DNA from: an uncultured Elusimicrobia bacterium
GTDB taxonomy: Bacteria > Elusimicrobiota > Elusimicrobia > Elusimicrobiales > UBA9959
Length of the DNA: 62,947 bases
Direction: 5' to 3'
Assembly (NCBI GenBank): GCA_903879915.1
Contig: CAIRNJ010000058.1
Span: 1 to 62,947, forward strand
Shown one piece after another: positions 1-62,947 of the stretch. How positions within the stretch are numbered: the stretch's first letter is position 1; each line of letters opens with the position of its first letter. Position numbers and translations under genes: made by a program. A model generated the notes under the pieces. That model saw only the letters and a list, made by a program, of their open reading frames with translations, ran no database searches and had not been told where the DNA came from.

Positions 1-720
1 ATCCCGGCGGTCGACGTCTGCACCGTGCCTTTATAAGTCTGCAGGTCAGAATCTATCGCAGCGGTTGATGTCTGCACTGTGGTTTTATAACCCTGCAGAT
101 CGGCATTAATTGCTGCTGTTGATACCTGTACAGTGGTTTTATAACCTTGCAGGTCGGTATTGATCGCGCCGGTGGACGCAGCCACGCTGTTCAAATTGAC
201 TACTATCCCGGCAGTCGACGTCTGCACCGTGCCTTTATAAGTCTGCAGGTCAGAATCTATCGCCGCGGTTGATGTCTGCACCGTGGCTTTATAACCCTGC
301 AGATCGGCATCGATCGCGGCGGTAGACAGCTGTACCATGGTTTTGTAGCCCTGAAGGTCAGTATCGATCGCGCCGGTAGACAGCTGTACCGTGGTTTTGT
401 AACCCTGGAGGTCAGTATCGATAGCGCCGGTGGACAGAACTATAGCGTCGGTCGAGACGCGCACGGTCTCTTTATAACCCTGCAGGTCGGAATCTATCAC
501 CGCGGTAGACACCTGTACTGTGGTTTTATAACCTTGCAGGTCGGTATTGATAGCGCCGGTGGACACAGCTACGCTGTTCAAATTAACGACTATCCCGGCC
601 GTCGAGGTCTGCACCGTGGCTTTATAGGTCTGCAGGTCGGAATCTATCGCCGCGGTAGATACCTGTACTGTAGTTTTATAGCCCTGCAGGTCGGCATCTA
701 TCGCGCCGGTGGACACCGCG
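1..720 (-). repeat. 54-bp (18-residue) tandem repeats encoding a coiled-coil stalk
   Basis: About a dozen copies of an 18-residue unit with consensus ST-x-A-I-D-x-D-L-Q-x-Y-K-x-T-V-Q-x are visible. Shorter units of 14 residues (STAGIVVNLNSVAV) and 7 residues (STDAIVL) are interspersed. Unit lengths of 18, 14 and 7 equal 11+7, 7+7 and 7, which are coiled-coil periodicities. A higher-order block (18+14+18) recurs almost unchanged near 160-260 and 540-650, so part of the array arose by block duplication. Confidence 0.8.
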
Positions 721-2750
721 ACATCATCCACCTGGGTCTGAAGCACGGCGGTGGAAGTTATTACCCCGGTCAAAGCGGAACCGTCGCCCGCGTAGGAAGC
801 GGCAGTTATGATGCCGGCCGAGAAATTCCCGGAAGCATCGCGCGCCACTATGGCTTTGGCCGTGTTGGCGCTGGCCGCGGTGGTGGCCGTATTGGCCACT
901 TTCCCCACCGTGGCGATAGTGTCCAACTTCGTGTCAGCTATAGCGGCCGCGGCAGCTATCTCTGCGTTGGAGATGCCGCTAAGACGAGCCAAAGGCACTA
1001 TGCCACTGGCTAAGCTATCGGCGTTGAGAGCTGTAAGCAACTCACCCGAACCTGAATAAAGGCCCGCTTCCACCCGCCCGCCGGCCATATTTATGCCGGA
1101 GCTCAGCCACAGACTGTAGCCGCTCGCATCCTGCCCCGTTACGCTAAGGGAAGAAACGTTCAATATCTGGAAGTTGGCCATGTTCAGGCTGGTAGTGGCC
1201 ACATGGTTGCCCAGGTTGTCGCCTGTGGATTCCCAGGAACCCTTACAAACGCCGGCTATACACAGGGAGTTCGAAGCGTTTATGCTGCCGCCCTGCACAT
1301 CGAGTTTGTAACCGGGCGCGCTTGTCCCAATACCGACGTCGCCGGCGCTGGTGATGCGCATTTTTTCGTTCGTTTCGCCGAAGCCGCCCGCTTCATAGGC
1401 GATGAAACCTTCGGCGCCCATCGCAAAATCACCGCCGCTGTCGCCTTTGATATAGGCATCTCCAGAACCGGAAGTAAAATACAGCGGGACTTGCGCGCCG
1501 GAACTTACTATTCTCATTAACGGCACAGCGACATCGTTGCTGGCCCCTGAAATAGTTAATTTTTCAGCCGGTTCCGTAGTCCCGATGCCCACGTTGCCGT
1601 TCACCACTACGAACGTTGAAGTGCCTACGCTGAAGACGCTGCCGGTTACGGTTATGATGGAATTATTGTCCATCAGCAGATTCCCGGTCATCACATCGCC
1701 GGTTGAATGTACCACCGCACTGTTGTCCGCCTTTACGTTCTGCAAGGTGGTGGTGTCCGCAAGCACCACAGTTTTGTAAGCCTGCAGATCGGCGTCGATA
1801 GCGCCGGTGGACACCGCGACATTATCTATCTGGTTTTGAAGCACGGCGGTGGAGGTTATTACCCCGCTCAAACGCGCCAGGGGCACTATGCCGCTGGCCA
1901 GGCTGGCGGCGTTAAGGGCTGTAAGCAACTCGCCTGAACCGGAATAAAGGCCAGCTTCCACCCGCCCGCCGGCCATATTTATGCCGGAGCTCAGCCACAG
2001 GCTGTAGCCGCTCGCGTCCTGGCCGGTCACGGTCATGGTGGTGGTCTGCAAAGGCCCTGTCATAACATCGCCGGCCTTGGCTACCGCGCCGCCGGAAACC
2101 GGCAGGTTCGTAAGCAGCCCGGCGTCCAGGGCGGGCAGCGCGCCGGTTAGTTTGGAGGCCGAGACGCTTACTATCGCATCGTCCTGCACCGCGCCTATGG
2201 CAATGGACGAAGCTATTACATCCCAATTCAGCGGTCCCGTTTTAACGCCGTTGGCCGCAACCGACGAGGCCGTAACCCCGCTGAGCTCGGACCCGTCGCC
2301 GTAATACTTGCCGCCGCTGGTAACGAAGATGTTCGAGGAAATATACACGCCGTTGGACCCCATGGCGGCGGAGATATTGGTGGCGTAAGCCGCCGTGGCC
2401 GAGAACATGGAATAAGCGGTGCTGGTAAGCTGCTCCCGGGGGCTGAGCTTAACGGTATTCACCCATATTTCCAGGTACCAATTCCCCGCCCCGAAGTTCG
2501 CCGCGCCGGGCACGCTGAAAGTGCTGCGGAACAGGCCGTTGGACACCGCCACATCCTGAATACCGGTGCTGTAGCAGGTCGGGCCTGATTCAGCGTCGCA
2601 CATTTTTATCTCTACCTGCCGCGTGCCTGTTACGGCCTGCCCGCCTTCTTTCAGGCGGCCCTGGTAGGTAAGCAGGTTCGGCGCTTCGGCGTGCAGACCA
2701 GCCGCCGTCAATAAAATCAGCAATGAAACAGCCCGGATTATATTTTTCAT
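1..2750 (-). CDS. tail-fibre-like secreted coiled-coil protein, C-terminus cut by window edge
   Basis: The frame opens with ATG at 2750 and stays open to base 1, giving 916 visible codons with no stop, so the C-terminus is missing. The start encodes a signal peptide (MKNIIRAVSLLILLTAAG, cut near LHA-EA). A domain containing LLTYQGRLKEGG follows; this opening is common in bacterial fibre proteins with tail-fibre-like architecture. Further on are 'VGIGTTEPAEKLTI' and 'VGIGTSAPGYKLDV' segments, the turn usually found just before a trimeric beta-prism or peptidase-S74 chaperone end. Near the left edge the protein becomes a run of 18-residue repeats (STAAIDSDLQTYKGTVQT type). It is the last gene of a minus-strand surface-protein series, 112 bases after the 5692-residue gene. 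A trimeric surface fibre is inferred. Whether an S74 autoprotease ends the protein cannot be seen. Confidence 0.85.
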   Translation of the reverse strand, partial: MKNIIRAVSLLILLTAAGLHAEAPNLLTYQGRLKEGGQAVTGTRQVEIKMCDAESGPTCYSTGIQDVAVSNGLFRSTFSVPGAANFGAGNWYLEIWVNTVKLSPREQLTSTAYSMFSATAAYATNISAAMGSNGVYISSNIFVTSGGKYYGDGSELSGVTASSVAANGVKTGPLNWDVIASSIAIGAVQDDAIVSVSASKLTGALPALDAGLLTNLPVSGGAVAKAGDVMTGPLQTTTMTVTGQDASGYSLWLSSGINMAGGRVEAGLYSGSGELLTALNAASLASGIVPLARLSGVITSTAVLQNQIDNVAVSTGAIDADLQAYKTVVLADTTTLQNVKADNSAVVHSTGDVMTGNLLMDNNSIITVTGSVFSVGTSTFVVVNGNVGIGTTEPAEKLTISGASNDVAVPLMRIVSSGAQVPLYFTSGSGDAYIKGDSGGDFAMGAEGFIAYEAGGFGETNEKMRITSAGDVGIGTSAPGYKLDVQGGSINASNSLCIAGVCKGSWESTGDNLGNHVATTSLNMANFQILNVSSLSVTGQDASGYSLWLSSGINMAGGRVEAGLYSGSGELLTALNADSLASGIVPLARLSGISNAEIAAAAAIADTKLDTIATVGKVANTATTAASANTAKAIVARDASGNFSAGIITAASYAGDGSALTGVITSTAVLQTQVDDVAVSTGAIDADLQGYKTTVQVSTAAIDSDLQTYKATVQTSTAGIVVNLNSVAVSTGAINTDLQGYKTTVQVSTAVIDSDLQGYKETVRVSTDAIVLSTGAIDTDLQGYKTTVQLSTGAIDTDLQGYKTMVQLSTAAIDADLQGYKATVQTSTAAIDSDLQTYKGTVQTSTAGIVVNLNSVAASTGAINTDLQGYKTTVQVSTAAINADLQGYKTTVQTSTAAIDSDLQTYKGTVQTSTAG

Positions 2751-2862
2751 ATAAGTAACCCTGTACCCAAACGCTATAGCGACTATTTTATCAAGATAAT
2801 ACGCCCGCCTTATCCTTTAATTTATAAATTCCTGTAATTCGCCAATACTTTTGCCCCCGCGT

Positions 2863-3160
2863 TTATCTTATTATCGCGAACTTCCTTATTACTTTTTTAT
2901 TCTCACCGGTAGCTTCAAATTTAACGCGCACGGCGTACACATACACTCCGGACGCCACCTTGGCCGGAATACTCCAATCCGCCTCATAACCGCCATTGCG
3001 GGGAACAAAGTCGGCGTTAATGAATTCCTTCATGGTCCGGCCGGTAATATCGAACACCGTAACCTGTTTTATAGCCAGGGGATCGGTCTCCAGATGGAAA
3101 GAAACAGCGCGCCTGGCCGGATTGGGATAGGCGTAAACCTTATCCTCCTTAAGCAGCTGG
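2863..3160 (-). other. C-terminal sorting-type (T9SS CTD / FlgD-Ig-like) domain of the 5692-residue protein
   Basis: The last ~95 residues contain KVYAYPNPARRAVSF, then VTVFDITGRTMKEF, DWSIPAKVASGVYVYAV and a basic end KKVIRKFAIIR. This order (YPNP, 'D.tG' strand, 'sGvYvy' strand, Lys/Arg-rich end) is that of Por-secretion tail domains. The papain-like protease at 49611-51326 has a related end, and a PorV-like barrel follows that protease, so a shared export route is plausible but not shown. Confidence 0.65.
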
Positions 3161-6100
3161 CCCAGCGGGCTTACAATCAGCGCCTCTCCCGCCCGCAGCT
3201 TCACCGCCAGTTCCTTGGCGCCGCCGTTGGCTTCCGGCACTTTAAGGACATATTTACCCGGCAGCAGGTTCTTTATAAGGAAGCGCCCGGCGGCGTCCAA
3301 CGGGGCGGTGGCTATAAGCCTGTTGCGCTGGTAAAGTTCCACTACGGCGGCGGCTACCAGCGGCCGGTAACCAGCTCTGGAACCCGCCTGCACTCTATAA
3401 CCAGTCAGCTCCCCGCCTATGCTGGCCAGCTCATAGGTTATCGCCAGCGTGAAATCCAGGTCCGAGACGCCCAGCACAATGCCGTCCGTACCTATGGAAC
3501 TTGAAATATCGTCGGCCGTCCAGGTGGCCTGCACCCGGTAGCTGCCCGCGGCCAGATCGCGCAGCACATAGGTGCCGCTGCCGTCCGAAAGCGTATAGGC
3601 GGAAGACTTCAGCGCGCCCAGGCCGTCGAACGCTTCCACCAGCACGCCGGTTATCCCTTCGCTGGACACTTTTATCACATGGCCGCTGATCCGGTCGGGG
3701 TAGGGCGTAGCCTGCGTAGTAGCGCCATTGGACAGCGGCGCCCAGTTATCCGCGTCGTCGCGGGTCCACGCCCGCATGTAATAGGTCTCGCCCGGCTCAA
3801 GGCCGGTAAGCGGATAAGTTAGCACCGTGCCGGAACTTACCGCGCTGAAGCCGGTGATGACCTGCGCAGAGGCGGTGCTGAAAACGGCGGCCTCCTCCGT
3901 GGAATACTGCACGCGCCATTCGCCGTAAAGTATCAGCCCGCCGTCGCCGTCGTCGCCGGGCGCGGTCCAGGCGAGGCTTATCCTGCCGGGCGCGCTGCCG
4001 CTGGAAGCGGTAAGGTCGGTTATGGCGGCCGGCGCTATGTCGTCCAGGAAAACGAACGTGGAGCCGTAAACCCCGAACTGCGCCGCATTGGCGGGCACGG
4101 CATTATCGGCGGCGTAAAGCGTGAAATAATAGCTCGTATGCGTCCCGAGCGAGGCTTTCAGCAGCGCGGGGGGCGCGTAGGACCAGGCCGCGGTGCCGGC
4201 CGCCGCCGCGCTGGAGCCGGAAACGGTCCAGGTGCCGGCGTTGAAGTCCCACCACTTGCCGTCGGGCAGGCGCTTGAGCTTAAGCGCCAGCCCGGCCGGG
4301 CCACTCACGGCGTCAGAAGCCGTGCCGGAGAACGCCGCCACAGAATCCACCGTGGCTCCGTCGGCCGGCGCCGCCGGGCTTACCGCCGGCGCGGCAGCGT
4401 CGAAGGTGAACGGGCTGCTGGCATAGACGATGGAATAGTTCCCGGCCACGTCGCTGGAGCGCGCCACCACCAGGTATGCGGTCCCGTCCGCCCAGGGCAC
4501 GCCCGGCACGTACGACCAGGCGGAGGTGCCCGCGGCCGCCGCCCACTTCGGTAAAACCGCCGTGAAGACCGCGCCGTCCCAGTAGCGCCCGGCCGCGGCG
4601 TCCATCACGGCCACCTCGGTCCCTTTCAGGGTCTGCGAGCGCGCGTCGGAGGCCGTGCCGGTTATAAGGGTTAAGGAGGACCGGTAAGCCGAAGCCGGCA
4701 GGGTAATGGCCACGTCCGGGCCGCTTACGAACTTAAGCACTTTGAACACATCGATGCCGGAGACGGTGACGGTATTGCCGGCCATGTCCCAGGCCCGCAC
4801 CGAGATATAATTAGTGGCGTCGTTGGCCAGCCCGGCAAAATCCACCGGCCAGTCCGCGTTGTAATACGAGGTCCCCGGCGTGAGCGCGGCTATAGGCGTC
4901 CAGGCCAGCGCCGCCGCGTCGCCCGCGCCCTGGTTGGCGCTGGCGCTGTACTCAACGGCGGCCAGCCCGGAGGCAGCGTCATTAAAATCCACGTTGTAAA
5001 GCGTGCCGCCGTCGGTCAGGCGCCACTCTGTCTCGCCGGTCTGGCTGTCCGTTATCACCGGCGCAACAGTGTCCTTAAGTATGTAGAAAGCGTCCACGGT
5101 GGCGCTTGAATTATTATTGCCGTCGAACACGCGGACCGAAATATAATTGGTGCCTGCCGCGAGCAGGGCGAAGGTAGAGGGCTCGAGGCTGAAATCGGCC
5201 GTGTACGAATTGGAATTTATCCCCGTGACCACGTCCACCCAGTCAGGGCTGAACGGCCCTATGCCGCCGGGGCTGGTGGAGGCGCGCACCTGGAAGTTGG
5301 CGAGGTAAGCCCCGCCGGCGTCGGCGAAGTCAATATCATAAATACCGCTGCTGGAATTGCGCCAGACAGTATCGCCGGCCTGGTGGCTGATCATCGAGGG
5401 CTTTTCCGTATCCAGCCCCGGGTTGGTGCGGGTGGTGACGGTCCCCAGGCTGGTCCAGGCGGTAGCCGCCCCGGCGGCGTTGAACGCGCGCGCCCGGCCG
5501 TAATAAGTTATGTTATCGCTAAGCCCGTCGATAACGGCATAGGCGTTGGCGGTAACGGAAGAACCGGCCAGCAGCGCGTAGGCGGCGTCGCTGGAGAGCT
5601 GCGCCTCATAGCTGGTGCCGGCCGGGTTATCGCTGGGCAGCCAGGCCGCCTGCGCGGAGGAGATGCCGACATCCGCGAAAGGCGCGCTGGACGGCTGCGC
5701 CGCGTAAGTATAGGTGGATAATACGGCCGGGCTTAAGTTTTCAGCCCCGGCCAGATTGCGGGCGTAAACCCGGAAGGTGTGGGGAGCGTTGGGGGCCAGC
5801 GCGCCCAGCTCCAGGTTCCCGGCAGCCAGCCAGGGGGTGGAGGAGAACGACGCCCCTGTAATTTCAAGCCGGTACTCGGTGCCGCTCACCGGCAAGGCCC
5901 AGGTTTCCAGTTTCGAGACCGAGCCGTCGAAACCGCCCAGCGCGAGCACGCGGCCGCCGCGTTCCGCCATGGCGAGCGACTGCCTTGCCAGCGGCAGGGC
6001 GGCAGCGGCGGTCCAGCCGCTCAGCGCGCCGGCCGGGTCCACTGCGGCGCGCAACACGGCGTTGCGCACGCCCGAGCCGCTGTTGCCGCCCGCAACGAAG

Positions 6101-9100
6101 ACCGCTCCGGGCACAGCGGCCATGCTGTGCGCGAAAACCCCGGCGGGCAGCGCCGGGCCGGTGACCCAGGGGACAAGAGAACCGTCGCTGTTAACGGCGG
6201 CCGTCCAGACTTCCGCTTTTGCGGACGTTCCGTCGTTGCCGCCTGCCACGCACAGCCGCGCGCCGGCCGCGGACATTATAAGCGCGGCCGCGTGCGAGTA
6301 GCGGTTCCCCGGCAGCACCGGGCCGGAGTTCCAGCCCGCCAGCGTACCGTCGTTATTCACCCGGGAATACAGCACCTCGGTAACGGGAGCGGCGCCGTAG
6401 CCGCCCAGGATATAGATGAAATCGCCGAAGGCAACGGCGGCGTGCGCGTAAACCGCGTGCGGCAGCGGCGTTTCGGCAACCCAGGCCCCCGCGGCGCCGG
6501 AAGAACTTACCGGCGCGCTCCACACGGTGCTCTGCGGTACGCCGTTAAAGCCGCCCATGATGTAAAGCCTGCCTTTAAGCGCGGTCATGGTGTGGCCGTA
6601 GCGCGCGGCCGGCATGCCGCGGGTCTGCGTCCAGGCCCCCAACTGGCCGGCGGGGGTCAAAGGGGCGAACCAGACATCAGCCTTATAACCGGCTCCGTCG
6701 GTGCCGCCGGAAATATACAATCTGTCCCCGGCCACCGCGGCCGAGTGGCCGTAGCGGACAACCGGCAGGTTCGTGCCGGGGGACCAGGCGGAATTGGCCG
6801 CCCCGCCGGAGTTCCCGGAGGCGTCCCAGTAAAGCCCGGCGCTGTTCGGCCCCAGCGTAAGAACGTCCAGCCAGGCGGGCGCGGCGGCCAGGGTAAGGCC
6901 GTCAGTGGTACTATAGCTGGTCCGCGCGCCGGCCGGTGATACGGCGCGCAGGCGCATATAATAGCTGGTGTTGCCCAGCAAAGGCGCCATGGTCAGGGAC
7001 GTAGAATAAGTAGAAGAGGAAACCAGCGCCCCGGCAAAATCCATAGCGGTGGAAAGGTCGCACTCATAGACCGTACCTTCGCCGTTGCCGCCGGCGGCCC
7101 AGGCCACCGCGGCGCTGGCGGCCCAAAGCGTGTATGCCGTGATCACCGGCGGCACGGGCATGGTAACGGTGGAGCCCAGCAGCAGCGGCTCGGACAGCGC
7201 CCCGTTATTGTTTATGGCCGTAACCATGAACGTATAGGTGGTGCTGGGCGCCAGCCCGTCAAAGGCGAAGGTAAAGCCCGGGACGACGGAAGAAACTTCG
7301 ATAGTAAGGAGCTCGTTCGTGGATTCCTGCACCAGGTACCTGGTGCCGGCGGGGTTGCCGTTGGCCAGCCAGTCTACCGTTACCCCCACGCTGGTAACCG
7401 CCGTAAACACTGCCGCCGAGCCGGGCTGTATAGCGTAGGTGGAAGTGGAGCCGGCTTCGGAATAACTGACCTCCCCGGCCCAGTTGTACACGCCTGCCCG
7501 CAGATAATAAGTGGTGTTGGGCAACAAGCCGCCGACAACGAGCTTAACTACCGCGGCGTCGGGGGTCGAGGACGAAAGGACCGTGCCCGAGAAATTTGCG
7601 GCGGTGGAAGCGTCCAGGATATAGCCGGCAGCATCCATCAGCCCCCAGGCCGCGGCTACCGAGGACACATATACGTTCGCAATGTCCGCGCCGGCAGGCG
7701 GCGCCGCCAGCGTAACCTCTGGATCGGAATTGGAATCGGCCGACCAGTTGCCGGCCTTATCCCGCGCCCAGGCGCGGAAGTAATAGGTGGTATTGGGGCC
7801 CAGCGCGGCTATTTCCACGGCCCGGCTCCCGCCCGCGGTCACGCCCGAGGTGGACACATAAACATGGCTGCTGCCGGCCACCGCGAAGGTACTCCAGGCC
7901 ACGGTGTAGGACGCGTACTGTACGGCGAATTCGGCGATGCCGCTGAAAGCATCGGCTGGGGCGGCAAAGCCGAGGCGCGCGGAGTAACTGGACAGTTCCA
8001 CCCCCGCCAGCGTGTTAATAGCCGCCGGCGCGGCCGTGTCCTTCAGAACAACAAAGGCGTCCACCAAGGTACCCGTATTGGCGGTAACGGCGTAGTCCCA
8101 GGCCCTTAAAGTCAGATAATTAGTGCCGCCTTGCAGCAGCGCCCAGGAGGCCTGGGCTATCACATAATCGGTGGTATAGCCGGAAAGGCCGAGGTTCAAA
8201 GCTATGTCCGTCCAGGGCACAAGCTGCGCCCCGGCCTGGCCCGGCAGGCTCCAGGCGGCGTATTGTATTCCGTCGAGCCTGCTGACCCCGTCCGAGAAGT
8301 CCAGGCTGTTGGGCGCGCCGGGCGCGTTCTGCCACGCGGTGTCATCCACGCTTTCAATAATGACAGGCGGCGTGGTATCTTTAAATACCTTGAACGCGTC
8401 CAGAGTTGTGGAACTATTAGCCGCCCCGTCGTAGACGCTTACGCTTATATAATTGGTTACGCCCTCCGCGAGCAGGTCCCAGAAGCCGTTGGGCAGCTGC
8501 CAGTCGGTTGTATACAAATCAGAACTTATGCCTGTCTCTACGTTAGTCCAATCCGCTCCCGGTATCATTCCCGTGCCGTTCGTTCCGGTGGCCGCCTTAA
8601 CCATGAATTTGGCGATCCCGGAACCGCCGGTATCGGCGAAGTCCACGTTATAAACCCTTGTGTTCTGCCGGTACCAGGTGTAATCCGCGTTCTCATGATT
8701 GCTCATCGACGGAGGTTCCGATTCGTTCAGCGTTTTCGTGCTGACGGCTGCCGCGTAATCGGGAAGAGCGTTCCAGTTCAGGCTGCCCACGCGGAAATAA
8801 TAAGTGGTGCTGGCGAACAGGCCTGGCACGCTGAGAGCCGCAAACTGCCGGTTGTCGGTGGCGGAAGAAAGGATCGTTCCGGTAAAGTCGGGAGCGGTGG
8901 AAGCTTCCACGCTGTAGCCTTCGCACGTCATGGAAGAAGGCGCAGGCGGCAGGACGTCCCAGGTTACGGTAACGCTGGTGGTGAAAACCCCGGCGGGCCG
9001 CGCGCCGGTTACCGGCACGGCCAGCGTAGCGGTGGAGCCCAGTTCCAGCAAGTCGCCGTAGACGCCGGGGACGTTCCTGGGTATTACCCGGTAATAATGA

Positions 9101-12100
9101 GTGGTATTAGGCCATAGCCCATCGAGATCGTAGGAAAGAGCGCCGGTCTCAATGGCTCCGGCGGCATCGGTGAAGCCCTGGTCCCGCGCGGCTTCCAGGT
9201 AATATAAGGCCGCTTCTTCATTGAAGCCGGCGGCGGCCGTACCCGAGGACCAGTTCACGGTGGTGCTGGCCAGCCACACTTTCGGGAACAGCGGCCGCCC
9301 GTCCTGCGGCAGCGACACCGCGGCCAGCGTGTAAGTGGAGACCTGCGGCGACTCGGCAGTTTCAGCGCCCGCCTGGTTGCGCGCCCTGGCTTTAAAACTA
9401 TAAAGCTTGTTGGGAGCAAGGCCGCCGAAGGCGGCTATAGTCGTCTGCTCCCACCCGCCGAAAGCCCCGGCGTCCCTGGCCTGGCTGATCCCCGACAGTC
9501 CCTTATCCAGGTTAGTAAAGCCATCCGGAGTATAGGCCTGAGGGCTGATGGTATTGCTGGATACCGAGTAAAAGACTATGTCAGCCGGCGTCTCGATAGC
9601 TGTTACCGTGGCGCCTATAACGAAGTAACCGGTATAGGCGCCGCCGCCGCTTACAGCGGCCACGCGGGCGTAGTAAGAGGTATTAGCCGCCAGGCCGGAA
9701 GCCGTAAGCTGGGAGCCGGGAGTATCAGAAGTCATAGCGATCGGGATAAAATCCTCCGAGGTGGAGACCTGCACGGTGTAGCCGGTGCCGGCGGCGTTGC
9801 CGTTGGGGTCCCAGTGCACGGTGAAGGAACTTGAGTATATGCCTGTAAAAGCGGGGTCGGCCGCGGCCGGGATAATGGCCTGCGTTACGGTGGAGCCCAG
9901 CACCAGCCAGGAATAGTCAGTAACGCCTAAGGTATTATACGCCCGGGCGCGGAAGTAATAAGTCGTATTCGAAAGCAAGCCGGGAGCCGAGAGCCGGGGG
10001 TTGGTGGTGGAGGAAGAAACAGCGACCACGGAGAAATCGGACATCGACGAGGCCTGCACCAGATAACTGGCGTTGGGCCCGTTGAACCCGCCGGCGGCGG
10101 TGCCCGACGACCAGTTCACGGTAACGCTGGAAGCGAAAACCTCCGTGAACGCCGCCCCGGTGGACGGAACGATAGCCGCCAGCGTGTAGGTAGAGACCAG
10201 GACGCTCGCTCCGGTCTCGCTGCCCGCCAGATTCCGCGCCTTTGCCTTGAAAGAATACTGTTTATTGGGCTGCAACCCCACGAACGTTTTTGTTACGCCG
10301 GGAACGTATTGCTCGTTAGTGTTCAGAGGCCCTCTCCCGCCCAAAGCGTACAGCCTTTCGCCGCTTACTGCGGCCGTCAGGCCGGCGCGGGTCACGCCCA
10401 TCGCGGCTTTGGTGGCCCAGGTATTGCTTTTCGGGGAATACTCCTCGCTGGTGTTCAGGAAAGCGGAACCGGTATAGCCTCCCAGCGCATACAGTCTGCC
10501 GCCTATTGCCCCCGTAGCGAACGCTTCGCGCGCCGTGGGCATCGGCGCTTTCGTAAGCCAGGTATTTCCGGCTGGATCATATTCCTCGTTGGTGTTCATG
10601 CCAAGGGTCCCGGTCCAGCCGCCCAGCGCGTACAGTTTGCCGTCCAAAGCGCTAGCGGAGAAATATCCGCGCGCCGTAGGTATCGGCGCTTTGGTAGCCC
10701 AGGTATCGGTGGCTGGATCGTATACTTCGTTCAGCTGAGACCTGGAAACTCCGACGTAGCCGCCCAGCGCGTACAGCTTGCCGCCCGCAGCGTCCCCGGC
10801 CAGCCCGTAGCGGGCCGTAGGCATAGCCGCTTTTGTCGCCCAGGCATTGGCCACGGGATCGTACGCCTCGTTCTCGGTCAGGTGCACTTGGTTCCAGCCA
10901 CCCACCGCGTACAGCCTGCCCCCTATAACGCCCACGATCAACCGGGCGCGGGCGCTGGGCATCGGCGCTTTCGTGCTCCAGTTATCTGCCGCGGGGTCGT
11001 ATTCCTCGTTCTTGGTAAGATAAGCGCCGGGGCCTTCAGCTATGGCACCGCCCACGACGTACAATTTACCGCCTATCATGCCGGAGGCAAGATCGTACCG
11101 GGACGTGGGCATTCCCGTTTTTCCTACCCAGTAATTCCCGGTAGACCCCCACACGCCGTATACGCCGCTGGTTGTAATATTCACTCCGGAAATTCCGCGC
11201 TCCAGGCCGGTGAATACCGGAGCGTAAGCCGAAGCCACGATAGAGGCCGTCCCTATCTCGTCGAAATATACGCTGGCGGGGGTCTCTATCTGCGTTACTG
11301 TAGAGCCCAACACAAGATAGTCAGTATAAAGCCCGCCGCCGTTAACGGCCGCCACGCGGGCGTAGTAAGTGGTGTTAGCGAGCAGGCCGGAAGCCGCGAG
11401 TCCGGAGCCGAGAGTAGCTGAAGAGAAAGCCACGGGCGAGAAAGCGGCCACGGTAGAAAGCTGCATATAATAAGTAGTGCCGGCGGGGTTGGCCCCGCCC
11501 TGCCAGTTCACGGTAAACGACGAGGCGTAAACGGCGGTGAACGCCGCGGCCGCCGCGCCCGGGATAACGGCCAGCGTGTAGGTGGAAACCGTGACGCTTT
11601 CACCGGTCTCCGCGCCTATGGCGTTGCGCGCCTTGGCTTTAAAGCTGTACTGCGTATTGGGCGTCAGCGCGGCGAACGAAAACACTACCCCGGGATAGTA
11701 TTGTTCGTTCGTGTCTATCGAACTTCCGTTTATCCCGCCCACGGCATAAAGTCTGCCGCCTATCACTTCTGCCGACAAAGCGCTCCTGGCCGTGAGCATC
11801 GGTGCTTTGGCCGTCCAGGCATTGGCGAAGGGATCATATTCGTCGTTGGCGCTGAGCAAACCGCTTGCGCCGTCCCCGCCCAGCACATATAGTTTGCCGC
11901 CTATCGCTCCCGCTGAGAACGCATAACGCGCCGTGGGGAGAGGCGTTTTGGTGGACCAGGCATCCGCCGCGGCGTCGTACTCCTCGTTAGTATCCTTGTT
12001 CCCGCTTGCGTTCACACCGCCCAAGGCATACAGTTTGCCTCCAACTACCCCGATCGCCAGCTTATAGCGGGGCGTAGGCATTACTGCTTTAGTCGCCCAG

Positions 12101-15100
12101 GTATTGGCCACGGGATCGTATGCCTCATTTGTGTTGCTGTATCCCCCGCTGTAGCCGCCTACGGCGTAAAGTTTTCCGCCTATTATCCCTACTGCCAGAT
12201 CAGGGCGCTCCGTAGGCATCGCCGCTTTTGTCAGCCAGGCATTGCTCACCGGGTCATACTCCTCATTACTCACCCCGGCGCCCGTGTCGCCGCCGCCGCC
12301 CACCGCGTACAGCTTGCCGTTTATTACTCCCGCCGCCAGCTGATCGCGCCCGGTGGGCATGTACGCTTTCGTGGTCCAGGAGTTTAAGGCAGGGTCGTAT
12401 TTCTCGTTCAGGCTCGTCCATCCGAACATTCCGCTGGTGAAGCCGCCAACAATATACAGCTTGCCGTTTATCACGCCCGATGCCGTATAACTGCGGGCTG
12501 TGGGCATCACCGTTTTCGACGTCCAGTAATTTCCCGCAGCCCCCCAGGCGCCATAGGCCGCCCCTGTGGTTACATTCACTCCGGATATCCCGCGCTCCAG
12601 CCCGGTGAACGCGGGGGTGGCGGCGTAAGCGGAGGCGGTTATTGAATTACTGGTGACTTCGTCAAAGTAAACCGAGGTGGGCGCTTCTATCAGCGTCACC
12701 GTAGAGCCGAAAGACGCCCACTCGGTGGGAGACCCGGCGCGGTTAAGCGCGTTCACGCGCAGGTAATAAGTGGTATTCGCCGAAAGCCCTGAGAACGGCA
12801 CGCTGGTGTTCAGTGTCTGGCTTGAGAGCAGCGTGGGCGTAAAGCCCGCATTGGTAGATACCTGCGCGTTGTATACAGTATCGCTGGCATTACCGTTGGG
12901 GTTCCACGCGGCTGTTATGGAATAGGTCGAGACCTGTGTAAGCGGCTGCGGCACGGGCGGATTCGCCAGGGTAACGGTGGAACCGAGCGCAAGCCAGGAA
13001 TGATCCGTAACGCCTAAACTATTGTACGCCTGCGCGCGGAAATAATACGTAGTGTTGGCCGTTAAGCCAGTGGTGGCAAGCACCAAGGTGAAGGTTGTGG
13101 CGGGAGACGACGCCCCGAGGAAATCCGGCGAAGTTGAAACCTGTATCTTATAGCTGGCGCCGGGACCGTTGAAACCGCCGGCCTCCGTGCCGGAAGACCA
13201 GCTTACGGTAACGCTTGAAGCGAAGACATCCGTAAATACCAGTCCGCTGACCGGCAGCGTGGCTACCGCCAAAGTATATGTGGTAATGGGTATAGACCAA
13301 TCGCTCTCCGCCCCCGCCAGGTTGCGCGCCTTGGCTTTGAAGTTGTACGGAGTGTTAGGCTTCAGCCCGGTGAACGACACCGCCACGCCGGGAGTATATT
13401 CCTCGTTGGTATTTAAGAAAGACCCCGCCCCATCACTCCCACCCATCACATACAACTTGCCATTAATTACAGCCACAGCTAAACCGCTCCGCGTGGTAGA
13501 GATTGCCGCTTTTGTCACCCACGCATTAGCGATCGGGTCATACTCTTCGTTATTGTTTAAATACCCGCCATTATATCCACCTAAAGCATACAACTTACCA
13601 CCTATTACTCCGGCTGCTAAAGTCATACGTGCTGTGAGCATTCCCGTTTTGGTAGCCCATGTATTTAACACAGGGTTATACACCTCGTTGGTATTCAAAT
13701 AAGTAAGCCCAGTGGGAGTACCGCCAACGGCATAGAGTTTGCCTTGAATATTAACTAAAGCGAATTCTCTGCGGTTGCTTGGCAAAGATGTTCCCTCCCA
13801 CCAGGTGTTTAAAATCGGATCGAAGCGCTCATTTTTATTTGTCGCATCAGGGCCACAATTTGTGCAACCGCCCATTACAAAGATTTTATCTCCGACAACA
13901 GCAGCGGCAGTAACATTCCGCCCCGTTGGCATCGAGGCTTTTGTTGCCCAAGAGTTGGTGAGTGGGTCATATTCTTCGGTCTTATTGCTGGCGCTACCAG
14001 TCCACCCACCGAACACATATATTTTGTTTGCTACAACAGCTACAGAAACATTGCTCCGGGCTGTGGGTAACACTTTTTTTGTCGCCCAGGTGTTGGATAC
14101 AGGGTCGTATTCTTCATTGGCGTTTGAGTGGCCGCCGTCGATATTCCCACCCACCGCGTATATCTTACCTCCAACGACTGCCGCACCAAATCCGTGCCGG
14201 GCCGTAGGCATTTCTTTTTTCGTCGTCCAATAATTCCCGGTCGAGCCCCACACGCCGTAAGCGCCGCTGGTAGTAATATTCACGCCGGAAAGCCCGAGCT
14301 CCATGCCGGTAAAGGTTGCGGATGACACATAGGCGGAGGCCACTATAGTGGCAGTGCCGATTTCATCAAAATACACATCGGTCGGAGGCTCTATTAAAGT
14401 GGCCACCGTGGCGCCGTTGGACAGCGCGCTGTAATTGCCCGCGTCGTCTTTGGTCCACAGCCGGAAGTAATAGCTGGTATTGGCCGCCAGCCCGCCCAGC
14501 GTATAATACTGGCTGGTTCCCGGGGTAACGCCTGTGGTCGAAATATTTACCTGCGCCAGGGACGTGGACCAGCTAGCGGCGCTGTAGGAAGAGTATTGTA
14601 TGGTGAAAGTAGAATTATTCAGCACGCCGTCCGCGCCATCGTCGCCCGGAGCGGTCCAATTCAATATAATCGTGCCTGTAGAAACACCACTATACCCCAG
14701 ATCCGCCGCAGCCGCGGGAGGAATAGTATCCATAGTGCCGCTCTCGCCAGATTGGGCTGTCACACCACCTGTGCCGCCCAACAACTGCGCGGTTCCGGCA
14801 AATCCATTTATTCCCCAAATGCGTCCACCAGCGCCGCCGCCGCCGTTCCCTGTTGTACCTGTTCCGCCTGCGCCGCCGTCAGCGCGAACAGTGCCGCCGC
14901 CGGTTATTGGCGCTGCAGACAATAACCAGACCCCGCCGCCAGCGCCGCCGCCGCCGCCATACGCGCCGCTTATCCCTGCGCCGCCGTTCGCTGATATTGT
15001 TCCGTTTATATTTACCGTTCCGCTGGCATGAATGTTAACAGCACCGCCACCTACACCGCCGGCAACGCCGTTACCGCCGCCGCCGCCTGAACCAAGGTCA

Positions 15101-18100
15101 GCGTAATCGGCCCCTGCCCCGTAAGCTAAGCCTCCGGCGGTTCCGCTATAACCGGTTCCGCCGACTCCGCCGTAGCCGCCGCCACCGCCGCCATAACTTG
15201 CGCTGCCGGTGCCGCCGCCGGTCCCAAAGCCGTTCACCCCAGCGGTTCCGCCAGCATAGCCCAGCCCGTCCACGGTAATGCTAGAACCGGCCAGCATATT
15301 CATGCTCCCCAGCACGTTCAGATTTACCGCGTAAAGCAAGGTGCCGGAATTAACCGCATGAGTGAGCAAAGACCCGCTTTGCATACTGATATTTCCAATA
15401 GTCAGTGGAGTTGCGCTCTGCTGCCGTAAAGTGGCTCCAATATTCAAAGCCACGGAGCCGCCGATGGTCATACTGCTCACATTTAAAGTGGCTCCGGTCA
15501 CGGTCATATTGCTGCTTACTGTCATAGTCGTCACGTTTAAAGCAGCAGCGCCGATCAGAGCAAGATCGCCGCCAACGGTCATCCTGGTAACCGTTAACGT
15601 GGTATTGTCAGTCACAGCCAGACTGCCGGGAATGGTCAATGTGGATACCGTAATGGTATTCGTGTTTGTAAAAGTTTCGCTCGACGTGACCGCAAGGTTT
15701 TCGAGGGAGGAATTCAGGATGGCATTATTCAGGGTTAAGGTACTTACGCTCAAAGAAGCCGCACCAACAATGGCGGTTGAGAGCGCCGTAGCGTAGTTGG
15801 GGATATTATTTCCGTTTGAAACTATCAATTGGGTCTGTTCGGCGTTGGAAAGATAGATCGTCCCTGCGCCGGCATAGCCTGTAGAGCCATTCACCGAAAC
15901 AGCGTTCATTGTAAGATTAGAATTATTGGTTCCGCTGACAAGAACCGCTATCCTCCCGCCGCCTCCGCTGCCGCCATCGTAACCAGTCCCTCCACCGTTG
16001 ACGTTTAAAATGCCTGTTCCAGAAAGATCGCCTGCCGCAATATTAATTGTTCCGCCAGCGCCACCGCCAGTATAACTTGCACCGTCATTGACACCATTGG
16101 CTGAGACACATCCATCAACATTGAATGTGCCAACCTTTAGGATCACAGCGCCACCGCCGCCAGCTCCTTTGCTGCCCCCTCCGCCTCCGCTGCCCAGGTC
16201 GGTTGGATTGGCAAGCAAATCATAGGCGGCCCCGCCAGAAACACTCGAGTTCGCCCCCTGTCCTCCATGTCCGCCTCCAGATCCATGGAGCCCGTTTACA
16301 AGGCCTTTCCCGGGCCCATAGCCGTTCGCGTAGCCTAAACCATCCACAGTGATGCTGGAGCCGGCCTGCAGATCGAAAGTATTTACTACTTTTAAGTTCA
16401 CCACATATTGCATAGTTGCGGAGTTGGAACTGTGGGTAAGAAGAGAGCCGGAATACATCGTCAGCGTAGAAACAACCACCTGCTCTGTGGTGTTCAGCGC
16501 CAGCGTGGCGTTGGGATAGATCATTACCGTCCCAGTAGAAACAGCAGTGCCTGTGGAAAGCAATAAAATCGGTGAATTAGCTCCCTGCTCGTCGCCCAAG
16601 GCAAGCGATTTGAAGGCGACAGGAGGATTGGTCGCGTAGGTTACAACCAGGACAGCCGCATTAATTGTCACAGGATCGGTTGAAACAGGCACGGCCCCAT
16701 TGTCCCAATTAGCGGGGTTATTCCAGTCTCCCCCTGAAGGGCCCACCCAGGTTTGGCCGGGTGAACTTAAAGTTGTGGTTGACCCCAAGCTTGTGAATGC
16801 CGTAGCGATAATGCCTTTTCTTATTGCCGCCGTTCGCGCATAATATAGCGTGTTGCCAGTCAAGTTAGTGAAAGCGGCCGTTGACTTATAGGTTCCGGAG
16901 GAGATGATCCCGGCAGTGAAATCCGGCTGTTTTGAGATTTCCACCCAATATTTCGTGTCGGCCGGATTGCCGTTCGGACCCCAGGTAACACTGACACTGG
17001 AAATGTAAACATTAGGGAAAGCGGTTAAAACTGCTGCGGGAGCCGGAGCCAGCGGGTCGTAGGATGTTCCGGCAAAACCAGCGGCGCCGCCATTGCCGCC
17101 CCCGCTTCCCCCACTTGCGGACATTGTCCCGTCAAAACCCGCGGCGCCGCTTACGCGTCCGCCTGCACCGCCGCCGCCGCCACGGGCAGAGCCTGTTCCT
17201 CCATTGCCTCCATTGACCTCAATAACTCCATTTCCAGCCAAAGCCCCGGAGACGTTGATGCTTCCACCGCTACCACCACCGCCGCCATAAACCCCGGCTG
17301 CACCGGCATTCCCATTGGCTTTAATAGTCCCGTCGAACGTTGCGAGGCCGCCAACATTAAGGGTGATAAAACCTCCGCCGGCGCCGCCTGCAACTCCGTT
17401 ACCACCACCACCACCGCTGCCCAAATCATTGGGGGTTGAAAGTGACCCATAGCCGATTCCTGCGCTGGTTCCCCCGCCTCCTGAACCTCCCAGATCTCCG
17501 TAGCCGCCTCCGCCGCCACCATAGGAAGAGTTTCCACTGCCATATCCGGGCCCATAACCGTTCAGTCCGGCAGTTCCGCCCGCGTAGCCCAAGCCGTCCA
17601 CAGTTATAGTAGACCCCGCCAGCATGGTCATGTTCCCTATAACGTGTAGATTAACCGCGTAACGCAACGTGTCGGTGTTAGCTGTATGGGTGATCAAAGA
17701 TCCGCTCTGCATTGTAAGGCTTCCCATGACCAATGCCGAGGTGCTCTGCTGTTTTAATGTGGCGCCCTCGCTCAAGGTCAGATTGCCGCCGATGGTCATG
17801 CTGGTTACATTCATGGCCGTATTTTCAGCCAAAACGATATCGCCGCCGACTATCAGAGTGGACACTGTAACGGTGTTCATGCTGGTGAATGTCTCACTAG
17901 ATGTGACCGTTAATGCGACCATAGTAGAGGTGAAGACCGAGTTGGTCAGGCTCAAGGTACTTACGCTCAACGAGGCCGCTCCCACGATGGAGGTTGAGAG
18001 CGTCGTTGCGTAAACTGCTGTGTTGCTTCCGTTAGACACTATCAACTGGGTCTGGCCGGCATTGGAAAGATATATCGTCCCCGCAGCGGCGTAATCTGTC

Positions 18101-19941
18101 TGATCCCCAACGCCCGAAACGGCATGTATCGTGAGATTAGAACTATTGGTTCCGCCGACAATGACAGCGACCCGGCCGCCGCCTCCGCCGCCTCCATCAT
18201 AACCTGCCCCGCTGCCATTGACACTTAAACCGCCCGTACCGGTGAGACCGGCGGCCGTAATATTTATCGTTCCTCCGGCGCCACCGCCAGTATAGCTTGC
18301 GCCGCTGTTTGTGCCATTGGCCGAGATGCTGCCATTAACATTGAACGTGCCCGCAGTTACGATTACAGCGCCACCGCCGTTACCGCCACTGTTGGCGTTG
18401 CCGCCAGCACCACCGCTGCCCAGGTCGGTTGGATTGGCGAGCAAATCATAGGCGGCTCCGCCAAGCGCATTGTTGTTGGAGTTCGCACCTTGTCCCCCGT
18501 GTCCGCCTCCAGATCCATAAGGACTAATTATGATGCCTTTTCCGGGGCCAAAGCCGTTCGCCCCGGCAGCGCCGCCCGCATAACCTAAACCATCCACAGT
18601 GAGACTCGATCCAGCCTGTAGATCAAAGGTATTTACTACTTTTAGGTTCACCGCATATTGCATAATTGCGGTGTTGGAACTATGGGTAAGCAGAGAGCCC
18701 GAATACATCGTCAGGGTGGATATTACCACCTGCGCCGTAGTATTCTGCATCAAGGTGGCGTTCTTATATATAACAACGCTTCCGGGCGCACCCGTTGTAC
18801 CGGTAGATAGTTTAAGTACGGGCGCAGTCGTTCCGGCCAAGTTGCCTAGCGTAAGGCTTCGGAATGCCACGGCAGGATTTGAGGAATAGGTGACCACAGT
18901 GAGATCCGCATCAATTGATACTTTATCGGAATCAACGGGAACCGTTCCGCTGTCCCAGTTAGCGGCAGTGTGCCAATCGCCGTTCATGGGCCCCACCCAG
19001 TTAACCGGGTTCGCAAGCGTAACCACGGTGACGGCATTGGAAACAGAGCTGTAATTGCCGGCGTCGTCCTTGGTCCACAGCCGGAAATAATAGCTGGTAT
19101 TGGCCGCCAGCCCGCCCAGCATATAATACTGGCTGGTCCCGGGAGTCACGCCCGTGGTCGAAATATTTATCTGCGCTAAAGACGTGGACCAGCTAGCGCC
19201 GCTGTCGGTAGAGTGTTGTATGGTAAAAGTAGAATTATTCAACACACCGCCGGCTCCGTCATCCCCCGGGGCGGTCCAGCTCAGCGTTATTGAACCCGTA
19301 GACACGCTGGAGTAACCCAGATCAAAAACGGACGCGGGCGAAGCAAGATCGGTCACAAAACTGTAAACCTGCGACCAGGGGCCGGAGCTGAGCAGAACGC
19401 CGTCCACCGTACTGACACGCCAGTAATAGGTGGTATTATGCGCCAGCGTGACGGTGGAGACATAAGCCCCGTCCGCGGTGGACAGACCGGAGTCTACCTC
19501 AATGGCGGTGGAGATGTTTATAACGATATTATCCGCGCTGAAAGCCGCGCCACTGGAAACCTCCAGCGCGAAATAAGAACCTTCGCCCAGCCCGGCTGCG
19601 GCGCCGGTGCTGGGGCCTGTCCAACTGAAAGCGACCGCCGAGGTATTAACAGAACTGCCGTCGGCCGGCAAAGAAGGCGTTGAAACCAGGATATCCGCCC
19701 CGGGCAGCGGCAGTTCCGGGCTATGCGGGCTCATGGCCGAGCCATTGCCGGGGTACAGGCCCCCCGAATACACCGGTCCGCCACCGCCCCCCCCGCCTCC
19801 TGGGCCGGAATACACCAGCCCCGTACCGGAATACACCAAGCCGCCGAACAGCGCCGCGGCAAATAGCCCTCTTACACCCTCTTTTGAAAAGAGGCGCATA
19901 ATAGTTTTATTCCGGCCCGGCGTTTTCATAACGCAAACCAT
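2863..19941 (-). CDS. 5692-residue secreted Kelch/FN3/beta-helix protein with C-terminal sorting-type domain
   Basis: One uninterrupted frame. The N-terminus has a basic stretch and the hydrophobic run GLFAAALFGGLVYSG, read as a signal peptide. ATGs at 19941, 19929 and 19899 are all possible starts; none has a strong ribosome site. In order: an FN3 domain (~200-310), two Gly-rich repeat regions (~340-970 and ~1080-1730), FN3 domains alternating with three Kelch clusters (~1900-2190, ~2470-2750, ~2940-3220), many further FN3 domains, Ig-like 'DTVAPVI' modules, a fourth Kelch cluster (~4380-4690), and a carboxypeptidase-regulatory-like domain (ISGHVIKVSSEGITGVLVEA). The end, from about residue 5595, has YPNPARR and FDITGRTMKEF. 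It resembles the type IX secretion CTD/FlgD-Ig fold, so export and surface anchoring are inferred. No catalytic domain was recognised. A multivalent adhesin is the best guess. Confidence 0.88.
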   Translation of the reverse strand: MVCVMKTPGRNKTIMRLFSKEGVRGLFAAALFGGLVYSGTGLVYSGPGGGGGGGGPVYSGGLYPGNGSAMSPHSPELPLPGADILVSTPSLPADGSSVNTSAVAFSWTGPSTGAAAGLGEGSYFALEVSSGAAFSADNIVINISTAIEVDSGLSTADGAYVSTVTLAHNTTYYWRVSTVDGVLLSSGPWSQVYSFVTDLASPASVFDLGYSSVSTGSITLSWTAPGDDGAGGVLNNSTFTIQHSTDSGASWSTSLAQINISTTGVTPGTSQYYMLGGLAANTSYYFRLWTKDDAGNYSSVSNAVTVVTLANPVNWVGPMNGDWHTAANWDSGTVPVDSDKVSIDADLTVVTYSSNPAVAFRSLTLGNLAGTTAPVLKLSTGTTGAPGSVVIYKNATLMQNTTAQVVISTLTMYSGSLLTHSSNTAIMQYAVNLKVVNTFDLQAGSSLTVDGLGYAGGAAGANGFGPGKGIIISPYGSGGGHGGQGANSNNNALGGAAYDLLANPTDLGSGGAGGNANSGGNGGGAVIVTAGTFNVNGSISANGTNSGASYTGGGAGGTINITAAGLTGTGGLSVNGSGAGYDGGGGGGGRVAVIVGGTNSSNLTIHAVSGVGDQTDYAAAGTIYLSNAGQTQLIVSNGSNTAVYATTLSTSIVGAASLSVSTLSLTNSVFTSTMVALTVTSSETFTSMNTVTVSTLIVGGDIVLAENTAMNVTSMTIGGNLTLSEGATLKQQSTSALVMGSLTMQSGSLITHTANTDTLRYAVNLHVIGNMTMLAGSTITVDGLGYAGGTAGLNGYGPGYGSGNSSYGGGGGGYGDLGGSGGGGTSAGIGYGSLSTPNDLGSGGGGGNGVAGGAGGGFITLNVGGLATFDGTIKANGNAGAAGVYGGGGGSGGSINVSGALAGNGVIEVNGGNGGTGSARGGGGGAGGRVSGAAGFDGTMSASGGSGGGNGGAAGFAGTSYDPLAPAPAAVLTAFPNVYISSVSVTWGPNGNPADTKYWVEISKQPDFTAGIISSGTYKSTAAFTNLTGNTLYYARTAAIRKGIIATAFTSLGSTTTLSSPGQTWVGPSGGDWNNPANWDNGAVPVSTDPVTINAAVLVVTYATNPPVAFKSLALGDEQGANSPILLLSTGTAVSTGTVMIYPNATLALNTTEQVVVSTLTMYSGSLLTHSSNSATMQYVVNLKVVNTFDLQAGSSITVDGLGYANGYGPGKGLVNGLHGSGGGHGGQGANSSVSGGAAYDLLANPTDLGSGGGGGSKGAGGGGAVILKVGTFNVDGCVSANGVNDGASYTGGGAGGTINIAAGDLSGTGILNVNGGGTGYDGGSGGGGRIAVLVSGTNNSNLTMNAVSVNGSTGYAGAGTIYLSNAEQTQLIVSNGNNIPNYATALSTAIVGAASLSVSTLTLNNAILNSSLENLAVTSSETFTNTNTITVSTLTIPGSLAVTDNTTLTVTRMTVGGDLALIGAAALNVTTMTVSSNMTVTGATLNVSSMTIGGSVALNIGATLRQQSATPLTIGNISMQSGSLLTHAVNSGTLLYAVNLNVLGSMNMLAGSSITVDGLGYAGGTAGVNGFGTGGGTGSASYGGGGGGYGGVGGTGYSGTAGGLAYGAGADYADLGSGGGGGNGVAGGVGGGAVNIHASGTVNINGTISANGGAGISGAYGGGGGAGGGVWLLSAAPITGGGTVRADGGAGGTGTTGNGGGGAGGRIWGINGFAGTAQLLGGTGGVTAQSGESGTMDTIPPAAAADLGYSGVSTGTIILNWTAPGDDGADGVLNNSTFTIQYSSYSAASWSTSLAQVNISTTGVTPGTSQYYTLGGLAANTSYYFRLWTKDDAGNYSALSNGATVATLIEPPTDVYFDEIGTATIVASAYVSSATFTGMELGLSGVNITTSGAYGVWGSTGNYWTTKKEMPTARHGFGAAVVGGKIYAVGGNIDGGHSNANEEYDPVSNTWATKKVLPTARSNVSVAVVANKIYVFGGWTGSASNKTEEYDPLTNSWATKASMPTGRNVTAAAVVGDKIFVMGGCTNCGPDATNKNERFDPILNTWWEGTSLPSNRREFALVNIQGKLYAVGGTPTGLTYLNTNEVYNPVLNTWATKTGMLTARMTLAAGVIGGKLYALGGYNGGYLNNNEEYDPIANAWVTKAAISTTRSGLAVAVINGKLYVMGGSDGAGSFLNTNEEYTPGVAVSFTGLKPNTPYNFKAKARNLAGAESDWSIPITTYTLAVATLPVSGLVFTDVFASSVTVSWSSGTEAGGFNGPGASYKIQVSTSPDFLGASSPATTFTLVLATTGLTANTTYYFRAQAYNSLGVTDHSWLALGSTVTLANPPVPQPLTQVSTYSITAAWNPNGNASDTVYNAQVSTNAGFTPTLLSSQTLNTSVPFSGLSANTTYYLRVNALNRAGSPTEWASFGSTVTLIEAPTSVYFDEVTSNSITASAYAATPAFTGLERGISGVNVTTGAAYGAWGAAGNYWTSKTVMPTARSYTASGVINGKLYIVGGFTSGMFGWTSLNEKYDPALNSWTTKAYMPTGRDQLAAGVINGKLYAVGGGGDTGAGVSNEEYDPVSNAWLTKAAMPTERPDLAVGIIGGKLYAVGGYSGGYSNTNEAYDPVANTWATKAVMPTPRYKLAIGVVGGKLYALGGVNASGNKDTNEEYDAAADAWSTKTPLPTARYAFSAGAIGGKLYVLGGDGASGLLSANDEYDPFANAWTAKAPMLTARSALSAEVIGGRLYAVGGINGSSIDTNEQYYPGVVFSFAALTPNTQYSFKAKARNAIGAETGESVTVSTYTLAVIPGAAAAAFTAVYASSFTVNWQGGANPAGTTYYMQLSTVAAFSPVAFSSATLGSGLAASGLLANTTYYARVAAVNGGGLYTDYLVLGSTVTQIETPASVYFDEIGTASIVASAYAPVFTGLERGISGVNITTSGVYGVWGSTGNYWVGKTGMPTSRYDLASGMIGGKLYVVGGAIAEGPGAYLTKNEEYDPAADNWSTKAPMPSARARLIVGVIGGRLYAVGGWNQVHLTENEAYDPVANAWATKAAMPTARYGLAGDAAGGKLYALGGYVGVSRSQLNEVYDPATDTWATKAPIPTARGYFSASALDGKLYALGGWTGTLGMNTNEEYDPAGNTWLTKAPMPTAREAFATGAIGGRLYALGGYTGSAFLNTSEEYSPKSNTWATKAAMGVTRAGLTAAVSGERLYALGGRGPLNTNEQYVPGVTKTFVGLQPNKQYSFKAKARNLAGSETGASVLVSTYTLAAIVPSTGAAFTEVFASSVTVNWSSGTAAGGFNGPNASYLVQASSMSDFSVVAVSSSTTNPRLSAPGLLSNTTYYFRARAYNTLGVTDYSWLVLGSTVTQAIIPAAADPAFTGIYSSSFTVHWDPNGNAAGTGYTVQVSTSEDFIPIAMTSDTPGSQLTASGLAANTSYYARVAAVSGGGAYTGYFVIGATVTAIETPADIVFYSVSSNTISPQAYTPDGFTNLDKGLSGISQARDAGAFGGWEQTTIAAFGGLAPNKLYSFKARARNQAGAETAESPQVSTYTLAAVSLPQDGRPLFPKVWLASTTVNWSSGTAAAGFNEEAALYYLEAARDQGFTDAAGAIETGALSYDLDGLWPNTTHYYRVIPRNVPGVYGDLLELGSTATLAVPVTGARPAGVFTTSVTVTWDVLPPAPSSMTCEGYSVEASTAPDFTGTILSSATDNRQFAALSVPGLFASTTYYFRVGSLNWNALPDYAAAVSTKTLNESEPPSMSNHENADYTWYRQNTRVYNVDFADTGGSGIAKFMVKAATGTNGTGMIPGADWTNVETGISSDLYTTDWQLPNGFWDLLAEGVTNYISVSVYDGAANSSTTLDAFKVFKDTTPPVIIESVDDTAWQNAPGAPNSLDFSDGVSRLDGIQYAAWSLPGQAGAQLVPWTDIALNLGLSGYTTDYVIAQASWALLQGGTNYLTLRAWDYAVTANTGTLVDAFVVLKDTAAPAAINTLAGVELSSYSARLGFAAPADAFSGIAEFAVQYASYTVAWSTFAVAGSSHVYVSTSGVTAGGSRAVEIAALGPNTTYYFRAWARDKAGNWSADSNSDPEVTLAAPPAGADIANVYVSSVAAAWGLMDAAGYILDASTAANFSGTVLSSSTPDAAVVKLVVGGLLPNTTYYLRAGVYNWAGEVSYSEAGSTSTYAIQPGSAAVFTAVTSVGVTVDWLANGNPAGTRYLVQESTNELLTIEVSSVVPGFTFAFDGLAPSTTYTFMVTAINNNGALSEPLLLGSTVTMPVPPVITAYTLWAASAAVAWAAGGNGEGTVYECDLSTAMDFAGALVSSSTYSTSLTMAPLLGNTSYYMRLRAVSPAGARTSYSTTDGLTLAAAPAWLDVLTLGPNSAGLYWDASGNSGGAANSAWSPGTNLPVVRYGHSAAVAGDRLYISGGTDGAGYKADVWFAPLTPAGQLGAWTQTRGMPAARYGHTMTALKGRLYIMGGFNGVPQSTVWSAPVSSSGAAGAWVAETPLPHAVYAHAAVAFGDFIYILGGYGAAPVTEVLYSRVNNDGTLAGWNSGPVLPGNRYSHAAALIMSAAGARLCVAGGNDGTSAKAEVWTAAVNSDGSLVPWVTGPALPAGVFAHSMAAVPGAVFVAGGNSGSGVRNAVLRAAVDPAGALSGWTAAAALPLARQSLAMAERGGRVLALGGFDGSVSKLETWALPVSGTEYRLEITGASFSSTPWLAAGNLELGALAPNAPHTFRVYARNLAGAENLSPAVLSTYTYAAQPSSAPFADVGISSAQAAWLPSDNPAGTSYEAQLSSDAAYALLAGSSVTANAYAVIDGLSDNITYYGRARAFNAAGAATAWTSLGTVTTRTNPGLDTEKPSMISHQAGDTVWRNSSSGIYDIDFADAGGAYLANFQVRASTSPGGIGPFSPDWVDVVTGINSNSYTADFSLEPSTFALLAAGTNYISVRVFDGNNNSSATVDAFYILKDTVAPVITDSQTGETEWRLTDGGTLYNVDFNDAASGLAAVEYSASANQGAGDAAALAWTPIAALTPGTSYYNADWPVDFAGLANDATNYISVRAWDMAGNTVTVSGIDVFKVLKFVSGPDVAITLPASAYRSSLTLITGTASDARSQTLKGTEVAVMDAAAGRYWDGAVFTAVLPKWAAAAGTSAWSYVPGVPWADGTAYLVVARSSDVAGNYSIVYASSPFTFDAAAPAVSPAAPADGATVDSVAAFSGTASDAVSGPAGLALKLKRLPDGKWWDFNAGTWTVSGSSAAAAGTAAWSYAPPALLKASLGTHTSYYFTLYAADNAVPANAAQFGVYGSTFVFLDDIAPAAITDLTASSGSAPGRISLAWTAPGDDGDGGLILYGEWRVQYSTEEAAVFSTASAQVITGFSAVSSGTVLTYPLTGLEPGETYYMRAWTRDDADNWAPLSNGATTQATPYPDRISGHVIKVSSEGITGVLVEAFDGLGALKSSAYTLSDGSGTYVLRDLAAGSYRVQATWTADDISSSIGTDGIVLGVSDLDFTLAITYELASIGGELTGYRVQAGSRAGYRPLVAAAVVELYQRNRLIATAPLDAAGRFLIKNLLPGKYVLKVPEANGGAKELAVKLRAGEALIVSPLGQLLKEDKVYAYPNPARRAVSFHLETDPLAIKQVTVFDITGRTMKEFINADFVPRNGGYEADWSIPAKVASGVYVYAVRVKFEATGENKKVIRKFAIIR
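5870..6800 (-). repeat. Kelch cluster 4 (six motifs)
   Basis: Six Kelch motifs with cores such as RLYISGGTDG, RLYIMGGFNG, FIYILGGYGA and RVLALGGFDG. The linkers differ from those of the other three clusters (AWT/GAW and 'LPxxRYxHS' in place of EEYDP and MPTAR), so this propeller has a separate origin or is an older copy. Confidence 0.8.
10270..11135 (-). repeat. Kelch cluster 3 (six motifs)
   Basis: Six motifs of the form KAPMPTAR-x-GKLYALGG-x-NTNEEYDP-x-NTWATKA, about 47 residues each. The cluster is flanked by FN3 domains and preceded by the same 'ISGVNITTSG' segment that precedes clusters 1 and 2, so the whole FN3-Kelch-FN3 block was duplicated. Confidence 0.85.
11690..12530 (-). repeat. 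Kelch cluster 2 (six motifs)
   Basis: Six motifs of the same family as cluster 3 (KLYIVGG, KLYAVGG twice, KLYALGG, KLYVLGG, RLYAVGG), each followed by an EEYDP-type segment. It most likely forms one six-bladed propeller. Confidence 0.85.
13380..14235 (-). repeat. Kelch cluster 1 (six motifs), AT-richer than its sisters
   Basis: Six motifs (KIYAVGG, KIYVFGG, KIFVMGG, KLYAVGG, KLYALGG, KLYVMGG). The codons here end in A or T much more often than in clusters 2 and 3, and Ile replaces Leu in the first motifs. The domain therefore looks as if it arrived by recombination from another copy or genome. Confidence 0.85.
14760..16700 (-). repeat. Gly-rich beta-helix-like module, copy 2
   Basis: Alternating short Ser/Thr/Val strand repeats (SLSVSTL, TVTSSETFTN, NVTTMTVSSNM) and dense Gly stretches (YGGGGGGYGG), with 'SITVDGLGYA' units. 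It parallels copy 1 at 17040-18930 both in protein and in DNA. The strands suggest a right-handed beta-helix; the Gly loops resemble those of other large extracellular repeat proteins. Confidence 0.7.
17040..18930 (-). repeat. Gly-rich beta-helix-like module, copy 1
   Basis: Same architecture as the copy at 14760-16700, with near-identical blocks such as MYSGSLLTHSSN, SSLTVDGLGYA and DLLANPTDLGSGG. Direct duplication of about 2 kb inside one gene is the simplest explanation. Confidence 0.7.
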
Positions 19942-20041
19942 TCACGCTTCACACTGCTTATTTCATGCCGATACTAAAAATCAAAACTTTCCTTTCACTT
20001 GACCCCTCATCGGCCATCTGTTAAACTATTTCCGGCAATGG

Positions 20042-20096
20042 TACCGCCTCAATTAGTCCCGTTCATCGGGGGGTCCCGCAAGGGCAAGAGGCGGTA
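20042..20096. other. inverted repeat with two inner hairpins (possible structured RNA or weak terminator)
   Basis: A perfect 9-bp inverted repeat (TACCGCCTC at 20042-20050, GAGGCGGTA at 20088-20096) encloses two smaller hairpins: CCCG/CGGG at 20058-20070, and CCC-GCAA-GGG at 20075-20084, whose loop is GNRA-like on the plus strand. It lies between the regulator's stop and the start of the 5692-residue gene. There is no U-run on either side, so it is not a standard terminator. The rest of 19942-20099 holds no gene. Confidence 0.45.
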
Positions 20097-20099
20097 TCG

Positions 20100-21473
20100 T
20101 CATTTAGGCTTCTCCTCCACAAGCCAACTGCCGCCTTTAGCCGGACCCTCCCGGCGGATAACACCCTCCCGCCGGAGTTTTGCCAAATTCCACTCAACGC
20201 CTTTAACAGTTATACCCATTAAACGCGCAAGTTCCGGAGTAGTTAAACGGGGGTTTTCTCTTAACACCGCCATCATTTTCCCCCTAGTTTTCACCCTAGT
20301 TTTCACCCTAGTTTTCACCCTAGTTCCCGCAGTATCGGCTTTTAATGAAAATTTAGGCGCTCTGTAAAAAACTGCGTGGAAGAAAGTATCGGAGGTGAAC
20401 TCCGGCTCCTTAAGACCCGCTTCGCGCATCAAATCCCTCATCCGCTTTATTCCCGTCCCCATGCGCTCCACCTTTCCCATACGGTGGAAGATATCGGCTA
20501 TAAGCGGATTGCGCCTGAGAGACTCTTTGCCGAAACCGCCGGCCGCAACTCCCGGCAGCAGCCCGCCGGGGTTTGAGATGTCTACACGGTCGTCAAACAC
20601 ATTAATGTATATGCTTGTGCCGCGCATGCTATAATCGCGGTGAACCAACGCGTTGACAATAGCCTCCCGCAGCGCGTCGAGCGGCAATTCATACACTTCC
20701 CGACGGTTTATATATATCTCGCTGCGTACATTGAGGTGTTTTTTAAGAAATTCAAGAGCCTCGTTGAACTGGCTTAACAGATCGGCCCGGACATCCCTGC
20801 GGTCGTAGATATGCACTTTCTCCACGCCTTTAAACGCGGCCATGATGGTTTCGCAATGCGGAATATACTTGTTTATATCCTCGGCGAACATAAGCGCGCC
20901 AGCGTTGGTTATGCGGTTTTCCCGGCATACGCCAAGGCTGGAAAGGAACCGCGGCAGGTTAGCGCCGGTAACTTTAAGCGAGGTCCCGGCCTCCGCCAGG
21001 AATGTTTTGACCTTACCCAGGCGCACATCCGCCGGAGCGAAGCCGCCGCACGGCAGACTCTCGAAAAGTGTATCCGCGGAGGCCCGGAACATCAGCCGGA
21101 CCTCTTTTTGCGTCATTTTCTGCGTCATCCCGTCCAGCCGGCGGAAATAACCAGAAGAACAGCTGTAAGGCTTCTCCGCGCCCTCTGGAACTTTTATAAC
21201 CACCACATTGCCAACCCTGGATATGCCGGAAATTGATACATGCGGATCGCAGTTCCTGGCAAGTGCGGCTATTTCGGCTTTCATCCGGTTGGTAAGCTGT
21301 TCGCCTGTTATTTTTCCCTCGTCGTTCACCCCAAGCAGAATAACTCCGCCTTTGGAATTTGCAAAAGCAGTAATGTCGCGGTCAATTTTCGGAGTATACC
21401 GCTCCTTAAATTCAACCGTGAGGCCTTCGCCCTCGGCCAAAATAAATTTAAGCTGCTCACTGTCCATATTCAT
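20100..21473 (-). CDS. AlbA_2/Schlafen-type putative transcriptional regulator with HATPase_c_4 domain
   Basis: A 457-residue cytoplasmic protein. The N-terminal AlbA_2 (Schlafen-like) domain has the hallmark E-x-K-E with 'FANSKGGVILLGVND' (residues ~18-50). The middle HATPase_c_4 domain is marked by 'LREAIVNALVHRDY', 'VFDDRVDISNPGGL' and 'GTGIKRMRDLMREAG'. A linker of repeated TRVK units follows, then a winged helix (TTPELARLMGITVKGVEWNL) that probably binds DNA. ATG at 21473 is chosen because GGAG sits 6 bases upstream; a second ATG lies two codons in. Proteins of this architecture are usually annotated as ATP-binding transcriptional regulators. It sits between the two giant surface genes in the same orientation, so control of that block is possible but unproven. 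Confidence 0.9.
   Translation of the reverse strand: MNMDSEQLKFILAEGEGLTVEFKERYTPKIDRDITAFANSKGGVILLGVNDEGKITGEQLTNRMKAEIAALARNCDPHVSISGISRVGNVVVIKVPEGAEKPYSCSSGYFRRLDGMTQKMTQKEVRLMFRASADTLFESLPCGGFAPADVRLGKVKTFLAEAGTSLKVTGANLPRFLSSLGVCRENRITNAGALMFAEDINKYIPHCETIMAAFKGVEKVHIYDRRDVRADLLSQFNEALEFLKKHLNVRSEIYINRREVYELPLDALREAIVNALVHRDYSMRGTSIYINVFDDRVDISNPGGLLPGVAAGGFGKESLRRNPLIADIFHRMGKVERMGTGIKRMRDLMREAGLKEPEFTSDTFFHAVFYRAPKFSLKADTAGTRVKTRVKTRVKTRGKMMAVLRENPRLTTPELARLMGITVKGVEWNLAKLRREGVIRREGPAKGGSWLVEEKPK
20284..20325 (-). repeat. 12-bp tandem repeat in the regulator linker
   Basis: Three exact copies of a 12-bp unit (CTAGTTTTCACC on the plus strand) plus half a fourth encode TRVK-TRVK-TRVK between the ATPase-like domain and the winged helix. 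The unit is a multiple of three, so copy-number change by slippage would alter linker length without shifting the frame. Confidence 0.9.
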
Positions 21474-21576
21474 ATACTCTCCGCGTCTACCGCACCCGGC
21501 TGGGGCACTTACTACGCCCGTTACCTTTCAGACCGAAACAAATGCTGTATCACCAAATTTCCTGCCATTAGAAAAA

Positions 21577-21637
21577 GTAGCCTGTCCCCTTTTCCCTATT
21601 GCACCCAAGCCCTGGGAGTAAAGGGGCAAGGGGCTAC
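21577..21637. repeat. inverted repeat starting at the stop codon of the FGE-fold protein
   Basis: The arms GTAGCC-t-GTCCCCTTT (from 21577) and AAAGGGGCaaGGGGCTAC (to 21637) pair imperfectly over about 17 bases. A small inner palindrome (CCCAaGCCcTGGG, 21604-21616) sits in the loop. The right arm includes the TAG stop. There is no T-run as expected of a terminator. A hairpin close behind the variable region is typical of DGR targets, which is why it is recorded. The rest of 21474-21633 shows no gene. Confidence 0.55.
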
Positions 21638-24600
21638 TGCGTCCTAGCACCGCGCACGCCTACATCAACGTCACGAAAAACGAACGCCCAGCCAGCGGCG
21701 TAGCGGACGGAAATACGTGCGACCGCCGCGTTGCCGTCCCACGCGCCGCCGCGCACGCCGTAACCCGCACCTCCGGGCGCGGGCCATTCCGCCGGCCATG
21801 ATACCGTACCGGTACCATTTAAAGGCATACTGGTATACGCACTATTCAAGGTAAACTCCCACACATTACCGGCCAGATCAGCTATCCCCCACGGCGAAGC
21901 GCCCGTTTCAGCCGTTGTTCTGTATACATCACCGCTCATATACCGCCCCACATCCAGCACTTTTTGAGATATGCCGGCCACAAGATAGTTCAGGTAATTG
22001 CGGATATGTTTGCCGCCCTCATTGGGCGGGGTATAAGTTGCCGTTCCCGGCGCGGTGTCGCCCCAGGGGTAAGAACGCGCGTCAGGCGCTAAATCACGCC
22101 CGGCTTTCTCCCATTCCATCTCGGTGGGCGGACGCAGGCCGGCCCAGCTCATATAGCTCCAGGCGTCCGCTACCGACAGGTAGTTCTTGGCCGCGTTCTT
22201 ATCCACAGCCGCATATTTATTGGGATAGGTACCGGCGTTAGTTATATTATGGCCATAGTCAACCGTTGCCTCATGCCGCGCCGCGGCCGTGGACGAATGC
22301 ACCGTATTAAGGAACTCAGCGTACTGCCCTTGCGTTATTTCATAGCGGCCTATATAAAAACCGTTGTAGCCGTTGGGCCACCCCACCGGCGCGCCTGAGG
22401 GAAGATTATTAGTGCCGTCGCCGGTGGTTGTTCCCGGTCCGGTAATTGTGGTTTGTAACCCCCCGTTGTAGTTGGAAGGCGTATCATAGTTGATATTGTC
22501 ACTGCCGCCGCTGCTATACACAAAACTGCCGGCCGGCACTTTCACCATAGATATAGCGAACACCTTCACCTGCGCGTTGGCGGCGCTCACGCCGTCCGCG
22601 GCGTAATTCCACACTACGCTGGCCGTGGCCTGCCAGAGAGCGTAATTCACCAGATGGTTCACGAACGCGCCTTTTTTGTCGGAGGCTATCAGCAGCGCGC
22701 CGCCTTCCCCCACCCCGCCGCCGTTGGCCAGCGTGGCGTGGTTCCAGGTGCCGTCCGCCCCGGCCTGCGTGGAGAATTTAACGAATATCCAGTCGGCCGT
22801 ATTATAATTTCCGCCGCCAGGAGAAGTGCCGGTGGAAACATTGTTCTCTCTTATATTGAAATTCACCTTAACGCCCAGGCCCGTGGCGCCGGAAAGCGAA
22901 ACGTCCGTAACGGCCAGGTTGTTCACCGGCGCCTCGGCGGCGGCCTCGCCCGTAGTGAAGGAGGCCGTGGGCGACCAGTCCCCGAAATAGCTGATGTCGG
23001 TGGTTTTGGCGCGTACGCGCCAGTAATACGGCGTGTTGGCGCTCAGCCGGAAAGCGCCCGTGCTGTAGAACACGAAAGTGGCGGTACTGTTGTATAAGTA
23101 AGCGTCGCTCGATATAGAAACAACTCCGTCCTGCCCGCTGAACGCGCCCGAGCTGGGGAACAGCTGCGCCGAGCTCTGGTCAAAGTCGTAAAGCGGCGCA
23201 TCGCCCTGTGAATCCATAGTGAGCTGCGTATCCACCTGGTAGTTATATTGCACCGCCGAAGCCGCGTCGGGAGTTTTTACGTGCAGCCCCGGGCTCTGCG
23301 GAACGCCGGCCGCCGTATCCGGCGGCGCCAGCAGCAGCGGAATAGCCGCCAGCGCGTCCGCCCAGTTCACTTTCAAGCCGGGGTCATAGTCGCGGGCCTC
23401 GCCCCACATGGGGCCCAAAGACGCTACGGTCTTCCGGAATACGGGGGCCAGTAAGGCGTCGCTCCCGGCCACGCGCACGTTATAAGCGGAGGTGTAGCCA
23501 TCCGAGGGGCCGAAGGTTACATCGTAGAAAGTAGCGCCCGAGGCAAGGCTGCGCGCCGTAATATAGGTATTAGTGCCGGCGGCAAAACCCAGGTAGTCAA
23601 AGGTGGAAGAAGAAATAGCCACGCCGGCCGAACCGGACAACTGTATGCCGTCCTGGTCCATATGCGTGAACGAGGAGTGTTCGGCCGTGAACGCGCCGGA
23701 GTCCACGAAAGTATAATAGGTGGAACCCGCGTTCAGCCAGTCTATCAGGGTATGGGCCGTGCCGTCGTCCTTACCGCGAAGGACTATGCCGCCCGTCGAC
23801 GCCACCTCAAGTTTTGAACGGCCGCTGTTATAGGTAGAGGCCGCGGGCCCGAACAGCAGCTTCTTCTGCACATTGGTGTCGCTGGAAGCGGCAATAGTCA
23901 CAAAATCCAGCATATCTCCCGCGTTGCGCGTGCCGCCGGGATTGAGCGTGAACGAAACTTTGCCGCTGCTGAAGCCGCAGGCGCCCGGGCAGGTGAACGG
24001 CGAACCGATAACGCCCGAGGACGACCCCGTAACGGTCCAGGAGTTGCCGCCGGTATGTTTAACCGTTATAAGTTCCGAGAGCGCCGCGCCGTCGCCGGTT
24101 ACAACGTTCGTGATGGAATGCTCCGTGCCCCGCATCAGCCTGGGCGCGGTATTGGTGGAAACATACAGCCGCTGCGAGTAATCCAGCGCAAGGGTGGAGC
24201 CCGCCAGCTGGTAATTGCCCCAGATACGCACCGTGCCGGAATCCATCCCGGCGTCGAACACCTGGTTATAAGAAATAAGCGAAGCCCCGGGCACATCAAG
24301 GCCGGCATTCCCTATCCCCACGGAAGGGTTCACGCGCACGCCTTTCAAGATCATAGTCTCGGCACTGCCTCCGGGCACAAGGTATATCTCGGCGATTGTA
24401 TTCTTTAAACTTACGCCGGCTGCGTTATACCCCATATTTCCGTCAATAAAGGTATTGCCGGATGAATTACTGGCGTAAACACCGTAGAAATTGGAGTAGA
24501 TATTGTTCCCGCTCACTGTGTTGTTGGAAGCATTATCCAACTCCATACCCAGGGCTGAATTGAGATAAAAGCTATTCCCGGTCAGGGTGTTGTTGAAAGT

Positions 24601-27600
24601 ATTCCAGAGAAAAATACCGTCATTCGAATTGGAGTAGGCATTATTCCCGGTCAGGGTGTTGTTGGAGCCGGTGAGGTACATTCCGTTCTGTGAATTGGAG
24701 TATAAATTGTTCCCGGTCAAGGTGTTGTTGGAGGAATTACTGAGGGAAACACCCTCGCTTGTATTTGAGTAAGCATAATTCCCGGTCAGGGTGTTGTTGG
24801 AGGAACTGTTGAGGAAAATCCCGGCGTTCGCATTGGAGCAGGAATTGTTCCCGATCAGGATGTTATTATCGGAAGCGGCATTAAGTTGAATGCCCCGGGT
24901 TGAATTGGAGTATAAATTATTCCCGGTCAGGGTGTTATTGGAAGAGGCGTTGAGGAATATCCCGTAGAGCCCGTTGCGTATGGTCGAACTTGAAATTGAG
25001 CCATGCGTCAGGGCGCCGTCAAAGGTTATGCCGTATTTTTCGGTGCCGCCGGCGCCGTTGCCGAAATAAGCGAATTCGCCGTAGGCAAGCGCGAAGCTGG
25101 TGGTGTTCCGGGCAAGATTTTGTATATACGCGTTATCTGTGTCACCGGATGTTCCCAGGGACCGCACCAGCACATTGCGCGTAAGATTACCCACTATAAT
25201 GGGGCTGGTGGAAGATAGCGTCCGGGCCGTGCCCAGCGGCTCTGCGGCCGACCAACTGACGGTGTTTGCCCCCCCGGTATGGTCCACGCTCGTAATAGTG
25301 CGGCTTGAGGTGGTTTCATTACCCCACCCGGAGGTAGGACCTATGGTAATAACGTCACCCGCCTGCCAGCCGTAGGTGGAGGTGGAGCCGTAAACCGTCA
25401 GACTGTTAGCCCCCGCCAGGATATTTGCACTGGCGAAAGCGTACGGCGTTTTAGTTGATCCGCGCACGGTAAAGTTACCGCCGTTGTTGACTATCAGGCC
25501 GTACTGCCCGGCATAAGTGCCCGAGGCCAGCACCAGGTGGGCAATGAGCCCCTCCGGAATGGTGCTGTCCTCCGTGCCGTAATCCAGCGTGCCGCCGAAG
25601 TTCACGTAAATATCGCCCCCCGTCAAAGTCCAACTCGAGCTCGCCGCCCGGCTGGCCTTCAGAGTGCCGTTAATGGTGGTGGTGGACGAGGCCGCCGTCA
25701 TAATGTCCATGGTCACGGTATGCCCGGCGGTTATCGTTACCGGGTCGTTGGCCGTGGGAACCGCACCGGTATCCCAGGTATCCACGGCGGACCAGTCGCC
25801 GGTCTGCACGCTGACGACCGGCCACTCCACGTAGCCCAGCGGGTCGTTCTCGTGCGCCGCGCCGGCCTTCCCGCCCGAGGCAGCCCTCATGCTCAACCGC
25901 GAACCCGGGCCCAGGGCACTGCCGTTCACGTTCACTGCTATATCCGCGTAGTCAAACCCTATGCGGGTAAAGGTAGAGACAAAAGTGCCGCCCAGGAAAT
26001 TTATAGCCGTGGCGCCGTACGTAAGGTCCTGGAAGGCCATGCTGGTAATGGAAAGCGCGGCCCCCGTGTTCTGCGCGGCTATGTTCAGGCCGTATGCCCC
26101 GCCGGCAATGGCATCTGAAGAAAGCTCAATAACGCCGGAATTATCCTTATCCAGGTAAATGCCCGCGCCCTGCGCGCCGCCCGCCACGGTGCTGGAAGAA
26201 AGTGTTAAGTTGCGGCTGCCGCCGGCCAGCCACAGACCCGAGCCGTAAGAATAGTTGGAGACCAGCATGCTGTCGCCAAGTATGGCGCCCGTGGATGCGA
26301 ATACATAGACCGCGGTGGAGCCCTGTATATAGTTAGTAACGGCGGTATTGGTGGAGGCCTGGTTGAAGTAAAGCCCGGCGCCGGCCGCGCCGGTCACGGT
26401 GCTGAAACTGAGCTCGTTGAATTTGGACGCGGCGCCGGCGAAGACCGCGCCGTAATAGCCGGAGAAAAAGCTGTTCTTCGCGGTATTGTAAGCGCCGCTG
26501 CTGTAAAAACCGAAATACCGCGCGCTGTACGCCATGCTGGTGAAAGTGCTGAAACTTATCTCGTTATAACTGGAGGCGGCGTCCATGGAAACGCCGTTGG
26601 CGCCGCTCATTATAACCTCGCTGATTCTGGTGTTGGAGGCGCCCACCAGGGCGATATGAATTGTTGCGCTGGAGCCGTTCGTGGCGCCTGTGCCGGGCGT
26701 ACCGCCGCGGATAGCGAACGGGGTCTGCTCTAGGCTGTTCCCCGAGCCCTGCACATATACCGCGTAGGCTTTGCCGCCGGGGCTGACATTGACGCCGCCC
26801 TCGCCCGCGCTGCCGCCGCCGGCGCTGCTGCCGCCGCCGCCATTGCCGGCGGTACCGCCGGTTATGGTAAAGGAACTCTGCTGGACCTTGTTATTAGCGC
26901 CTTTAAGATAGACCGCGCAAAAATCCCCTCCGACGCCGTTGCTGAAGCTGCTGCTGCCACCGCCGCCGCCCGCGCTGCCGCCGCCGCCGCCGTCGTAAAT
27001 GCCGTTGCCTCCGTTCCCGCCGGTTAGCGTAAAAGTGCTGTTGCTGACGGTATTGTTCGAACCCTGGATATATACCACGTAGGCGCTGCCGCCGTAATTG
27101 TTGACGCCGCTGGCGCCGCCGCCGCCGCCGCCGCCGCCGCTGCCGCCGCCGCCGGCCATGTTGCTAGAAACGGAACCGCCGGAGCCGGTTGCCGAAACCC
27201 TGAGCCCTGAAAGCGCATTGGCGTCGCTGTTCAGCAGGTACACTACATACGCGCTGCCGCCGCGGCTGTAGTTGGCATTGGAGGAGCCGCCGCCGCCGCC
27301 GAAAGCCGCGCCGCCGCCGCCGCCGCCGTTGCCGTTGCCGCCGTTGCCGCTGGCCGAAACAGTGATACCGGAGAGCGTATTGGAAGAACTGTTGGCCAGA
27401 TACAGCATATAAGCGCTGCCGCCGGCTCTCGCGCTGGTGCCGCCGCCGCCGCTGCCGCCGCCGCCCCCGCCGGAGCCGAAGCTGGTAAAATTAGCGCCGT
27501 TGCCTTTTGCCGTGATAGTGAGCAGGGAAAGCGTGTTGGAAGAACTGTTGGCCAGGTACAAGGCGTAAGCGCTGCCGCCGTCGCTGTACTGTTCCGCGCC

Positions 27601-30600
27601 GCCGCCGCCCCCCCCGCCGCCATAGCCGCCAATATCGCTGCTATACCGGCCGCCGCCGCCGCCGCCGGGGAGAATGACCGTGGACGACAGTTTATTGCCG
27701 GAGCCCCCCGAGATATAGACGCCGTACGCCGCGCCGCCGTTGGTCGTAGCGGTAGGCGTATTCCCATTCCCACCCGTTATCGTGCTCAGCGAAACCTCGT
27801 TATTGCCGCCGTATATAGCCAGCACAGTAGCGGACAAGGTTGCAGCACCGTACGGGGTGGTTTTATACCCGTTATTGGTGATTGAACTTTGAACCACGCT
27901 ATTATTGGAGCCGGACAGGATAAGCGCGTAAGGAGAATAGGCCACTGACACCGTTGACCCGCTGATAGCGGTGAAGCTCGATACCCATACCCCGGCCACG
28001 CCAACGGTGCTCCCGCCGATTATCGCCACCGAGCTTAACTGCGCGTACGCGGAAGAAGCGTAGATGGCGTACGACGGCGTATTCGTGGAAATAATATTTA
28101 TCCCCTGCACGGTAACGCTGTCGTTCAGCAGCTGGAACGCGGCGGTGGATGCGGCAGGCGGATTCACCACCGGCGCCGAGCTGACGAAAGTTGGGTCGGC
28201 CATTATTATCAGCCGGTTGCCGTCATTCGTGAACCCTTGCACCGTAACCTGCTCGGAATAAGTCTCCGTGTCGCGTATGACCACACAGGTGGTGGTGCTT
28301 AAAGAAACCGGCAGCGCATTAACCGCGGCCTGGATGGAGTTGAAAAGCGTTAAACCTTTTTTTCCGACACTCGCCGCCACCCCGCACCCGGCGGGCAGCG
28401 CGAAAGTGTCCCCCAGGATCGCGTAAGGCCCGGCTCTTCTGACATTGCCGGCCATATCCGAGACCGTGAAGATCACCTGGTTGGTGGCGCCGCAGGGTGT
28501 TGCCCCGTTGCAGGTCTGCGTATTGGTGGACTGCGCAAGGTTAAGCGAAGCCGACAGGGTCTGCGCCGAGGTTGTGCCGTCGGCACCGGTAAGGCTTGCG
28601 GTAGAGGGCGCCATTTCCGCCGCCTTGCCGTTGGGGTAGGTTCCCGCGTATAACTTGCCGTTGTAACCGGCCAGCGAGAACACATAGGACGCCCCCGTTA
28701 TTACCGCCTTGCCGCCGTTGGCGGCGTTCCAGGTTTCCCCGTCGAATACGGCCGCCTTGCCGCCGGGATCGGTTCCCGCGTATAGCTGGCCGTTGTAAAC
28801 CGCCAGCGCCCGCACATTGGACGCCCCCGGAACCACCGCGTTGCCGCTGTTAGCAACGCTCCAGGCCGCCCCGTTAAATACGGCCGCTTTGCCGAGATCT
28901 GTTCCCGCGTATAATTTGCCGTTGTAAACCGTAAGCGCCCGCACATACGACGCCCCCGCAACCACCGCGGTGCCGCCGTTAGAGGCGCTCCAGTTCACTC
29001 CGTCGAAAGCGGCAACCTTCGCTTCGGGTTCGGTTCCCGCGTATAGCTTGCCGTTGTAAACCGCCAGCGACAGCACCTCCGTCCCCCCCGCCACCACCTC
29101 GCTGCCGCCGTTAGAGGCGCTCCAGGGTGTCCCGTCGAACACGGCCACTTTGCAGCCGGGATAGGTTCCCGCGTATAACTTGCCGTTGTAAACCGCAAGC
29201 GAATTTACATTCGTCTCCCCCCCGATCACAGCGCTGCCGCTGTTAGCCGCGCTCCAGGCGGTTCCGTTAAATACGGCCACCTTGCCGTCGGGGCTGGTTC
29301 CCGCGTACAGCTTGCCGTTGTACACAGCGAGAGAAAGCACACTGTCCGCCCCCGAGATTACCTGGCCGCCGTCGCTCCAGGAGGCTCCATCAAATACAGC
29401 CACCTTGCCGCCGGGATTGGTTCCCGCGTATAACTTGCCGTTGTACGCAGCAAGCGAAACCACATAGTTTTCGTTCGCGATCAGCTGATTGCCGTTGTTT
29501 GACCCCGCCCAGCCGGCGCCCTCCAGCCAGTTAGCCCCGGCCGTGGTGGTGTATTTTACGCTGAACCCGCCGGTAAGGCCGCCCCAGTCGTGCCCGTCGC
29601 CGCCGCCCCGCAGCGCCGAAGTTGAAACCGCAAGCCCGGCAGCCAAGTCCTGCACCGTTATCTGCGCCGTAACTCCCGGGGCAAGATCCAGGAACTGCCC
29701 CTCGTTGAACGACCCGCCGGTGGAGTTCAGAACCTTAAACCCTGAAGCGGCCGGGCTTGAATAATCCGTGATAAAAGAGAAAATTGAAGACCACGGGCTG
29801 GCATCTGAGGTTAAGCCATCGACAGTTTTAACGCGCCAGTAATAAACCGCGCCCTGCGCAAGCGTGACCGTTGAAATATAAGCCGCGTCAACCGTGACAG
29901 CGGCAGTGTTCGCCACTACCGCCGGCGTGGACACGTTTATGACAATATTGCCCGCGCTGAAATCCGCATCGCCATTTGAAACCTGCAGAACAAAATATGA
30001 ATTAGCGCCAAGCTGGCTGACCGTGGTAGTGCTTGGCCCGGTCCAGGTGAAATTGGGATCAAGAGCTACTGCCGCCTGGTCCGGAGGGAACTCCGGGATT
30101 GAAACCGCCACGAATATTTGGCTTCCAGACCATTCCACATAGCTGTGAGTATCGTTTGCATAAACGGGGCCGGCCCTGGAACCAGAATAATCGCGCATGG
30201 TTATGCGCGAGCCGGTGGTCAGCGGACTGGCATTCACGTTTATGGCTATATTGGAGGTGCTGAACGCTACCCCGGTAAAGGTTGAAACAAAATTCCCGCC
30301 CAGGAAATTGATGGCCGTGGCGCCGGGGGTCATGCTTTGGAAGGTGATACTGCTAATTGAAAGCGCCGCCCCAGCCGCCTGCGTAGCGATATTCACGCCA
30401 TATTTTCCGCCGGTTATGGTGTTGGAAGAAAGGTTAATAACGCCGGAATTATTCTCGTCGAGAAAAATACCCGCGCCTTGTGTGCCGCCGCTAAAGCTAC
30501 TAGTGGAAACCATCAGGTTCATACTGCCACCGGCAAACCCGAGGCCATAACCCGCGGTGTTAGTAGCCACAAATACGCTCCCGCCGATAATTGTACCGGT

Positions 30601-33600
30601 GGAGCCAGAGATATATACCGCGGTAGAGCCCTGAACATATGAATCTGTTATGGTATTAGCTGAGGAGGCAGTAATAGAGATAGCGTCGGATTGGCTGGTT
30701 ATAGTGGAATAGGAAATCTCGTTACCGTTGGCACCATCGAAAATATTTACGCCTGAACCGCTGGTTCTGGTTATAAAATTCTGTGTTATTGTGTTAAAGG
30801 AGGCACCGCTTATACCAAGAGCACTAAAAACGAGGACAGGAGTATTACTGGTTATGGTGGAGTAGGAAATAGTGTTGTAGTCCGAACCTGTATCGATGTA
30901 CGCGCCGTAGCCCCCCGAATTGAAAAGATAGGAACGCGTAACAGTATTTGAACCAGCATTGAGGAGGTAGAGTGCGACAGCGCTATTACTGGTTACTGTG
31001 CTAAAAGACACCGTATTGTTTTCACCGTCAATTTGAAGTCCCCAGGCAGATTGTGCCGCGATGTTTGAATAGGATACTGTACTCCAACTTGAGATCTCTA
31101 TCGCCACCCCGGTAATCTTTCCCCCCGAAACAACGTTCACGCTTGAGATATTCACCGAAGCTGAAGAGGACAACATACCGTAGGACACTGAATTCGTGGA
31201 AATAATGTTTATCCCCTGCACGGTAATACTATCGTTCATTATTTGGAAAGCCGCGTTGGACGCTTCAGGCGGATTGACCACAGGCGCCGAGCTCACGAAA
31301 GCGGGGTCCGCCATTATAATAAGCCGATGGCCGTTGTTGGCAAAGTTGCCTATCGTTACCTGCTCGGAATAGGTTTCTGTATCCCGCATCACCACGCAGG
31401 TGTCGGCGGTCAGGTTGTGGTCCAGAACATCAAGCGCCCCTTGTATGGTATAGGAATCGCTGTCCCCGGCTTTGTTGATGTTTTTGCTGTCGGGGCCGCA
31501 ACCCGGAGGAAGAGCATAGATGTGCGTAACCAGCACGCTTACGGTCCGCTGAACTGGTACTCCGGGTTTTCCGTCTGACACGCCGCAGGTTACTGAATAT
31601 GCGCCGGTGGTTACGGGCGCGGTCCAGTTCACTGACGCGCCGCTGCCGGTTATTGTACTGCCCGCCGGCGCCGCCCAACTGTATGTTAAATCATCCGCGT
31701 CGGGGTCAACCGCCGTGCAGGCCAGCGCCGAGATGGCTCCTTTACCCACAACAGCCGGACTGGCCGTTAACGCGATTATCTCCGGCGGGCTGTTCACCAG
31801 AATCTCCACGGTCCCGGATGTGCTGCCATGCCCGGCAACACTCGCCTGACAAGTGACTTTATACGTGCCCGTGGCGCTGGGCGCGGTCCACGAGAACGCA
31901 GAGCCTGTCCCGGAAGCGGTGCCGCTGGCCGCGCTCCAGGAATATAACAGAACCCCGTTATCCGGTGCGGTCGCCACGCACACGACATTACTTATGCCGC
32001 CCTTGGCTATCATGTCCGGCGTAGCGGTAAGATTTGTTATTATCGGGCCGGTTGCCACCTGCACCTGCACACTGCGCTGCACCGACGCGCCGGGCTTACC
32101 GTCGGACACCTCGCAGTCTATGGTGTATGTTCCGGTAGACCCAGGCGCGGTCCACGCCACGATTACACCACTGCCTGTTATGTTGCCACCTGAAGCTGTC
32201 CAGTTATAAGTTAATTCATCCCCGTCGGGGTCCGCGGCAGCGCATTGAATGGAAGATACCGCCCCCAGGGAAACCAACTCCGGTTCGGCCGTTACCACGC
32301 CTATCGAAGGAGGACTGTTCACCATGATCTCTATATCCCTGGTATCGCTGCCGTGCCCGGCAACACCCGCCTCGCAGGAAACATGGAACGTTCCGGTAGC
32401 GTTAGGCGCCGTCCAGGAAGCTGATGAGACATATTGGACCAGGGTACCGCTGGCCGCGCTCATGGCATATGTTATTTCTCCGTTATCCGGCGCCGTGGCC
32501 ACGCACACTACGCTCACCGCGCCGTTCCTGGCAACCGTGCCGGGCGTAGCGGTCAGGCTGGTTATCTCAGGCAGTTCATTGACCCAAGTTACTTTCGCTG
32601 CGGGATCGTAATCGTAAGCCTCGCCCCACAAAGGGCCCAAAGACGCCACGGACTTCCGGAATACCGGGGCCAGCGCGGCATAGCTTCCATCCACGCGCAC
32701 ATTGTAGGCGGAGTAACCAGCCGGAGGGCGCGATAAATTGAACTCAACGTTATAGAAAGTGGCACTGGCGGTGAGGTCGCGCGCCGTAATGTAGGCGTTG
32801 GTGCCGGCGGCGAAACCTAAGTAGTCGAAGGTCGAAGAAGAAATAGCCACACCGGCCGTACCCGAAAGCTGTATGCCGTCCTGGTCCATGTTGGTGAACG
32901 AGGAATGCTCGGCGGTGAACGCGCCGGAGTCAACGAAGGTGTAGTAAGTAGTGGAGGCGCTCAGCCAATCCACCAAGGTCGGGACGGTGCCGTCGGTTCT
33001 GCCTTTCAGTACTACCCTGCCGGACGCAGCCACTTCCAGCTTTGAGCGCCCATTGTTGTAGCCGGCAGCCGCTGGGCCGAATAGGAGTTTTTTCTGCTTG
33101 TTTTGATCTTGCGAGGCGGCTATAGTAACGAAATCCAGCGAATCGCCCACGTTCGGCGTACTTCCCACGCTGAGCCGGAAACCGACCTTAGTAACGCCAA
33201 AATCGGCAGCCCCGGGAACGCCCTGTGATATTGTTCCCATCTGGCCGGAAGAGGAGCCTGTGACCGTCCAAACATCACCGCCGGCGTATGTAACCGTTAT
33301 AATTTCAGAAAGCGTAGAAGAATCGTCCGTAGTTACATTGTTAATGGAATGCTCCGTGCCGCGCATCAGCTTAGGCGCGGTATTAGTGGAAACATATAAC
33401 CGCTGCGCGTAATCCAAGGCCAGGGTAGAGCCCGCCAGCTGGTAATTGCCCCAGATACGCACCGTACCGGTATCCGCGTCCTGGTTATAAGAAATAAGCG
33501 AAGCCCCGGGAACATCCATACCCACAGTGGAAATCCCCACCAGCGGGTTCACGCGCGTACCTTTAAGGATCAGGGTCTCAGCGGGAGTATCAGGATAAAA

Positions 33601-35607
33601 GTATATCTCGGCGGTGTTATTACTCAAACTGCTGCCGGAAACATTGTAACCGACATTACCGTCAATAAAAGTGTTGCCTGATGAATTTTGAGCGTAGATG
33701 CCGTAGGCATTGGAGTAGGAATTGTCCCCGGTCAGGGTATTATTGTTGGAGGCACCGATGTAAATACCGACGCTGGAATTGGAGTAGAAATTGCTCCCGG
33801 CAAGGATGTTGTTGTGGGAGATGTTATCAAACAAAATGCCGTGACTTGCATTGGAATAGGAATTATTCCCGGCAAGGGTGTTGTTGCCGGAAAAACTGAG
33901 GTAAATACCAATACCAGAATTTGAGCAAGAATTATTACTGGTCAGGGTGTTATTGGAGGAGTCATTAAGGTAAATACCGTAAGTAGAATTGGAGTAGGAA
34001 TTATTACCGGTCAGGGTATTATTGGAGGAGCTATAGAGGTAAATACCGTAAGTGGAATTAGTGTAGGAATTGTTACCGGTCAGGGTGTTATTAAGGGCAC
34101 CGTTGAGGTAAATACCGTACAAATTAGAGTAGGAATTATTTTCGACCAGTGTGTTATTGTAAGAGGCGTTGAGGTATATTCCGTAGAGGCTGTTACGCAC
34201 GGTTGAACTTGAAATTAAACCTTTTGTCAGAGCACCGTCAAAGGTTATGCCGTATTTGCCATTAGTGTTAGCGCCGAGGTAAGCAAATTCTCCGTGGATA
34301 AGCACGAAACTTGTAGTATTCTGCGCCAGATTTAGTATATATGCGTTGTCTGTGCCGATAACGGTTCCGGAGGACCGCACCAGAACATTGCGCGTGAGAT
34401 CGCCAACAATAATGGGGCTGGTGGAGGACAGCGTCCGGGCCGTGTCCAGAGGTTCCGCTGCCGACCAACTTACGGTGTTAGAGCCACCGGTATGGTCTAC
34501 GCTTGTAATTGTGCGGCTTGAGGTGGTTGAATTACCCCATCCGGAGGTAGGACCTATGGTAATAACGTCACCCGCCTGCCAACCGTCGGTGGAGGTAGAG
34601 CCGTATACCGTCAGGCTGGTAGCTCCTGCCAAAATACTGGCGCTGGCAAACGAGTATGGCGTTTTGGTGGAACCCCGCACGGTAAAATTGCCGCCGTTGT
34701 TGACGATAAGCCCATATTGCCCGGCCGTTGCGCCTAAGGCAAGCACCAGGTGGGCATTAATGGCGGTCGGAATGGTGTCATCCTCCGTGCCGTAATCCAG
34801 CGTGCCGCCCGGGTTCACGTTAAGGTCGCCCCCCGTCAGCGTCCAGCTCGAACTTGCTATCCGGCTGGCCCGCACCGTACCGTTGATAATTGTGGAGGAA
34901 GAGACTGCGGTAAGAACATCGATGGTTACAGTATGCCCGGCCGCGATAATAACGGTGTCTGCCGCGGTAGGGACCGTGCCCGAATCCCAGGTGCCGGGGT
35001 CTGACCAGTCGCCGGATCTTGCGCTGGTAATAATAAAGCTCCAACCTTCATTGTTATTCCCGGAATCAAGCGAGCTCTTTGCGCTTACGGTATTAAAAAG
35101 TGCGCTGGAATCTTTTACATCCGCGAAGCTTACGGTCTGCGGGCCGTTCTGGAAACTTATGGACCACCTGCTGGCTTCAACGGAAGACCGCAATTTTATC
35201 AGGTTCCCGGCGGAACCGGTAATTGTGAATTGATTGGTAACCGTCTGAGTGGAGCCGGCGGCGAAATTTATAGTTTTCCCCGCCGCTACTGAAACCAGAG
35301 TGTAGAACGTGGTGTCCCCGGTAATAGCGGACGTTTCCCCGCTGTTTTCAAAGGCTACCGTTGAAGTGCCGGCGTTGAACGCGCCCGAATTGGTCCAATT
35401 CCCTGAAACGCCTATTTTTGAAGTACCACCGTTCAGCACTCCGCCCGTATTAATCGTTATGGTTGAGATCCTGAATTCAGCATTGTTATTGAAAGTAACG
35501 GTAAGGGTATTAAGAGTAAGATCGGCAAAAGCGCGGCTAACCAGCAAAGTCAATAGCGCCATTGCCGGCAAGATCACGGATAAAGTTTTCTTCGCTTTTA
35601 TCGCCAT
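21634..35607 (-). CDS. 4657-residue secreted beta-helix/Ig/propeller protein ending in an FGE (C-type-lectin) fold; candidate DGR target
   Basis: ATG at 35607 is chosen because it opens a clear signal peptide (MAIKAKKTLSVILPAMALL, cut near SRAFA) with GAAGAAAG upstream. Longer in-frame starts overlap the preceding gene. Domains in order: a G8-like/beta-helix region with 'SGDWSDPGTWDSGTVP'; NosD-like parallel beta-helix repeats (~460-670); three or four Ig/PKD-like domains (~1000-1360); a second beta-helix; a seven-repeat propeller (~2035-2330); a Gly-rich region (~2610-2950); a repeat of the G8/NosD block (~3250-3730); an FN3-like domain; and a C-terminal FGE-sulfatase fold (~4345-4656) with MVKVPAGSF, GLRPPTEMEWEKAG, YPWGD, DLAGNVWEF and RGGAW. 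The FGE active cysteine is absent, so the domain probably binds ligand. It is surface exposed by inference and unusually long. Confidence 0.88.
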   Translation of the reverse strand: MAIKAKKTLSVILPAMALLTLLVSRAFADLTLNTLTVTFNNNAEFRISTITINTGGVLNGGTSKIGVSGNWTNSGAFNAGTSTVAFENSGETSAITGDTTFYTLVSVAAGKTINFAAGSTQTVTNQFTITGSAGNLIKLRSSVEASRWSISFQNGPQTVSFADVKDSSALFNTVSAKSSLDSGNNNEGWSFIITSARSGDWSDPGTWDSGTVPTAADTVIIAAGHTVTIDVLTAVSSSTIINGTVRASRIASSSWTLTGGDLNVNPGGTLDYGTEDDTIPTAINAHLVLALGATAGQYGLIVNNGGNFTVRGSTKTPYSFASASILAGATSLTVYGSTSTDGWQAGDVITIGPTSGWGNSTTSSRTITSVDHTGGSNTVSWSAAEPLDTARTLSSTSPIIVGDLTRNVLVRSSGTVIGTDNAYILNLAQNTTSFVLIHGEFAYLGANTNGKYGITFDGALTKGLISSSTVRNSLYGIYLNASYNNTLVENNSYSNLYGIYLNGALNNTLTGNNSYTNSTYGIYLYSSSNNTLTGNNSYSNSTYGIYLNDSSNNTLTSNNSCSNSGIGIYLSFSGNNTLAGNNSYSNASHGILFDNISHNNILAGSNFYSNSSVGIYIGASNNNTLTGDNSYSNAYGIYAQNSSGNTFIDGNVGYNVSGSSLSNNTAEIYFYPDTPAETLILKGTRVNPLVGISTVGMDVPGASLISYNQDADTGTVRIWGNYQLAGSTLALDYAQRLYVSTNTAPKLMRGTEHSINNVTTDDSSTLSEIITVTYAGGDVWTVTGSSSGQMGTISQGVPGAADFGVTKVGFRLSVGSTPNVGDSLDFVTIAASQDQNKQKKLLFGPAAAGYNNGRSKLEVAASGRVVLKGRTDGTVPTLVDWLSASTTYYTFVDSGAFTAEHSSFTNMDQDGIQLSGTAGVAISSSTFDYLGFAAGTNAYITARDLTASATFYNVEFNLSRPPAGYSAYNVRVDGSYAALAPVFRKSVASLGPLWGEAYDYDPAAKVTWVNELPEITSLTATPGTVARNGAVSVVCVATAPDNGEITYAMSAASGTLVQYVSSASWTAPNATGTFHVSCEAGVAGHGSDTRDIEIMVNSPPSIGVVTAEPELVSLGAVSSIQCAAADPDGDELTYNWTASGGNITGSGVIVAWTAPGSTGTYTIDCEVSDGKPGASVQRSVQVQVATGPIITNLTATPDMIAKGGISNVVCVATAPDNGVLLYSWSAASGTASGTGSAFSWTAPSATGTYKVTCQASVAGHGSTSGTVEILVNSPPEIIALTASPAVVGKGAISALACTAVDPDADDLTYSWAAPAGSTITGSGASVNWTAPVTTGAYSVTCGVSDGKPGVPVQRTVSVLVTHIYALPPGCGPDSKNINKAGDSDSYTIQGALDVLDHNLTADTCVVMRDTETYSEQVTIGNFANNGHRLIIMADPAFVSSAPVVNPPEASNAAFQIMNDSITVQGINIISTNSVSYGMLSSSASVNISSVNVVSGGKITGVAIEISSWSTVSYSNIAAQSAWGLQIDGENNTVSFSTVTSNSAVALYLLNAGSNTVTRSYLFNSGGYGAYIDTGSDYNTISYSTITSNTPVLVFSALGISGASFNTITQNFITRTSGSGVNIFDGANGNEISYSTITSQSDAISITASSANTITDSYVQGSTAVYISGSTGTIIGGSVFVATNTAGYGLGFAGGSMNLMVSTSSFSGGTQGAGIFLDENNSGVINLSSNTITGGKYGVNIATQAAGAALSISSITFQSMTPGATAINFLGGNFVSTFTGVAFSTSNIAINVNASPLTTGSRITMRDYSGSRAGPVYANDTHSYVEWSGSQIFVAVSIPEFPPDQAAVALDPNFTWTGPSTTTVSQLGANSYFVLQVSNGDADFSAGNIVINVSTPAVVANTAAVTVDAAYISTVTLAQGAVYYWRVKTVDGLTSDASPWSSIFSFITDYSSPAASGFKVLNSTGGSFNEGQFLDLAPGVTAQITVQDLAAGLAVSTSALRGGGDGHDWGGLTGGFSVKYTTTAGANWLEGAGWAGSNNGNQLIANENYVVSLAAYNGKLYAGTNPGGKVAVFDGASWSDGGQVISGADSVLSLAVYNGKLYAGTSPDGKVAVFNGTAWSAANSGSAVIGGETNVNSLAVYNGKLYAGTYPGCKVAVFDGTPWSASNGGSEVVAGGTEVLSLAVYNGKLYAGTEPEAKVAAFDGVNWSASNGGTAVVAGASYVRALTVYNGKLYAGTDLGKAAVFNGAAWSVANSGNAVVPGASNVRALAVYNGQLYAGTDPGGKAAVFDGETWNAANGGKAVITGASYVFSLAGYNGKLYAGTYPNGKAAEMAPSTASLTGADGTTSAQTLSASLNLAQSTNTQTCNGATPCGATNQVIFTVSDMAGNVRRAGPYAILGDTFALPAGCGVAASVGKKGLTLFNSIQAAVNALPVSLSTTTCVVIRDTETYSEQVTVQGFTNDGNRLIIMADPTFVSSAPVVNPPAASTAAFQLLNDSVTVQGINIISTNTPSYAIYASSAYAQLSSVAIIGGSTVGVAGVWVSSFTAISGSTVSVAYSPYALILSGSNNSVVQSSITNNGYKTTPYGAATLSATVLAIYGGNNEVSLSTITGGNGNTPTATTNGGAAYGVYISGGSGNKLSSTVILPGGGGGGRYSSDIGGYGGGGGGGGAEQYSDGGSAYALYLANSSSNTLSLLTITAKGNGANFTSFGSGGGGGGSGGGGTSARAGGSAYMLYLANSSSNTLSGITVSASGNGGNGNGGGGGGAAFGGGGGSSNANYSRGGSAYVVYLLNSDANALSGLRVSATGSGGSVSSNMAGGGGSGGGGGGGGASGVNNYGGSAYVVYIQGSNNTVSNSTFTLTGGNGGNGIYDGGGGGSAGGGGGSSSFSNGVGGDFCAVYLKGANNKVQQSSFTITGGTAGNGGGGSSAGGGSAGEGGVNVSPGGKAYAVYVQGSGNSLEQTPFAIRGGTPGTGATNGSSATIHIALVGASNTRISEVIMSGANGVSMDAASSYNEISFSTFTSMAYSARYFGFYSSGAYNTAKNSFFSGYYGAVFAGAASKFNELSFSTVTGAAGAGLYFNQASTNTAVTNYIQGSTAVYVFASTGAILGDSMLVSNYSYGSGLWLAGGSRNLTLSSSTVAGGAQGAGIYLDKDNSGVIELSSDAIAGGAYGLNIAAQNTGAALSITSMAFQDLTYGATAINFLGGTFVSTFTRIGFDYADIAVNVNGSALGPGSRLSMRAASGGKAGAAHENDPLGYVEWPVVSVQTGDWSAVDTWDTGAVPTANDPVTITAGHTVTMDIMTAASSTTTINGTLKASRAASSSWTLTGGDIYVNFGGTLDYGTEDSTIPEGLIAHLVLASGTYAGQYGLIVNNGGNFTVRGSTKTPYAFASANILAGANSLTVYGSTSTYGWQAGDVITIGPTSGWGNETTSSRTITSVDHTGGANTVSWSAAEPLGTARTLSSTSPIIVGNLTRNVLVRSLGTSGDTDNAYIQNLARNTTSFALAYGEFAYFGNGAGGTEKYGITFDGALTHGSISSSTIRNGLYGIFLNASSNNTLTGNNLYSNSTRGIQLNAASDNNILIGNNSCSNANAGIFLNSSSNNTLTGNYAYSNTSEGVSLSNSSNNTLTGNNLYSNSQNGMYLTGSNNTLTGNNAYSNSNDGIFLWNTFNNTLTGNSFYLNSALGMELDNASNNTVSGNNIYSNFYGVYASNSSGNTFIDGNMGYNAAGVSLKNTIAEIYLVPGGSAETMILKGVRVNPSVGIGNAGLDVPGASLISYNQVFDAGMDSGTVRIWGNYQLAGSTLALDYSQRLYVSTNTAPRLMRGTEHSITNVVTGDGAALSELITVKHTGGNSWTVTGSSSGVIGSPFTCPGACGFSSGKVSFTLNPGGTRNAGDMLDFVTIAASSDTNVQKKLLFGPAASTYNSGRSKLEVASTGGIVLRGKDDGTAHTLIDWLNAGSTYYTFVDSGAFTAEHSSFTHMDQDGIQLSGSAGVAISSSTFDYLGFAAGTNTYITARSLASGATFYDVTFGPSDGYTSAYNVRVAGSDALLAPVFRKTVASLGPMWGEARDYDPGLKVNWADALAAIPLLLAPPDTAAGVPQSPGLHVKTPDAASAVQYNYQVDTQLTMDSQGDAPLYDFDQSSAQLFPSSGAFSGQDGVVSISSDAYLYNSTATFVFYSTGAFRLSANTPYYWRVRAKTTDISYFGDWSPTASFTTGEAAAEAPVNNLAVTDVSLSGATGLGVKVNFNIRENNVSTGTSPGGGNYNTADWIFVKFSTQAGADGTWNHATLANGGGVGEGGALLIASDKKGAFVNHLVNYALWQATASVVWNYAADGVSAANAQVKVFAISMVKVPAGSFVYSSGGSDNINYDTPSNYNGGLQTTITGPGTTTGDGTNNLPSGAPVGWPNGYNGFYIGRYEITQGQYAEFLNTVHSSTAAARHEATVDYGHNITNAGTYPNKYAAVDKNAAKNYLSVADAWSYMSWAGLRPPTEMEWEKAGRDLAPDARSYPWGDTAPGTATYTPPNEGGKHIRNYLNYLVAGISQKVLDVGRYMSGDVYRTTAETGASPWGIADLAGNVWEFTLNSAYTSMPLNGTGTVSWPAEWPAPGGAGYGVRGGAWDGNAAVARISVRYAAGWAFVFRDVDVGVRGARTQ
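21637..21775 (-). other. candidate DGR variable region at the end of the FGE-fold domain
   Basis: The last ~45 codons read YGVRGGAWDGNAAVARISV, then RYAAGWAFVFRDVDVGVRG and ARTQ-stop. DGR target lectins end in this way: a fixed GGxW and G(A/V)RG frame with scattered variable positions between. From GTC at 21708-21706 onward most codons are NNY (TAC, GCC, GCT, GGC, TTC, GTT, TTT, CGT, GAC, GTT, GAT), as expected when AAY codons of a template are randomised at A. The FGE cysteine position is Ala. Template repeat and reverse transcriptase are not in the window. Confidence 0.5.
24430..25010 (-). repeat. NosD-like parallel beta-helix repeats, second array
   Basis: Repeats of ~24 residues of the form SNNTLTGNN-x-YSNS-x-GIYL. 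This array and the flanking ~750 bases up to ~25760 match the array at 33590-34230 and its flank (to ~35000) closely in DNA, including the passages 'TSGWGN' and 'RTLSSTSPIIVG'. Confidence 0.8.
28620..29500 (-). repeat. seven-unit propeller repeat (YNGKLYAGT)
   Basis: Seven units of about 40 residues each, with cores YNGKLYAGTNPGGKVAVF, YNGKLYAGTSPDGK, YNGKLYAGTYPGCK, YNGKLYAGTEPEAK, YNGKLYAGTDLGK, YNGQLYAGTDPGGK and YNGKLYAGTYPNGK. Seven blades make a standard beta-propeller. The DNA copies are close, which shows recent expansion. Confidence 0.8.
33590..34230 (-). repeat. NosD-like parallel beta-helix repeats, first array
   Basis: About eight copies of a 23-24-residue unit with cores NNTLTGNNSYSNSTYGIYL. 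The Asn ladder and the hydrophobic GIYL strand are typical of PbH1/NosD repeats. It is paired with the array at 24430-25010. Confidence 0.82.
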
Positions 35608-35644
35608 ACTTTCTTCTTCAGGGGCACCGGTTGATAAATTTTCA

Positions 35645-36244
35645 CTAATCCCCAATAGCGATCCAATTACAGGTATATGTCCCACTTGCCGAACCAGTGG
35701 CAGAGTTGAACAGGTATAAAGTGAAACCAGTCGTGGTAATATTAAGGGCAGTAGGATTAATGGCATCAACATATGATCCCATCGAGGTGCCTGTTATCAT
35801 AACTACCGGGACAGAAGAAAATGTATATCCAAAGTTCACAGTACCAAAAGAAGTACCGTACTGTTGGGGTAGAGATACACTGACCGACACTGTACTATAG
35901 CGTACCTTAAAGTTTTGACCAGCAGCAGTTCGTATGGCTCCATTTACATCAAGCGCTGCTCCCGGCGAAGTAGTTCCGATGCCGACACTGCCGTCTTTAA
36001 CAACGAACGTGGAGCCGCCCACTGAAAATCCCGAGCCGGCAACTGTGACGGTCCCGAGAGTTACGATATTTCCTACAGAATCAAAACCGGTAACAGTCTT
36101 GGCGGATTTATCCTGGATGACGAGTTTTGTCGACCCGTCTGCTGAATTAAGTTTTAGCTCCCCGTCTTCCGAAAACGCGTAGTTGGCAGCGCCTAAAACA
36201 AGGCACAGCCCGAATAAACCATTGACCAGTATCGTTTTTTTCAT
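35645..36244 (-). CDS. small secreted fibre protein with H-type-lectin-like C-terminus
   Basis: Start ATG at 36244 (MKKTILVNGLFGLCLVLG) has AGAGG 7 bases upstream and opens a signal peptide ending near YAFS-ED; the in-frame ATG 15 bases earlier has no ribosome site. The 199-residue protein has a short beta-rich stalk (GELKLNSADGSTKLVIQD), the fibre motif SVGIGTTSPGAALDVNGA, and a C-terminal ~75 residues (FGYTFSSVPVVMITG, NITTTGFTLYLFN, CNWIAIG) that match the pattern of H-type lectin/gp-tail domains, which bind sugars as trimers. The stop lies 37 bases before the 4657-residue gene, so the two are probably co-transcribed. Carbohydrate binding is inferred from fold resemblance only. Confidence 0.82.
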   Translation of the reverse strand: MKKTILVNGLFGLCLVLGAANYAFSEDGELKLNSADGSTKLVIQDKSAKTVTGFDSVGNIVTLGTVTVAGSGFSVGGSTFVVKDGSVGIGTTSPGAALDVNGAIRTAAGQNFKVRYSTVSVSVSLPQQYGTSFGTVNFGYTFSSVPVVMITGTSMGSYVDAINPTALNITTTGFTLYLFNSATGSASGTYTCNWIAIGD

Positions 36245-36416
36245 ATTATTGCCTCTCATAGGGAACGTTGCTCAAACGCTTAAACACATGGGATTCGCGG
36301 GACAAAACATCCCCGAACCGCGTTTTAACACGGCCCAGAATATCTGTTGCTCTTCCCCGTCTATCCGGCATCATGTTGGTCCAATGCGCCCAAACCGGGT
36401 ACTTTACTTTGCTGTC

Positions 36417-37328
36417 TTACTTCTTTACGTCAGTTTCCGGCCCCGGCGCTATTTCAGCCGGGGCCAGCAGGGGGTTGCCTTTTATGGGGGCAACCCAGTC
36501 ATGCAGTTCCTTGTCATTTATCTTAACGGGCAGCTTGGCAACGCTCTTGAGGTATTCCTCGGTGGAGAGTTTAGGCACCGTCAGGGACTCGAAATAATAT
36601 TTTTTACCTGTCACGCTTATAAGCCGCACCAGCCTGATGCTGGCGGGGTCCTCTATGGGCCCGGGCTTCACCTCGCCGGGGCCAAGGTCTTTCAGGTTCT
36701 CGGTGATGAACGCGCCTTCGAACGGGGACCACCTTTTCCAGGGGTCCAGCGCGGCCGGGGCGGTGGTATCTTCTTCTATGGCGTACACGGCGGTGGAATA
36801 AGCAATACCGCGCTCAAGGCCGATAGCTTTAAACTCTTTTTTTCCGGCGATATCCTTCAGCACGGCGTCGCGCAGGCCGTAAGCCTTGGCCTGCACTTTG
36901 GGGTCGGTCTTCACGAACTCGTGGATGTAGCGCTGTGTTAGTATAGGGCGGATGAACACCCGCTCATAGCGGGCGGTGCTTTCGCCGAAATATTTCTTGA
37001 TGCAGGCGAGGATCTCCGGCGCGCGGGTCTCCGCGTCTATGCGGGCCACTTCTTTGGCGTACTCTTCGCGCGTTACGGGCCGGAGGGCGGAATGCGTAAG
37101 CACTTCGTCTAAAATAGCGGCTTCGTACATGCGCATGAAGCCCGCCTTGCGGGAGGTTATGGCGTCCTCGCCGTAGCAGCCCTGGGCGGCCTGCCAGTCT
37201 GAAATATCCTGTTCGGACACTTCGCCGCCGCCCACAACGGCAACGGCGGCGGCCGCGTTAAGGCCTCCGGCATGAATTAAAAAAGCAAAAGCGGTGATGA
37301 GAACTATCTTCAGCGCTGCTCTCCCCAT
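36417..37328 (-). CDS. SurA-like periplasmic protein, no PPIase core recognised
   Basis: 303 residues with a signal peptide (ALKIVLITAFAFLIHAGGL). The mature N-terminus (AVAVVGGGEVSEQDISDW) matches the opening of SurA/PrsA-type chaperones ('Vn...It..dl'), followed by a helical region with many charged residues. No parvulin motif is visible, so a chaperone-like rather than a catalytic role is the more cautious reading. The start at 37328 has GGGGGAAG 5 bases upstream. A near-consensus promoter with a Fur-type palindrome on its start point lies directly upstream, so expression may respond to iron. The 157 bases between it and the fibre gene (36260-36416) hold no recognised feature. Confidence 0.7.
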   Translation of the reverse strand: MGRAALKIVLITAFAFLIHAGGLNAAAAVAVVGGGEVSEQDISDWQAAQGCYGEDAITSRKAGFMRMYEAAILDEVLTHSALRPVTREEYAKEVARIDAETRAPEILACIKKYFGESTARYERVFIRPILTQRYIHEFVKTDPKVQAKAYGLRDAVLKDIAGKKEFKAIGLERGIAYSTAVYAIEEDTTAPAALDPWKRWSPFEGAFITENLKDLGPGEVKPGPIEDPASIRLVRLISVTGKKYYFESLTVPKLSTEEYLKSVAKLPVKINDKELHDWVAPIKGNPLLAPAEIAPGPETDVKK

Positions 37329-37345
37329 TACTTCCCCCTAAAACA

Positions 37346-37393
37346 GATAATGATTATCGATTAGATTTTAATAGACGCGTTTAACTTTATCAA
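37346..37393 (-). promoter_or_regulatory. sigma-70-type promoter with Fur-type operator at the start point
   Basis: On the minus strand, TTGATA (37393-37388) and TAAAAT (37370-37365) are 17 bases apart; each matches consensus at five of six positions. Transcription would start near 37358. The palindrome GATAATGATTATC (37346-37358) covers that point; it equals the core of the 7-1-7 Fur box. It reads towards the SurA-like gene 18 bases further on. Fur, Zur or PerR could each bind such a site. Confidence 0.6.
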
Positions 37394-37564
37394 TGGCGGT
37401 TCGGTAACATATAACCGCGGTTACTTCTTCGCGCTGCCTCCTATAATAATCCTTTACCTGCGCTGCGCCGGTTCATGTAAAAAACCATCCTCCGCGCCCC
37501 CGCAGGAGCGCGAATGGATGAAACCGCCTGAATTTTCCGCATGCCCGGCCGCCTCCGGCTGCTT

Positions 37565-38290
37565 TTATTTCTTCTTAAGTTTTATCTCCACGTCCTTGGC
37601 CTTGCCGCCCTTGTCCACTTTCAGCTTCAGCTTCTTGCCGCCGTCCGCGGACAGGCCCATTTTTTCGAGGTATTTGCCTATATCTTTTACGTCTATCCCT
37701 TCCTGCCATTTGCCCATTTCGCCCGCGGTCATCTGGCGCGGAGCGGCCGGCGCGCCGCCCCCGGACACGGTGCTTAGCTGCCCGGCCCGCAGCGCCTGTT
37801 TGCCGGCGGAGTTCTCCAGGTCCACATGCCCCTCGTAAACCTTTACCGTCAGTATCTCCTTCTGCTCTATGTCGGCCTCGGTGCCGCGCACGGCGCAGAC
37901 GGCCGAAGGGGTGCGCACGCTCAGCTTGGACATGCGGCTCAGCATGCGGCTCCAGACCTGCCCCACGCGCAACTCGTACATTTCGCGCAGCGCGCTCTTG
38001 CCGGGCACGTCGAAGGTGGAATTCTCGTTGATGCGCACCTCGGCCCCGCCCTTGGTAACCAGCGAAACTTTGGCGCCGGCCCCGGTCTTCACGGAATCGC
38101 CGGGGGAAAGAGAATCATTGAGCTTCAGCTCGGCATAAGCCTCGCCGCCGGCGCGCTTCAACTGCGCGTCGCCGCTCACAAAAACCACCATGGCCGAGAT
38201 CTTTTCCGCGCAAAAACCGCCGGCCGGCAGCGCCGCCGCCGCCGCAAAAGCCGCCGCGGACAATAGTACCGCTTTTATGACTGTTTTCAT
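37565..38290 (-). CDS. FecR-domain secreted protein
   Basis: 241 residues with a signal peptide (MKTVIKAVLLSAAAFAAAAALPAGGFCA). The FecR domain follows: 'MVVFVSGDAQLKR', 'LSPGDSVKTGAGAKVSLVTK', 'VRINENSTFDV', and the diagnostic 'VRTPSAVCAVRGTEADI' and 'VYEGHVDLENSAG'. The C-terminus is Lys-rich (DKGGKAKDVEIKLKKK). Despite the name, free-standing periplasmic FecR domains are usually not iron regulators, so function is open. GAAGGGGG lies upstream of ATG at 38290. It is divergent from the gene at 38468. The 236 bases between it and the SurA-like gene hold the Fur-type promoter and nothing else recognised. Confidence 0.88.
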   Translation of the reverse strand: MKTVIKAVLLSAAAFAAAAALPAGGFCAEKISAMVVFVSGDAQLKRAGGEAYAELKLNDSLSPGDSVKTGAGAKVSLVTKGGAEVRINENSTFDVPGKSALREMYELRVGQVWSRMLSRMSKLSVRTPSAVCAVRGTEADIEQKEILTVKVYEGHVDLENSAGKQALRAGQLSTVSGGGAPAAPRQMTAGEMGKWQEGIDVKDIGKYLEKMGLSADGGKKLKLKVDKGGKAKDVEIKLKKK

Positions 38291-38310
38291 TGTAAACGCC
38301 CCCTTCAGGA

Positions 38311-38339
38311 TTGCTGAAACTCTAATCTAAAGTTATAAT
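38311..38339 (+). promoter_or_regulatory. putative promoter of the Glu/Ala/Pro-rich membrane protein gene
   Basis: TTGCTG (38311-38316), 17 bases, then a perfect TATAAT (38334-38339). The start would give a leader of about 120 bases. Two copies of ACAAAAGTA (38339-38347, 38384-38392) follow and may bind a regulator. Confidence 0.4.
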
Positions 38340-38397
38340 ACAAAAGTAGCGCGAAAAATGATACTTCTTAATATAGATATGTAACAAAAGTAACACC

Positions 38398-38424
38398 GCC
38401 CTCCGGACCGCTGGTCCGCAGGGC
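38398..38424 (+). other. strong hairpin in the leader before 38468
   Basis: GCCCT-C-CGGACC-GCT-GGTCCG-C-AGGGC: eleven paired bases, one mismatch and a 3-base loop. No T-run follows, so it is not a terminator; it may stabilise or regulate the mRNA. Confidence 0.5.
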
Positions 38425-38467
38425 GCTGCCGGGCCCGTTAGCGGGGCGGCAGTTCAACGGAGGATAA

Positions 38468-39181
38468 ATGAATATTCCCTTTTCTGATCTCTGGACCGAC
38501 AAGATCCTGTATTTTTATTCGGCGGCGGCCATCGGGGCCGTTGTTTTCCTGATCTACTCTATACGGCGCTGGCTGGAACTGGCCAACGCCACGCCTTACG
38601 AGAGCGGGCCGGAAGCGCTGCCGGAGCCGTTGCGGGCCGAAGACGTGGTTGAAGACCTGCAGTCGCCGGAGATGGAGGCGCTGATCCTGGACGCGGCGCT
38701 GGAAGCGGGGACCGCGCCGGTTACGGAAGAGGCGCCGGAGGCGGCGGAAACGCCGGTCCCGGCGGAGGAACTGGAAACTGCGGCAGCGCCGGTCCCGGAA
38801 GCGGAGCCGGAAGCGGCGGAAGCGCCGGTCCCGGAAGCGGAGCAGGGGCCGGCGGCAGCGCCGGTTACGGAAGAGGCGCCGGAGGAGGCACAGCCGTCCC
38901 GGGAACCGGCCGCGCGGCAGACCGCGTCCCGGGAGGAAGAGGCTCCCCGGGCTGAAGATTTCGTGAAAGGGCTTTACGTGAACATGGCGAAATTCGACGA
39001 CCGCCTTTCCACCATCGAAGACGCGATAGGGAGCAGCAGCGGCAGCCGCCGCTTCATCGTCAACTCGCTCGAAGATATTATCAGGGATTACGAAACGCTC
39101 AGCCCGGTAAAAATAAAGACCCGGCTGGAGTACCTGATGGCGGAGTTGAAAAGAAAAACGGCGGAGCGCGGGAACAAGTAA
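38468..39181 (+). CDS. single-pass membrane protein with Glu/Ala/Pro-rich repeats, function unknown
   Basis: 237 residues. One transmembrane helix near the start (ILYFYSAAAIGAVVFLIYSI) is followed by a basic turn (RRW). Residues ~45-160 are a low-complexity linker made of variants of 'EAAEAPVPEAE' and 'APVTEEAPE', whose DNA is a degenerate tandem repeat. The C-terminal ~75 residues are helical (VKGLYVNMAKFDDRLSTIED, SLEDIIRDYETLSPVKIKTR) and could form a coiled coil in the cytoplasm. GGAGG lies 5 bases before ATG. No family was recognised; the layout suggests a membrane-tethered cytoplasmic helix domain. It converges on the MFS gene. Confidence 0.75.
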   Translation: MNIPFSDLWTDKILYFYSAAAIGAVVFLIYSIRRWLELANATPYESGPEALPEPLRAEDVVEDLQSPEMEALILDAALEAGTAPVTEEAPEAAETPVPAEELETAAAPVPEAEPEAAEAPVPEAEQGPAAAPVTEEAPEEAQPSREPAARQTASREEEAPRAEDFVKGLYVNMAKFDDRLSTIEDAIGSSSGSRRFIVNSLEDIIRDYETLSPVKIKTRLEYLMAELKRKTAERGNK

Positions 39182-39194
39182 AACTAGCCGGCCG

Positions 39195-40424
39195 TCAGCC
39201 CTTGTATTCCAGCCGGGGCAGCAGCAGTACGATAAACGACAGCGCCAGCACCGCCGAAGCGTTCAGCGCTATTGAAAAACCTATAGAATATTCCTCCGCC
39301 AGCATGCCGTTGAGCATGAAGGTGAGCGGCAGCACCGCGTACGCCAGCGTAGTAAGCACGGCGAAGAACCGCCCTTTCATGGCGTCCGGCACCGTGGCCT
39401 GGAACAGCGTAAGCACCACGGCGTTGCCCGCCCCCAGCGCCGCCCCGGCCGCGAACAGCAGGGCGCAGATGACGTACCTGTCCTGCGTAAAATAAAGCCC
39501 GCCGAAAGACGCCCCCACCGCCAGCAGGGAACCGAAGAACCACCTGTAGATATTCCCGTAGGCGCTCTTGAAGCTGAGCGCCACGGCCAGCGCGGACGAC
39601 CCCAGCGCGAAGAAAGTTTCGAACACGGCCAGCCAGGTCACCGACTCCTTCAGCGTGAATTTAACTATCATCGGGATCAGGATGAGGATCGGCCCGACGA
39701 AGAAATTAAAGGCCGCGAAGGACAGGATCAGGCACAGCAGCGGCCTGCTGCCGGTAATGTAGCGAAGCCCCTCCTTGAATTCCGCCGAGAAGGAGGACGC
39801 GCCGCCGCCCGCGGGTTTCAGGTCGGTCTTTACGGCCCAGACCGCCGCGAAGGAGACCAGGTAGGAAGCGGCGTTAAAGAAGAACGCCCCGGCCACGCCG
39901 GCCGCGGCCATCAGCACGCTGCCCAGCGCCGAGCCTATAACGTTCGAGAACTGCATCACCGAGGAATCCGCCGCCACGGCCTGCGGCATCTTTTCCGGCG
40001 AGGTGAGCGGCGCTATGGAGGCCGCCACGGCCGATTCGAACAGCGGGCCGAAGCCGGAGATCAGGAAGCACAGGGAATACAGCCAGACCAGCGTCAGCCT
40101 GTCGGCCCACAGAAGGCAGGCCAGCGCCAGCATCAGCGCCGCGCGCGCGGCGTCGGCCACCAGCATCACGCGCCGCTTGTCGGAACGGTCGGCTATGGTG
40201 CCCAGGAGCGGCCCGAACACCACCACCGGGATCACGTTCACCGCCATTATCAGCCCGAGGTGGAACTTGGAGTTCTCCCCTGCCCGCGAAAGGATCCACC
40301 AGGCTATGGCGATGGAGAAGAATTTATCCCCGACGGCGGAGATAACGCGCCCCGCGAACAGGCGCCGGAAATCGGCGAACAGCGCCAGCGGATGCGCCAT
40401 AACTTCCTCTATCAGCTTCGGCAT
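39195..40424 (-). CDS. MFS transporter
   Basis: 409 residues with about twelve hydrophobic segments. The MFS signature loop between TM2 and TM3 is visible as GTIADRSDKRRVMLVADAAR, and the N-terminus (FRRLFAGRVISAVGDKFFSIAI) matches the enterobactin-exporter/MFS_3 subfamily. A drug or siderophore exporter is the usual role; the substrate is not deducible. ATG at 40424 has GGGGG 4-8 bases upstream and lies inside the last codons of the preceding gene (13-base overlap), so the two are translationally coupled. A longer in-frame extension upstream is Gly/Arg-rich and antisense-like, and was rejected. Confidence 0.85.
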   Translation of the reverse strand: MPKLIEEVMAHPLALFADFRRLFAGRVISAVGDKFFSIAIAWWILSRAGENSKFHLGLIMAVNVIPVVVFGPLLGTIADRSDKRRVMLVADAARAALMLALACLLWADRLTLVWLYSLCFLISGFGPLFESAVAASIAPLTSPEKMPQAVAADSSVMQFSNVIGSALGSVLMAAAGVAGAFFFNAASYLVSFAAVWAVKTDLKPAGGGASSFSAEFKEGLRYITGSRPLLCLILSFAAFNFFVGPILILIPMIVKFTLKESVTWLAVFETFFALGSSALAVALSFKSAYGNIYRWFFGSLLAVGASFGGLYFTQDRYVICALLFAAGAALGAGNAVVLTLFQATVPDAMKGRFFAVLTTLAYAVLPLTFMLNGMLAEEYSIGFSIALNASAVLALSFIVLLLPRLEYKG

Positions 40425-42172
40425 GCGGCCCCCTTTTTCGCGCAGGCGATCCGGATATTCCTGTAAAAATCCACCAGCGCCGTATTGGACAAAGCTTCGC
40501 TGCCGCCCGGGTGCGAACCGAGATAAAGCCGCAGGTCGCGCTCCAGCCCCGCCAGGGGCACGTCGCCGGCCAGCACCGGCGCCACCAGGTTGGCGATGTC
40601 CGCGGGGCGCAGGTACTTGAACTCGCGCGCCGCCAGCCAGGCCGGGGATAGCGCCGAGCGCCGCACCACGGCCGCCACCTTGTAATCCCAGTAGATCACG
40701 GCCCACTCTTTCTTCGGCAGGTAGAAAAGATAGGCCGGGCGCCAGAACACCTGCTCTTTGCCGCCGGACAAATGCTGCTTAATCGGCACCAGCGGTTCGT
40801 CCAGGGCGATAAGCATCAGGTCGAAATCGTACTTGGCTATCAGGGCGGTCCAGTTGCGGGCGCCGGTGCGCGCTTCCACCAGCTCCTCTATCTTGTCATG
40901 GAACAGGTAGCGCCCGTCGACAAAAACCTTGTACTCCGGGGCCAGCTCCCAGCCCAGCCAGCCGCCCCAGGCCCAGTAATTGTACAGGCGCAGGCCGGAA
41001 AGCTCGCCGGCGTTGGTTTTCAGGAACCGCGCCAGGTTGGGCGAGCTGGCGCTGAAGAACGAAGCGCGCCCGGTGTACTGCGTCCAGATAAAGGAGGAAT
41101 AGTACCCCACAACTGCCAGCAGCAGGCCGGCCGCGGCGGCGCGGTACGCCGGGCCTGGCAGGCGCGGGAGCCGGAGGCTCTCCCACGGCAGGGCCAGCGT
41201 GAAAGCCAGCCCGGTGAGCACGAAGAAAGGGATATGGCGGGCGTGCTCGGCGGAAGTCCAGGCGAAGAACAGCAGGCAGGCCAGGTGCGGGTATACCGAA
41301 TGCCGCCGCCGCAGCAGGAACAGCACCAGGCACGCGGCCACGCCCGCCAGCGCCAGCGCGTACGGCCACTGGTACGGGTTGCCCAGCCGGAAAGCGCCCC
41401 ATTCCTGTATATATTCCGTCAGCGCGCCGGCGTAGCGGCTGTGGTTGGCCAGCACGGCGCAGATCTTCCAGCCGTAGGGGTTGACCAGGGTGGCCGCCAG
41501 CCCCAGCAGGAACAATTTCAGGTATTCAAGGCTGCGGCCCGGGCGCACCGCCGGGCCGCCGTAGATGAACGGCAGCTGCTCGGCGAAGAATTCGCCGGCC
41601 GCGTAAAGCCCCAGCAGCGCCAGCCCGTAAAAACAGCCGGCGTGCAGGTTTATCCATACGGCGAAGAACAGGAACAGTTTAACGCGCGGCGCCCGGCCGC
41701 GCGGAATACCGCCCAGCCGGCTTTTTTCCAGGAAGTACAGCGTAACGGTAAAGAACAGCAGCGTGAAATTCTCGGGGCGGAGGTCGCTGCTGCTCACCAG
41801 CGCGGCGGCCAGGAACGGCAGCGCCGGCACCAGCGCGGCGCCGCGCCCGTAAAGCAGCGCCAGCCGGCGGAAAACCAGCAGCAGCAGCACCAGGACGGCC
41901 GCTTTGAACGCCACCAGCGCCTTAAAGCCGCCGGCCAGGTATATCAGGTAATAGATAACCTGGGAGGCCCACTCGAAATCCACCCATTCCCGCCCGGCGG
42001 ACGGCCAGGAAAGAAAATCGAAGCGGGGCGGGGCGAGATGCGCCGCCGCGTATTTGCCGGCCGAAAGATGCCAGAAAATATCCGGGTTCATTACCGGCAG
42101 GAAAAAAGCCGAGGCCGAGAAGGCTACGGCCATCCAGCCCAGTATTTTTATTATTTTGTCTTTTTTCGTCAC
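40412..42172 (-). CDS. polytopic membrane protein, GT-C glycosyltransferase-like
   Basis: 586 residues, about 10-12 transmembrane helices, then a C-terminal soluble part. After TM1 comes the motif NPDIFWHLSAGKYAAAH, with D/E and H in the first outer loop as in GT-C enzymes that use lipid-linked sugars. The segment VFVDGRYLFHDKIEELVEA near residue 435 is also typical of this hypothetical family. The start is GTG at 42172; a perfect TATAAT on the minus strand (42221-42216) would give a ~37-base leader, but no good ribosome site is seen. An in-frame ATG 39 bases later is an alternative. It overlaps the MFS gene. Glycan transfer is inferred from topology and the motif only. Confidence 0.7.
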   Translation of the reverse strand: MTKKDKIIKILGWMAVAFSASAFFLPVMNPDIFWHLSAGKYAAAHLAPPRFDFLSWPSAGREWVDFEWASQVIYYLIYLAGGFKALVAFKAAVLVLLLLVFRRLALLYGRGAALVPALPFLAAALVSSSDLRPENFTLLFFTVTLYFLEKSRLGGIPRGRAPRVKLFLFFAVWINLHAGCFYGLALLGLYAAGEFFAEQLPFIYGGPAVRPGRSLEYLKLFLLGLAATLVNPYGWKICAVLANHSRYAGALTEYIQEWGAFRLGNPYQWPYALALAGVAACLVLFLLRRRHSVYPHLACLLFFAWTSAEHARHIPFFVLTGLAFTLALPWESLRLPRLPGPAYRAAAAGLLLAVVGYYSSFIWTQYTGRASFFSASSPNLARFLKTNAGELSGLRLYNYWAWGGWLGWELAPEYKVFVDGRYLFHDKIEELVEARTGARNWTALIAKYDFDLMLIALDEPLVPIKQHLSGGKEQVFWRPAYLFYLPKKEWAVIYWDYKVAAVVRRSALSPAWLAAREFKYLRPADIANLVAPVLAGDVPLAGLERDLRLYLGSHPGGSEALSNTALVDFYRNIRIACAKKGAACRS

Positions 42173-42303
42173 GATACGGCGGAGAGCGCGGCGTTCTTTC
42201 TTTCGTCCATGCAGTATTATAATAAAATTACTCCGTTATAGGTCCGCCGCGGCGGCGGGGCGGGCTTAAATTGATATAATTTTATTATCAGAGCCGGGAG
42301 CTT

Positions 42304-43626
42304 ATGGCAGCCTACTACAAACGCCTGAAAAAAGACCTGGACGGAGCAGCGGCCGACGGGATCATCTCGCCCGAACAGGCGGATAAAATATTCGAGCGGG
42401 CCAGCGCCGGCAGCCTGTTCGGCCGGCTGAGAGCGGTGCACTGGATAGCGGCGGCGGCCGGCCTTTTCATAGCGCTGGGCGTGCTGCTGGTAGTGGCGCA
42501 CAACTGGGACAAGCTGGGCGCCGGGCTGAAGATAGGCGCTTTCCTGCTTATCCTCGCCGGCGTGGCCGAAGGCTCCGTCTCCTCCGAAGAAAAACCGGTT
42601 GTAGCCGTACCGCTCGAAACGCTGTGGTTCTTCATGCCGATAATAGGCATAGGCCTTTACGCGCAGATCTTCAACCTCAGCGGCGACCCCGTGAAGCCAT
42701 ACCTTGCCTGGGCCGCGCTGTCCGCGCCGCTGGCCTTCCTTTCAAAACGCAACATAGCCGCGTACCTGGTCTCGCTGCTGCTTTTCGCCGTGCTTTACTG
42801 GGGCACGCTGGGCCAGAACAATATGCTCGCGCTTACCGCCGGCTACAACAGGCCGGAGCAGCCCTGGACCCACTGGGCGCTGGCGCTGGGCGTGCTGGCG
42901 GGCGGAACTTTCACCTATTTATTCAAGGCCGGGCGCGGCCGCGGCCTTGCGCTGGGCGCGGGCCTGGCGTGGCTGTTCCTTATGCTGTGCGCCGACACCG
43001 CCCTGAAACTGCATTCCCCCGCCATGCTGCTGCTGGCGGGCATGTCCGCCGCGGCGCTGTGGCTGGCCTGGGACAGCGAAGGGGAAGAGGCGTCGAAGCT
43101 GCCGCTGACGGCCTGGACCGGCGCCGTTTACGCCATGACCTTTTTCTGGCATTACAGGCCGTACGCCGAAAGCTGCAGGGCGGACTCCCCGGCCGGCGCT
43201 GTCGCCGCCTGGGTCCTGTTCGCCGCCGCGCTGTCGTCCATAATCCTGCGCCCCCAGCGCGTGCTGCCGCCCGGCGCCAAAGAGGACCTGCTGGGCAAAG
43301 GCCTGCTGGCCGCCTCCGTGCTGTGCGCCTTCCTGCTTTTCGACGCCGGCCAGGCCCCGGCGAAAATTCTGGCCGTTACGGCGAACATAATACTGGCCGC
43401 GCTGGGCGCCGGGCTGATAATAAGCGGCGCGAAAACTTCCTGCGAGAAGACCATAAACCGCGGCGTGGCCGTGCTCACGCTCACGGCCATAACGCGCTTC
43501 GTGGATATTTTCGGCGGCCTGCTCAGGAGCGGGCTCGCCTTCATAGTTACAGGGCTGGCCTTCGCTGCGCTGGCCTATTTCGTGAACAGGGGCCGGAAGG
43601 CCCTGATAGACTCGGTGACGAAATGA
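42304..43626 (+). CDS. DUF2157 membrane protein
   Basis: 440 residues. A soluble N-terminal helical part (LKKDLDGAAADGIISPEQAD) is followed by 'HWIAAAAGLFIALGVLLVVAHNWD', the DUF2157 hallmark, then about eleven more hydrophobic segments. GGGAG lies 6 bases before ATG, and TATAAT at 42275-42280 is a likely -10 box. The stop overlaps the start of the next gene by 4 bases (ATGA). DUF2157 and GDYXXLXY proteins occur as neighbours in many bacteria; their function is unknown. Confidence 0.88.
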   Translation: MAAYYKRLKKDLDGAAADGIISPEQADKIFERASAGSLFGRLRAVHWIAAAAGLFIALGVLLVVAHNWDKLGAGLKIGAFLLILAGVAEGSVSSEEKPVVAVPLETLWFFMPIIGIGLYAQIFNLSGDPVKPYLAWAALSAPLAFLSKRNIAAYLVSLLLFAVLYWGTLGQNNMLALTAGYNRPEQPWTHWALALGVLAGGTFTYLFKAGRGRGLALGAGLAWLFLMLCADTALKLHSPAMLLLAGMSAAALWLAWDSEGEEASKLPLTAWTGAVYAMTFFWHYRPYAESCRADSPAGAVAAWVLFAAALSSIILRPQRVLPPGAKEDLLGKGLLAASVLCAFLLFDAGQAPAKILAVTANIILAALGAGLIISGAKTSCEKTINRGVAVLTLTAITRFVDIFGGLLRSGLAFIVTGLAFAALAYFVNRGRKALIDSVTK

Positions 43627-44135
43627 AAAAATTAAGGATAGCGCTGGGCGTACAGCTGTTCTTCTTCGCGGCCTGGGGCGCGTACCTGCTCGCCTCGCGC
43701 AACACGGACTCGCCGGAGTTCTACCTGGAAACGGTGCCGGTGGACCCGCGCGACCTTATCAGCGGCACTTATGTGGCGCTCTCCTACGCTATCAGCAACC
43801 CGCAGCCGCCGGCCTGCCAGGCCGCGCTGGCGGCACGCCGCACTTTTTACGTGAAGTTGGAGAGCAGGGGCAGGACCGCCGTCACGGAGCGGGGCCAGGC
43901 GCAGCTCTACGAGGCCGCGGATTGCACGACGGAAACCCCGCTGCAGCCCGGCTGGGCGCGGGCCGAGGCCCGCTACGCCTTCGGCGGCCGGTCCGCCGCG
44001 AACTACGGCATAGAACGCTTTTTTCTGAACGAGAACGACCCGCGCAAGGACGCCCGCTCGGGCGCGGTGCTGGCGAAAGTAAAAATAGACCGGAACAGGC
44101 GGCTGGTGCTGCTGGACCTGGTGAAGAAAATTTAG
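43623..44135 (+). CDS. GDYXXLXY-family protein
   Basis: 170 residues. One N-terminal transmembrane helix (RIALGVQLFFFAAWGAYLLA) precedes an extracytoplasmic domain. The family motif GDYxxLxY appears here as SGTYVALSY, with Asp replaced by Thr, and the C-terminal 'FFLNENDPR' and 'VKIDRNRRLVLLDL' also fit the family. ATG at 43623 overlaps the DUF2157 stop, so it is translationally coupled and the two products likely act together. Function is unknown. Confidence 0.85.
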   Translation: MKKLRIALGVQLFFFAAWGAYLLASRNTDSPEFYLETVPVDPRDLISGTYVALSYAISNPQPPACQAALAARRTFYVKLESRGRTAVTERGQAQLYEAADCTTETPLQPGWARAEARYAFGGRSAANYGIERFFLNENDPRKDARSGAVLAKVKIDRNRRLVLLDLVKKI

Positions 44136-44137
44136 CG

Positions 44138-44200
44138 GGGGGCAGCCCCCACACTAGCGGGTGCCCGCCGCCCGCTAGCGCAAACCGCCCCGAGGTTTGC
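44138..44200 (+). other. three consecutive hairpins in the pyrB leader
   Basis: GGGGG-cag-CCCCC (44138-44150), CTAGCGGG...CCCGCTAG with a 9-base loop (44154-44178), and GCAAACC...GGTTTGC with a 7-base loop (44180-44200) fill nearly all of the 85-base gap before pyrB. None is followed by a T-run. They might act on mRNA stability or translation of pyrB. Confidence 0.5.
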
Positions 44201-44220
44201 CGAACACGCAAGGAGCGACA

Positions 44221-45282
44221 ATGCAAAGAACACAGGCAATGACCAGCGTGCAGCCGGACTGGGAGACTTTCCATAAGATGGGGACTTCCCAGAAGATACC
44301 GTATTTTTCGAAGGACAACCGCCTTTACGACTGCCTTTTCGCGCAGCAATTGAACCGCGAACTGCTCGAACACCTTTTCAGGACCGCCGACACGCTGCGC
44401 TCCGTCACCCGCACCAAGGACGGCGCCGACCACGTTTCAAGCCTGCTCTCCGACAAGCGCGCCATGCTTTATTTCGCGCAGCCCTCCACCCGCACGTTCA
44501 TGTCGTTCCTCAACGCAGCCCACGTGCTGGGCATCAAGACTTCCGAGATCCGCGACACGTCCACTTCCTCCGAAGTGAAAGGGGAAACGCCCGAAGACAC
44601 GGTGCGCACTTTCTCCAGCTACGTGGACATGATAATCATGCGCCACCCCGCCCCCGGCTTCGTGGAGAAGACCGCCTGGCTCATGAACCGCACCGGCCGC
44701 CCCGTGCCCATCGTTAGCGGCGGCTCCGGCAAGGACCAGCACCCCACGCAGGCGCTGCTGGACACCTACACCCTTTACCGCAGCTTCAACGGCGAGGTGG
44801 ACAACAAGCACATAGTAATGGTGGGCGACCTCAAGCGCGGCCGCACCGTGCGCTCGCTCTCCTACCTGATGAAGAACTACAGGAACGTCTCGCTGTCCTT
44901 CGTCTCGCCCAAGGAGTTCCGCATGGAGGCCGACATCCTGGACTTCCTGCGGCGCCACAACATCCCGTTCACGGAAACCGAGGATTTCGCGGGCGTAATG
45001 AAAACGGCCGACGCCATTTACATGACCCGCATCCAGGACGAGCACGACAAGTCCGGCGAATCGAAGGGCGTGGACTATTCGCCTTTCTACTTCAGGAAGG
45101 AGCACCTGGACATCATTAAGAAGACCTGCGTGATCATGCACCCGCTGCCGCGCCGCCACGAGATAGAGGTGACGGTGGACGAGGACCCGCGCGCCGTTTT
45201 CTGGCGCCAGGAACGCAACGGCATGTGGGCCCGCGCCGCGCTGATGGCGTACATTTTCGGCGTGGACGGCAAAATAGCCTGA
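44221..45282 (+). CDS. pyrB: aspartate carbamoyltransferase catalytic chain
   Basis: 353 residues; condenses carbamoyl phosphate with aspartate in the committed step of pyrimidine synthesis. Carbamoyl-phosphate binding STRT is at residues 89-92 (FAQPSTRTFMSF), followed by SSEVKGETPEDT, the HPTQALLD motif that separates ATCases from ornithine transcarbamylases, and MHPLPRRHEIEVTVDEDPRA near the C-terminus. AGGAG lies 6 bases before the chosen ATG; an earlier in-frame TTG at 44197 was rejected. The protein is about 40 residues longer at the N-terminus than typical PyrB (~310). No pyrI, pyrC or other pyr gene is adjacent; the partner 16 bases downstream is a lipocalin-like protein, so the operon context is unusual. 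Confidence 0.88.
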   Translation: MQRTQAMTSVQPDWETFHKMGTSQKIPYFSKDNRLYDCLFAQQLNRELLEHLFRTADTLRSVTRTKDGADHVSSLLSDKRAMLYFAQPSTRTFMSFLNAAHVLGIKTSEIRDTSTSSEVKGETPEDTVRTFSSYVDMIIMRHPAPGFVEKTAWLMNRTGRPVPIVSGGSGKDQHPTQALLDTYTLYRSFNGEVDNKHIVMVGDLKRGRTVRSLSYLMKNYRNVSLSFVSPKEFRMEADILDFLRRHNIPFTETEDFAGVMKTADAIYMTRIQDEHDKSGESKGVDYSPFYFRKEHLDIIKKTCVIMHPLPRRHEIEVTVDEDPRAVFWRQERNGMWARAALMAYIFGVDGKIA

Positions 45283-45298
45283 TTTCAGGGGGAACGGA

Positions 45299-46540
45299 AT
45301 GAGCGACTTAAAACGATACTGGTTGGTTGCGGTGCTGGCGGCGGCGGGAAGCCTGGCGCCGGCGGCCCGGGCGCAGGGCGGCGCGGACGCCGCCGCGCTG
45401 GGCCAGCTTTACGGCGCTTCAGCGGCGCTGACGGCGCCGCCCGCGGCCCCAGCCCCGGTGCCGCCGTACGCCCCCGGCGGGGACGCCGCGGCGGGCGCGG
45501 CCTTAACGCCGGAACGGTACAATTACTTCATCTGGGACCCCGCCGACCGCGGCGACTGGTACGAGTGGTGGTACTACAAAGTGGTGGTGCCGGGCACCGG
45601 CGACGCCTTTTATTTCTGCTACGGCGTGGTGAACCCGTGGGACGCGGAGCAGACCAGCGCCGTGTCGCGGTCGCACGTGAGCGCCGGCAGCTTCGGCGAC
45701 CACGAGAACATAGAGCGGACCTTCAAGGTGCGTGACTTCGCGGCCAGCTCTACCGCCACCGACATCAGGATAGGCCCGAACACGGCCACCGACCGCGCGC
45801 TCAAAGGCAGCGTCACCGCGCCCGACGGCGGCGTGCTCGCCTGGGACCTCACCCTGGAGCACGACTGGGGCGTGAACCTGATGGGCTGGGCTATCTATAA
45901 GGACTGGATCTCGAACATCTTCTGGTACCCCGCGCAGGCCGGGGCCCGGATGAGCGGGACGATAAACTACCGGGGCAGGACCGTCACGCTGGACAAAGCG
46001 CCGGCCTACCAGGACCGCAACTGGGGCAGGAGCTTCCCGAAGTGGTGGACCTGGATCGTGTCCAATAATTTCAAGAATTCGCCCGGCACCATCCTGGCCT
46101 CGGGCGGCGGCCAGCCGCGCGTCTACCCCGGCATCGGCTTCGTACAGACCGCCACCATCGGCCTGCGCTACGAGGGGCGCGAATACCTTTTCATGCCCAC
46201 CACCGGCGACCCCGTGAACGTGGACGTGAACTTCGGGAAATGGGAAGTACGGGCGCGCAACAAGCGCGGCGAGCGCCTGGAGATCTCCGCTTACGCGCCC
46301 CGCGAAAAGTTCCTGCTGCTGAAATTCATGACGCCGCAGGGCAAAATGTACAACGATTACGAGGCGCTGACCGGGCGCGTGAACGTGAAGCTGTACAAGG
46401 GCGCGAAGCTCCTGGCCGACCTGGAATCCGACGAGGCGGGCATAGAATACGGCTCGTTCGCCGTTTTCGGCGCCGCCGCCGGCGGCCCGGACGCGTTCAG
46501 CTTCGACCAGCTGTTCACCGGCGAGAACCACCTGCAGTAG
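45299..46540 (+). CDS. secreted tocopherol-cyclase/AttH-like lipocalin
   Basis: 413 residues. The signal peptide (YWLVAVLAAAGSLAPAARAQ) is followed by an Ala/Pro-rich linker, then a beta-rich domain with 'RGDWYEWWYYKVVV', 'LEHDWGVNLMGWA' and 'YQDRNWGRSFPKWWTWI'. The Trp-rich WYEWWY and RNWG-WW motifs are those of the tocopherol cyclase and AttH/CrtC-type families, which fold as paired lipocalins and act on isoprenoid or lipid substrates. Tocopherol synthesis is unlikely here; a secreted lipid-binding or lipid-modifying role is the safer reading. GGGGGAACGG precedes ATG. It is followed by a terminator at 46562. Confidence 0.8.
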   Translation: MSDLKRYWLVAVLAAAGSLAPAARAQGGADAAALGQLYGASAALTAPPAAPAPVPPYAPGGDAAAGAALTPERYNYFIWDPADRGDWYEWWYYKVVVPGTGDAFYFCYGVVNPWDAEQTSAVSRSHVSAGSFGDHENIERTFKVRDFAASSTATDIRIGPNTATDRALKGSVTAPDGGVLAWDLTLEHDWGVNLMGWAIYKDWISNIFWYPAQAGARMSGTINYRGRTVTLDKAPAYQDRNWGRSFPKWWTWIVSNNFKNSPGTILASGGGQPRVYPGIGFVQTATIGLRYEGREYLFMPTTGDPVNVDVNFGKWEVRARNKRGERLEISAYAPREKFLLLKFMTPQGKMYNDYEALTGRVNVKLYKGAKLLADLESDEAGIEYGSFAVFGAAAGGPDAFSFDQLFTGENHLQ

Positions 46541-46561
46541 CCAGGGCGGAACAATACCTGC

Positions 46562-46600
46562 AAAAAAATAACCGCCGGGCTTTCCCGGCGGTTATTTTTT
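46562..46600. terminator. bidirectional rho-independent terminator
   Basis: AATAACCGCCGGG-CTT-TCCCGGCGGTTATT with an A-run on the left and a T-run on the right. It lies between the converging lipocalin gene and the small secreted protein gene and serves both strands. Confidence 0.92.
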
Positions 46601-46614
46601 GGGCCCGGCCGCTC

Positions 46615-47031
46615 TCAGCGGTATTCGGTTATCACGCACTCGAAAAGGCCGTTGGTCCTGGAGCAGGAGACGCTCTCCACGGACTGCGACAGGCTGGGGT
46701 CGTCCTCGCTGGGGTAGATGCCGTTGGCGTACAGCGCGTCTATGATCTTGCCGGCGGCGTCCGTATGCACTATCAGCTTCTCGGCGCCGTTCACGTTCAC
46801 GAACAAAGAGCAGGCGTCGTACTGTTCCGAGGCGCAGGTGAGCTTGCGCACCGCCAGCGTGTCGGTGTCGCCGCTGATCACGTGCAGCTGCAGGTCCTCG
46901 AACTTCGCCATCATATTCAGCGCTTCCCACATCTTCTGGGCGGCCGGGCCGTTCACGCGCGCCCGCGCCGCGTGCACGCTCAGCACCGCGCCGGTCAGCA
47001 CCATCAAAGCTATAAGTATTCTTTTTTTCAT
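46615..47031 (-). CDS. small secreted protein, four cysteines, function unknown
   Basis: 138 residues. MKKRILIALMVLTGAVLSVHA is a signal peptide. The mature part is mixed alpha/beta with four cysteines (KLTCASEQYDAC and ESVSCSRTNGLFEC) whose spacing allows two disulfides. GGAGGGG lies 2-3 bases before ATG. The middle ('VNVNGAEKLIVHTDAAGKII') resembles secreted bacterial proteins of unknown role. No family was recognised. It is monocistronic and ends at the shared terminator. Confidence 0.8.
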   Translation of the reverse strand: MKKRILIALMVLTGAVLSVHAARARVNGPAAQKMWEALNMMAKFEDLQLHVISGDTDTLAVRKLTCASEQYDACSLFVNVNGAEKLIVHTDAAGKIIDALYANGIYPSEDDPSLSQSVESVSCSRTNGLFECVITEYR

Positions 47032-47196
47032 TGCCCCTCCTGAGATTTCCTATATTCTACAAAAAACGGAGGTATCCGCGGCGCCGGCCGGCCCTCATCC
47101 CGCCTCAGGGCCTATGGCCGCGTAGGCATTAAAACTTCTTTGGCCTGGGTACTTGGCCTCATTTGCGAAAACGCCCTTTTCGCTATACTATCCCTG

Positions 47197-48591
47197 ATGA
47201 CCCACAACATATCCGCCTCAAAAACAACGTTCGCGGCAGTTCTCCTCTCGTTGGTCTGCGCCCTGCAGGCGCCGGCCAGCGCCGGCAGCGTCCCCGCCTC
47301 ATTATTCGACGGCACAGGCAGGGGTTCCATCGCCGAAATGGCCGGCGCCCAGCCCGCGGTGAGCGTCAGCGCTCCCGCCGCCCCCAAAGCCGCCAAGCCG
47401 GCAGTGAGCGCGCCCCGGACCGGCCTGGGCTTCAACAGCGCGGACGGCACCAAACATATCTGGCCCGAGATCCTTTTCCTCCGCGGGGCCGACTACGCCG
47501 AGTTCGCCTATACCATGAGCCAGAACAGGGACATGGTGCGCCGCATGCTGATGCAGGAATTCGGGGACATAATGATCCCGCTGGCCGCTTCCAACGCGGA
47601 CATGAACGAACTGGCCAAGACCATAGCCAACATAATCCTGACCTTCGACGAAATGCACAACAAGCATAAGGACGAGGCCGTGCAGGGCATACAGATCTCG
47701 TTCGAGAACCAGTTCCGGGCCGAAATAGACGAACTTTACCGCGCCTACTCCCTGTCGGACGACCAGCGCAAAGTGGATTTCCTTTACGCCGGCGCCCCCG
47801 TGGTGAAGGACGTAAAAGCCCATTCGCAGCGCGCGTCGCTGCCGATGGATATCTTCAACAGCCTGGATTATGTTCTTTATGGTTCCTACACCCTGCTGGG
47901 CGGGGCGAACATCTCCGTTACGCTGACCGTGGAGAAGATCAAGACCGGCGAGATGCGGACCTTCGAAGTGACCGCCCCCATCAATACGGCCATGAAGCAG
48001 CTGGCCCGGAAGTTCTTCGACTTCTTCCAGTCCAACGATTACGCCGAGTGGATCAACCCCCAGCCTAACCTGCAGTGGATACCTTCTCCCCCCACGCAGC
48101 CGCATACCACCGCCACCATAGCCAGGCTTTTCTGCCGCGGGCAGAACGCCCGGTTCCCCTACGCCAGGGAGCTGCTGATGGCCAGCCAGGGCACCTCTTA
48201 CCGCCCCGGCGGCATCCCGCCGCTCAAGGACTACGAGATCTACATAGTGCTGGACAAGCAGCGCTGGGACGAGCAGCATTATTTCTTCACCGGCGCGCCC
48301 GGCGAAGCCACCGGCGGCCCGGTGCGGACCGGCGCCGGCTACGGCGTGATCAACGGCGCCTACTGGTGCGTGCGCGGGCCGGTGAGCCGGGAAGTAAGCT
48401 TTTACGAGAACGTTTACGCGCTGATAAGGAAACCCGAAACCCCCCAGAAGGTGCGCGCGGCCCTGGAATGCATACTGTTCAAGCTGGGCGACTTCGGCGC
48501 CCGCGAAGAGTTCTCGGGCGCTTTCCCCACCGTCGAGAACGCGGTGGCGTTCCTCGCGAAGGAAGGCTATAGCATCCAGCTGCCGGACTGA
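47197..48591 (+). CDS. secreted protein of unknown function
   Basis: 464 residues from ATG at 47197, chosen because it opens a signal peptide (TFAAVLLSLVCALQAPASA); the frame extends upstream to a TTG but without signal-like sequence. No ribosome site is obvious. After an Ala/Pro-rich stretch the protein is folded-looking: 'WPEILFLRGADYAEFAYTMS', a Met-rich helix (MVRRMLMQEFGDIMIPL), 'LDYVLYGSYTLLGGANISVT', 'TGEMRTFEVTAPI' and a helical C-terminus. The 'LYGSY...VTLTVEKIKTGE' part resembles CsgG/lipoprotein-like nucleotide-sensing folds only loosely. No function is claimed. A strong terminator follows. Confidence 0.78.
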   Translation: MTHNISASKTTFAAVLLSLVCALQAPASAGSVPASLFDGTGRGSIAEMAGAQPAVSVSAPAAPKAAKPAVSAPRTGLGFNSADGTKHIWPEILFLRGADYAEFAYTMSQNRDMVRRMLMQEFGDIMIPLAASNADMNELAKTIANIILTFDEMHNKHKDEAVQGIQISFENQFRAEIDELYRAYSLSDDQRKVDFLYAGAPVVKDVKAHSQRASLPMDIFNSLDYVLYGSYTLLGGANISVTLTVEKIKTGEMRTFEVTAPINTAMKQLARKFFDFFQSNDYAEWINPQPNLQWIPSPPTQPHTTATIARLFCRGQNARFPYARELLMASQGTSYRPGGIPPLKDYEIYIVLDKQRWDEQHYFFTGAPGEATGGPVRTGAGYGVINGAYWCVRGPVSREVSFYENVYALIRKPETPQKVRAALECILFKLGDFGAREEFSGAFPTVENAVAFLAKEGYSIQLPD

Positions 48592-48607
48592 CGGTTCCGC
48601 TGTCCGC

Positions 48608-48643
48608 AAAAAAACGCAGGCTTCTTAAGAGCCTGCGTTTTTT
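48608..48643. terminator. bidirectional rho-independent terminator
   Basis: AAAAAACGCAGGCT-tcttaag-AGCCTGCGTTTTTT: an 8-bp GC-rich stem with A- and T-runs on the two sides. It separates the converging genes at 48591 and 48664. Confidence 0.9.
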
Positions 48644-48663
48644 ATTTTAAAAGGTGAACCCGC

Positions 48664-49614
48664 TCAGAACTTGCGGGTGATGGAAACGGGATAGCGGCTG
48701 CCCAGGTCCTTGGAGGCCTCGAAGCCGAAGCCGAAATCCCACTGGCCTTTTTTAACGCCGAAACCCAGCGTAAGGCTCTCCTGGGGCCGGTTAAAAAGAT
48801 AGCCGGCCCGCAGGCTCAGCAGCAGCTCGCCGGCCATTTTCATGTTCAGTTCCAGCCCGGCCTGGTAACAGCCTTTTTCCTTTACCGTCCTGCTCCAGTC
48901 GGCGGTCACTATCAGCTCGCTGTAGGCGACGTCGGCGGCATTGTCGAACAGGTTGGCCGGATCGAGCTCGGTCCTGTACGCCAGCCCCGCGCGCAGCGTG
49001 GCCGGCGAGGGATCGCCCTGTTCCTCGAACTTCACGTCGCCGCCGTTGTTCAGGGAAGCCGCGCCCACGCTGAGGCCGCCGCCCGCCCGGTAAAGCGCGC
49101 CCAGGTCGAAATGCGTTACCGAAGCTGAAGCCGCCTCGGCCAGCCTGAGGCTGGTGAATTTGACCGTGCCGCCCACGGCCAGGCCCTTTACGGGCTCATA
49201 CGCGCCGGAGACCATGGCCACCTTGTCCAGCTCGGCGGTAACCGTCTCCCGGACGCCCTGAGTTTCCAGTTCCACTTTGCCGGAATCATAATAGAGACAG
49301 GCCGGAGTAAGCACCAGCCCGCCCAGCCGCAGCGGCACCGCGGCCAGCCCGTAGCTGCCGCCGGCGAAACCGTTCATATACGCCATATAGACTTCGTTAC
49401 CGGCGGCGAAGCCGGGGCCCGCCGGATTATACATCACGCTTTCCGCCGCGCCGGGCACGGCGGTGAACGCCCGCCCCATGCCCGAGGCCCGCGCGCCTAT
49501 GGGCCGGGTGAGGAGGGACGCGCCCGTAAGGCCGCCGCCGGCGCGCGCGCTGCCGGCGTTCAGCGCGAAAAAAGCCGCTGATAAAAAAAGAGCCCGGCGG
49601 CGTAAGCTCCTCAT
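48664..49614 (-). CDS. PorV/UPF0164-type outer-membrane beta-barrel
   Basis: 316 residues. Signal peptide RRRALFLSAAFFALNAGSARA. The mature start 'RPIGARASGMGRAFTAVPGA' with 'ESVMYNPAG' is the signature of the PorV/PorQ/UPF0164 branch of FadL-like barrels. The remainder alternates strand-like segments and ends in Phe (PVSITRKF), as OM barrels do. In Bacteroidota PorV shuttles type IX cargo to the surface. ATG at 49614 overlaps the stop of the protease gene (ATGA), so it is translationally coupled to a protein with a sorting-type C-terminus. A cargo-carrier role is inferred. Confidence 0.82.
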   Translation of the reverse strand: MRSLRRRALFLSAAFFALNAGSARAGGGLTGASLLTRPIGARASGMGRAFTAVPGAAESVMYNPAGPGFAAGNEVYMAYMNGFAGGSYGLAAVPLRLGGLVLTPACLYYDSGKVELETQGVRETVTAELDKVAMVSGAYEPVKGLAVGGTVKFTSLRLAEAASASVTHFDLGALYRAGGGLSVGAASLNNGGDVKFEEQGDPSPATLRAGLAYRTELDPANLFDNAADVAYSELIVTADWSRTVKEKGCYQAGLELNMKMAGELLLSLRAGYLFNRPQESLTLGFGVKKGQWDFGFGFEASKDLGSRYPVSITRKF

Positions 49615-51326
49615 TTTATCACCACCACTTTCACGGTTTTGCTGGTGCCGGGCCCGTTCACGTGCACCAGGTAAAGGCCGCTGGCCACCAGCGCCCCGTC
49701 CTCGTTCCTGGCGTCCCACGCGGGGACGGGAGCGAGGCTCCCCGCGGCCGCCGGCCCGTCAAAAACTGTTTTCACGAAATTCCCGTCCAGCGTGTAGACC
49801 TTTATGCTTACATTGCCCGCGGCGAAAAGGGTCACGTTTATCCTGCACTTTACCGCCGGGTTCTTCAGCGGCCGCATAAGATTGTCCGTCAGCGTGATCA
49901 GCGCTTCCGGGGGGCGGCTCATGGCATAAGCTTTCAGGTTCACGTTGGTGAGCAGGGGATTCAGGGAAGCCAGGGCGTCCCAGGTCACGCCGTCGGCGCT
50001 GGCGTAGCTCTGGCCCGAGGCCGCGGCCTGGCTGGAGTAGCCCGTCTCTTTGGCCTCCACCGGGACCGGGAAGTTGTGGGTGACGGAGGTGGCTTTGACC
50101 ACCACCGAGAACCGCTGCCCCGCGGCTACGGGCCGGTAGCCCACCGGCACGGTGTAATAGCCGGGCGAACCGAAAGAGCCGCTGGCCGTATAAGCCAGCA
50201 CGCCGCTGACAGGCTGGCCCGCGGTAACGCCGGTGTAGACATAGACCGTGTAGCTGACGGAGGAATCGTTGGCGTAAAAGCCCACCGCGCTGAGCCCTTC
50301 GTTGGCCGCCGAAGTGAAGATATTGGAATACCAGGCGGTTTTCGCGCCGTAGCCGATATTCGTAACCCACCCGAGCCTGTCGTAGCTGTACAGCCGCGTA
50401 TAGTTGGTTACAGGCTCGGCCGTGAAAGCCGTTACGTAGTACTGGCGCCCGAACGTGGCGTCATAATAGGAGATGTAGAAATAGCCGTCGTTGCCCCAGC
50501 CTGTCCCCCAGGAGTTCTTGCAAAGAAAAGCGCCGTTGCCGGCCGGCGTCTGGATGAACTTGGTCCTGGCATAATTGTCGTCCCAGCCGACGATCGTGAC
50601 TTCGTGGTTGCTGTCGGAGGAAACGGTGGAGTAATAAGAGCCCGCCTCGTCGTCGGCGGCGGGGTCGTAATAGAACGCGCTCGCCAGCGCGCCGTAGGTG
50701 AGCAGAGCGCTTTTAATGCGGTCGTTGTCCGTGGGGCTGGCGCGCGGGGTGAGATAGATGATGTTCTGCGCGTGTTTAACCACGTCCGAGCTGCTCTCGA
50801 GCAGCGGGCCGCTCCAGCGCGTAAGGTAGGCGGCTGACATTTTATCGTCGCCGCCGTTGCAGGAGCCGTAATCGAAGCCGCTGTTGGCGTCCATGTCGGC
50901 CTCCGAAAAATTCAGCGTCTCCTGCGGCCTGAAATATGATTCCAGGGAGCCGTACGCGGCGTGCGCCCAGCAGCTGCCGCAGTTGCCCTGGTCCCTGACC
51001 GGCGTTACCTTGTTATAGTTGCGCAGGTCGTAGGCGGCCGCGTACGCAACGCCGGCGCTTTCCGCTCTCACGGCCGCCTCGGGAACTATCACGGGCGCCA
51101 GCGGGGAAGGCCTTTTGCCCAGCGCGCGGCCGGCCGCCCGGGGCGCAGGCTGCTGCCCCGCGCCGCCGGAGTTAAGCGTTTCAAGATACCGGAGGAACGC
51201 CGGATCGAGCGGCGCCAGGCCGGCCTTGCCGCTTTCGGCGTAAGCCGCCGTACCGGGCGCAGCTAGGAGCAAAGACGCAAAAACGAGGTTGAGGAATGCC
51301 TTTATCATGATGATACGGTAATTCAT
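49611..51326 (-). CDS. secreted papain-family (C1A) protease with C-terminal sorting-type domain
   Basis: 571 residues. Signal peptide (AFLNLVFASLLLAAPGTAAYA), a pro-region of ~80 residues, then the C1A catalytic domain: QGNCGSCWAHAAYGSLESY carries the nucleophile Cys, NHEVTIVGWDDN the His, and KNSWGTGWGNDGYFYISY the Asn. A beta-sandwich of ~150 residues follows, as in other bacterial C1A proteases with lectin-like modules, and the end (VSIKVYTLDGNFVKTVFDG, DARNEDGALVASGLYLVHV) is a FlgD-Ig/T9SS-type sorting domain. ATGs at 51326 and 51308 are both possible; a TATAAT overlaps the first, so the second with a very short leader cannot be ruled out. Coupled to the PorV-like gene. Extracellular proteolysis is the likely role. 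Confidence 0.92.
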   Translation of the reverse strand: MNYRIIMIKAFLNLVFASLLLAAPGTAAYAESGKAGLAPLDPAFLRYLETLNSGGAGQQPAPRAAGRALGKRPSPLAPVIVPEAAVRAESAGVAYAAAYDLRNYNKVTPVRDQGNCGSCWAHAAYGSLESYFRPQETLNFSEADMDANSGFDYGSCNGGDDKMSAAYLTRWSGPLLESSSDVVKHAQNIIYLTPRASPTDNDRIKSALLTYGALASAFYYDPAADDEAGSYYSTVSSDSNHEVTIVGWDDNYARTKFIQTPAGNGAFLCKNSWGTGWGNDGYFYISYYDATFGRQYYVTAFTAEPVTNYTRLYSYDRLGWVTNIGYGAKTAWYSNIFTSAANEGLSAVGFYANDSSVSYTVYVYTGVTAGQPVSGVLAYTASGSFGSPGYYTVPVGYRPVAAGQRFSVVVKATSVTHNFPVPVEAKETGYSSQAAASGQSYASADGVTWDALASLNPLLTNVNLKAYAMSRPPEALITLTDNLMRPLKNPAVKCRINVTLFAAGNVSIKVYTLDGNFVKTVFDGPAAAGSLAPVPAWDARNEDGALVASGLYLVHVNGPGTSKTVKVVVIK

Positions 51327-51435
51327 TATATATAATTCGGTTTCCCGGGCCCTGCCGGCCGCGCCCGGGCCCGCCAGCGGGAATATTTTGTATTATTGAA
51401 CCTATAAGGGGTTTAGCGGCAAATAGAAGATAATC

Positions 51436-53193
51436 ATGGGAATAGATAACCGCACACTCGTCCTGGTGTTGGGCCTCACCAACCTTATTCAGCTGGCGGT
51501 GTTCGCGCACCAATACCTGGTAAACAAAACCTTCCGCGGCATCAACTGGTGGCTGCTGTGGGGCGCCGCCGAGGCAGCAGGGTTCGCTTTTATGCTCCTG
51601 CGGGGGATCCCTTCCTTTCTTAACGCCGCGATAATCGCCCAGAACGCGCTGATAGTAGCCGGTGTGATCTTTCTGTACATCGGCATCATGCGGTTCTTTG
51701 ACAAGAAAGAGGACCGGGCGCTGACCGTTTCTTTCTTCGCCGTTTATCTTGCGGCCCTTGTATTTTTTCTTTTCGTTAAGGACGACATCCGGATACGGAG
51801 CGCCATCGTCTCCTCCGCGCTGGCGGTCGTTTCGTTGTTTTCGGCCCGGGCGCTCCTGTCCAACAAGTACCGGGACCTCTCCGCTTCGGTTAATTTCATC
51901 TCGGCCACTTTCATAATACACGGGTGTTATCACGCGGTCCGCGCCGCAATGATACTCTACGGCGCTCCCTGCGATGATCCTTTCGCTCCTACGCCGCTCA
52001 ACACCACCGCGTATCTCGACGGGATCATCTTCGGCAACATCTGGGCTTTCGGTTTTATCATCCTGATAAACCAGCGCCTGAACGCGGAAGCGACCGATTC
52101 GAAAAAAGAGATCGAGCTTTTTTTCGACACCAGCCCCGACGCGATAAGCATCACCCGCATGGACGACGGCTCGATCGTGAAGGTCAACGAGGGCTTTTGC
52201 GCCCTTTTAGGTTTCACCAAGGAAGAAACGCTGAAAAAAACGGTCTTTGAAATAGGCCTCTGGGAAAACACGGCCGACCGGCTTAAACTTACCGGCGAAC
52301 TGCAGGCGAAAGGCTCCTGCGAGAACTTTGAAGCGGTATTCCTGCGCAAAGACGGCAGCCAGTTCACCGGCCTGATGTCCGCAAAGGTCATTAATCTGAA
52401 AAACGTGCCGCACATCATCACCGTTACGCACGACATCACCAGCCACAAGCACCTGGAGCAGATACGGGGAGACGTTCTGCACAACGTCAACCACGAGCTG
52501 CGCCGGCCCATCACCACGCAGGTACTGGCCCTGGATTACCTGCGCACCGAACTGGGCGCTACGCTGTCCGCCCAGCACCTGGCCGTTCTTACCACCGCTT
52601 TGAAAGCGGCGCACAGCATGACCCGCCTGGTGGAGGACCTGCTTGAAGTGACCCGCTCCGAAACGGGCAAGCTCGTCATACGGCCGGAGCGGACCGATCT
52701 TTCCGAACTGGCCGCCGACATCGTTGCCGTGATGGCGCCATTCGCCGGGAAGCAGGGGCTGCGCTTCGGGCTGGAGGCGGCCGCCGGCCTTCCGCCGGCC
52801 AACGCCGACCCCGCCAGGGTAAAGCAGATCATCGGGAACCTGGTGGACAACGCTTTCAAGTTCACTCCCGCGGGCGGCCAGGTCATACTGAAGGTACAGT
52901 TCGCGGCGGACGCCGCGGATATGCTGGAAGTCTCGGTTTCAGACACGGGCCAGGGAATAGATAAGCCCGATCTGGAAAAGATCTTCGACCGGCTTTATCA
53001 GACCTCTAATCTTTCACGGAAATTCACGAAAGGCCTCGGGCTGGGCCTGCATATCTGCAAGCTGCTGGTAGAGAAGCAGGGCGGACGCATCTGGATAGAA
53101 AGCGAGCCGGGCAAGGGCAGCGTTTTCCACTTCACGCTCCCCGCCCTGGGCAGAACCGTGACCGGGGCGCAGCCGGAAGTGGGCCGGGCTTAA
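51436..53193 (+). CDS. membrane sensor histidine kinase with PAS domain
   Basis: 585 residues. About seven transmembrane helices (residues ~8-210), then a PAS domain (IELFFDTSPDAISITRMDDG to VTHDITSHKHLEQI), a HisKA domain with the phospho-accepting His in DVLHNVNHELRRPI, and an HATPase domain with N box NLVDNAFKFTPAG, G1 DTGQGID and G2 GLGLGLHICK. All catalytic boxes are intact. No response regulator is adjacent, so it is an orphan kinase here. AGAAG lies about 6 bases before ATG. The stop overlaps that of the converging HEAT gene. Signal unknown. Confidence 0.93.
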   Translation: MGIDNRTLVLVLGLTNLIQLAVFAHQYLVNKTFRGINWWLLWGAAEAAGFAFMLLRGIPSFLNAAIIAQNALIVAGVIFLYIGIMRFFDKKEDRALTVSFFAVYLAALVFFLFVKDDIRIRSAIVSSALAVVSLFSARALLSNKYRDLSASVNFISATFIIHGCYHAVRAAMILYGAPCDDPFAPTPLNTTAYLDGIIFGNIWAFGFIILINQRLNAEATDSKKEIELFFDTSPDAISITRMDDGSIVKVNEGFCALLGFTKEETLKKTVFEIGLWENTADRLKLTGELQAKGSCENFEAVFLRKDGSQFTGLMSAKVINLKNVPHIITVTHDITSHKHLEQIRGDVLHNVNHELRRPITTQVLALDYLRTELGATLSAQHLAVLTTALKAAHSMTRLVEDLLEVTRSETGKLVIRPERTDLSELAADIVAVMAPFAGKQGLRFGLEAAAGLPPANADPARVKQIIGNLVDNAFKFTPAGGQVILKVQFAADAADMLEVSVSDTGQGIDKPDLEKIFDRLYQTSNLSRKFTKGLGLGLHICKLLVEKQGGRIWIESEPGKGSVFHFTLPALGRTVTGAQPEVGRA

Positions 53194-54083
53194 GGCGCGG
53201 GACGGATCTTCCCCAGCGCCGCCGCGGCCGCTTTCCGGACCTCTTTCGCCTCATCCTTTAAAGCTTTTTCAAGCGGATTGACGGCCCGCTTGTCGCCAAG
53301 CGTTCCCAGGGCTTTGGCGGCCAGGGCGCGCACATAGGGGGAGCGGTTCTCCAGTTCTTTGATCAGCGGCTTTCCCGCGCGTTTGTCGCCCAGCCGCCCC
53401 AGCGCCAGCGCGGCCGCGCCGCGCACCTTTTCGTTCTCGTCGTCCAGCAGGGCCAGCAGCGGCTCCGCGGCCTGCGGCGCTTTCACTTTCCCCAGCTGGA
53501 AAGCGGCTTTGCGGCGTTCCTTCCAGTTGCGGCTTTTAAGCTGCTCCAGCCAGGTTTCGGCGTCAGGTCCGGAGTATTGTTCCGCTTCCCGGGCGGGCCG
53601 CGGGCCGCCGAAATGATAATAGAACCCCATGTTCACCACGTAAGCCACGTAGCTGGTGCTTCTGCCGCCGGAACGCAGCGCTATGAGCGTCGGCGAAAGA
53701 TCCATCAGCAGCGAAAGTTTTTCCGTTAAAAAATATTCGCCGCCCGCGAACAGCGCTATTTCGCCGCCGGTGCCTTTCGTGTCCAGGGCGTTAAAATCTA
53801 TATAGCCGGCCTCCAGCCCGGCGAAGCCGTTGAGCCCGGCAACCCTGTAAAAATTCCAGTAGCCCCGGCCGGCGCAAGCCTGCACCCCGGAGCCGGAAAT
53901 ATATTTCCCTTCGAAGGCCACGGCCTTAAGATCGTATTTCACGGAAACGGAGGGATACCCCAGGCCCAGGCTCCAGCCCTCGGCGCGGCCGGCCGCCGGC
54001 AGTAACGGCGGCAGCAGCAGGCAGAGCGCCAGCGCTCTTTGCCTTGCCCTCGCGCCCGAGAACCGCCCCGGCCTACTGGGCAT
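53190..54083 (-). CDS. outer-membrane-barrel-like protein fused to HEAT repeats
   Basis: 297 residues from ATG at 54083, which sits inside the last codons of the upstream gene; it opens a signal peptide (RALALCLLLPPLLPAAGRAEG). Residues ~30-165 are strand-like with many aromatic residues (GLGYPSVSVKYDLKAVAFEG, GFYYHFGG), as in small OM barrels. Residues ~175-297 are four PBS-lyase-type HEAT repeats (RRKAAFQLGKVKAPQAAEPL, RGAAALALGRLGDKRAGKPL, RALAAKALGTLGDKRAVNPL, RKAAAAALGKI). HEAT repeats bind proteins, so an exported scaffold is plausible. It is co-directional and overlaps the SBBP gene. Confidence 0.75.
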   Translation of the reverse strand: MPSRPGRFSGARARQRALALCLLLPPLLPAAGRAEGWSLGLGYPSVSVKYDLKAVAFEGKYISGSGVQACAGRGYWNFYRVAGLNGFAGLEAGYIDFNALDTKGTGGEIALFAGGEYFLTEKLSLLMDLSPTLIALRSGGRSTSYVAYVVNMGFYYHFGGPRPAREAEQYSGPDAETWLEQLKSRNWKERRKAAFQLGKVKAPQAAEPLLALLDDENEKVRGAAALALGRLGDKRAGKPLIKELENRSPYVRALAAKALGTLGDKRAVNPLEKALKDEAKEVRKAAAAALGKIRPAP

Positions 54084-55437
54084 ACTTGACCAGGAACATG
54101 TCCTGTCCTCCCGCGCTGAGGTTCCCGTCGAAGGCGCCGTCGGTCTTGCCTGTGACATAAACATAGCCGGCGGCGTCCGTAACCGCCCCGGAGCCGGAGT
54201 CGTCCGCGCCCGAGCCCAGCTGCCTGGTCCATTGCCTGGAGCCGGAGGAGTTATACTTCACCAGGAACATGTCCAGGCCGCCGGCGCTGGCGTTCCCGTC
54301 CAGCCCGCCCTGTGTATAGCCTGTAACGAAGATATCATCGGCCGCGCCCGCGGCCACGCCCGCGCCGGAGTCGTCCAGCGGCGTACCCAGCTGCCTGGTC
54401 CATTTTTTGACGCCGGCGGAGTCATATTTGACCAGGAAAATATCCAGCCCGCCCGCGTTCGTGTTGCCGTCCAGCCCGCCCACGGTGTAACCGGTAACGT
54501 AGACGTTGCCGGAGGAGTCGGCCTCAACGTCGGAGCCCCAATCGGTGAAGCCGGTCCCGAGCTGCCGGGTCCATTGCCTGGCGCCGGCGGTGTCATACTT
54601 CACCAGGAACATGTCATAGCCGCCGGCGCTCGTGTTCCCGTCCAGCCCGCCGTTGGTCACCCCGCAGACATAGATATTGCCGCCAGGATCGGAGGCCGCG
54701 CCGAAACTCCAGTCGTCCGCGGCCGTGCCCAGCTGTTTGGTCCATTGCTTGGCGCCGGAGGAGTTGTACTTCACCAGGAACAGGTCCTGCCCCCCCGCGT
54801 TCGTGTTCCCGTCCAGCCCGCCCAGCGTATAGACGGCCACATAGACATTGCTGGAAACGTCAGCCGCAACGCCCGAGCTGTGCTCGTCGGAAGCCGTCCC
54901 GAGCTGCCTGGTCCATTGTTTCGCGCCGGCGGCGCTGTATTTCACCAGGAACATGTCCAGCCCGCCGGCGCTGGGATTGCCGTCAAGGCCGGCGGCGGCG
55001 TTGCCCGCAACATAAACGTCGCCGGAAGCGTCCACCGTAACCCCGGAAGCCTGGTCGTTCAAAGCCGTTCCGAACTGCCTGGTCCATTGCCTGGCCCCGG
55101 CGGAGTTATACTTCACCAGGAACACGTCGTCGCCCCCGGCGCTGGCGTTCCCGTCCAGCCCGCCGTCGGTAACGCCGGCCACATAGACGTTGCCGGCCGC
55201 GTCCGTGACCGCCCTGTAGCCGTTGTCGGTGGTGGTGGTGCCCAGCTGCACGCTCCAGTCCTTCTCGCCGCTGACCGGCGGCAGCCCGGGCGCGCCCGGC
55301 GCCGCCGGGGAGGCGCGGAGTTTTTTCACGCCGAACCTGACGGCGGGAGGAAGTCCGAAAAATATCTGGGCGTCGGCAGCGCCGGCCGCAAGCAGCGCCG
55401 CGGCCAGAAATACCAGGCGGGGAAGCTGTCGTTTCAT
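54073..55437 (-). CDS. secreted seven-bladed SBBP beta-propeller protein
   Basis: 454 residues from ATG at 55437, which opens a signal peptide (LPRLVFLAAALLAAGAADAQ); longer in-frame starts lack one. Seven repeats of ~54 residues follow, each with QWTRQLGTA, a VYVTGYT-like strand, a GGLDGN loop, SAGG, and DMFLVKYN. This is the SBBP (beta-propeller) repeat with one unit per blade. No catalytic part is visible. Such proteins are common on bacterial surfaces with unknown ligands. It overlaps the following barrel-HEAT gene by 11 bases and is divergent from desulfoferrodoxin. Confidence 0.85.
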   Translation of the reverse strand: MKRQLPRLVFLAAALLAAGAADAQIFFGLPPAVRFGVKKLRASPAAPGAPGLPPVSGEKDWSVQLGTTTTDNGYRAVTDAAGNVYVAGVTDGGLDGNASAGGDDVFLVKYNSAGARQWTRQFGTALNDQASGVTVDASGDVYVAGNAAAGLDGNPSAGGLDMFLVKYSAAGAKQWTRQLGTASDEHSSGVAADVSSNVYVAVYTLGGLDGNTNAGGQDLFLVKYNSSGAKQWTKQLGTAADDWSFGAASDPGGNIYVCGVTNGGLDGNTSAGGYDMFLVKYDTAGARQWTRQLGTGFTDWGSDVEADSSGNVYVTGYTVGGLDGNTNAGGLDIFLVKYDSAGVKKWTRQLGTPLDDSGAGVAAGAADDIFVTGYTQGGLDGNASAGGLDMFLVKYNSSGSRQWTRQLGSGADDSGSGAVTDAAGYVYVTGKTDGAFDGNLSAGGQDMFLVKYAQ

Positions 55438-55512
55438 AGCGCGGATAATTTTCCCATGGGCATTGTTCCTGCCGCGGATATTCCCTCGTGCGCCCGACGG
55501 CTCCTTTCGCCG

Positions 55513-55541
55513 TTTAATCCGCACGGCTCTAATAGTATAAT
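55513..55541 (+). promoter_or_regulatory. putative promoter of the desulfoferrodoxin operon
   Basis: TTTAAT (55513-55518), 17 bases, TATAAT (55536-55541). The leader would be about 33 bases to the ATG at 55581. Confidence 0.5.
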
Positions 55542-55580
55542 AAATCATGCGGGATGAAATTTAGGGTCAGGAGAATGACT

Positions 55581-55964
55581 ATGGCGGAAAAACGAGAGCT
55601 CTACAAATGCGACGCCTGCGGCAACATCGTTGAGGTGCTGCACGGCGGCCCCGGCGTACTTATCTGCTGCGGCGCCGACATGCGCGAGCTGGTGGAGAAC
55701 ACCACCGACGCGGCCAGGGAGAAGCACGTGCCGGTGATGGAGAAAACGGAGAAAGGCGTGACCGTGAAGGTGGGTTCCGTGCCGCACCCCATGGAAGAGA
55801 AACATTTCATAGAGTGGATAGAGCTGGTGGCCGACGGCAAGGTGTTCAGGGAATTCCTGAAGCCGGGCCAGCCCGCCCAGGCAACTTTCTGCCTGTGCTT
55901 CCAGCCCAAAACTTTAGAGGCCAGAGAATACTGCAACCTGCACGGGCTCTGGAAGGCCTCGTGA
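55581..55964 (+). CDS. dfx: desulfoferrodoxin (two-iron superoxide reductase)
   Basis: 127 residues from ATG at 55581, chosen because AGGAG ends 7 bases upstream; the ATG six bases earlier is too close. Reduces superoxide to hydrogen peroxide in the cytoplasm. Center I ligands C10, C13, C29 and C30 are present ([15 protein letters not shown]). Center II has H49, H69 and H75 plus C118 and H121 ([28 protein letters not shown]). E47 and K48, next to the catalytic iron in known enzymes, are also kept. The length fits the family. The stop overlaps the GTG start of the rubrerythrin-like gene. Both indicate anaerobic-type oxygen defence. Confidence 0.95.
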
Positions 55965-56458
55965 GCGCCTCGCTGGCTTACGCCGAGGCGCTGGCCGCCG
56001 CCATACGGGTGGAAGAGAACGGCGCGCTCTTCTACAGGAAAGCGGCCGTCGGGGCGCTGGACCCCGCGGCGGCGCAGGTTTTTTCGAACCTGGCCGCCAT
56101 GGAAGACGAGCACCGGAAATACTTCAGCGCGCTGGCGCAGCGGCTGGAGCAGAAAGAAGGCCTTTTCGGCAGCGACCCCACGGGCAGCTTCTCCGCCGCG
56201 GTCAGGGACATGGCCGACATCGGCATGGCCGGCCTGAGCGGCACCCCGGCGGCTTTCTTCGAAGGAAAAAGGTCCCCGAAAGAGGGCGTGGAGTTCGCGC
56301 TCGGGATAGAAAAGGATTCCATTATTTTCTACCTGACCATCCAGGAAGCCATGGCCGACAGGCAGGAAGCCGAAAAGATAGGCATCATAATCAGGGAAGA
56401 GCTGCGCCACATCGCCCTCCTCCTGACCATGCTTAAAAAGCTGAAAAAACTGCAGTAA
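55961..56458 (+). CDS. rubrerythrin-like ferritin-fold diiron protein without rubredoxin domain
   Basis: 165 residues. GTG at 55961 overlaps the preceding stop (GTGA), with GGAAGG upstream. A four-helix ferritin fold is indicated by [48 protein letters not shown] and [13 protein letters not shown], which supply the E, ExxH, E and ExxH ligands of the diiron site. The rubredoxin tail of full rubrerythrins is absent. A peroxidase role that takes the hydrogen peroxide from the superoxide reductase is the likely job; electrons must come from another carrier. Followed by two terminator hairpins. Confidence 0.85.
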
Positions 56459-56464
56459 CGGACG

Positions 56465-56493
56465 GGGGACGCTGGGCAGCGTCCCCTGTTTTT
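56465..56493 (+). terminator. rho-independent terminator of the dfx operon
   Basis: GGGGACGCT-ggg-CAGCGTCCCC followed by TGTTTTT. Confidence 0.88.
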
Positions 56494-56495
56494 AT

Positions 56496-56527
56496 ACAGC
56501 CTCCGCGGGGAGGCTGTTCTGTTTTTG
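56496..56527 (+). terminator. second, back-up terminator
   Basis: ACAGCCTCC-gcg-GGGAGGCTGT followed by TCTGTTTTT, only a few bases after the first hairpin. The two in tandem give strong insulation from the converging hydrolase gene. Confidence 0.8.
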
Positions 56528-56537
56528 GGCCGGCGGC

Positions 56538-57566
56538 TTATTTGGAGAAAAGCGTCAGCAGCAGGGCCTTGGTGAACTTCGTCCGGTCCAGCGGGATGTT
56601 CTTTGAAACCCTTACCGTCACGCTGTGGTCCAGACCCTCAAGTTTCACCAGGTCCGCCCCGGGCAGGGCGGCGCTGTCCACCGGCACAAGGCCGTCGTTG
56701 ACGATGCCGTGGTCCAGCATAGCGTCACGGAAGAACTTCAGGTTGGTGTCCCACTGGTGGTGGACTGGGTTTTTGAACGTAGCCACCGAGATCACGGGAA
56801 TAGCCGCCGTTATTTCCGCAATGCCGGCGGCGTTGTCGGCCATGTATTTCTTCCTGTCGGTTTCGGACAGGTTTACCATGGATTCCTTGGTGCCGCCCAT
56901 TTTAAGCAGGAGTTTTATGGCCTGGTCAGACAGGATGCTGTGAGAGTTCACATATTCGGCCACCGGCGAACCGTAAAAGGGACTCTGAAGGGTTATTACG
57001 CCGCGCACCTTGGCCAGCAGCGTCTTGTCCGCCCGGAGCGCTTCAAGAGTATCCAGGCCGCCTTTGCTGTGGCCTATTATAAGCACGGGTTTATCCGAGG
57101 CTTTTATGGCCGCCGAAATTACGGCGGCGTTGGTCTGCACCGAGGATTCCGATTGAAGGACAAGGCGCTGGTGCTCCACGCCGAGTTCCTTCAGCCATTT
57201 CATCTGGTCTTCGAAATAGCCGTCGGAAACCGGGGAAAGAAAGGAAAGATGGAACTGGGAAGGGTTCACGTCGGAAAGGAAGCCGGGCACCAGAAGGACC
57301 GTATACGCCCTGAGCCTGTCGGCCGCCGCCGCGTCGAACTGCGCGTCGGCGCTTTGAAAAAAATTCTGGTATACGCCGGTAACTTCCCTTGAAGAGATAG
57401 TTACCGGAGCCGGCTGCGCGGGGATAAGCGCGGCTTGGGGAGCAGCGGGCGCTTCGGCCAGCAATTGGTTCAGGGAAGCCCCGTTGCTTGCAGGACCTGC
57501 TGAATGAGCATTAAGGGAAAAAGAGGCAAGAGCAAGTGTTACCGCCAGGGTTCTATGAAGTTTCAA
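56538..57566 (-). CDS. secreted alpha/beta hydrolase (lipase/esterase-like), TTG start
   Basis: 342 residues. The start is TTG at 57566 with AGGAGG 5 bases upstream; no better ATG exists, and the next residues (KLHRTLAVTLALASFSLNAHSA) form a signal peptide. The hydrolase core shows 'YTVLLVPGFLSD' (oxyanion strand), 'PVLIIGHSKGGLDTLEAL' with the nucleophile Ser in GHSKGG, 'VNDGLVPVDS' for the acid and 'LEGLDHSVTV' for the His. This is the arrangement of triacylglycerol lipase/PGAP1-like enzymes. Substrate unknown. It converges on the dfx operon. Confidence 0.82.
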   Translation of the reverse strand: MKLHRTLAVTLALASFSLNAHSAGPASNGASLNQLLAEAPAAPQAALIPAQPAPVTISSREVTGVYQNFFQSADAQFDAAAADRLRAYTVLLVPGFLSDVNPSQFHLSFLSPVSDGYFEDQMKWLKELGVEHQRLVLQSESSVQTNAAVISAAIKASDKPVLIIGHSKGGLDTLEALRADKTLLAKVRGVITLQSPFYGSPVAEYVNSHSILSDQAIKLLLKMGGTKESMVNLSETDRKKYMADNAAGIAEITAAIPVISVATFKNPVHHQWDTNLKFFRDAMLDHGIVNDGLVPVDSAALPGADLVKLEGLDHSVTVRVSKNIPLDRTKFTKALLLTLFSK

Positions 57567-57705
57567 AGGATCCTCCTTCCGGAACGAGCTAACGAGCTTG
57601 TACTCTAATAGGATAGCCTGCCGGATGTAAAATACCCAGAGTCAGGAGGCCCAGAGAGAGCCGGTAAATGGACCTATACGCCCCTGGTACCCCCCTATTT
57701 TTCAA

Positions 57706-57917
57706 GGCCATCCTGAAAGGATGGCTTTATTTTCTTGAGCGGGCGACTTGCGAGCGGCAGCGAGCTCTCCCCCATAAGGAAGATTCCCATCGCCACGGAT
57801 TAAATGTAAAAGGCCATCCTAAAAGGATGGCTTTATTTTCTTGAGCGGGCGACTTGCGAGCGGCAGCGAGCTCTCCCCCATAAGGAAGATTCCCATCGCC
57901 ACGGATTAAATAAAAAA
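57706..57917. repeat. two 106-bp tandem units containing a copy of the tRNA-Gly 3' end
   Basis: GGCCATCCT hairpins begin at 57706, 57812 and 57918, exactly 106 bases apart. The first two units are nearly identical throughout and each includes GAGCGGGCGA, which is also the 3' end of the tRNA-Gly gene, followed by about 60 bases unrelated to the tRNA. A second piece (GATTCCCATCGCC) repeats the T-arm end of the tRNA in opposite orientation. Each unit carries a terminator-like hairpin. Translated frames here are Cys/Arg-rich and not genes. The adjacent stretch 57567-57703 shows no gene. Confidence 0.85.
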
Positions 57918-57938
57918 GGCCATCCTGAAAGGATGGCC
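57918..57938 (-). terminator. terminator of tRNA-Gly
   Basis: On the minus strand AGGCCATCC-tttc-AGGATGGCC is followed by a T-run (TTTTTT, 57917-57912), 12 bases after the tRNA's CCA. Confidence 0.88.
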
Positions 57939-57950
57939 TGCTTAAATTTT

Positions 57951-58023
57951 GGAGCGGGCGATGGGAATCGAACCCACATCTCAACCTTGGCAAGGTCGCG
58001 TTCTACCACTGAACCACGCCCGC
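57951..58023 (-). tRNA. tRNA-Gly(GCC)
   Basis: The acceptor stem GCGGGCG pairs with CGCCCGC. The D-arm GTTCAGTGGTAGAAC, the anticodon arm CGACCTTGCCAAGGTTG with anticodon GCC, and the T-arm TGGGTTCGATTCCCA are all intact. The discriminator base is T and the CCA end is encoded (57952-57950). Confidence 0.96.
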
Positions 58024-58033
58024 TTGATGCCAT

Positions 58034-58086
58034 ACCTTAGACTTCTAAGGTGCTAATATTCTACCAAAAAAATAAAGGAACTGAAA
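58034..58086 (-). promoter_or_regulatory. putative tRNA-Gly promoter with palindrome at the start point
   Basis: TTTCAG (58086-58081), 17 bases, TAGAAT (58063-58058). The predicted start near 58051 is the edge of an exact palindrome (ACCTTAGA-CT-TCTAAGGT, 58034-58051). The rest of 58087-58180, up to the TolC gene, shows no gene. Confidence 0.4.
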
Positions 58087-58180
58087 CCTTTTACCCGTTT
58101 CGGCATCTCATTAGTGCGGCAACACCGGTTAGCGCCGGCGGCACAGGCAGAGGCGCCCGGCGGGCGGATATGGAGGCGGC

Positions 58181-59527
58181 ATGAAGCGAATAGTCACATT
58201 AATGGCGGTCTTTCTTGTTCTGCCGCTTAAAGCGCAGGCGCAGGGAACCTTAACTTTAGAGGAAACCGTAGAGCGGGGCCTCAGAATAGACAACATAATC
58301 AAAACCGAAGCGGCGCGGGCCGGCGGCGCCAGGGCCGGGCTGGAACAGGCGAAAATGTCACGCTTCGGCGCCCTGAAGCTGAAAGGCATGTATACCGACG
58401 GCAACGATCCCGTCTACGCTTTCGCCACAGCCATGAAGCAGGGCACTTTCAGCATGGGTTCCCTGACAACCATCAACGACCCCGCCCCCGCCCGCAATTT
58501 CAGCGCCGGCATAGAGGCCGGCATCCCGCTGTTCACCGGTTTCGCCGTAAGCAACGCCGTAAAAATGGGGAATTTAGGCGTGGAAGCCGCGCAGAACGGC
58601 TATGAACGCGCCAGGGCCGGCATAACTTTCAGGCTCACTTACCAGTGGCTCACCGTGCTGCTGCGGAGCAAACTGGCGCAGCTGGCGGCCGAAAGCGTGA
58701 AGGCCGCGGAGACGGAATTAAAGACGGCGCAGATGCTGAAAGAAAAGGGCATGGTGCTGGGCTCCGACTATTACGGCGCGGAGGCCATCCTTTCAACGCT
58801 GAAGGGCTACGAAATAAACTGGAACAAAGCGCTGCAGCTGGATACGGAGAAGCTGGGCCTGGCCGCGGGCCTGCCGGGCGGCGTGCAGCCAGTCGGCGAA
58901 CTTAACGCCCCGCTGTACGCTGAAAAGCCGGCCGGCGCGCTGGCCGAAGCCTCCGGCAACAGGCGCGACGTAAAGGCGCTGGAAAAACTGGCCGAGATCG
59001 CGGGAACCGCCCAGGCCATGCAGGCCAACTCCGTGCTGCCGGTGGTGGAAGCCTTCGGCAGTTGGGAGACCAATTCAAAAAGTCTTTCTGATTTCAGGTC
59101 CAACCGCCTGCTGGGCCTGCGCTTTTCCATGCCCATAGGCGACCCCGCGTATTACGCCAGGAAGGACGCGGCCGGGGCCGAAGCCGCCATGGCCCGCAGC
59201 CGCCTGGACGAAGCCCGCCTGCAGGTTACCATTGAAGTGGCAGAGGCCATGAACAACTACGGCGCGGCCCGGGAAAGCCTGCCGGTGGCGAAAGAAACCC
59301 TGGAAAAAGCCCGGCAGTCGCTGGAACTGTTCCGCCCGCTGTACCGCCAGGGGCGCCAGAGCGTGCTGGAAGTGCTGCGCGCCCAGGCCGCGGTGCTGCA
59401 GGCCGAAGCGGCCTATTATGAAACCATTTATAAAACACACCTCTACCACGCGCAGACGCTGCTGGCCACGGAAACGCTGGACGCCGGCGCGGTAAAAGAG
59501 ATGTCGGCCGCACTCGGCGGGAAATGA
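58181..59527 (+). CDS. TolC-family outer-membrane efflux channel
   Basis: 448 residues with a signal peptide (TLMAVFLVLPLKAQAQG). It is largely helical with two repeated halves, as in TolC: 'LTLEETVERGLRIDNIIKT' opens the first half and 'GIEAGIPLFTGFAVSN' is the short strand pair; 'LGLRFSMPIGDPAYYA' is the equivalent in the second half. It forms the trimeric outer-membrane tunnel of a tripartite pump. GGAGGCGGC lies just before ATG. The gene is followed after 15 bases by an RND pump gene; the usual HlyD-type adaptor gene is missing between them. Confidence 0.9.
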   Translation: MKRIVTLMAVFLVLPLKAQAQGTLTLEETVERGLRIDNIIKTEAARAGGARAGLEQAKMSRFGALKLKGMYTDGNDPVYAFATAMKQGTFSMGSLTTINDPAPARNFSAGIEAGIPLFTGFAVSNAVKMGNLGVEAAQNGYERARAGITFRLTYQWLTVLLRSKLAQLAAESVKAAETELKTAQMLKEKGMVLGSDYYGAEAILSTLKGYEINWNKALQLDTEKLGLAAGLPGGVQPVGELNAPLYAEKPAGALAEASGNRRDVKALEKLAEIAGTAQAMQANSVLPVVEAFGSWETNSKSLSDFRSNRLLGLRFSMPIGDPAYYARKDAAGAEAAMARSRLDEARLQVTIEVAEAMNNYGAARESLPVAKETLEKARQSLELFRPLYRQGRQSVLEVLRAQAAVLQAEAAYYETIYKTHLYHAQTLLATETLDAGAVKEMSAALGGK

Positions 59528-59542
59528 CCCACGGAGAGAACA

Positions 59543-62500
59543 ATGCACAACGAAACCCATAAAAAATACGGGATGGCCGGGCGCATGGCGGAGGCCTTCA
59601 TAAGCTCCCGTCTTACGCCCATCCTGATAATCACTTTCATGCTGCTGGGCGTGTTCGCCACGTTCAAGCTGCCGCGCGAAGAGGAGCCGCAGATAAACGT
59701 GCCCATGTTCGACATCATGGTGCCGTTCTACGGCGCCGCGCCCAAAGAGATAGAAAAGCACCTGGTGGAAGTGGGCGAGCGCAAGCTCTGGGAGATACCG
59801 GGCGTGGAATACATCTACTCCATCGCCCAGCCCAACTTCGCCATGTTCACCGTGCGCTTCAAGGTGGGCACCGCGCCCGAGACCGCGGCCAACCTTATCT
59901 ACACCAAGACGCTGGACAACAAGGACCTCTTCCCGCGTAGCGCCGGCGAGCCGCTTATCAAGTTCCGCGCCATCGACGATGTCCCCGTGCTGGCCCTCAC
60001 CCTCTGGGGCGAAGGCGGCGGCGACTACGCGCTGCGCCGCGCCGCGGCCCGCATACAGACCGAGCTCAACGCCGTGCCGGACGTTTCCGAAACCCGCATA
60101 ATAGGCGGCCACAAGCGCCAGTTCATCGTGCACTTCGACCCCGCGGCACTGGCCCGGCACCGCCTCACGCCGCCCATGCTGGCCGGCATCATAAAAATGT
60201 CCAACGCCCGGCTGCCAGCCGGCCGCTACAACCAGGGCGACGCCGTGCTGCTGGCCGAGACCGACGCCTTCATACGCAGCGCCGAAGACCTGAAGAACAT
60301 CATAGTGGGCGTTTACGACGGCCGCCCGGTGAAGCTCTCCGAGATAGCCGCCGTTCTCGACGGCCCCGACGAGGAAGAGCGCGCCGTGACCATGCTGCAG
60401 GGCCCCGCCTCGGCGGTAAAAGCCGCCGGCGAACGCCCCGCCGTAACCCTTTCCGTGGCCAAACGCCGCGGGGCCAACGCCACCGAGGTGGCGCGCGCCG
60501 TGCTGGCCAAGGTGGAGGCCATGAAAGGCCGCGAAATACCCGACGGCGTGAATTTGGCCGTCACCCGCAATTACGGCGAGACGGCCAAGGCCAAGTCCGA
60601 CGAGCTGATCTACCACATGCTGCTGGCCACGCTGTCGGTAACGCTGCTTATCGCGCTAACGCTGGGCCTGCGCGAGGCCGCCGTGGTGCTGGTGGCCATC
60701 CCGGTAACGCTGGCGCTCACCATGCTGGTGTATTATCTCTACGGCTACACCCTTAACCGCATCACCCTGTTCGCGCTGATCTTCTCCATCGGCATTCTCG
60801 TCGACGACGCCATCGTGGTGGTGGAGAACATAAACCGCCACTGCGTGCTGAACCGCAAGAATTCGCTGTTCAGGAACATCCTCAACGCCGTGGACGAGGT
60901 AGGCAACCCGACCATCCTCGCTACCTGGACGGTGATAGCCTCCATCCTGCCCATGGCTTTCGTCAGCGGCATGATGGGCCCTTACATGCGCCCCATCCCC
61001 ATAGGCGCGTCGGTGGCCATGCTGTTCTCGCTGGGCGTGGCTTTCGCCTTCACGCCCTGGCTGTACGCCCGGGTGGTGCGGCGCTGGCCGGTGACGCACT
61101 GCGAGAACGTTCAGGAAGGCCTGCTGGACCGCCTGTACCGCGGCCTGATGAAAAAACTTATCTACGAACCAGCCGCCGGCAGGAAATTCCTGCTGTTCAC
61201 CGCCGGGCTGCTGGCCGTGGTGCTGGCCATGGTGGGCTTCAGGCTGGTGATCTTCAAAACCCTGCCTTTCGACAATAAGAACGAGTTCCAGGTGATGATA
61301 AACATGCCGGAAAGCTCCTCGCTGGAGCGCACCCGCCGGGCCGCCGGCGAAATGGCGGCCTATCTCTCCGCCGTGCCCGAGGTGCGCGACCTCCAGGTCT
61401 ATGCCGGCGCCTCCGCGCCGTACAACTTCAACGGGCTGGTGCGCCATTACTTCCTGCGCAGCCAGCCTTACCAGGCGGACATCCAGGTGAACCTGTCGGA
61501 TAAAAGCGACAGGCGGCGCCAGAGCCACGACATAGCCGTGGCCGTACGCGCGCCGCTCAAGCAGATAGCCGACAGCTACGGCGCGCGCCTGCAGGTGGCG
61601 GAAGTGCCGCCCGGCCCGCCGGTAATGGCCACCATGCTGGTGGAGGTGTTCGACCCCAACCCCGCCAACCAGCGGGCGCTGGCCGAACAGATAAAGAACA
61701 TACTGAAAGCGGCGCCCGGCATAGTGGACGTGGATTCCTATATCCCGGAGGACCAGCCCATGACCCGACTGGTGGTGGACCGGCAGAAGGCCACCTTGAA
61801 CGGCGTGGCGGCCTCCGAGATAGCCCAGACGGCGGCGCTGTCGCTGTCCGGCGCGGACATAGATTCCGCGCACGTCGAGGACGAGAACGAGGCCGTGGAC
61901 ATCCGCCTGCGGCTGTCGCCGGAAAAACGGCAGCGGCTGGAGACGCTCAAGGAAATAAAGTTCTTCTCGCCCAACGGCACGGCCATCCCCATGGCCGCCA
62001 TGGTAAAAGCCGAGACCGGGCTTGAGAACCAGCCCGTCTACCACAAGAACCTGCAGCGCGTGATGTACGTTACGGCGGACATCGCCGGCGGCACCGAAAG
62101 CCCGGTGTACGCGGTGCTGGACCTGAAAGCGAAGATAGACGCGCTGTCCAAGGCGCGCGGCGCGAAGATAAACCAGTACTTCACCCGCCAGCCGGACAGC
62201 TCTTCGGAGACGGCCATAAAGTGGGACGGAGAATGGCATATAACCTACGAGGTGTTCCGGGACCTCGGCCTGGCTTTCGCCATGGTGCTGGTGCTCATCT
62301 ATATCCTGGTGGTGGCCTGGTTCGAGGACTTCCTTACGCCGCTGATAATAATGGCGGCCATCCCGCTGGCGCTGATAGGCATAATCCCGGCGCACTGGGG
62401 CATGGGCGCGTTCTTCACGGCCACGTCGATGATAGGCTTCATAGCCTCGGCCGGCATCGTGGTGCGCAACTCCATTATCCTGGTGGATTTCATCAACCTG

Positions 62501-62947
62501 AAGATAAAGGAAGGCATGCCGCTGGCCGAGGCGGTGATAGAGGCGGGCGTGGTGCGCTTCAGGCCGATGCTGCTCACGGCGCTGGCGGTGATAGCCGGCG
62601 CCGGCGTGATCCTGTTCGACCCCATCTTCCAGGGGCTGGCCATTTCGCTGATAGCGGGGCAGATAGCGGCCACGCTGCTCAGCCGCGTGGCGGTGCCGGT
62701 GCTGTATTACCTGGCGTTCAAGGACACGCTGACGAACGCGCACGTGCGCCGGGCGGAGCCTAAGCCCGGCGAACTTACCGACGAGGCGCTGGGCTATCTC
62801 GAACGATACCCGTGGCCGGGCAACGTGCGGGAGCTTGAAAATACGATTGAGCGGGCGGTGCTGTTGAGCAAGGGCAGCTTAATATCGGCAGACGACCTCC
62901 CAGGCACGGTCAAAGAGGACCAGTCCGGCAGGCAGGTCGCGTATAAG
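59543..62947 (+). CDS. RND efflux pump inner-membrane subunit, open at window edge and fused in frame to sigma-54 activator fragment
   Basis: ATG at 59543 with GGAGAG 8 bases upstream. The protein runs 1135 codons to the edge without a stop. The first ~1065 residues are a complete RND transporter: N-terminal TM1 ([20 protein letters not shown]), a large periplasmic loop, '[20 protein letters not shown]' with the TM4 Asp pair that carries protons, a second TM block with '[19 protein letters not shown]', and '[13 protein letters not shown]' at the end of the last TM. It is a proton-driven exporter. From about 62760 the frame continues into sequence of a different family (see the next entry). 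With TolC it forms an operon; the adaptor protein is not seen. Confidence 0.92.
   Translation, partial: [1135 protein letters not shown]
62760..62947 (+). pseudogene. in-frame fragment of a sigma-54-dependent activator (NtrC-type AAA+ end)
   Basis: Reads [19 protein letters not shown], then [18 protein letters not shown] and [23 protein letters not shown] is the conserved end of the sigma-54 interaction (AAA+) domain. The domain's Walker and GAFTGA parts are absent. Codons in this stretch (CGA, TTA, CCA, TTG, ATT) are scarcer in the RND part. It may be a real fusion, a relic of a neighbouring gene joined by deletion, or a mis-joined contig end. Confidence 0.7.

Follow-up and report, generated by a model that had tools for sequence, protein, structure and literature searches.

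The locus analysed here raises the question of whether the C-terminal tip of a giant bacterial surface protein is the variable region (VR) of a diversity-generating retroelement (DGR), and where the cassette that would rewrite it is located. The window, which is the whole stretch of 62,947 nucleotides that was analysed, constitutes the entire contig C58 of an Elusimicrobiota MAG (G000) that is 99.16% complete with 4.5% contamination, comprises 112 contigs and 3.37 Mb, and is unclosed. We consider it likely that the last 40 codons of the giant gene are the VR of a DGR target that is separated from its cassette, the cassette being either lost or missing from the assembly.

The longest open reading frame of the giant gene encodes 4712 residues. 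A start at 35607, with the N-terminus MAIKAKK, gives 4657 residues and is preferred because of the alignment with the DGR target of a related locus, L011, and because this start is conserved in relatives. The analysis confirmed the earlier note's description of a 4657-residue surface protein with an FGE-type C-terminus (PF03781 FGE-sulfatase, E 5.8e-19; tail RGGAWDGNAAVARISVRYAAGWAFVFRDVDVGVRGARTQ). The sequence profile of the tip domain matches the solved structures of FGE and CalU17, and the VR is positioned at the C-terminus of this C-type-lectin/FGE-fold domain. An AlphaFold model of the tip domain, with a mean pLDDT of 29.6, was too poor for a fold search. The last 40 residues of the protein contain no cysteine, and the FGE catalytic cysteine is presumably lost from the tip, as judged by eye against the cysteines of the enzyme. 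The giant protein contains a big internal duplication of high DNA identity, in which segments 25300-25700 and 34500-34900, about 9.2 kb apart, include G8 and the following blocks. The open reading frame just upstream (35645-36259, minus strand) encodes an H-type lectin domain (PF09458) and overlaps the long form of the giant frame. Two genes downstream, a second giant open reading frame of 5692 residues (2863-19941, minus strand) was without an FGE domain in the genome-wide FGE search. Elsewhere in the window, a 106-bp unit forms a tandem array of 2.2 copies with a 96% match (57704-57937) and contains a hairpin, AAGGCCATCC...GGATGGCTTT.

Features of the giant gene and its 3' end, in coordinates of the window
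Feature	Position	Strand	Details
Gene for 4657-aa secreted/surface protein	21634..35607	-	Stop codon 21634-21636; signal-like N-terminus MAIKAKKTLSVILPAMALLTLLVSRAFA
N-terminal domain, residues 1-193	35029..35607	-	66% identity to N-terminus of cassette-borne DGR target in L011
Insert relative to L011 target, about 3,900 residues	23344..35028	-	G8 domains, right-handed beta-helix/NosD repeats, ~43-residue repeats (Pfam)
C-terminal FGE-sulfatase (C-type-lectin-like) domain	21637..22566	-	73% identity to DGR target of G050/L011
Variable region (VR), last 40 codons	21640..21759	-	Base-by-base homology to template repeat of G050:C180 (L011 6647-6766)
AGG codon, candidate IMH core	21643..21645	-	AGG in 14/14 targets, altered in templates
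Inverted repeat overlapping/after stop codon, just past VR	21576..21638	-	DNA fold -14.8 kcal/mol, z -2.05, then TTTTT

Relatives of the tip were sought among 149 genomes of the order. The closest non-self match, with 73% identity over 309 residues, belongs to a genome of the same genus (G050:C180, which is locus L011, JAUSCK010000083.1). There, a target of 760 residues is followed within 2 kb by Avd, the template repeat (TR), and a reverse transcriptase (RT). The Avd protein is 117 residues long and scores 110.6 bits against NF033474 (cut-off 80), and it is likewise above the cut-off of PF22296. The TR is located at 6647-6766 of L011, and the 327-residue RT has LTSQ and YMDD motifs. Between the VR of G050:C180 and its TR, 17 of 30 template adenines differ, as does one of the 90 other bases, so that 17 of the 18 differences fall on a template A. 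The window protein is 66% identical to the L011 target over residues 1-193 and 65% identical over the last ~570 residues, with ~3,900 extra residues in between; the two are one and the same protein, enlarged in the window by a long insert. The two loci share the target family, the VR, and the AGG codon near the 3' end of the VR. They differ in that the short L011 target is immediately followed by Avd, TR, and RT, whereas the window has no cassette and its target carries the insert.

The earlier note had placed the variable feature at 21637-21775; homology to the template delimits about 21640-21759 instead. At codon positions 1 and 2, the window VR differs from the TR of G050:C180 at 21 of 29 adenines and at six of 51 other bases. 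Outside the VR, 86 of 516 such positions of the domain differ from the G050 target, and Fisher tests against the VR adenines give 5e-8 and 3e-10. The changes in the window, in a region homologous to a VR that has a TR, are thus concentrated at template adenines, the template being that of another species. Neither the G050 nor the G053 template was accepted as the window's own TR, as non-A sites differ at 19 of 90 and 28 of 84 positions, respectively.

The third bases of the same codons carry a corresponding footprint, with NNY codons of the kind derived from AAY at the variable positions. All 12 window codons at template AAC or GAC columns end in C or T, versus 16 of 28 at other VR columns; pyrimidine third bases of the window VR alone, given the residues, have p = 0.028. 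The signal becomes visible only if a real template is used to select the codons by homology. The richness in NNY codons that the earlier note described did not hold up: 67% of the codons in the stretch quoted by the earlier note end in C or T versus 63% gene-wide, and the value of the last 25 codons is equalled or exceeded in 30% of gene stretches of that length. General NNY enrichment was therefore rejected as evidence of a DGR, because it does not rise above the gene background. Codon pairs that encode different residues were compared between the window and six close VRs: their third bases differ in 19 of 67 cases at template AAC or GAC columns, versus 260 of 397 outside the VR. The six were selected by similarity once the sequences had been inspected, and the counts are non-independent, since the window sequence enters every pair. 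A pattern in which the first two bases have changed and the third has been kept runs opposite to the usual evolution of codons, and matches the outcome of copying from AAY codons. When the six VRs that have no matching cassette are pooled, C or T is the last base of 32 of 33 degenerate codons, versus 20.2 expected (p 8e-7). Four more divergent relatives (G049b, G030, G048, and G029) have no such excess, with 21 of 28 versus 19.0 expected.

The 3' end of the VR provides a further mark. The second-last conserved codon, which encodes the last conserved arginine, reads AGG in every one of the 14 targets, versus nine of 136 codons at ten other conserved arginine columns, and AGG makes up 14% of the arginine codons in the same target genes. 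At this position, the template reads AGT in G050 and AAG in G053, and five of the seven VR/TR pairs of the family found by script have AGG in the VR and an altered codon in the TR. The window VR thus has an IMH-like 3' end that differs from the TR, as seen through the TRs of relatives. According to PMC4891356, which cites Guo et al. 2008, it is a known rule that the IMH of a VR differs from its template copy. The AGG difference fits this rule, and the codon may serve as the functional core of the IMH. The inverted repeat at the stop codon may be either a DGR hairpin or cruciform or an ordinary terminator, which its T-run resembles; it is inconsistent among relatives and, being ambiguous with a terminator, was rejected as proof of a DGR.

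The cassette itself was sought in the window's own genome. An RVT_1 search, which was positive in three control genomes and in 17 of the 59 family genomes, returned no matches there, and no relatives were obtained with the cassette RT as query. The NF033474 profile detected no Avd in this genome, while giving eight matches above the cut-off in six relatives. A TR was sought in the same genome by blastn, by an N-rich peptide query of the kind that detects the TRs of G050, G053, and G011, and by a degenerate pattern that allowed A at nearly every base and three mismatches; these searches returned only the VR itself. No cassette is located within the 21.6 kb downstream of the VR, and the VR/TR-like pairs within the window are only ordinary repeats of unrelated sequence. 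Among viral contigs there were no relatives of the tip, and RT relatives were at most 50% identical. Of a complete DGR system, namely an RT, a TR differing only at adenines, and Avd or another accessory protein, no component was found in this MAG; its absence is not final because the MAG is near-complete yet unclosed. The near-copy template and DGR-type RT that the earlier note suggested looking for in the genome were thus not encountered by any of these searches. Its proposal of a DGR variable region at the end of the protein is strengthened by the template-adenine and third-base patterns and by a congener in which the homologous VR is accompanied by an intact TR, Avd, and RT; it is largely right about the ancestry of the tip, whereas present activity is unproven.

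Five genomes with homologous targets (G049, G055, G030, G048, and G029) have no cassette, as is the case for the genome of the window. One of them, G049, has three targets in tandem; it comprises about 40 contigs and its completeness is rated at 100%. Since the six cassette-less genomes are 89-100% complete, loss is likely in some of them. Eight Avd-bearing cassettes were found in the family, six of them on contigs of 4.7-16.6 kb (G011, G013, G050, and G053) and the other two on longer ones, of 35 and 58 kb, and the targets of G053_C68, G055, and G049 sit 0.2-3 kb from contig ends. Because most cassettes are on short contigs, failure to bin is a real possibility. Six more DGR cassettes of the same family, with clear adenine-biased VR/TR pairs, are present at L070, L071, L183, L184, L185, and L188 (genomes G053, G011, G013, and G018), and the tails of their targets fall into two or more types, such as those with the endings GGRCART and GFRCGR. 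At L060 (G049:C28) and L066 (G050:C263), three homologous targets of 587-668 residues with very different VRs lie in tandem on a contig without a cassette.

It is very probable that a DGR has rewritten the window VR. The third bases and the AGG codon, which are still intact, suggest that this happened fairly recently, while the absence of a cassette from the genome points to loss. That the tip was never a DGR target, being a non-catalytic lectin of the FGE family in which ordinary selection drives fast evolution of the ligand-facing loop, while DGRs recruited its relatives separately, is unlikely. FGE-fold proteins are common without DGRs, and the four divergent relatives lack the third-base signal; however, ordinary selection does not randomize the first two bases of codons while keeping the third, nor would it be expected to hold AGG at a synonymous site in all 14 targets, and the nearest relative of the tip is borne by a cassette.

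There is nearly an even chance that the cassette has been lost and that the VR, fixed in its last variant, is now inherited like any other domain. The absence of RT, Avd, and TR from the assembly, the five other genomes with homologous targets that also lack a cassette, and the Treponema denticola strains without RT and TR that keep their targets, which are read there as leftovers (PMC4891356), all agree with it. By contrast, the intact pyrimidine third bases and AGG codon require that the loss be recent and have occurred separately in several lineages. The same undrifted third bases, in six close VRs without a matching cassette, argue for recent rewriting in several lineages and thus for a target that is still rewritten in trans by a DGR cassette on an unbinned short contig, plasmid, or phage. 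This is possible, if somewhat doubtful: it agrees with the short contigs that bear six of the eight family cassettes, with the targets near contig ends, and with remote targets known elsewhere (PMC7517822; PMC8144416), but not with a completeness of 99.16% lacking TR and RT, with the likewise cassette-less G049, rated complete, and its three targets, or with the 21.6 kb of cassette-free sequence downstream of the VR. We rank the leftover of a lost cassette a little above the active remote target. A wider form of trans action, in which a cassette outside the chromosomal assemblies, for example on a mobile element, keeps the VRs of the window, G049, G055, G053_C68, and G050_C263a fresh, is decidedly improbable.

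If the rewriting followed the arrangement of the congener, the DGR reverse transcriptase together with Avd would copy the RNA of the template repeat, and template adenines would be copied at random into cDNA. Starting from the IMH site at the 3' end of the VR, the cDNA would then replace it, which would change residues of the lectin-like tip and leave the scaffold the same. In the lineage of the window, the target carries ~3,900 extra residues of beta-helix stalk, with no cassette adjoining it.

Targets separated from their cassette have already been described in Treponema denticola, where strains that lack RT and TR retain targets whose VRs are adenine-biased (PMC4891356). This DGR, of the TvpA type, resembles the window in having surface targets with a C-type-lectin fold that persist in such strains; it belongs to a different phylum, and its matching TR comes from strains of the same species, whereas that for the window is available only from another species. 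Cyanobacteria have remote and remnant DGR targets (PMC7517822), which are similar to the window protein in that their C-type-lectin VR is distant from the RT or has none nearby, and in their multidomain N-terminal parts. By contrast, they are mostly predicted cytosolic signalling proteins, and their DGR is usually elsewhere in the genome (PMC7517822). Mtd of Bordetella phage BPP-1 shares the C-terminal VR and a possible hairpin after the stop codon (PMC3240598), but is a phage tail protein with an adjacent cassette and proven tropism switching. The large survey by Roux et al. states that targets away from an RT would escape detection (PMC8144416). A limited literature search found no DGR study of Elusimicrobiota, the sole co-mention being a fungal-microbiome survey. 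With the window, very large surface proteins of this uncultured lineage join the known DGR targets; targets in the lineage often outnumber or outlive the visible cassettes, and where the RT is missing from a fragmented assembly, they can be recognized by the footprints at the third bases and the AGG codon.
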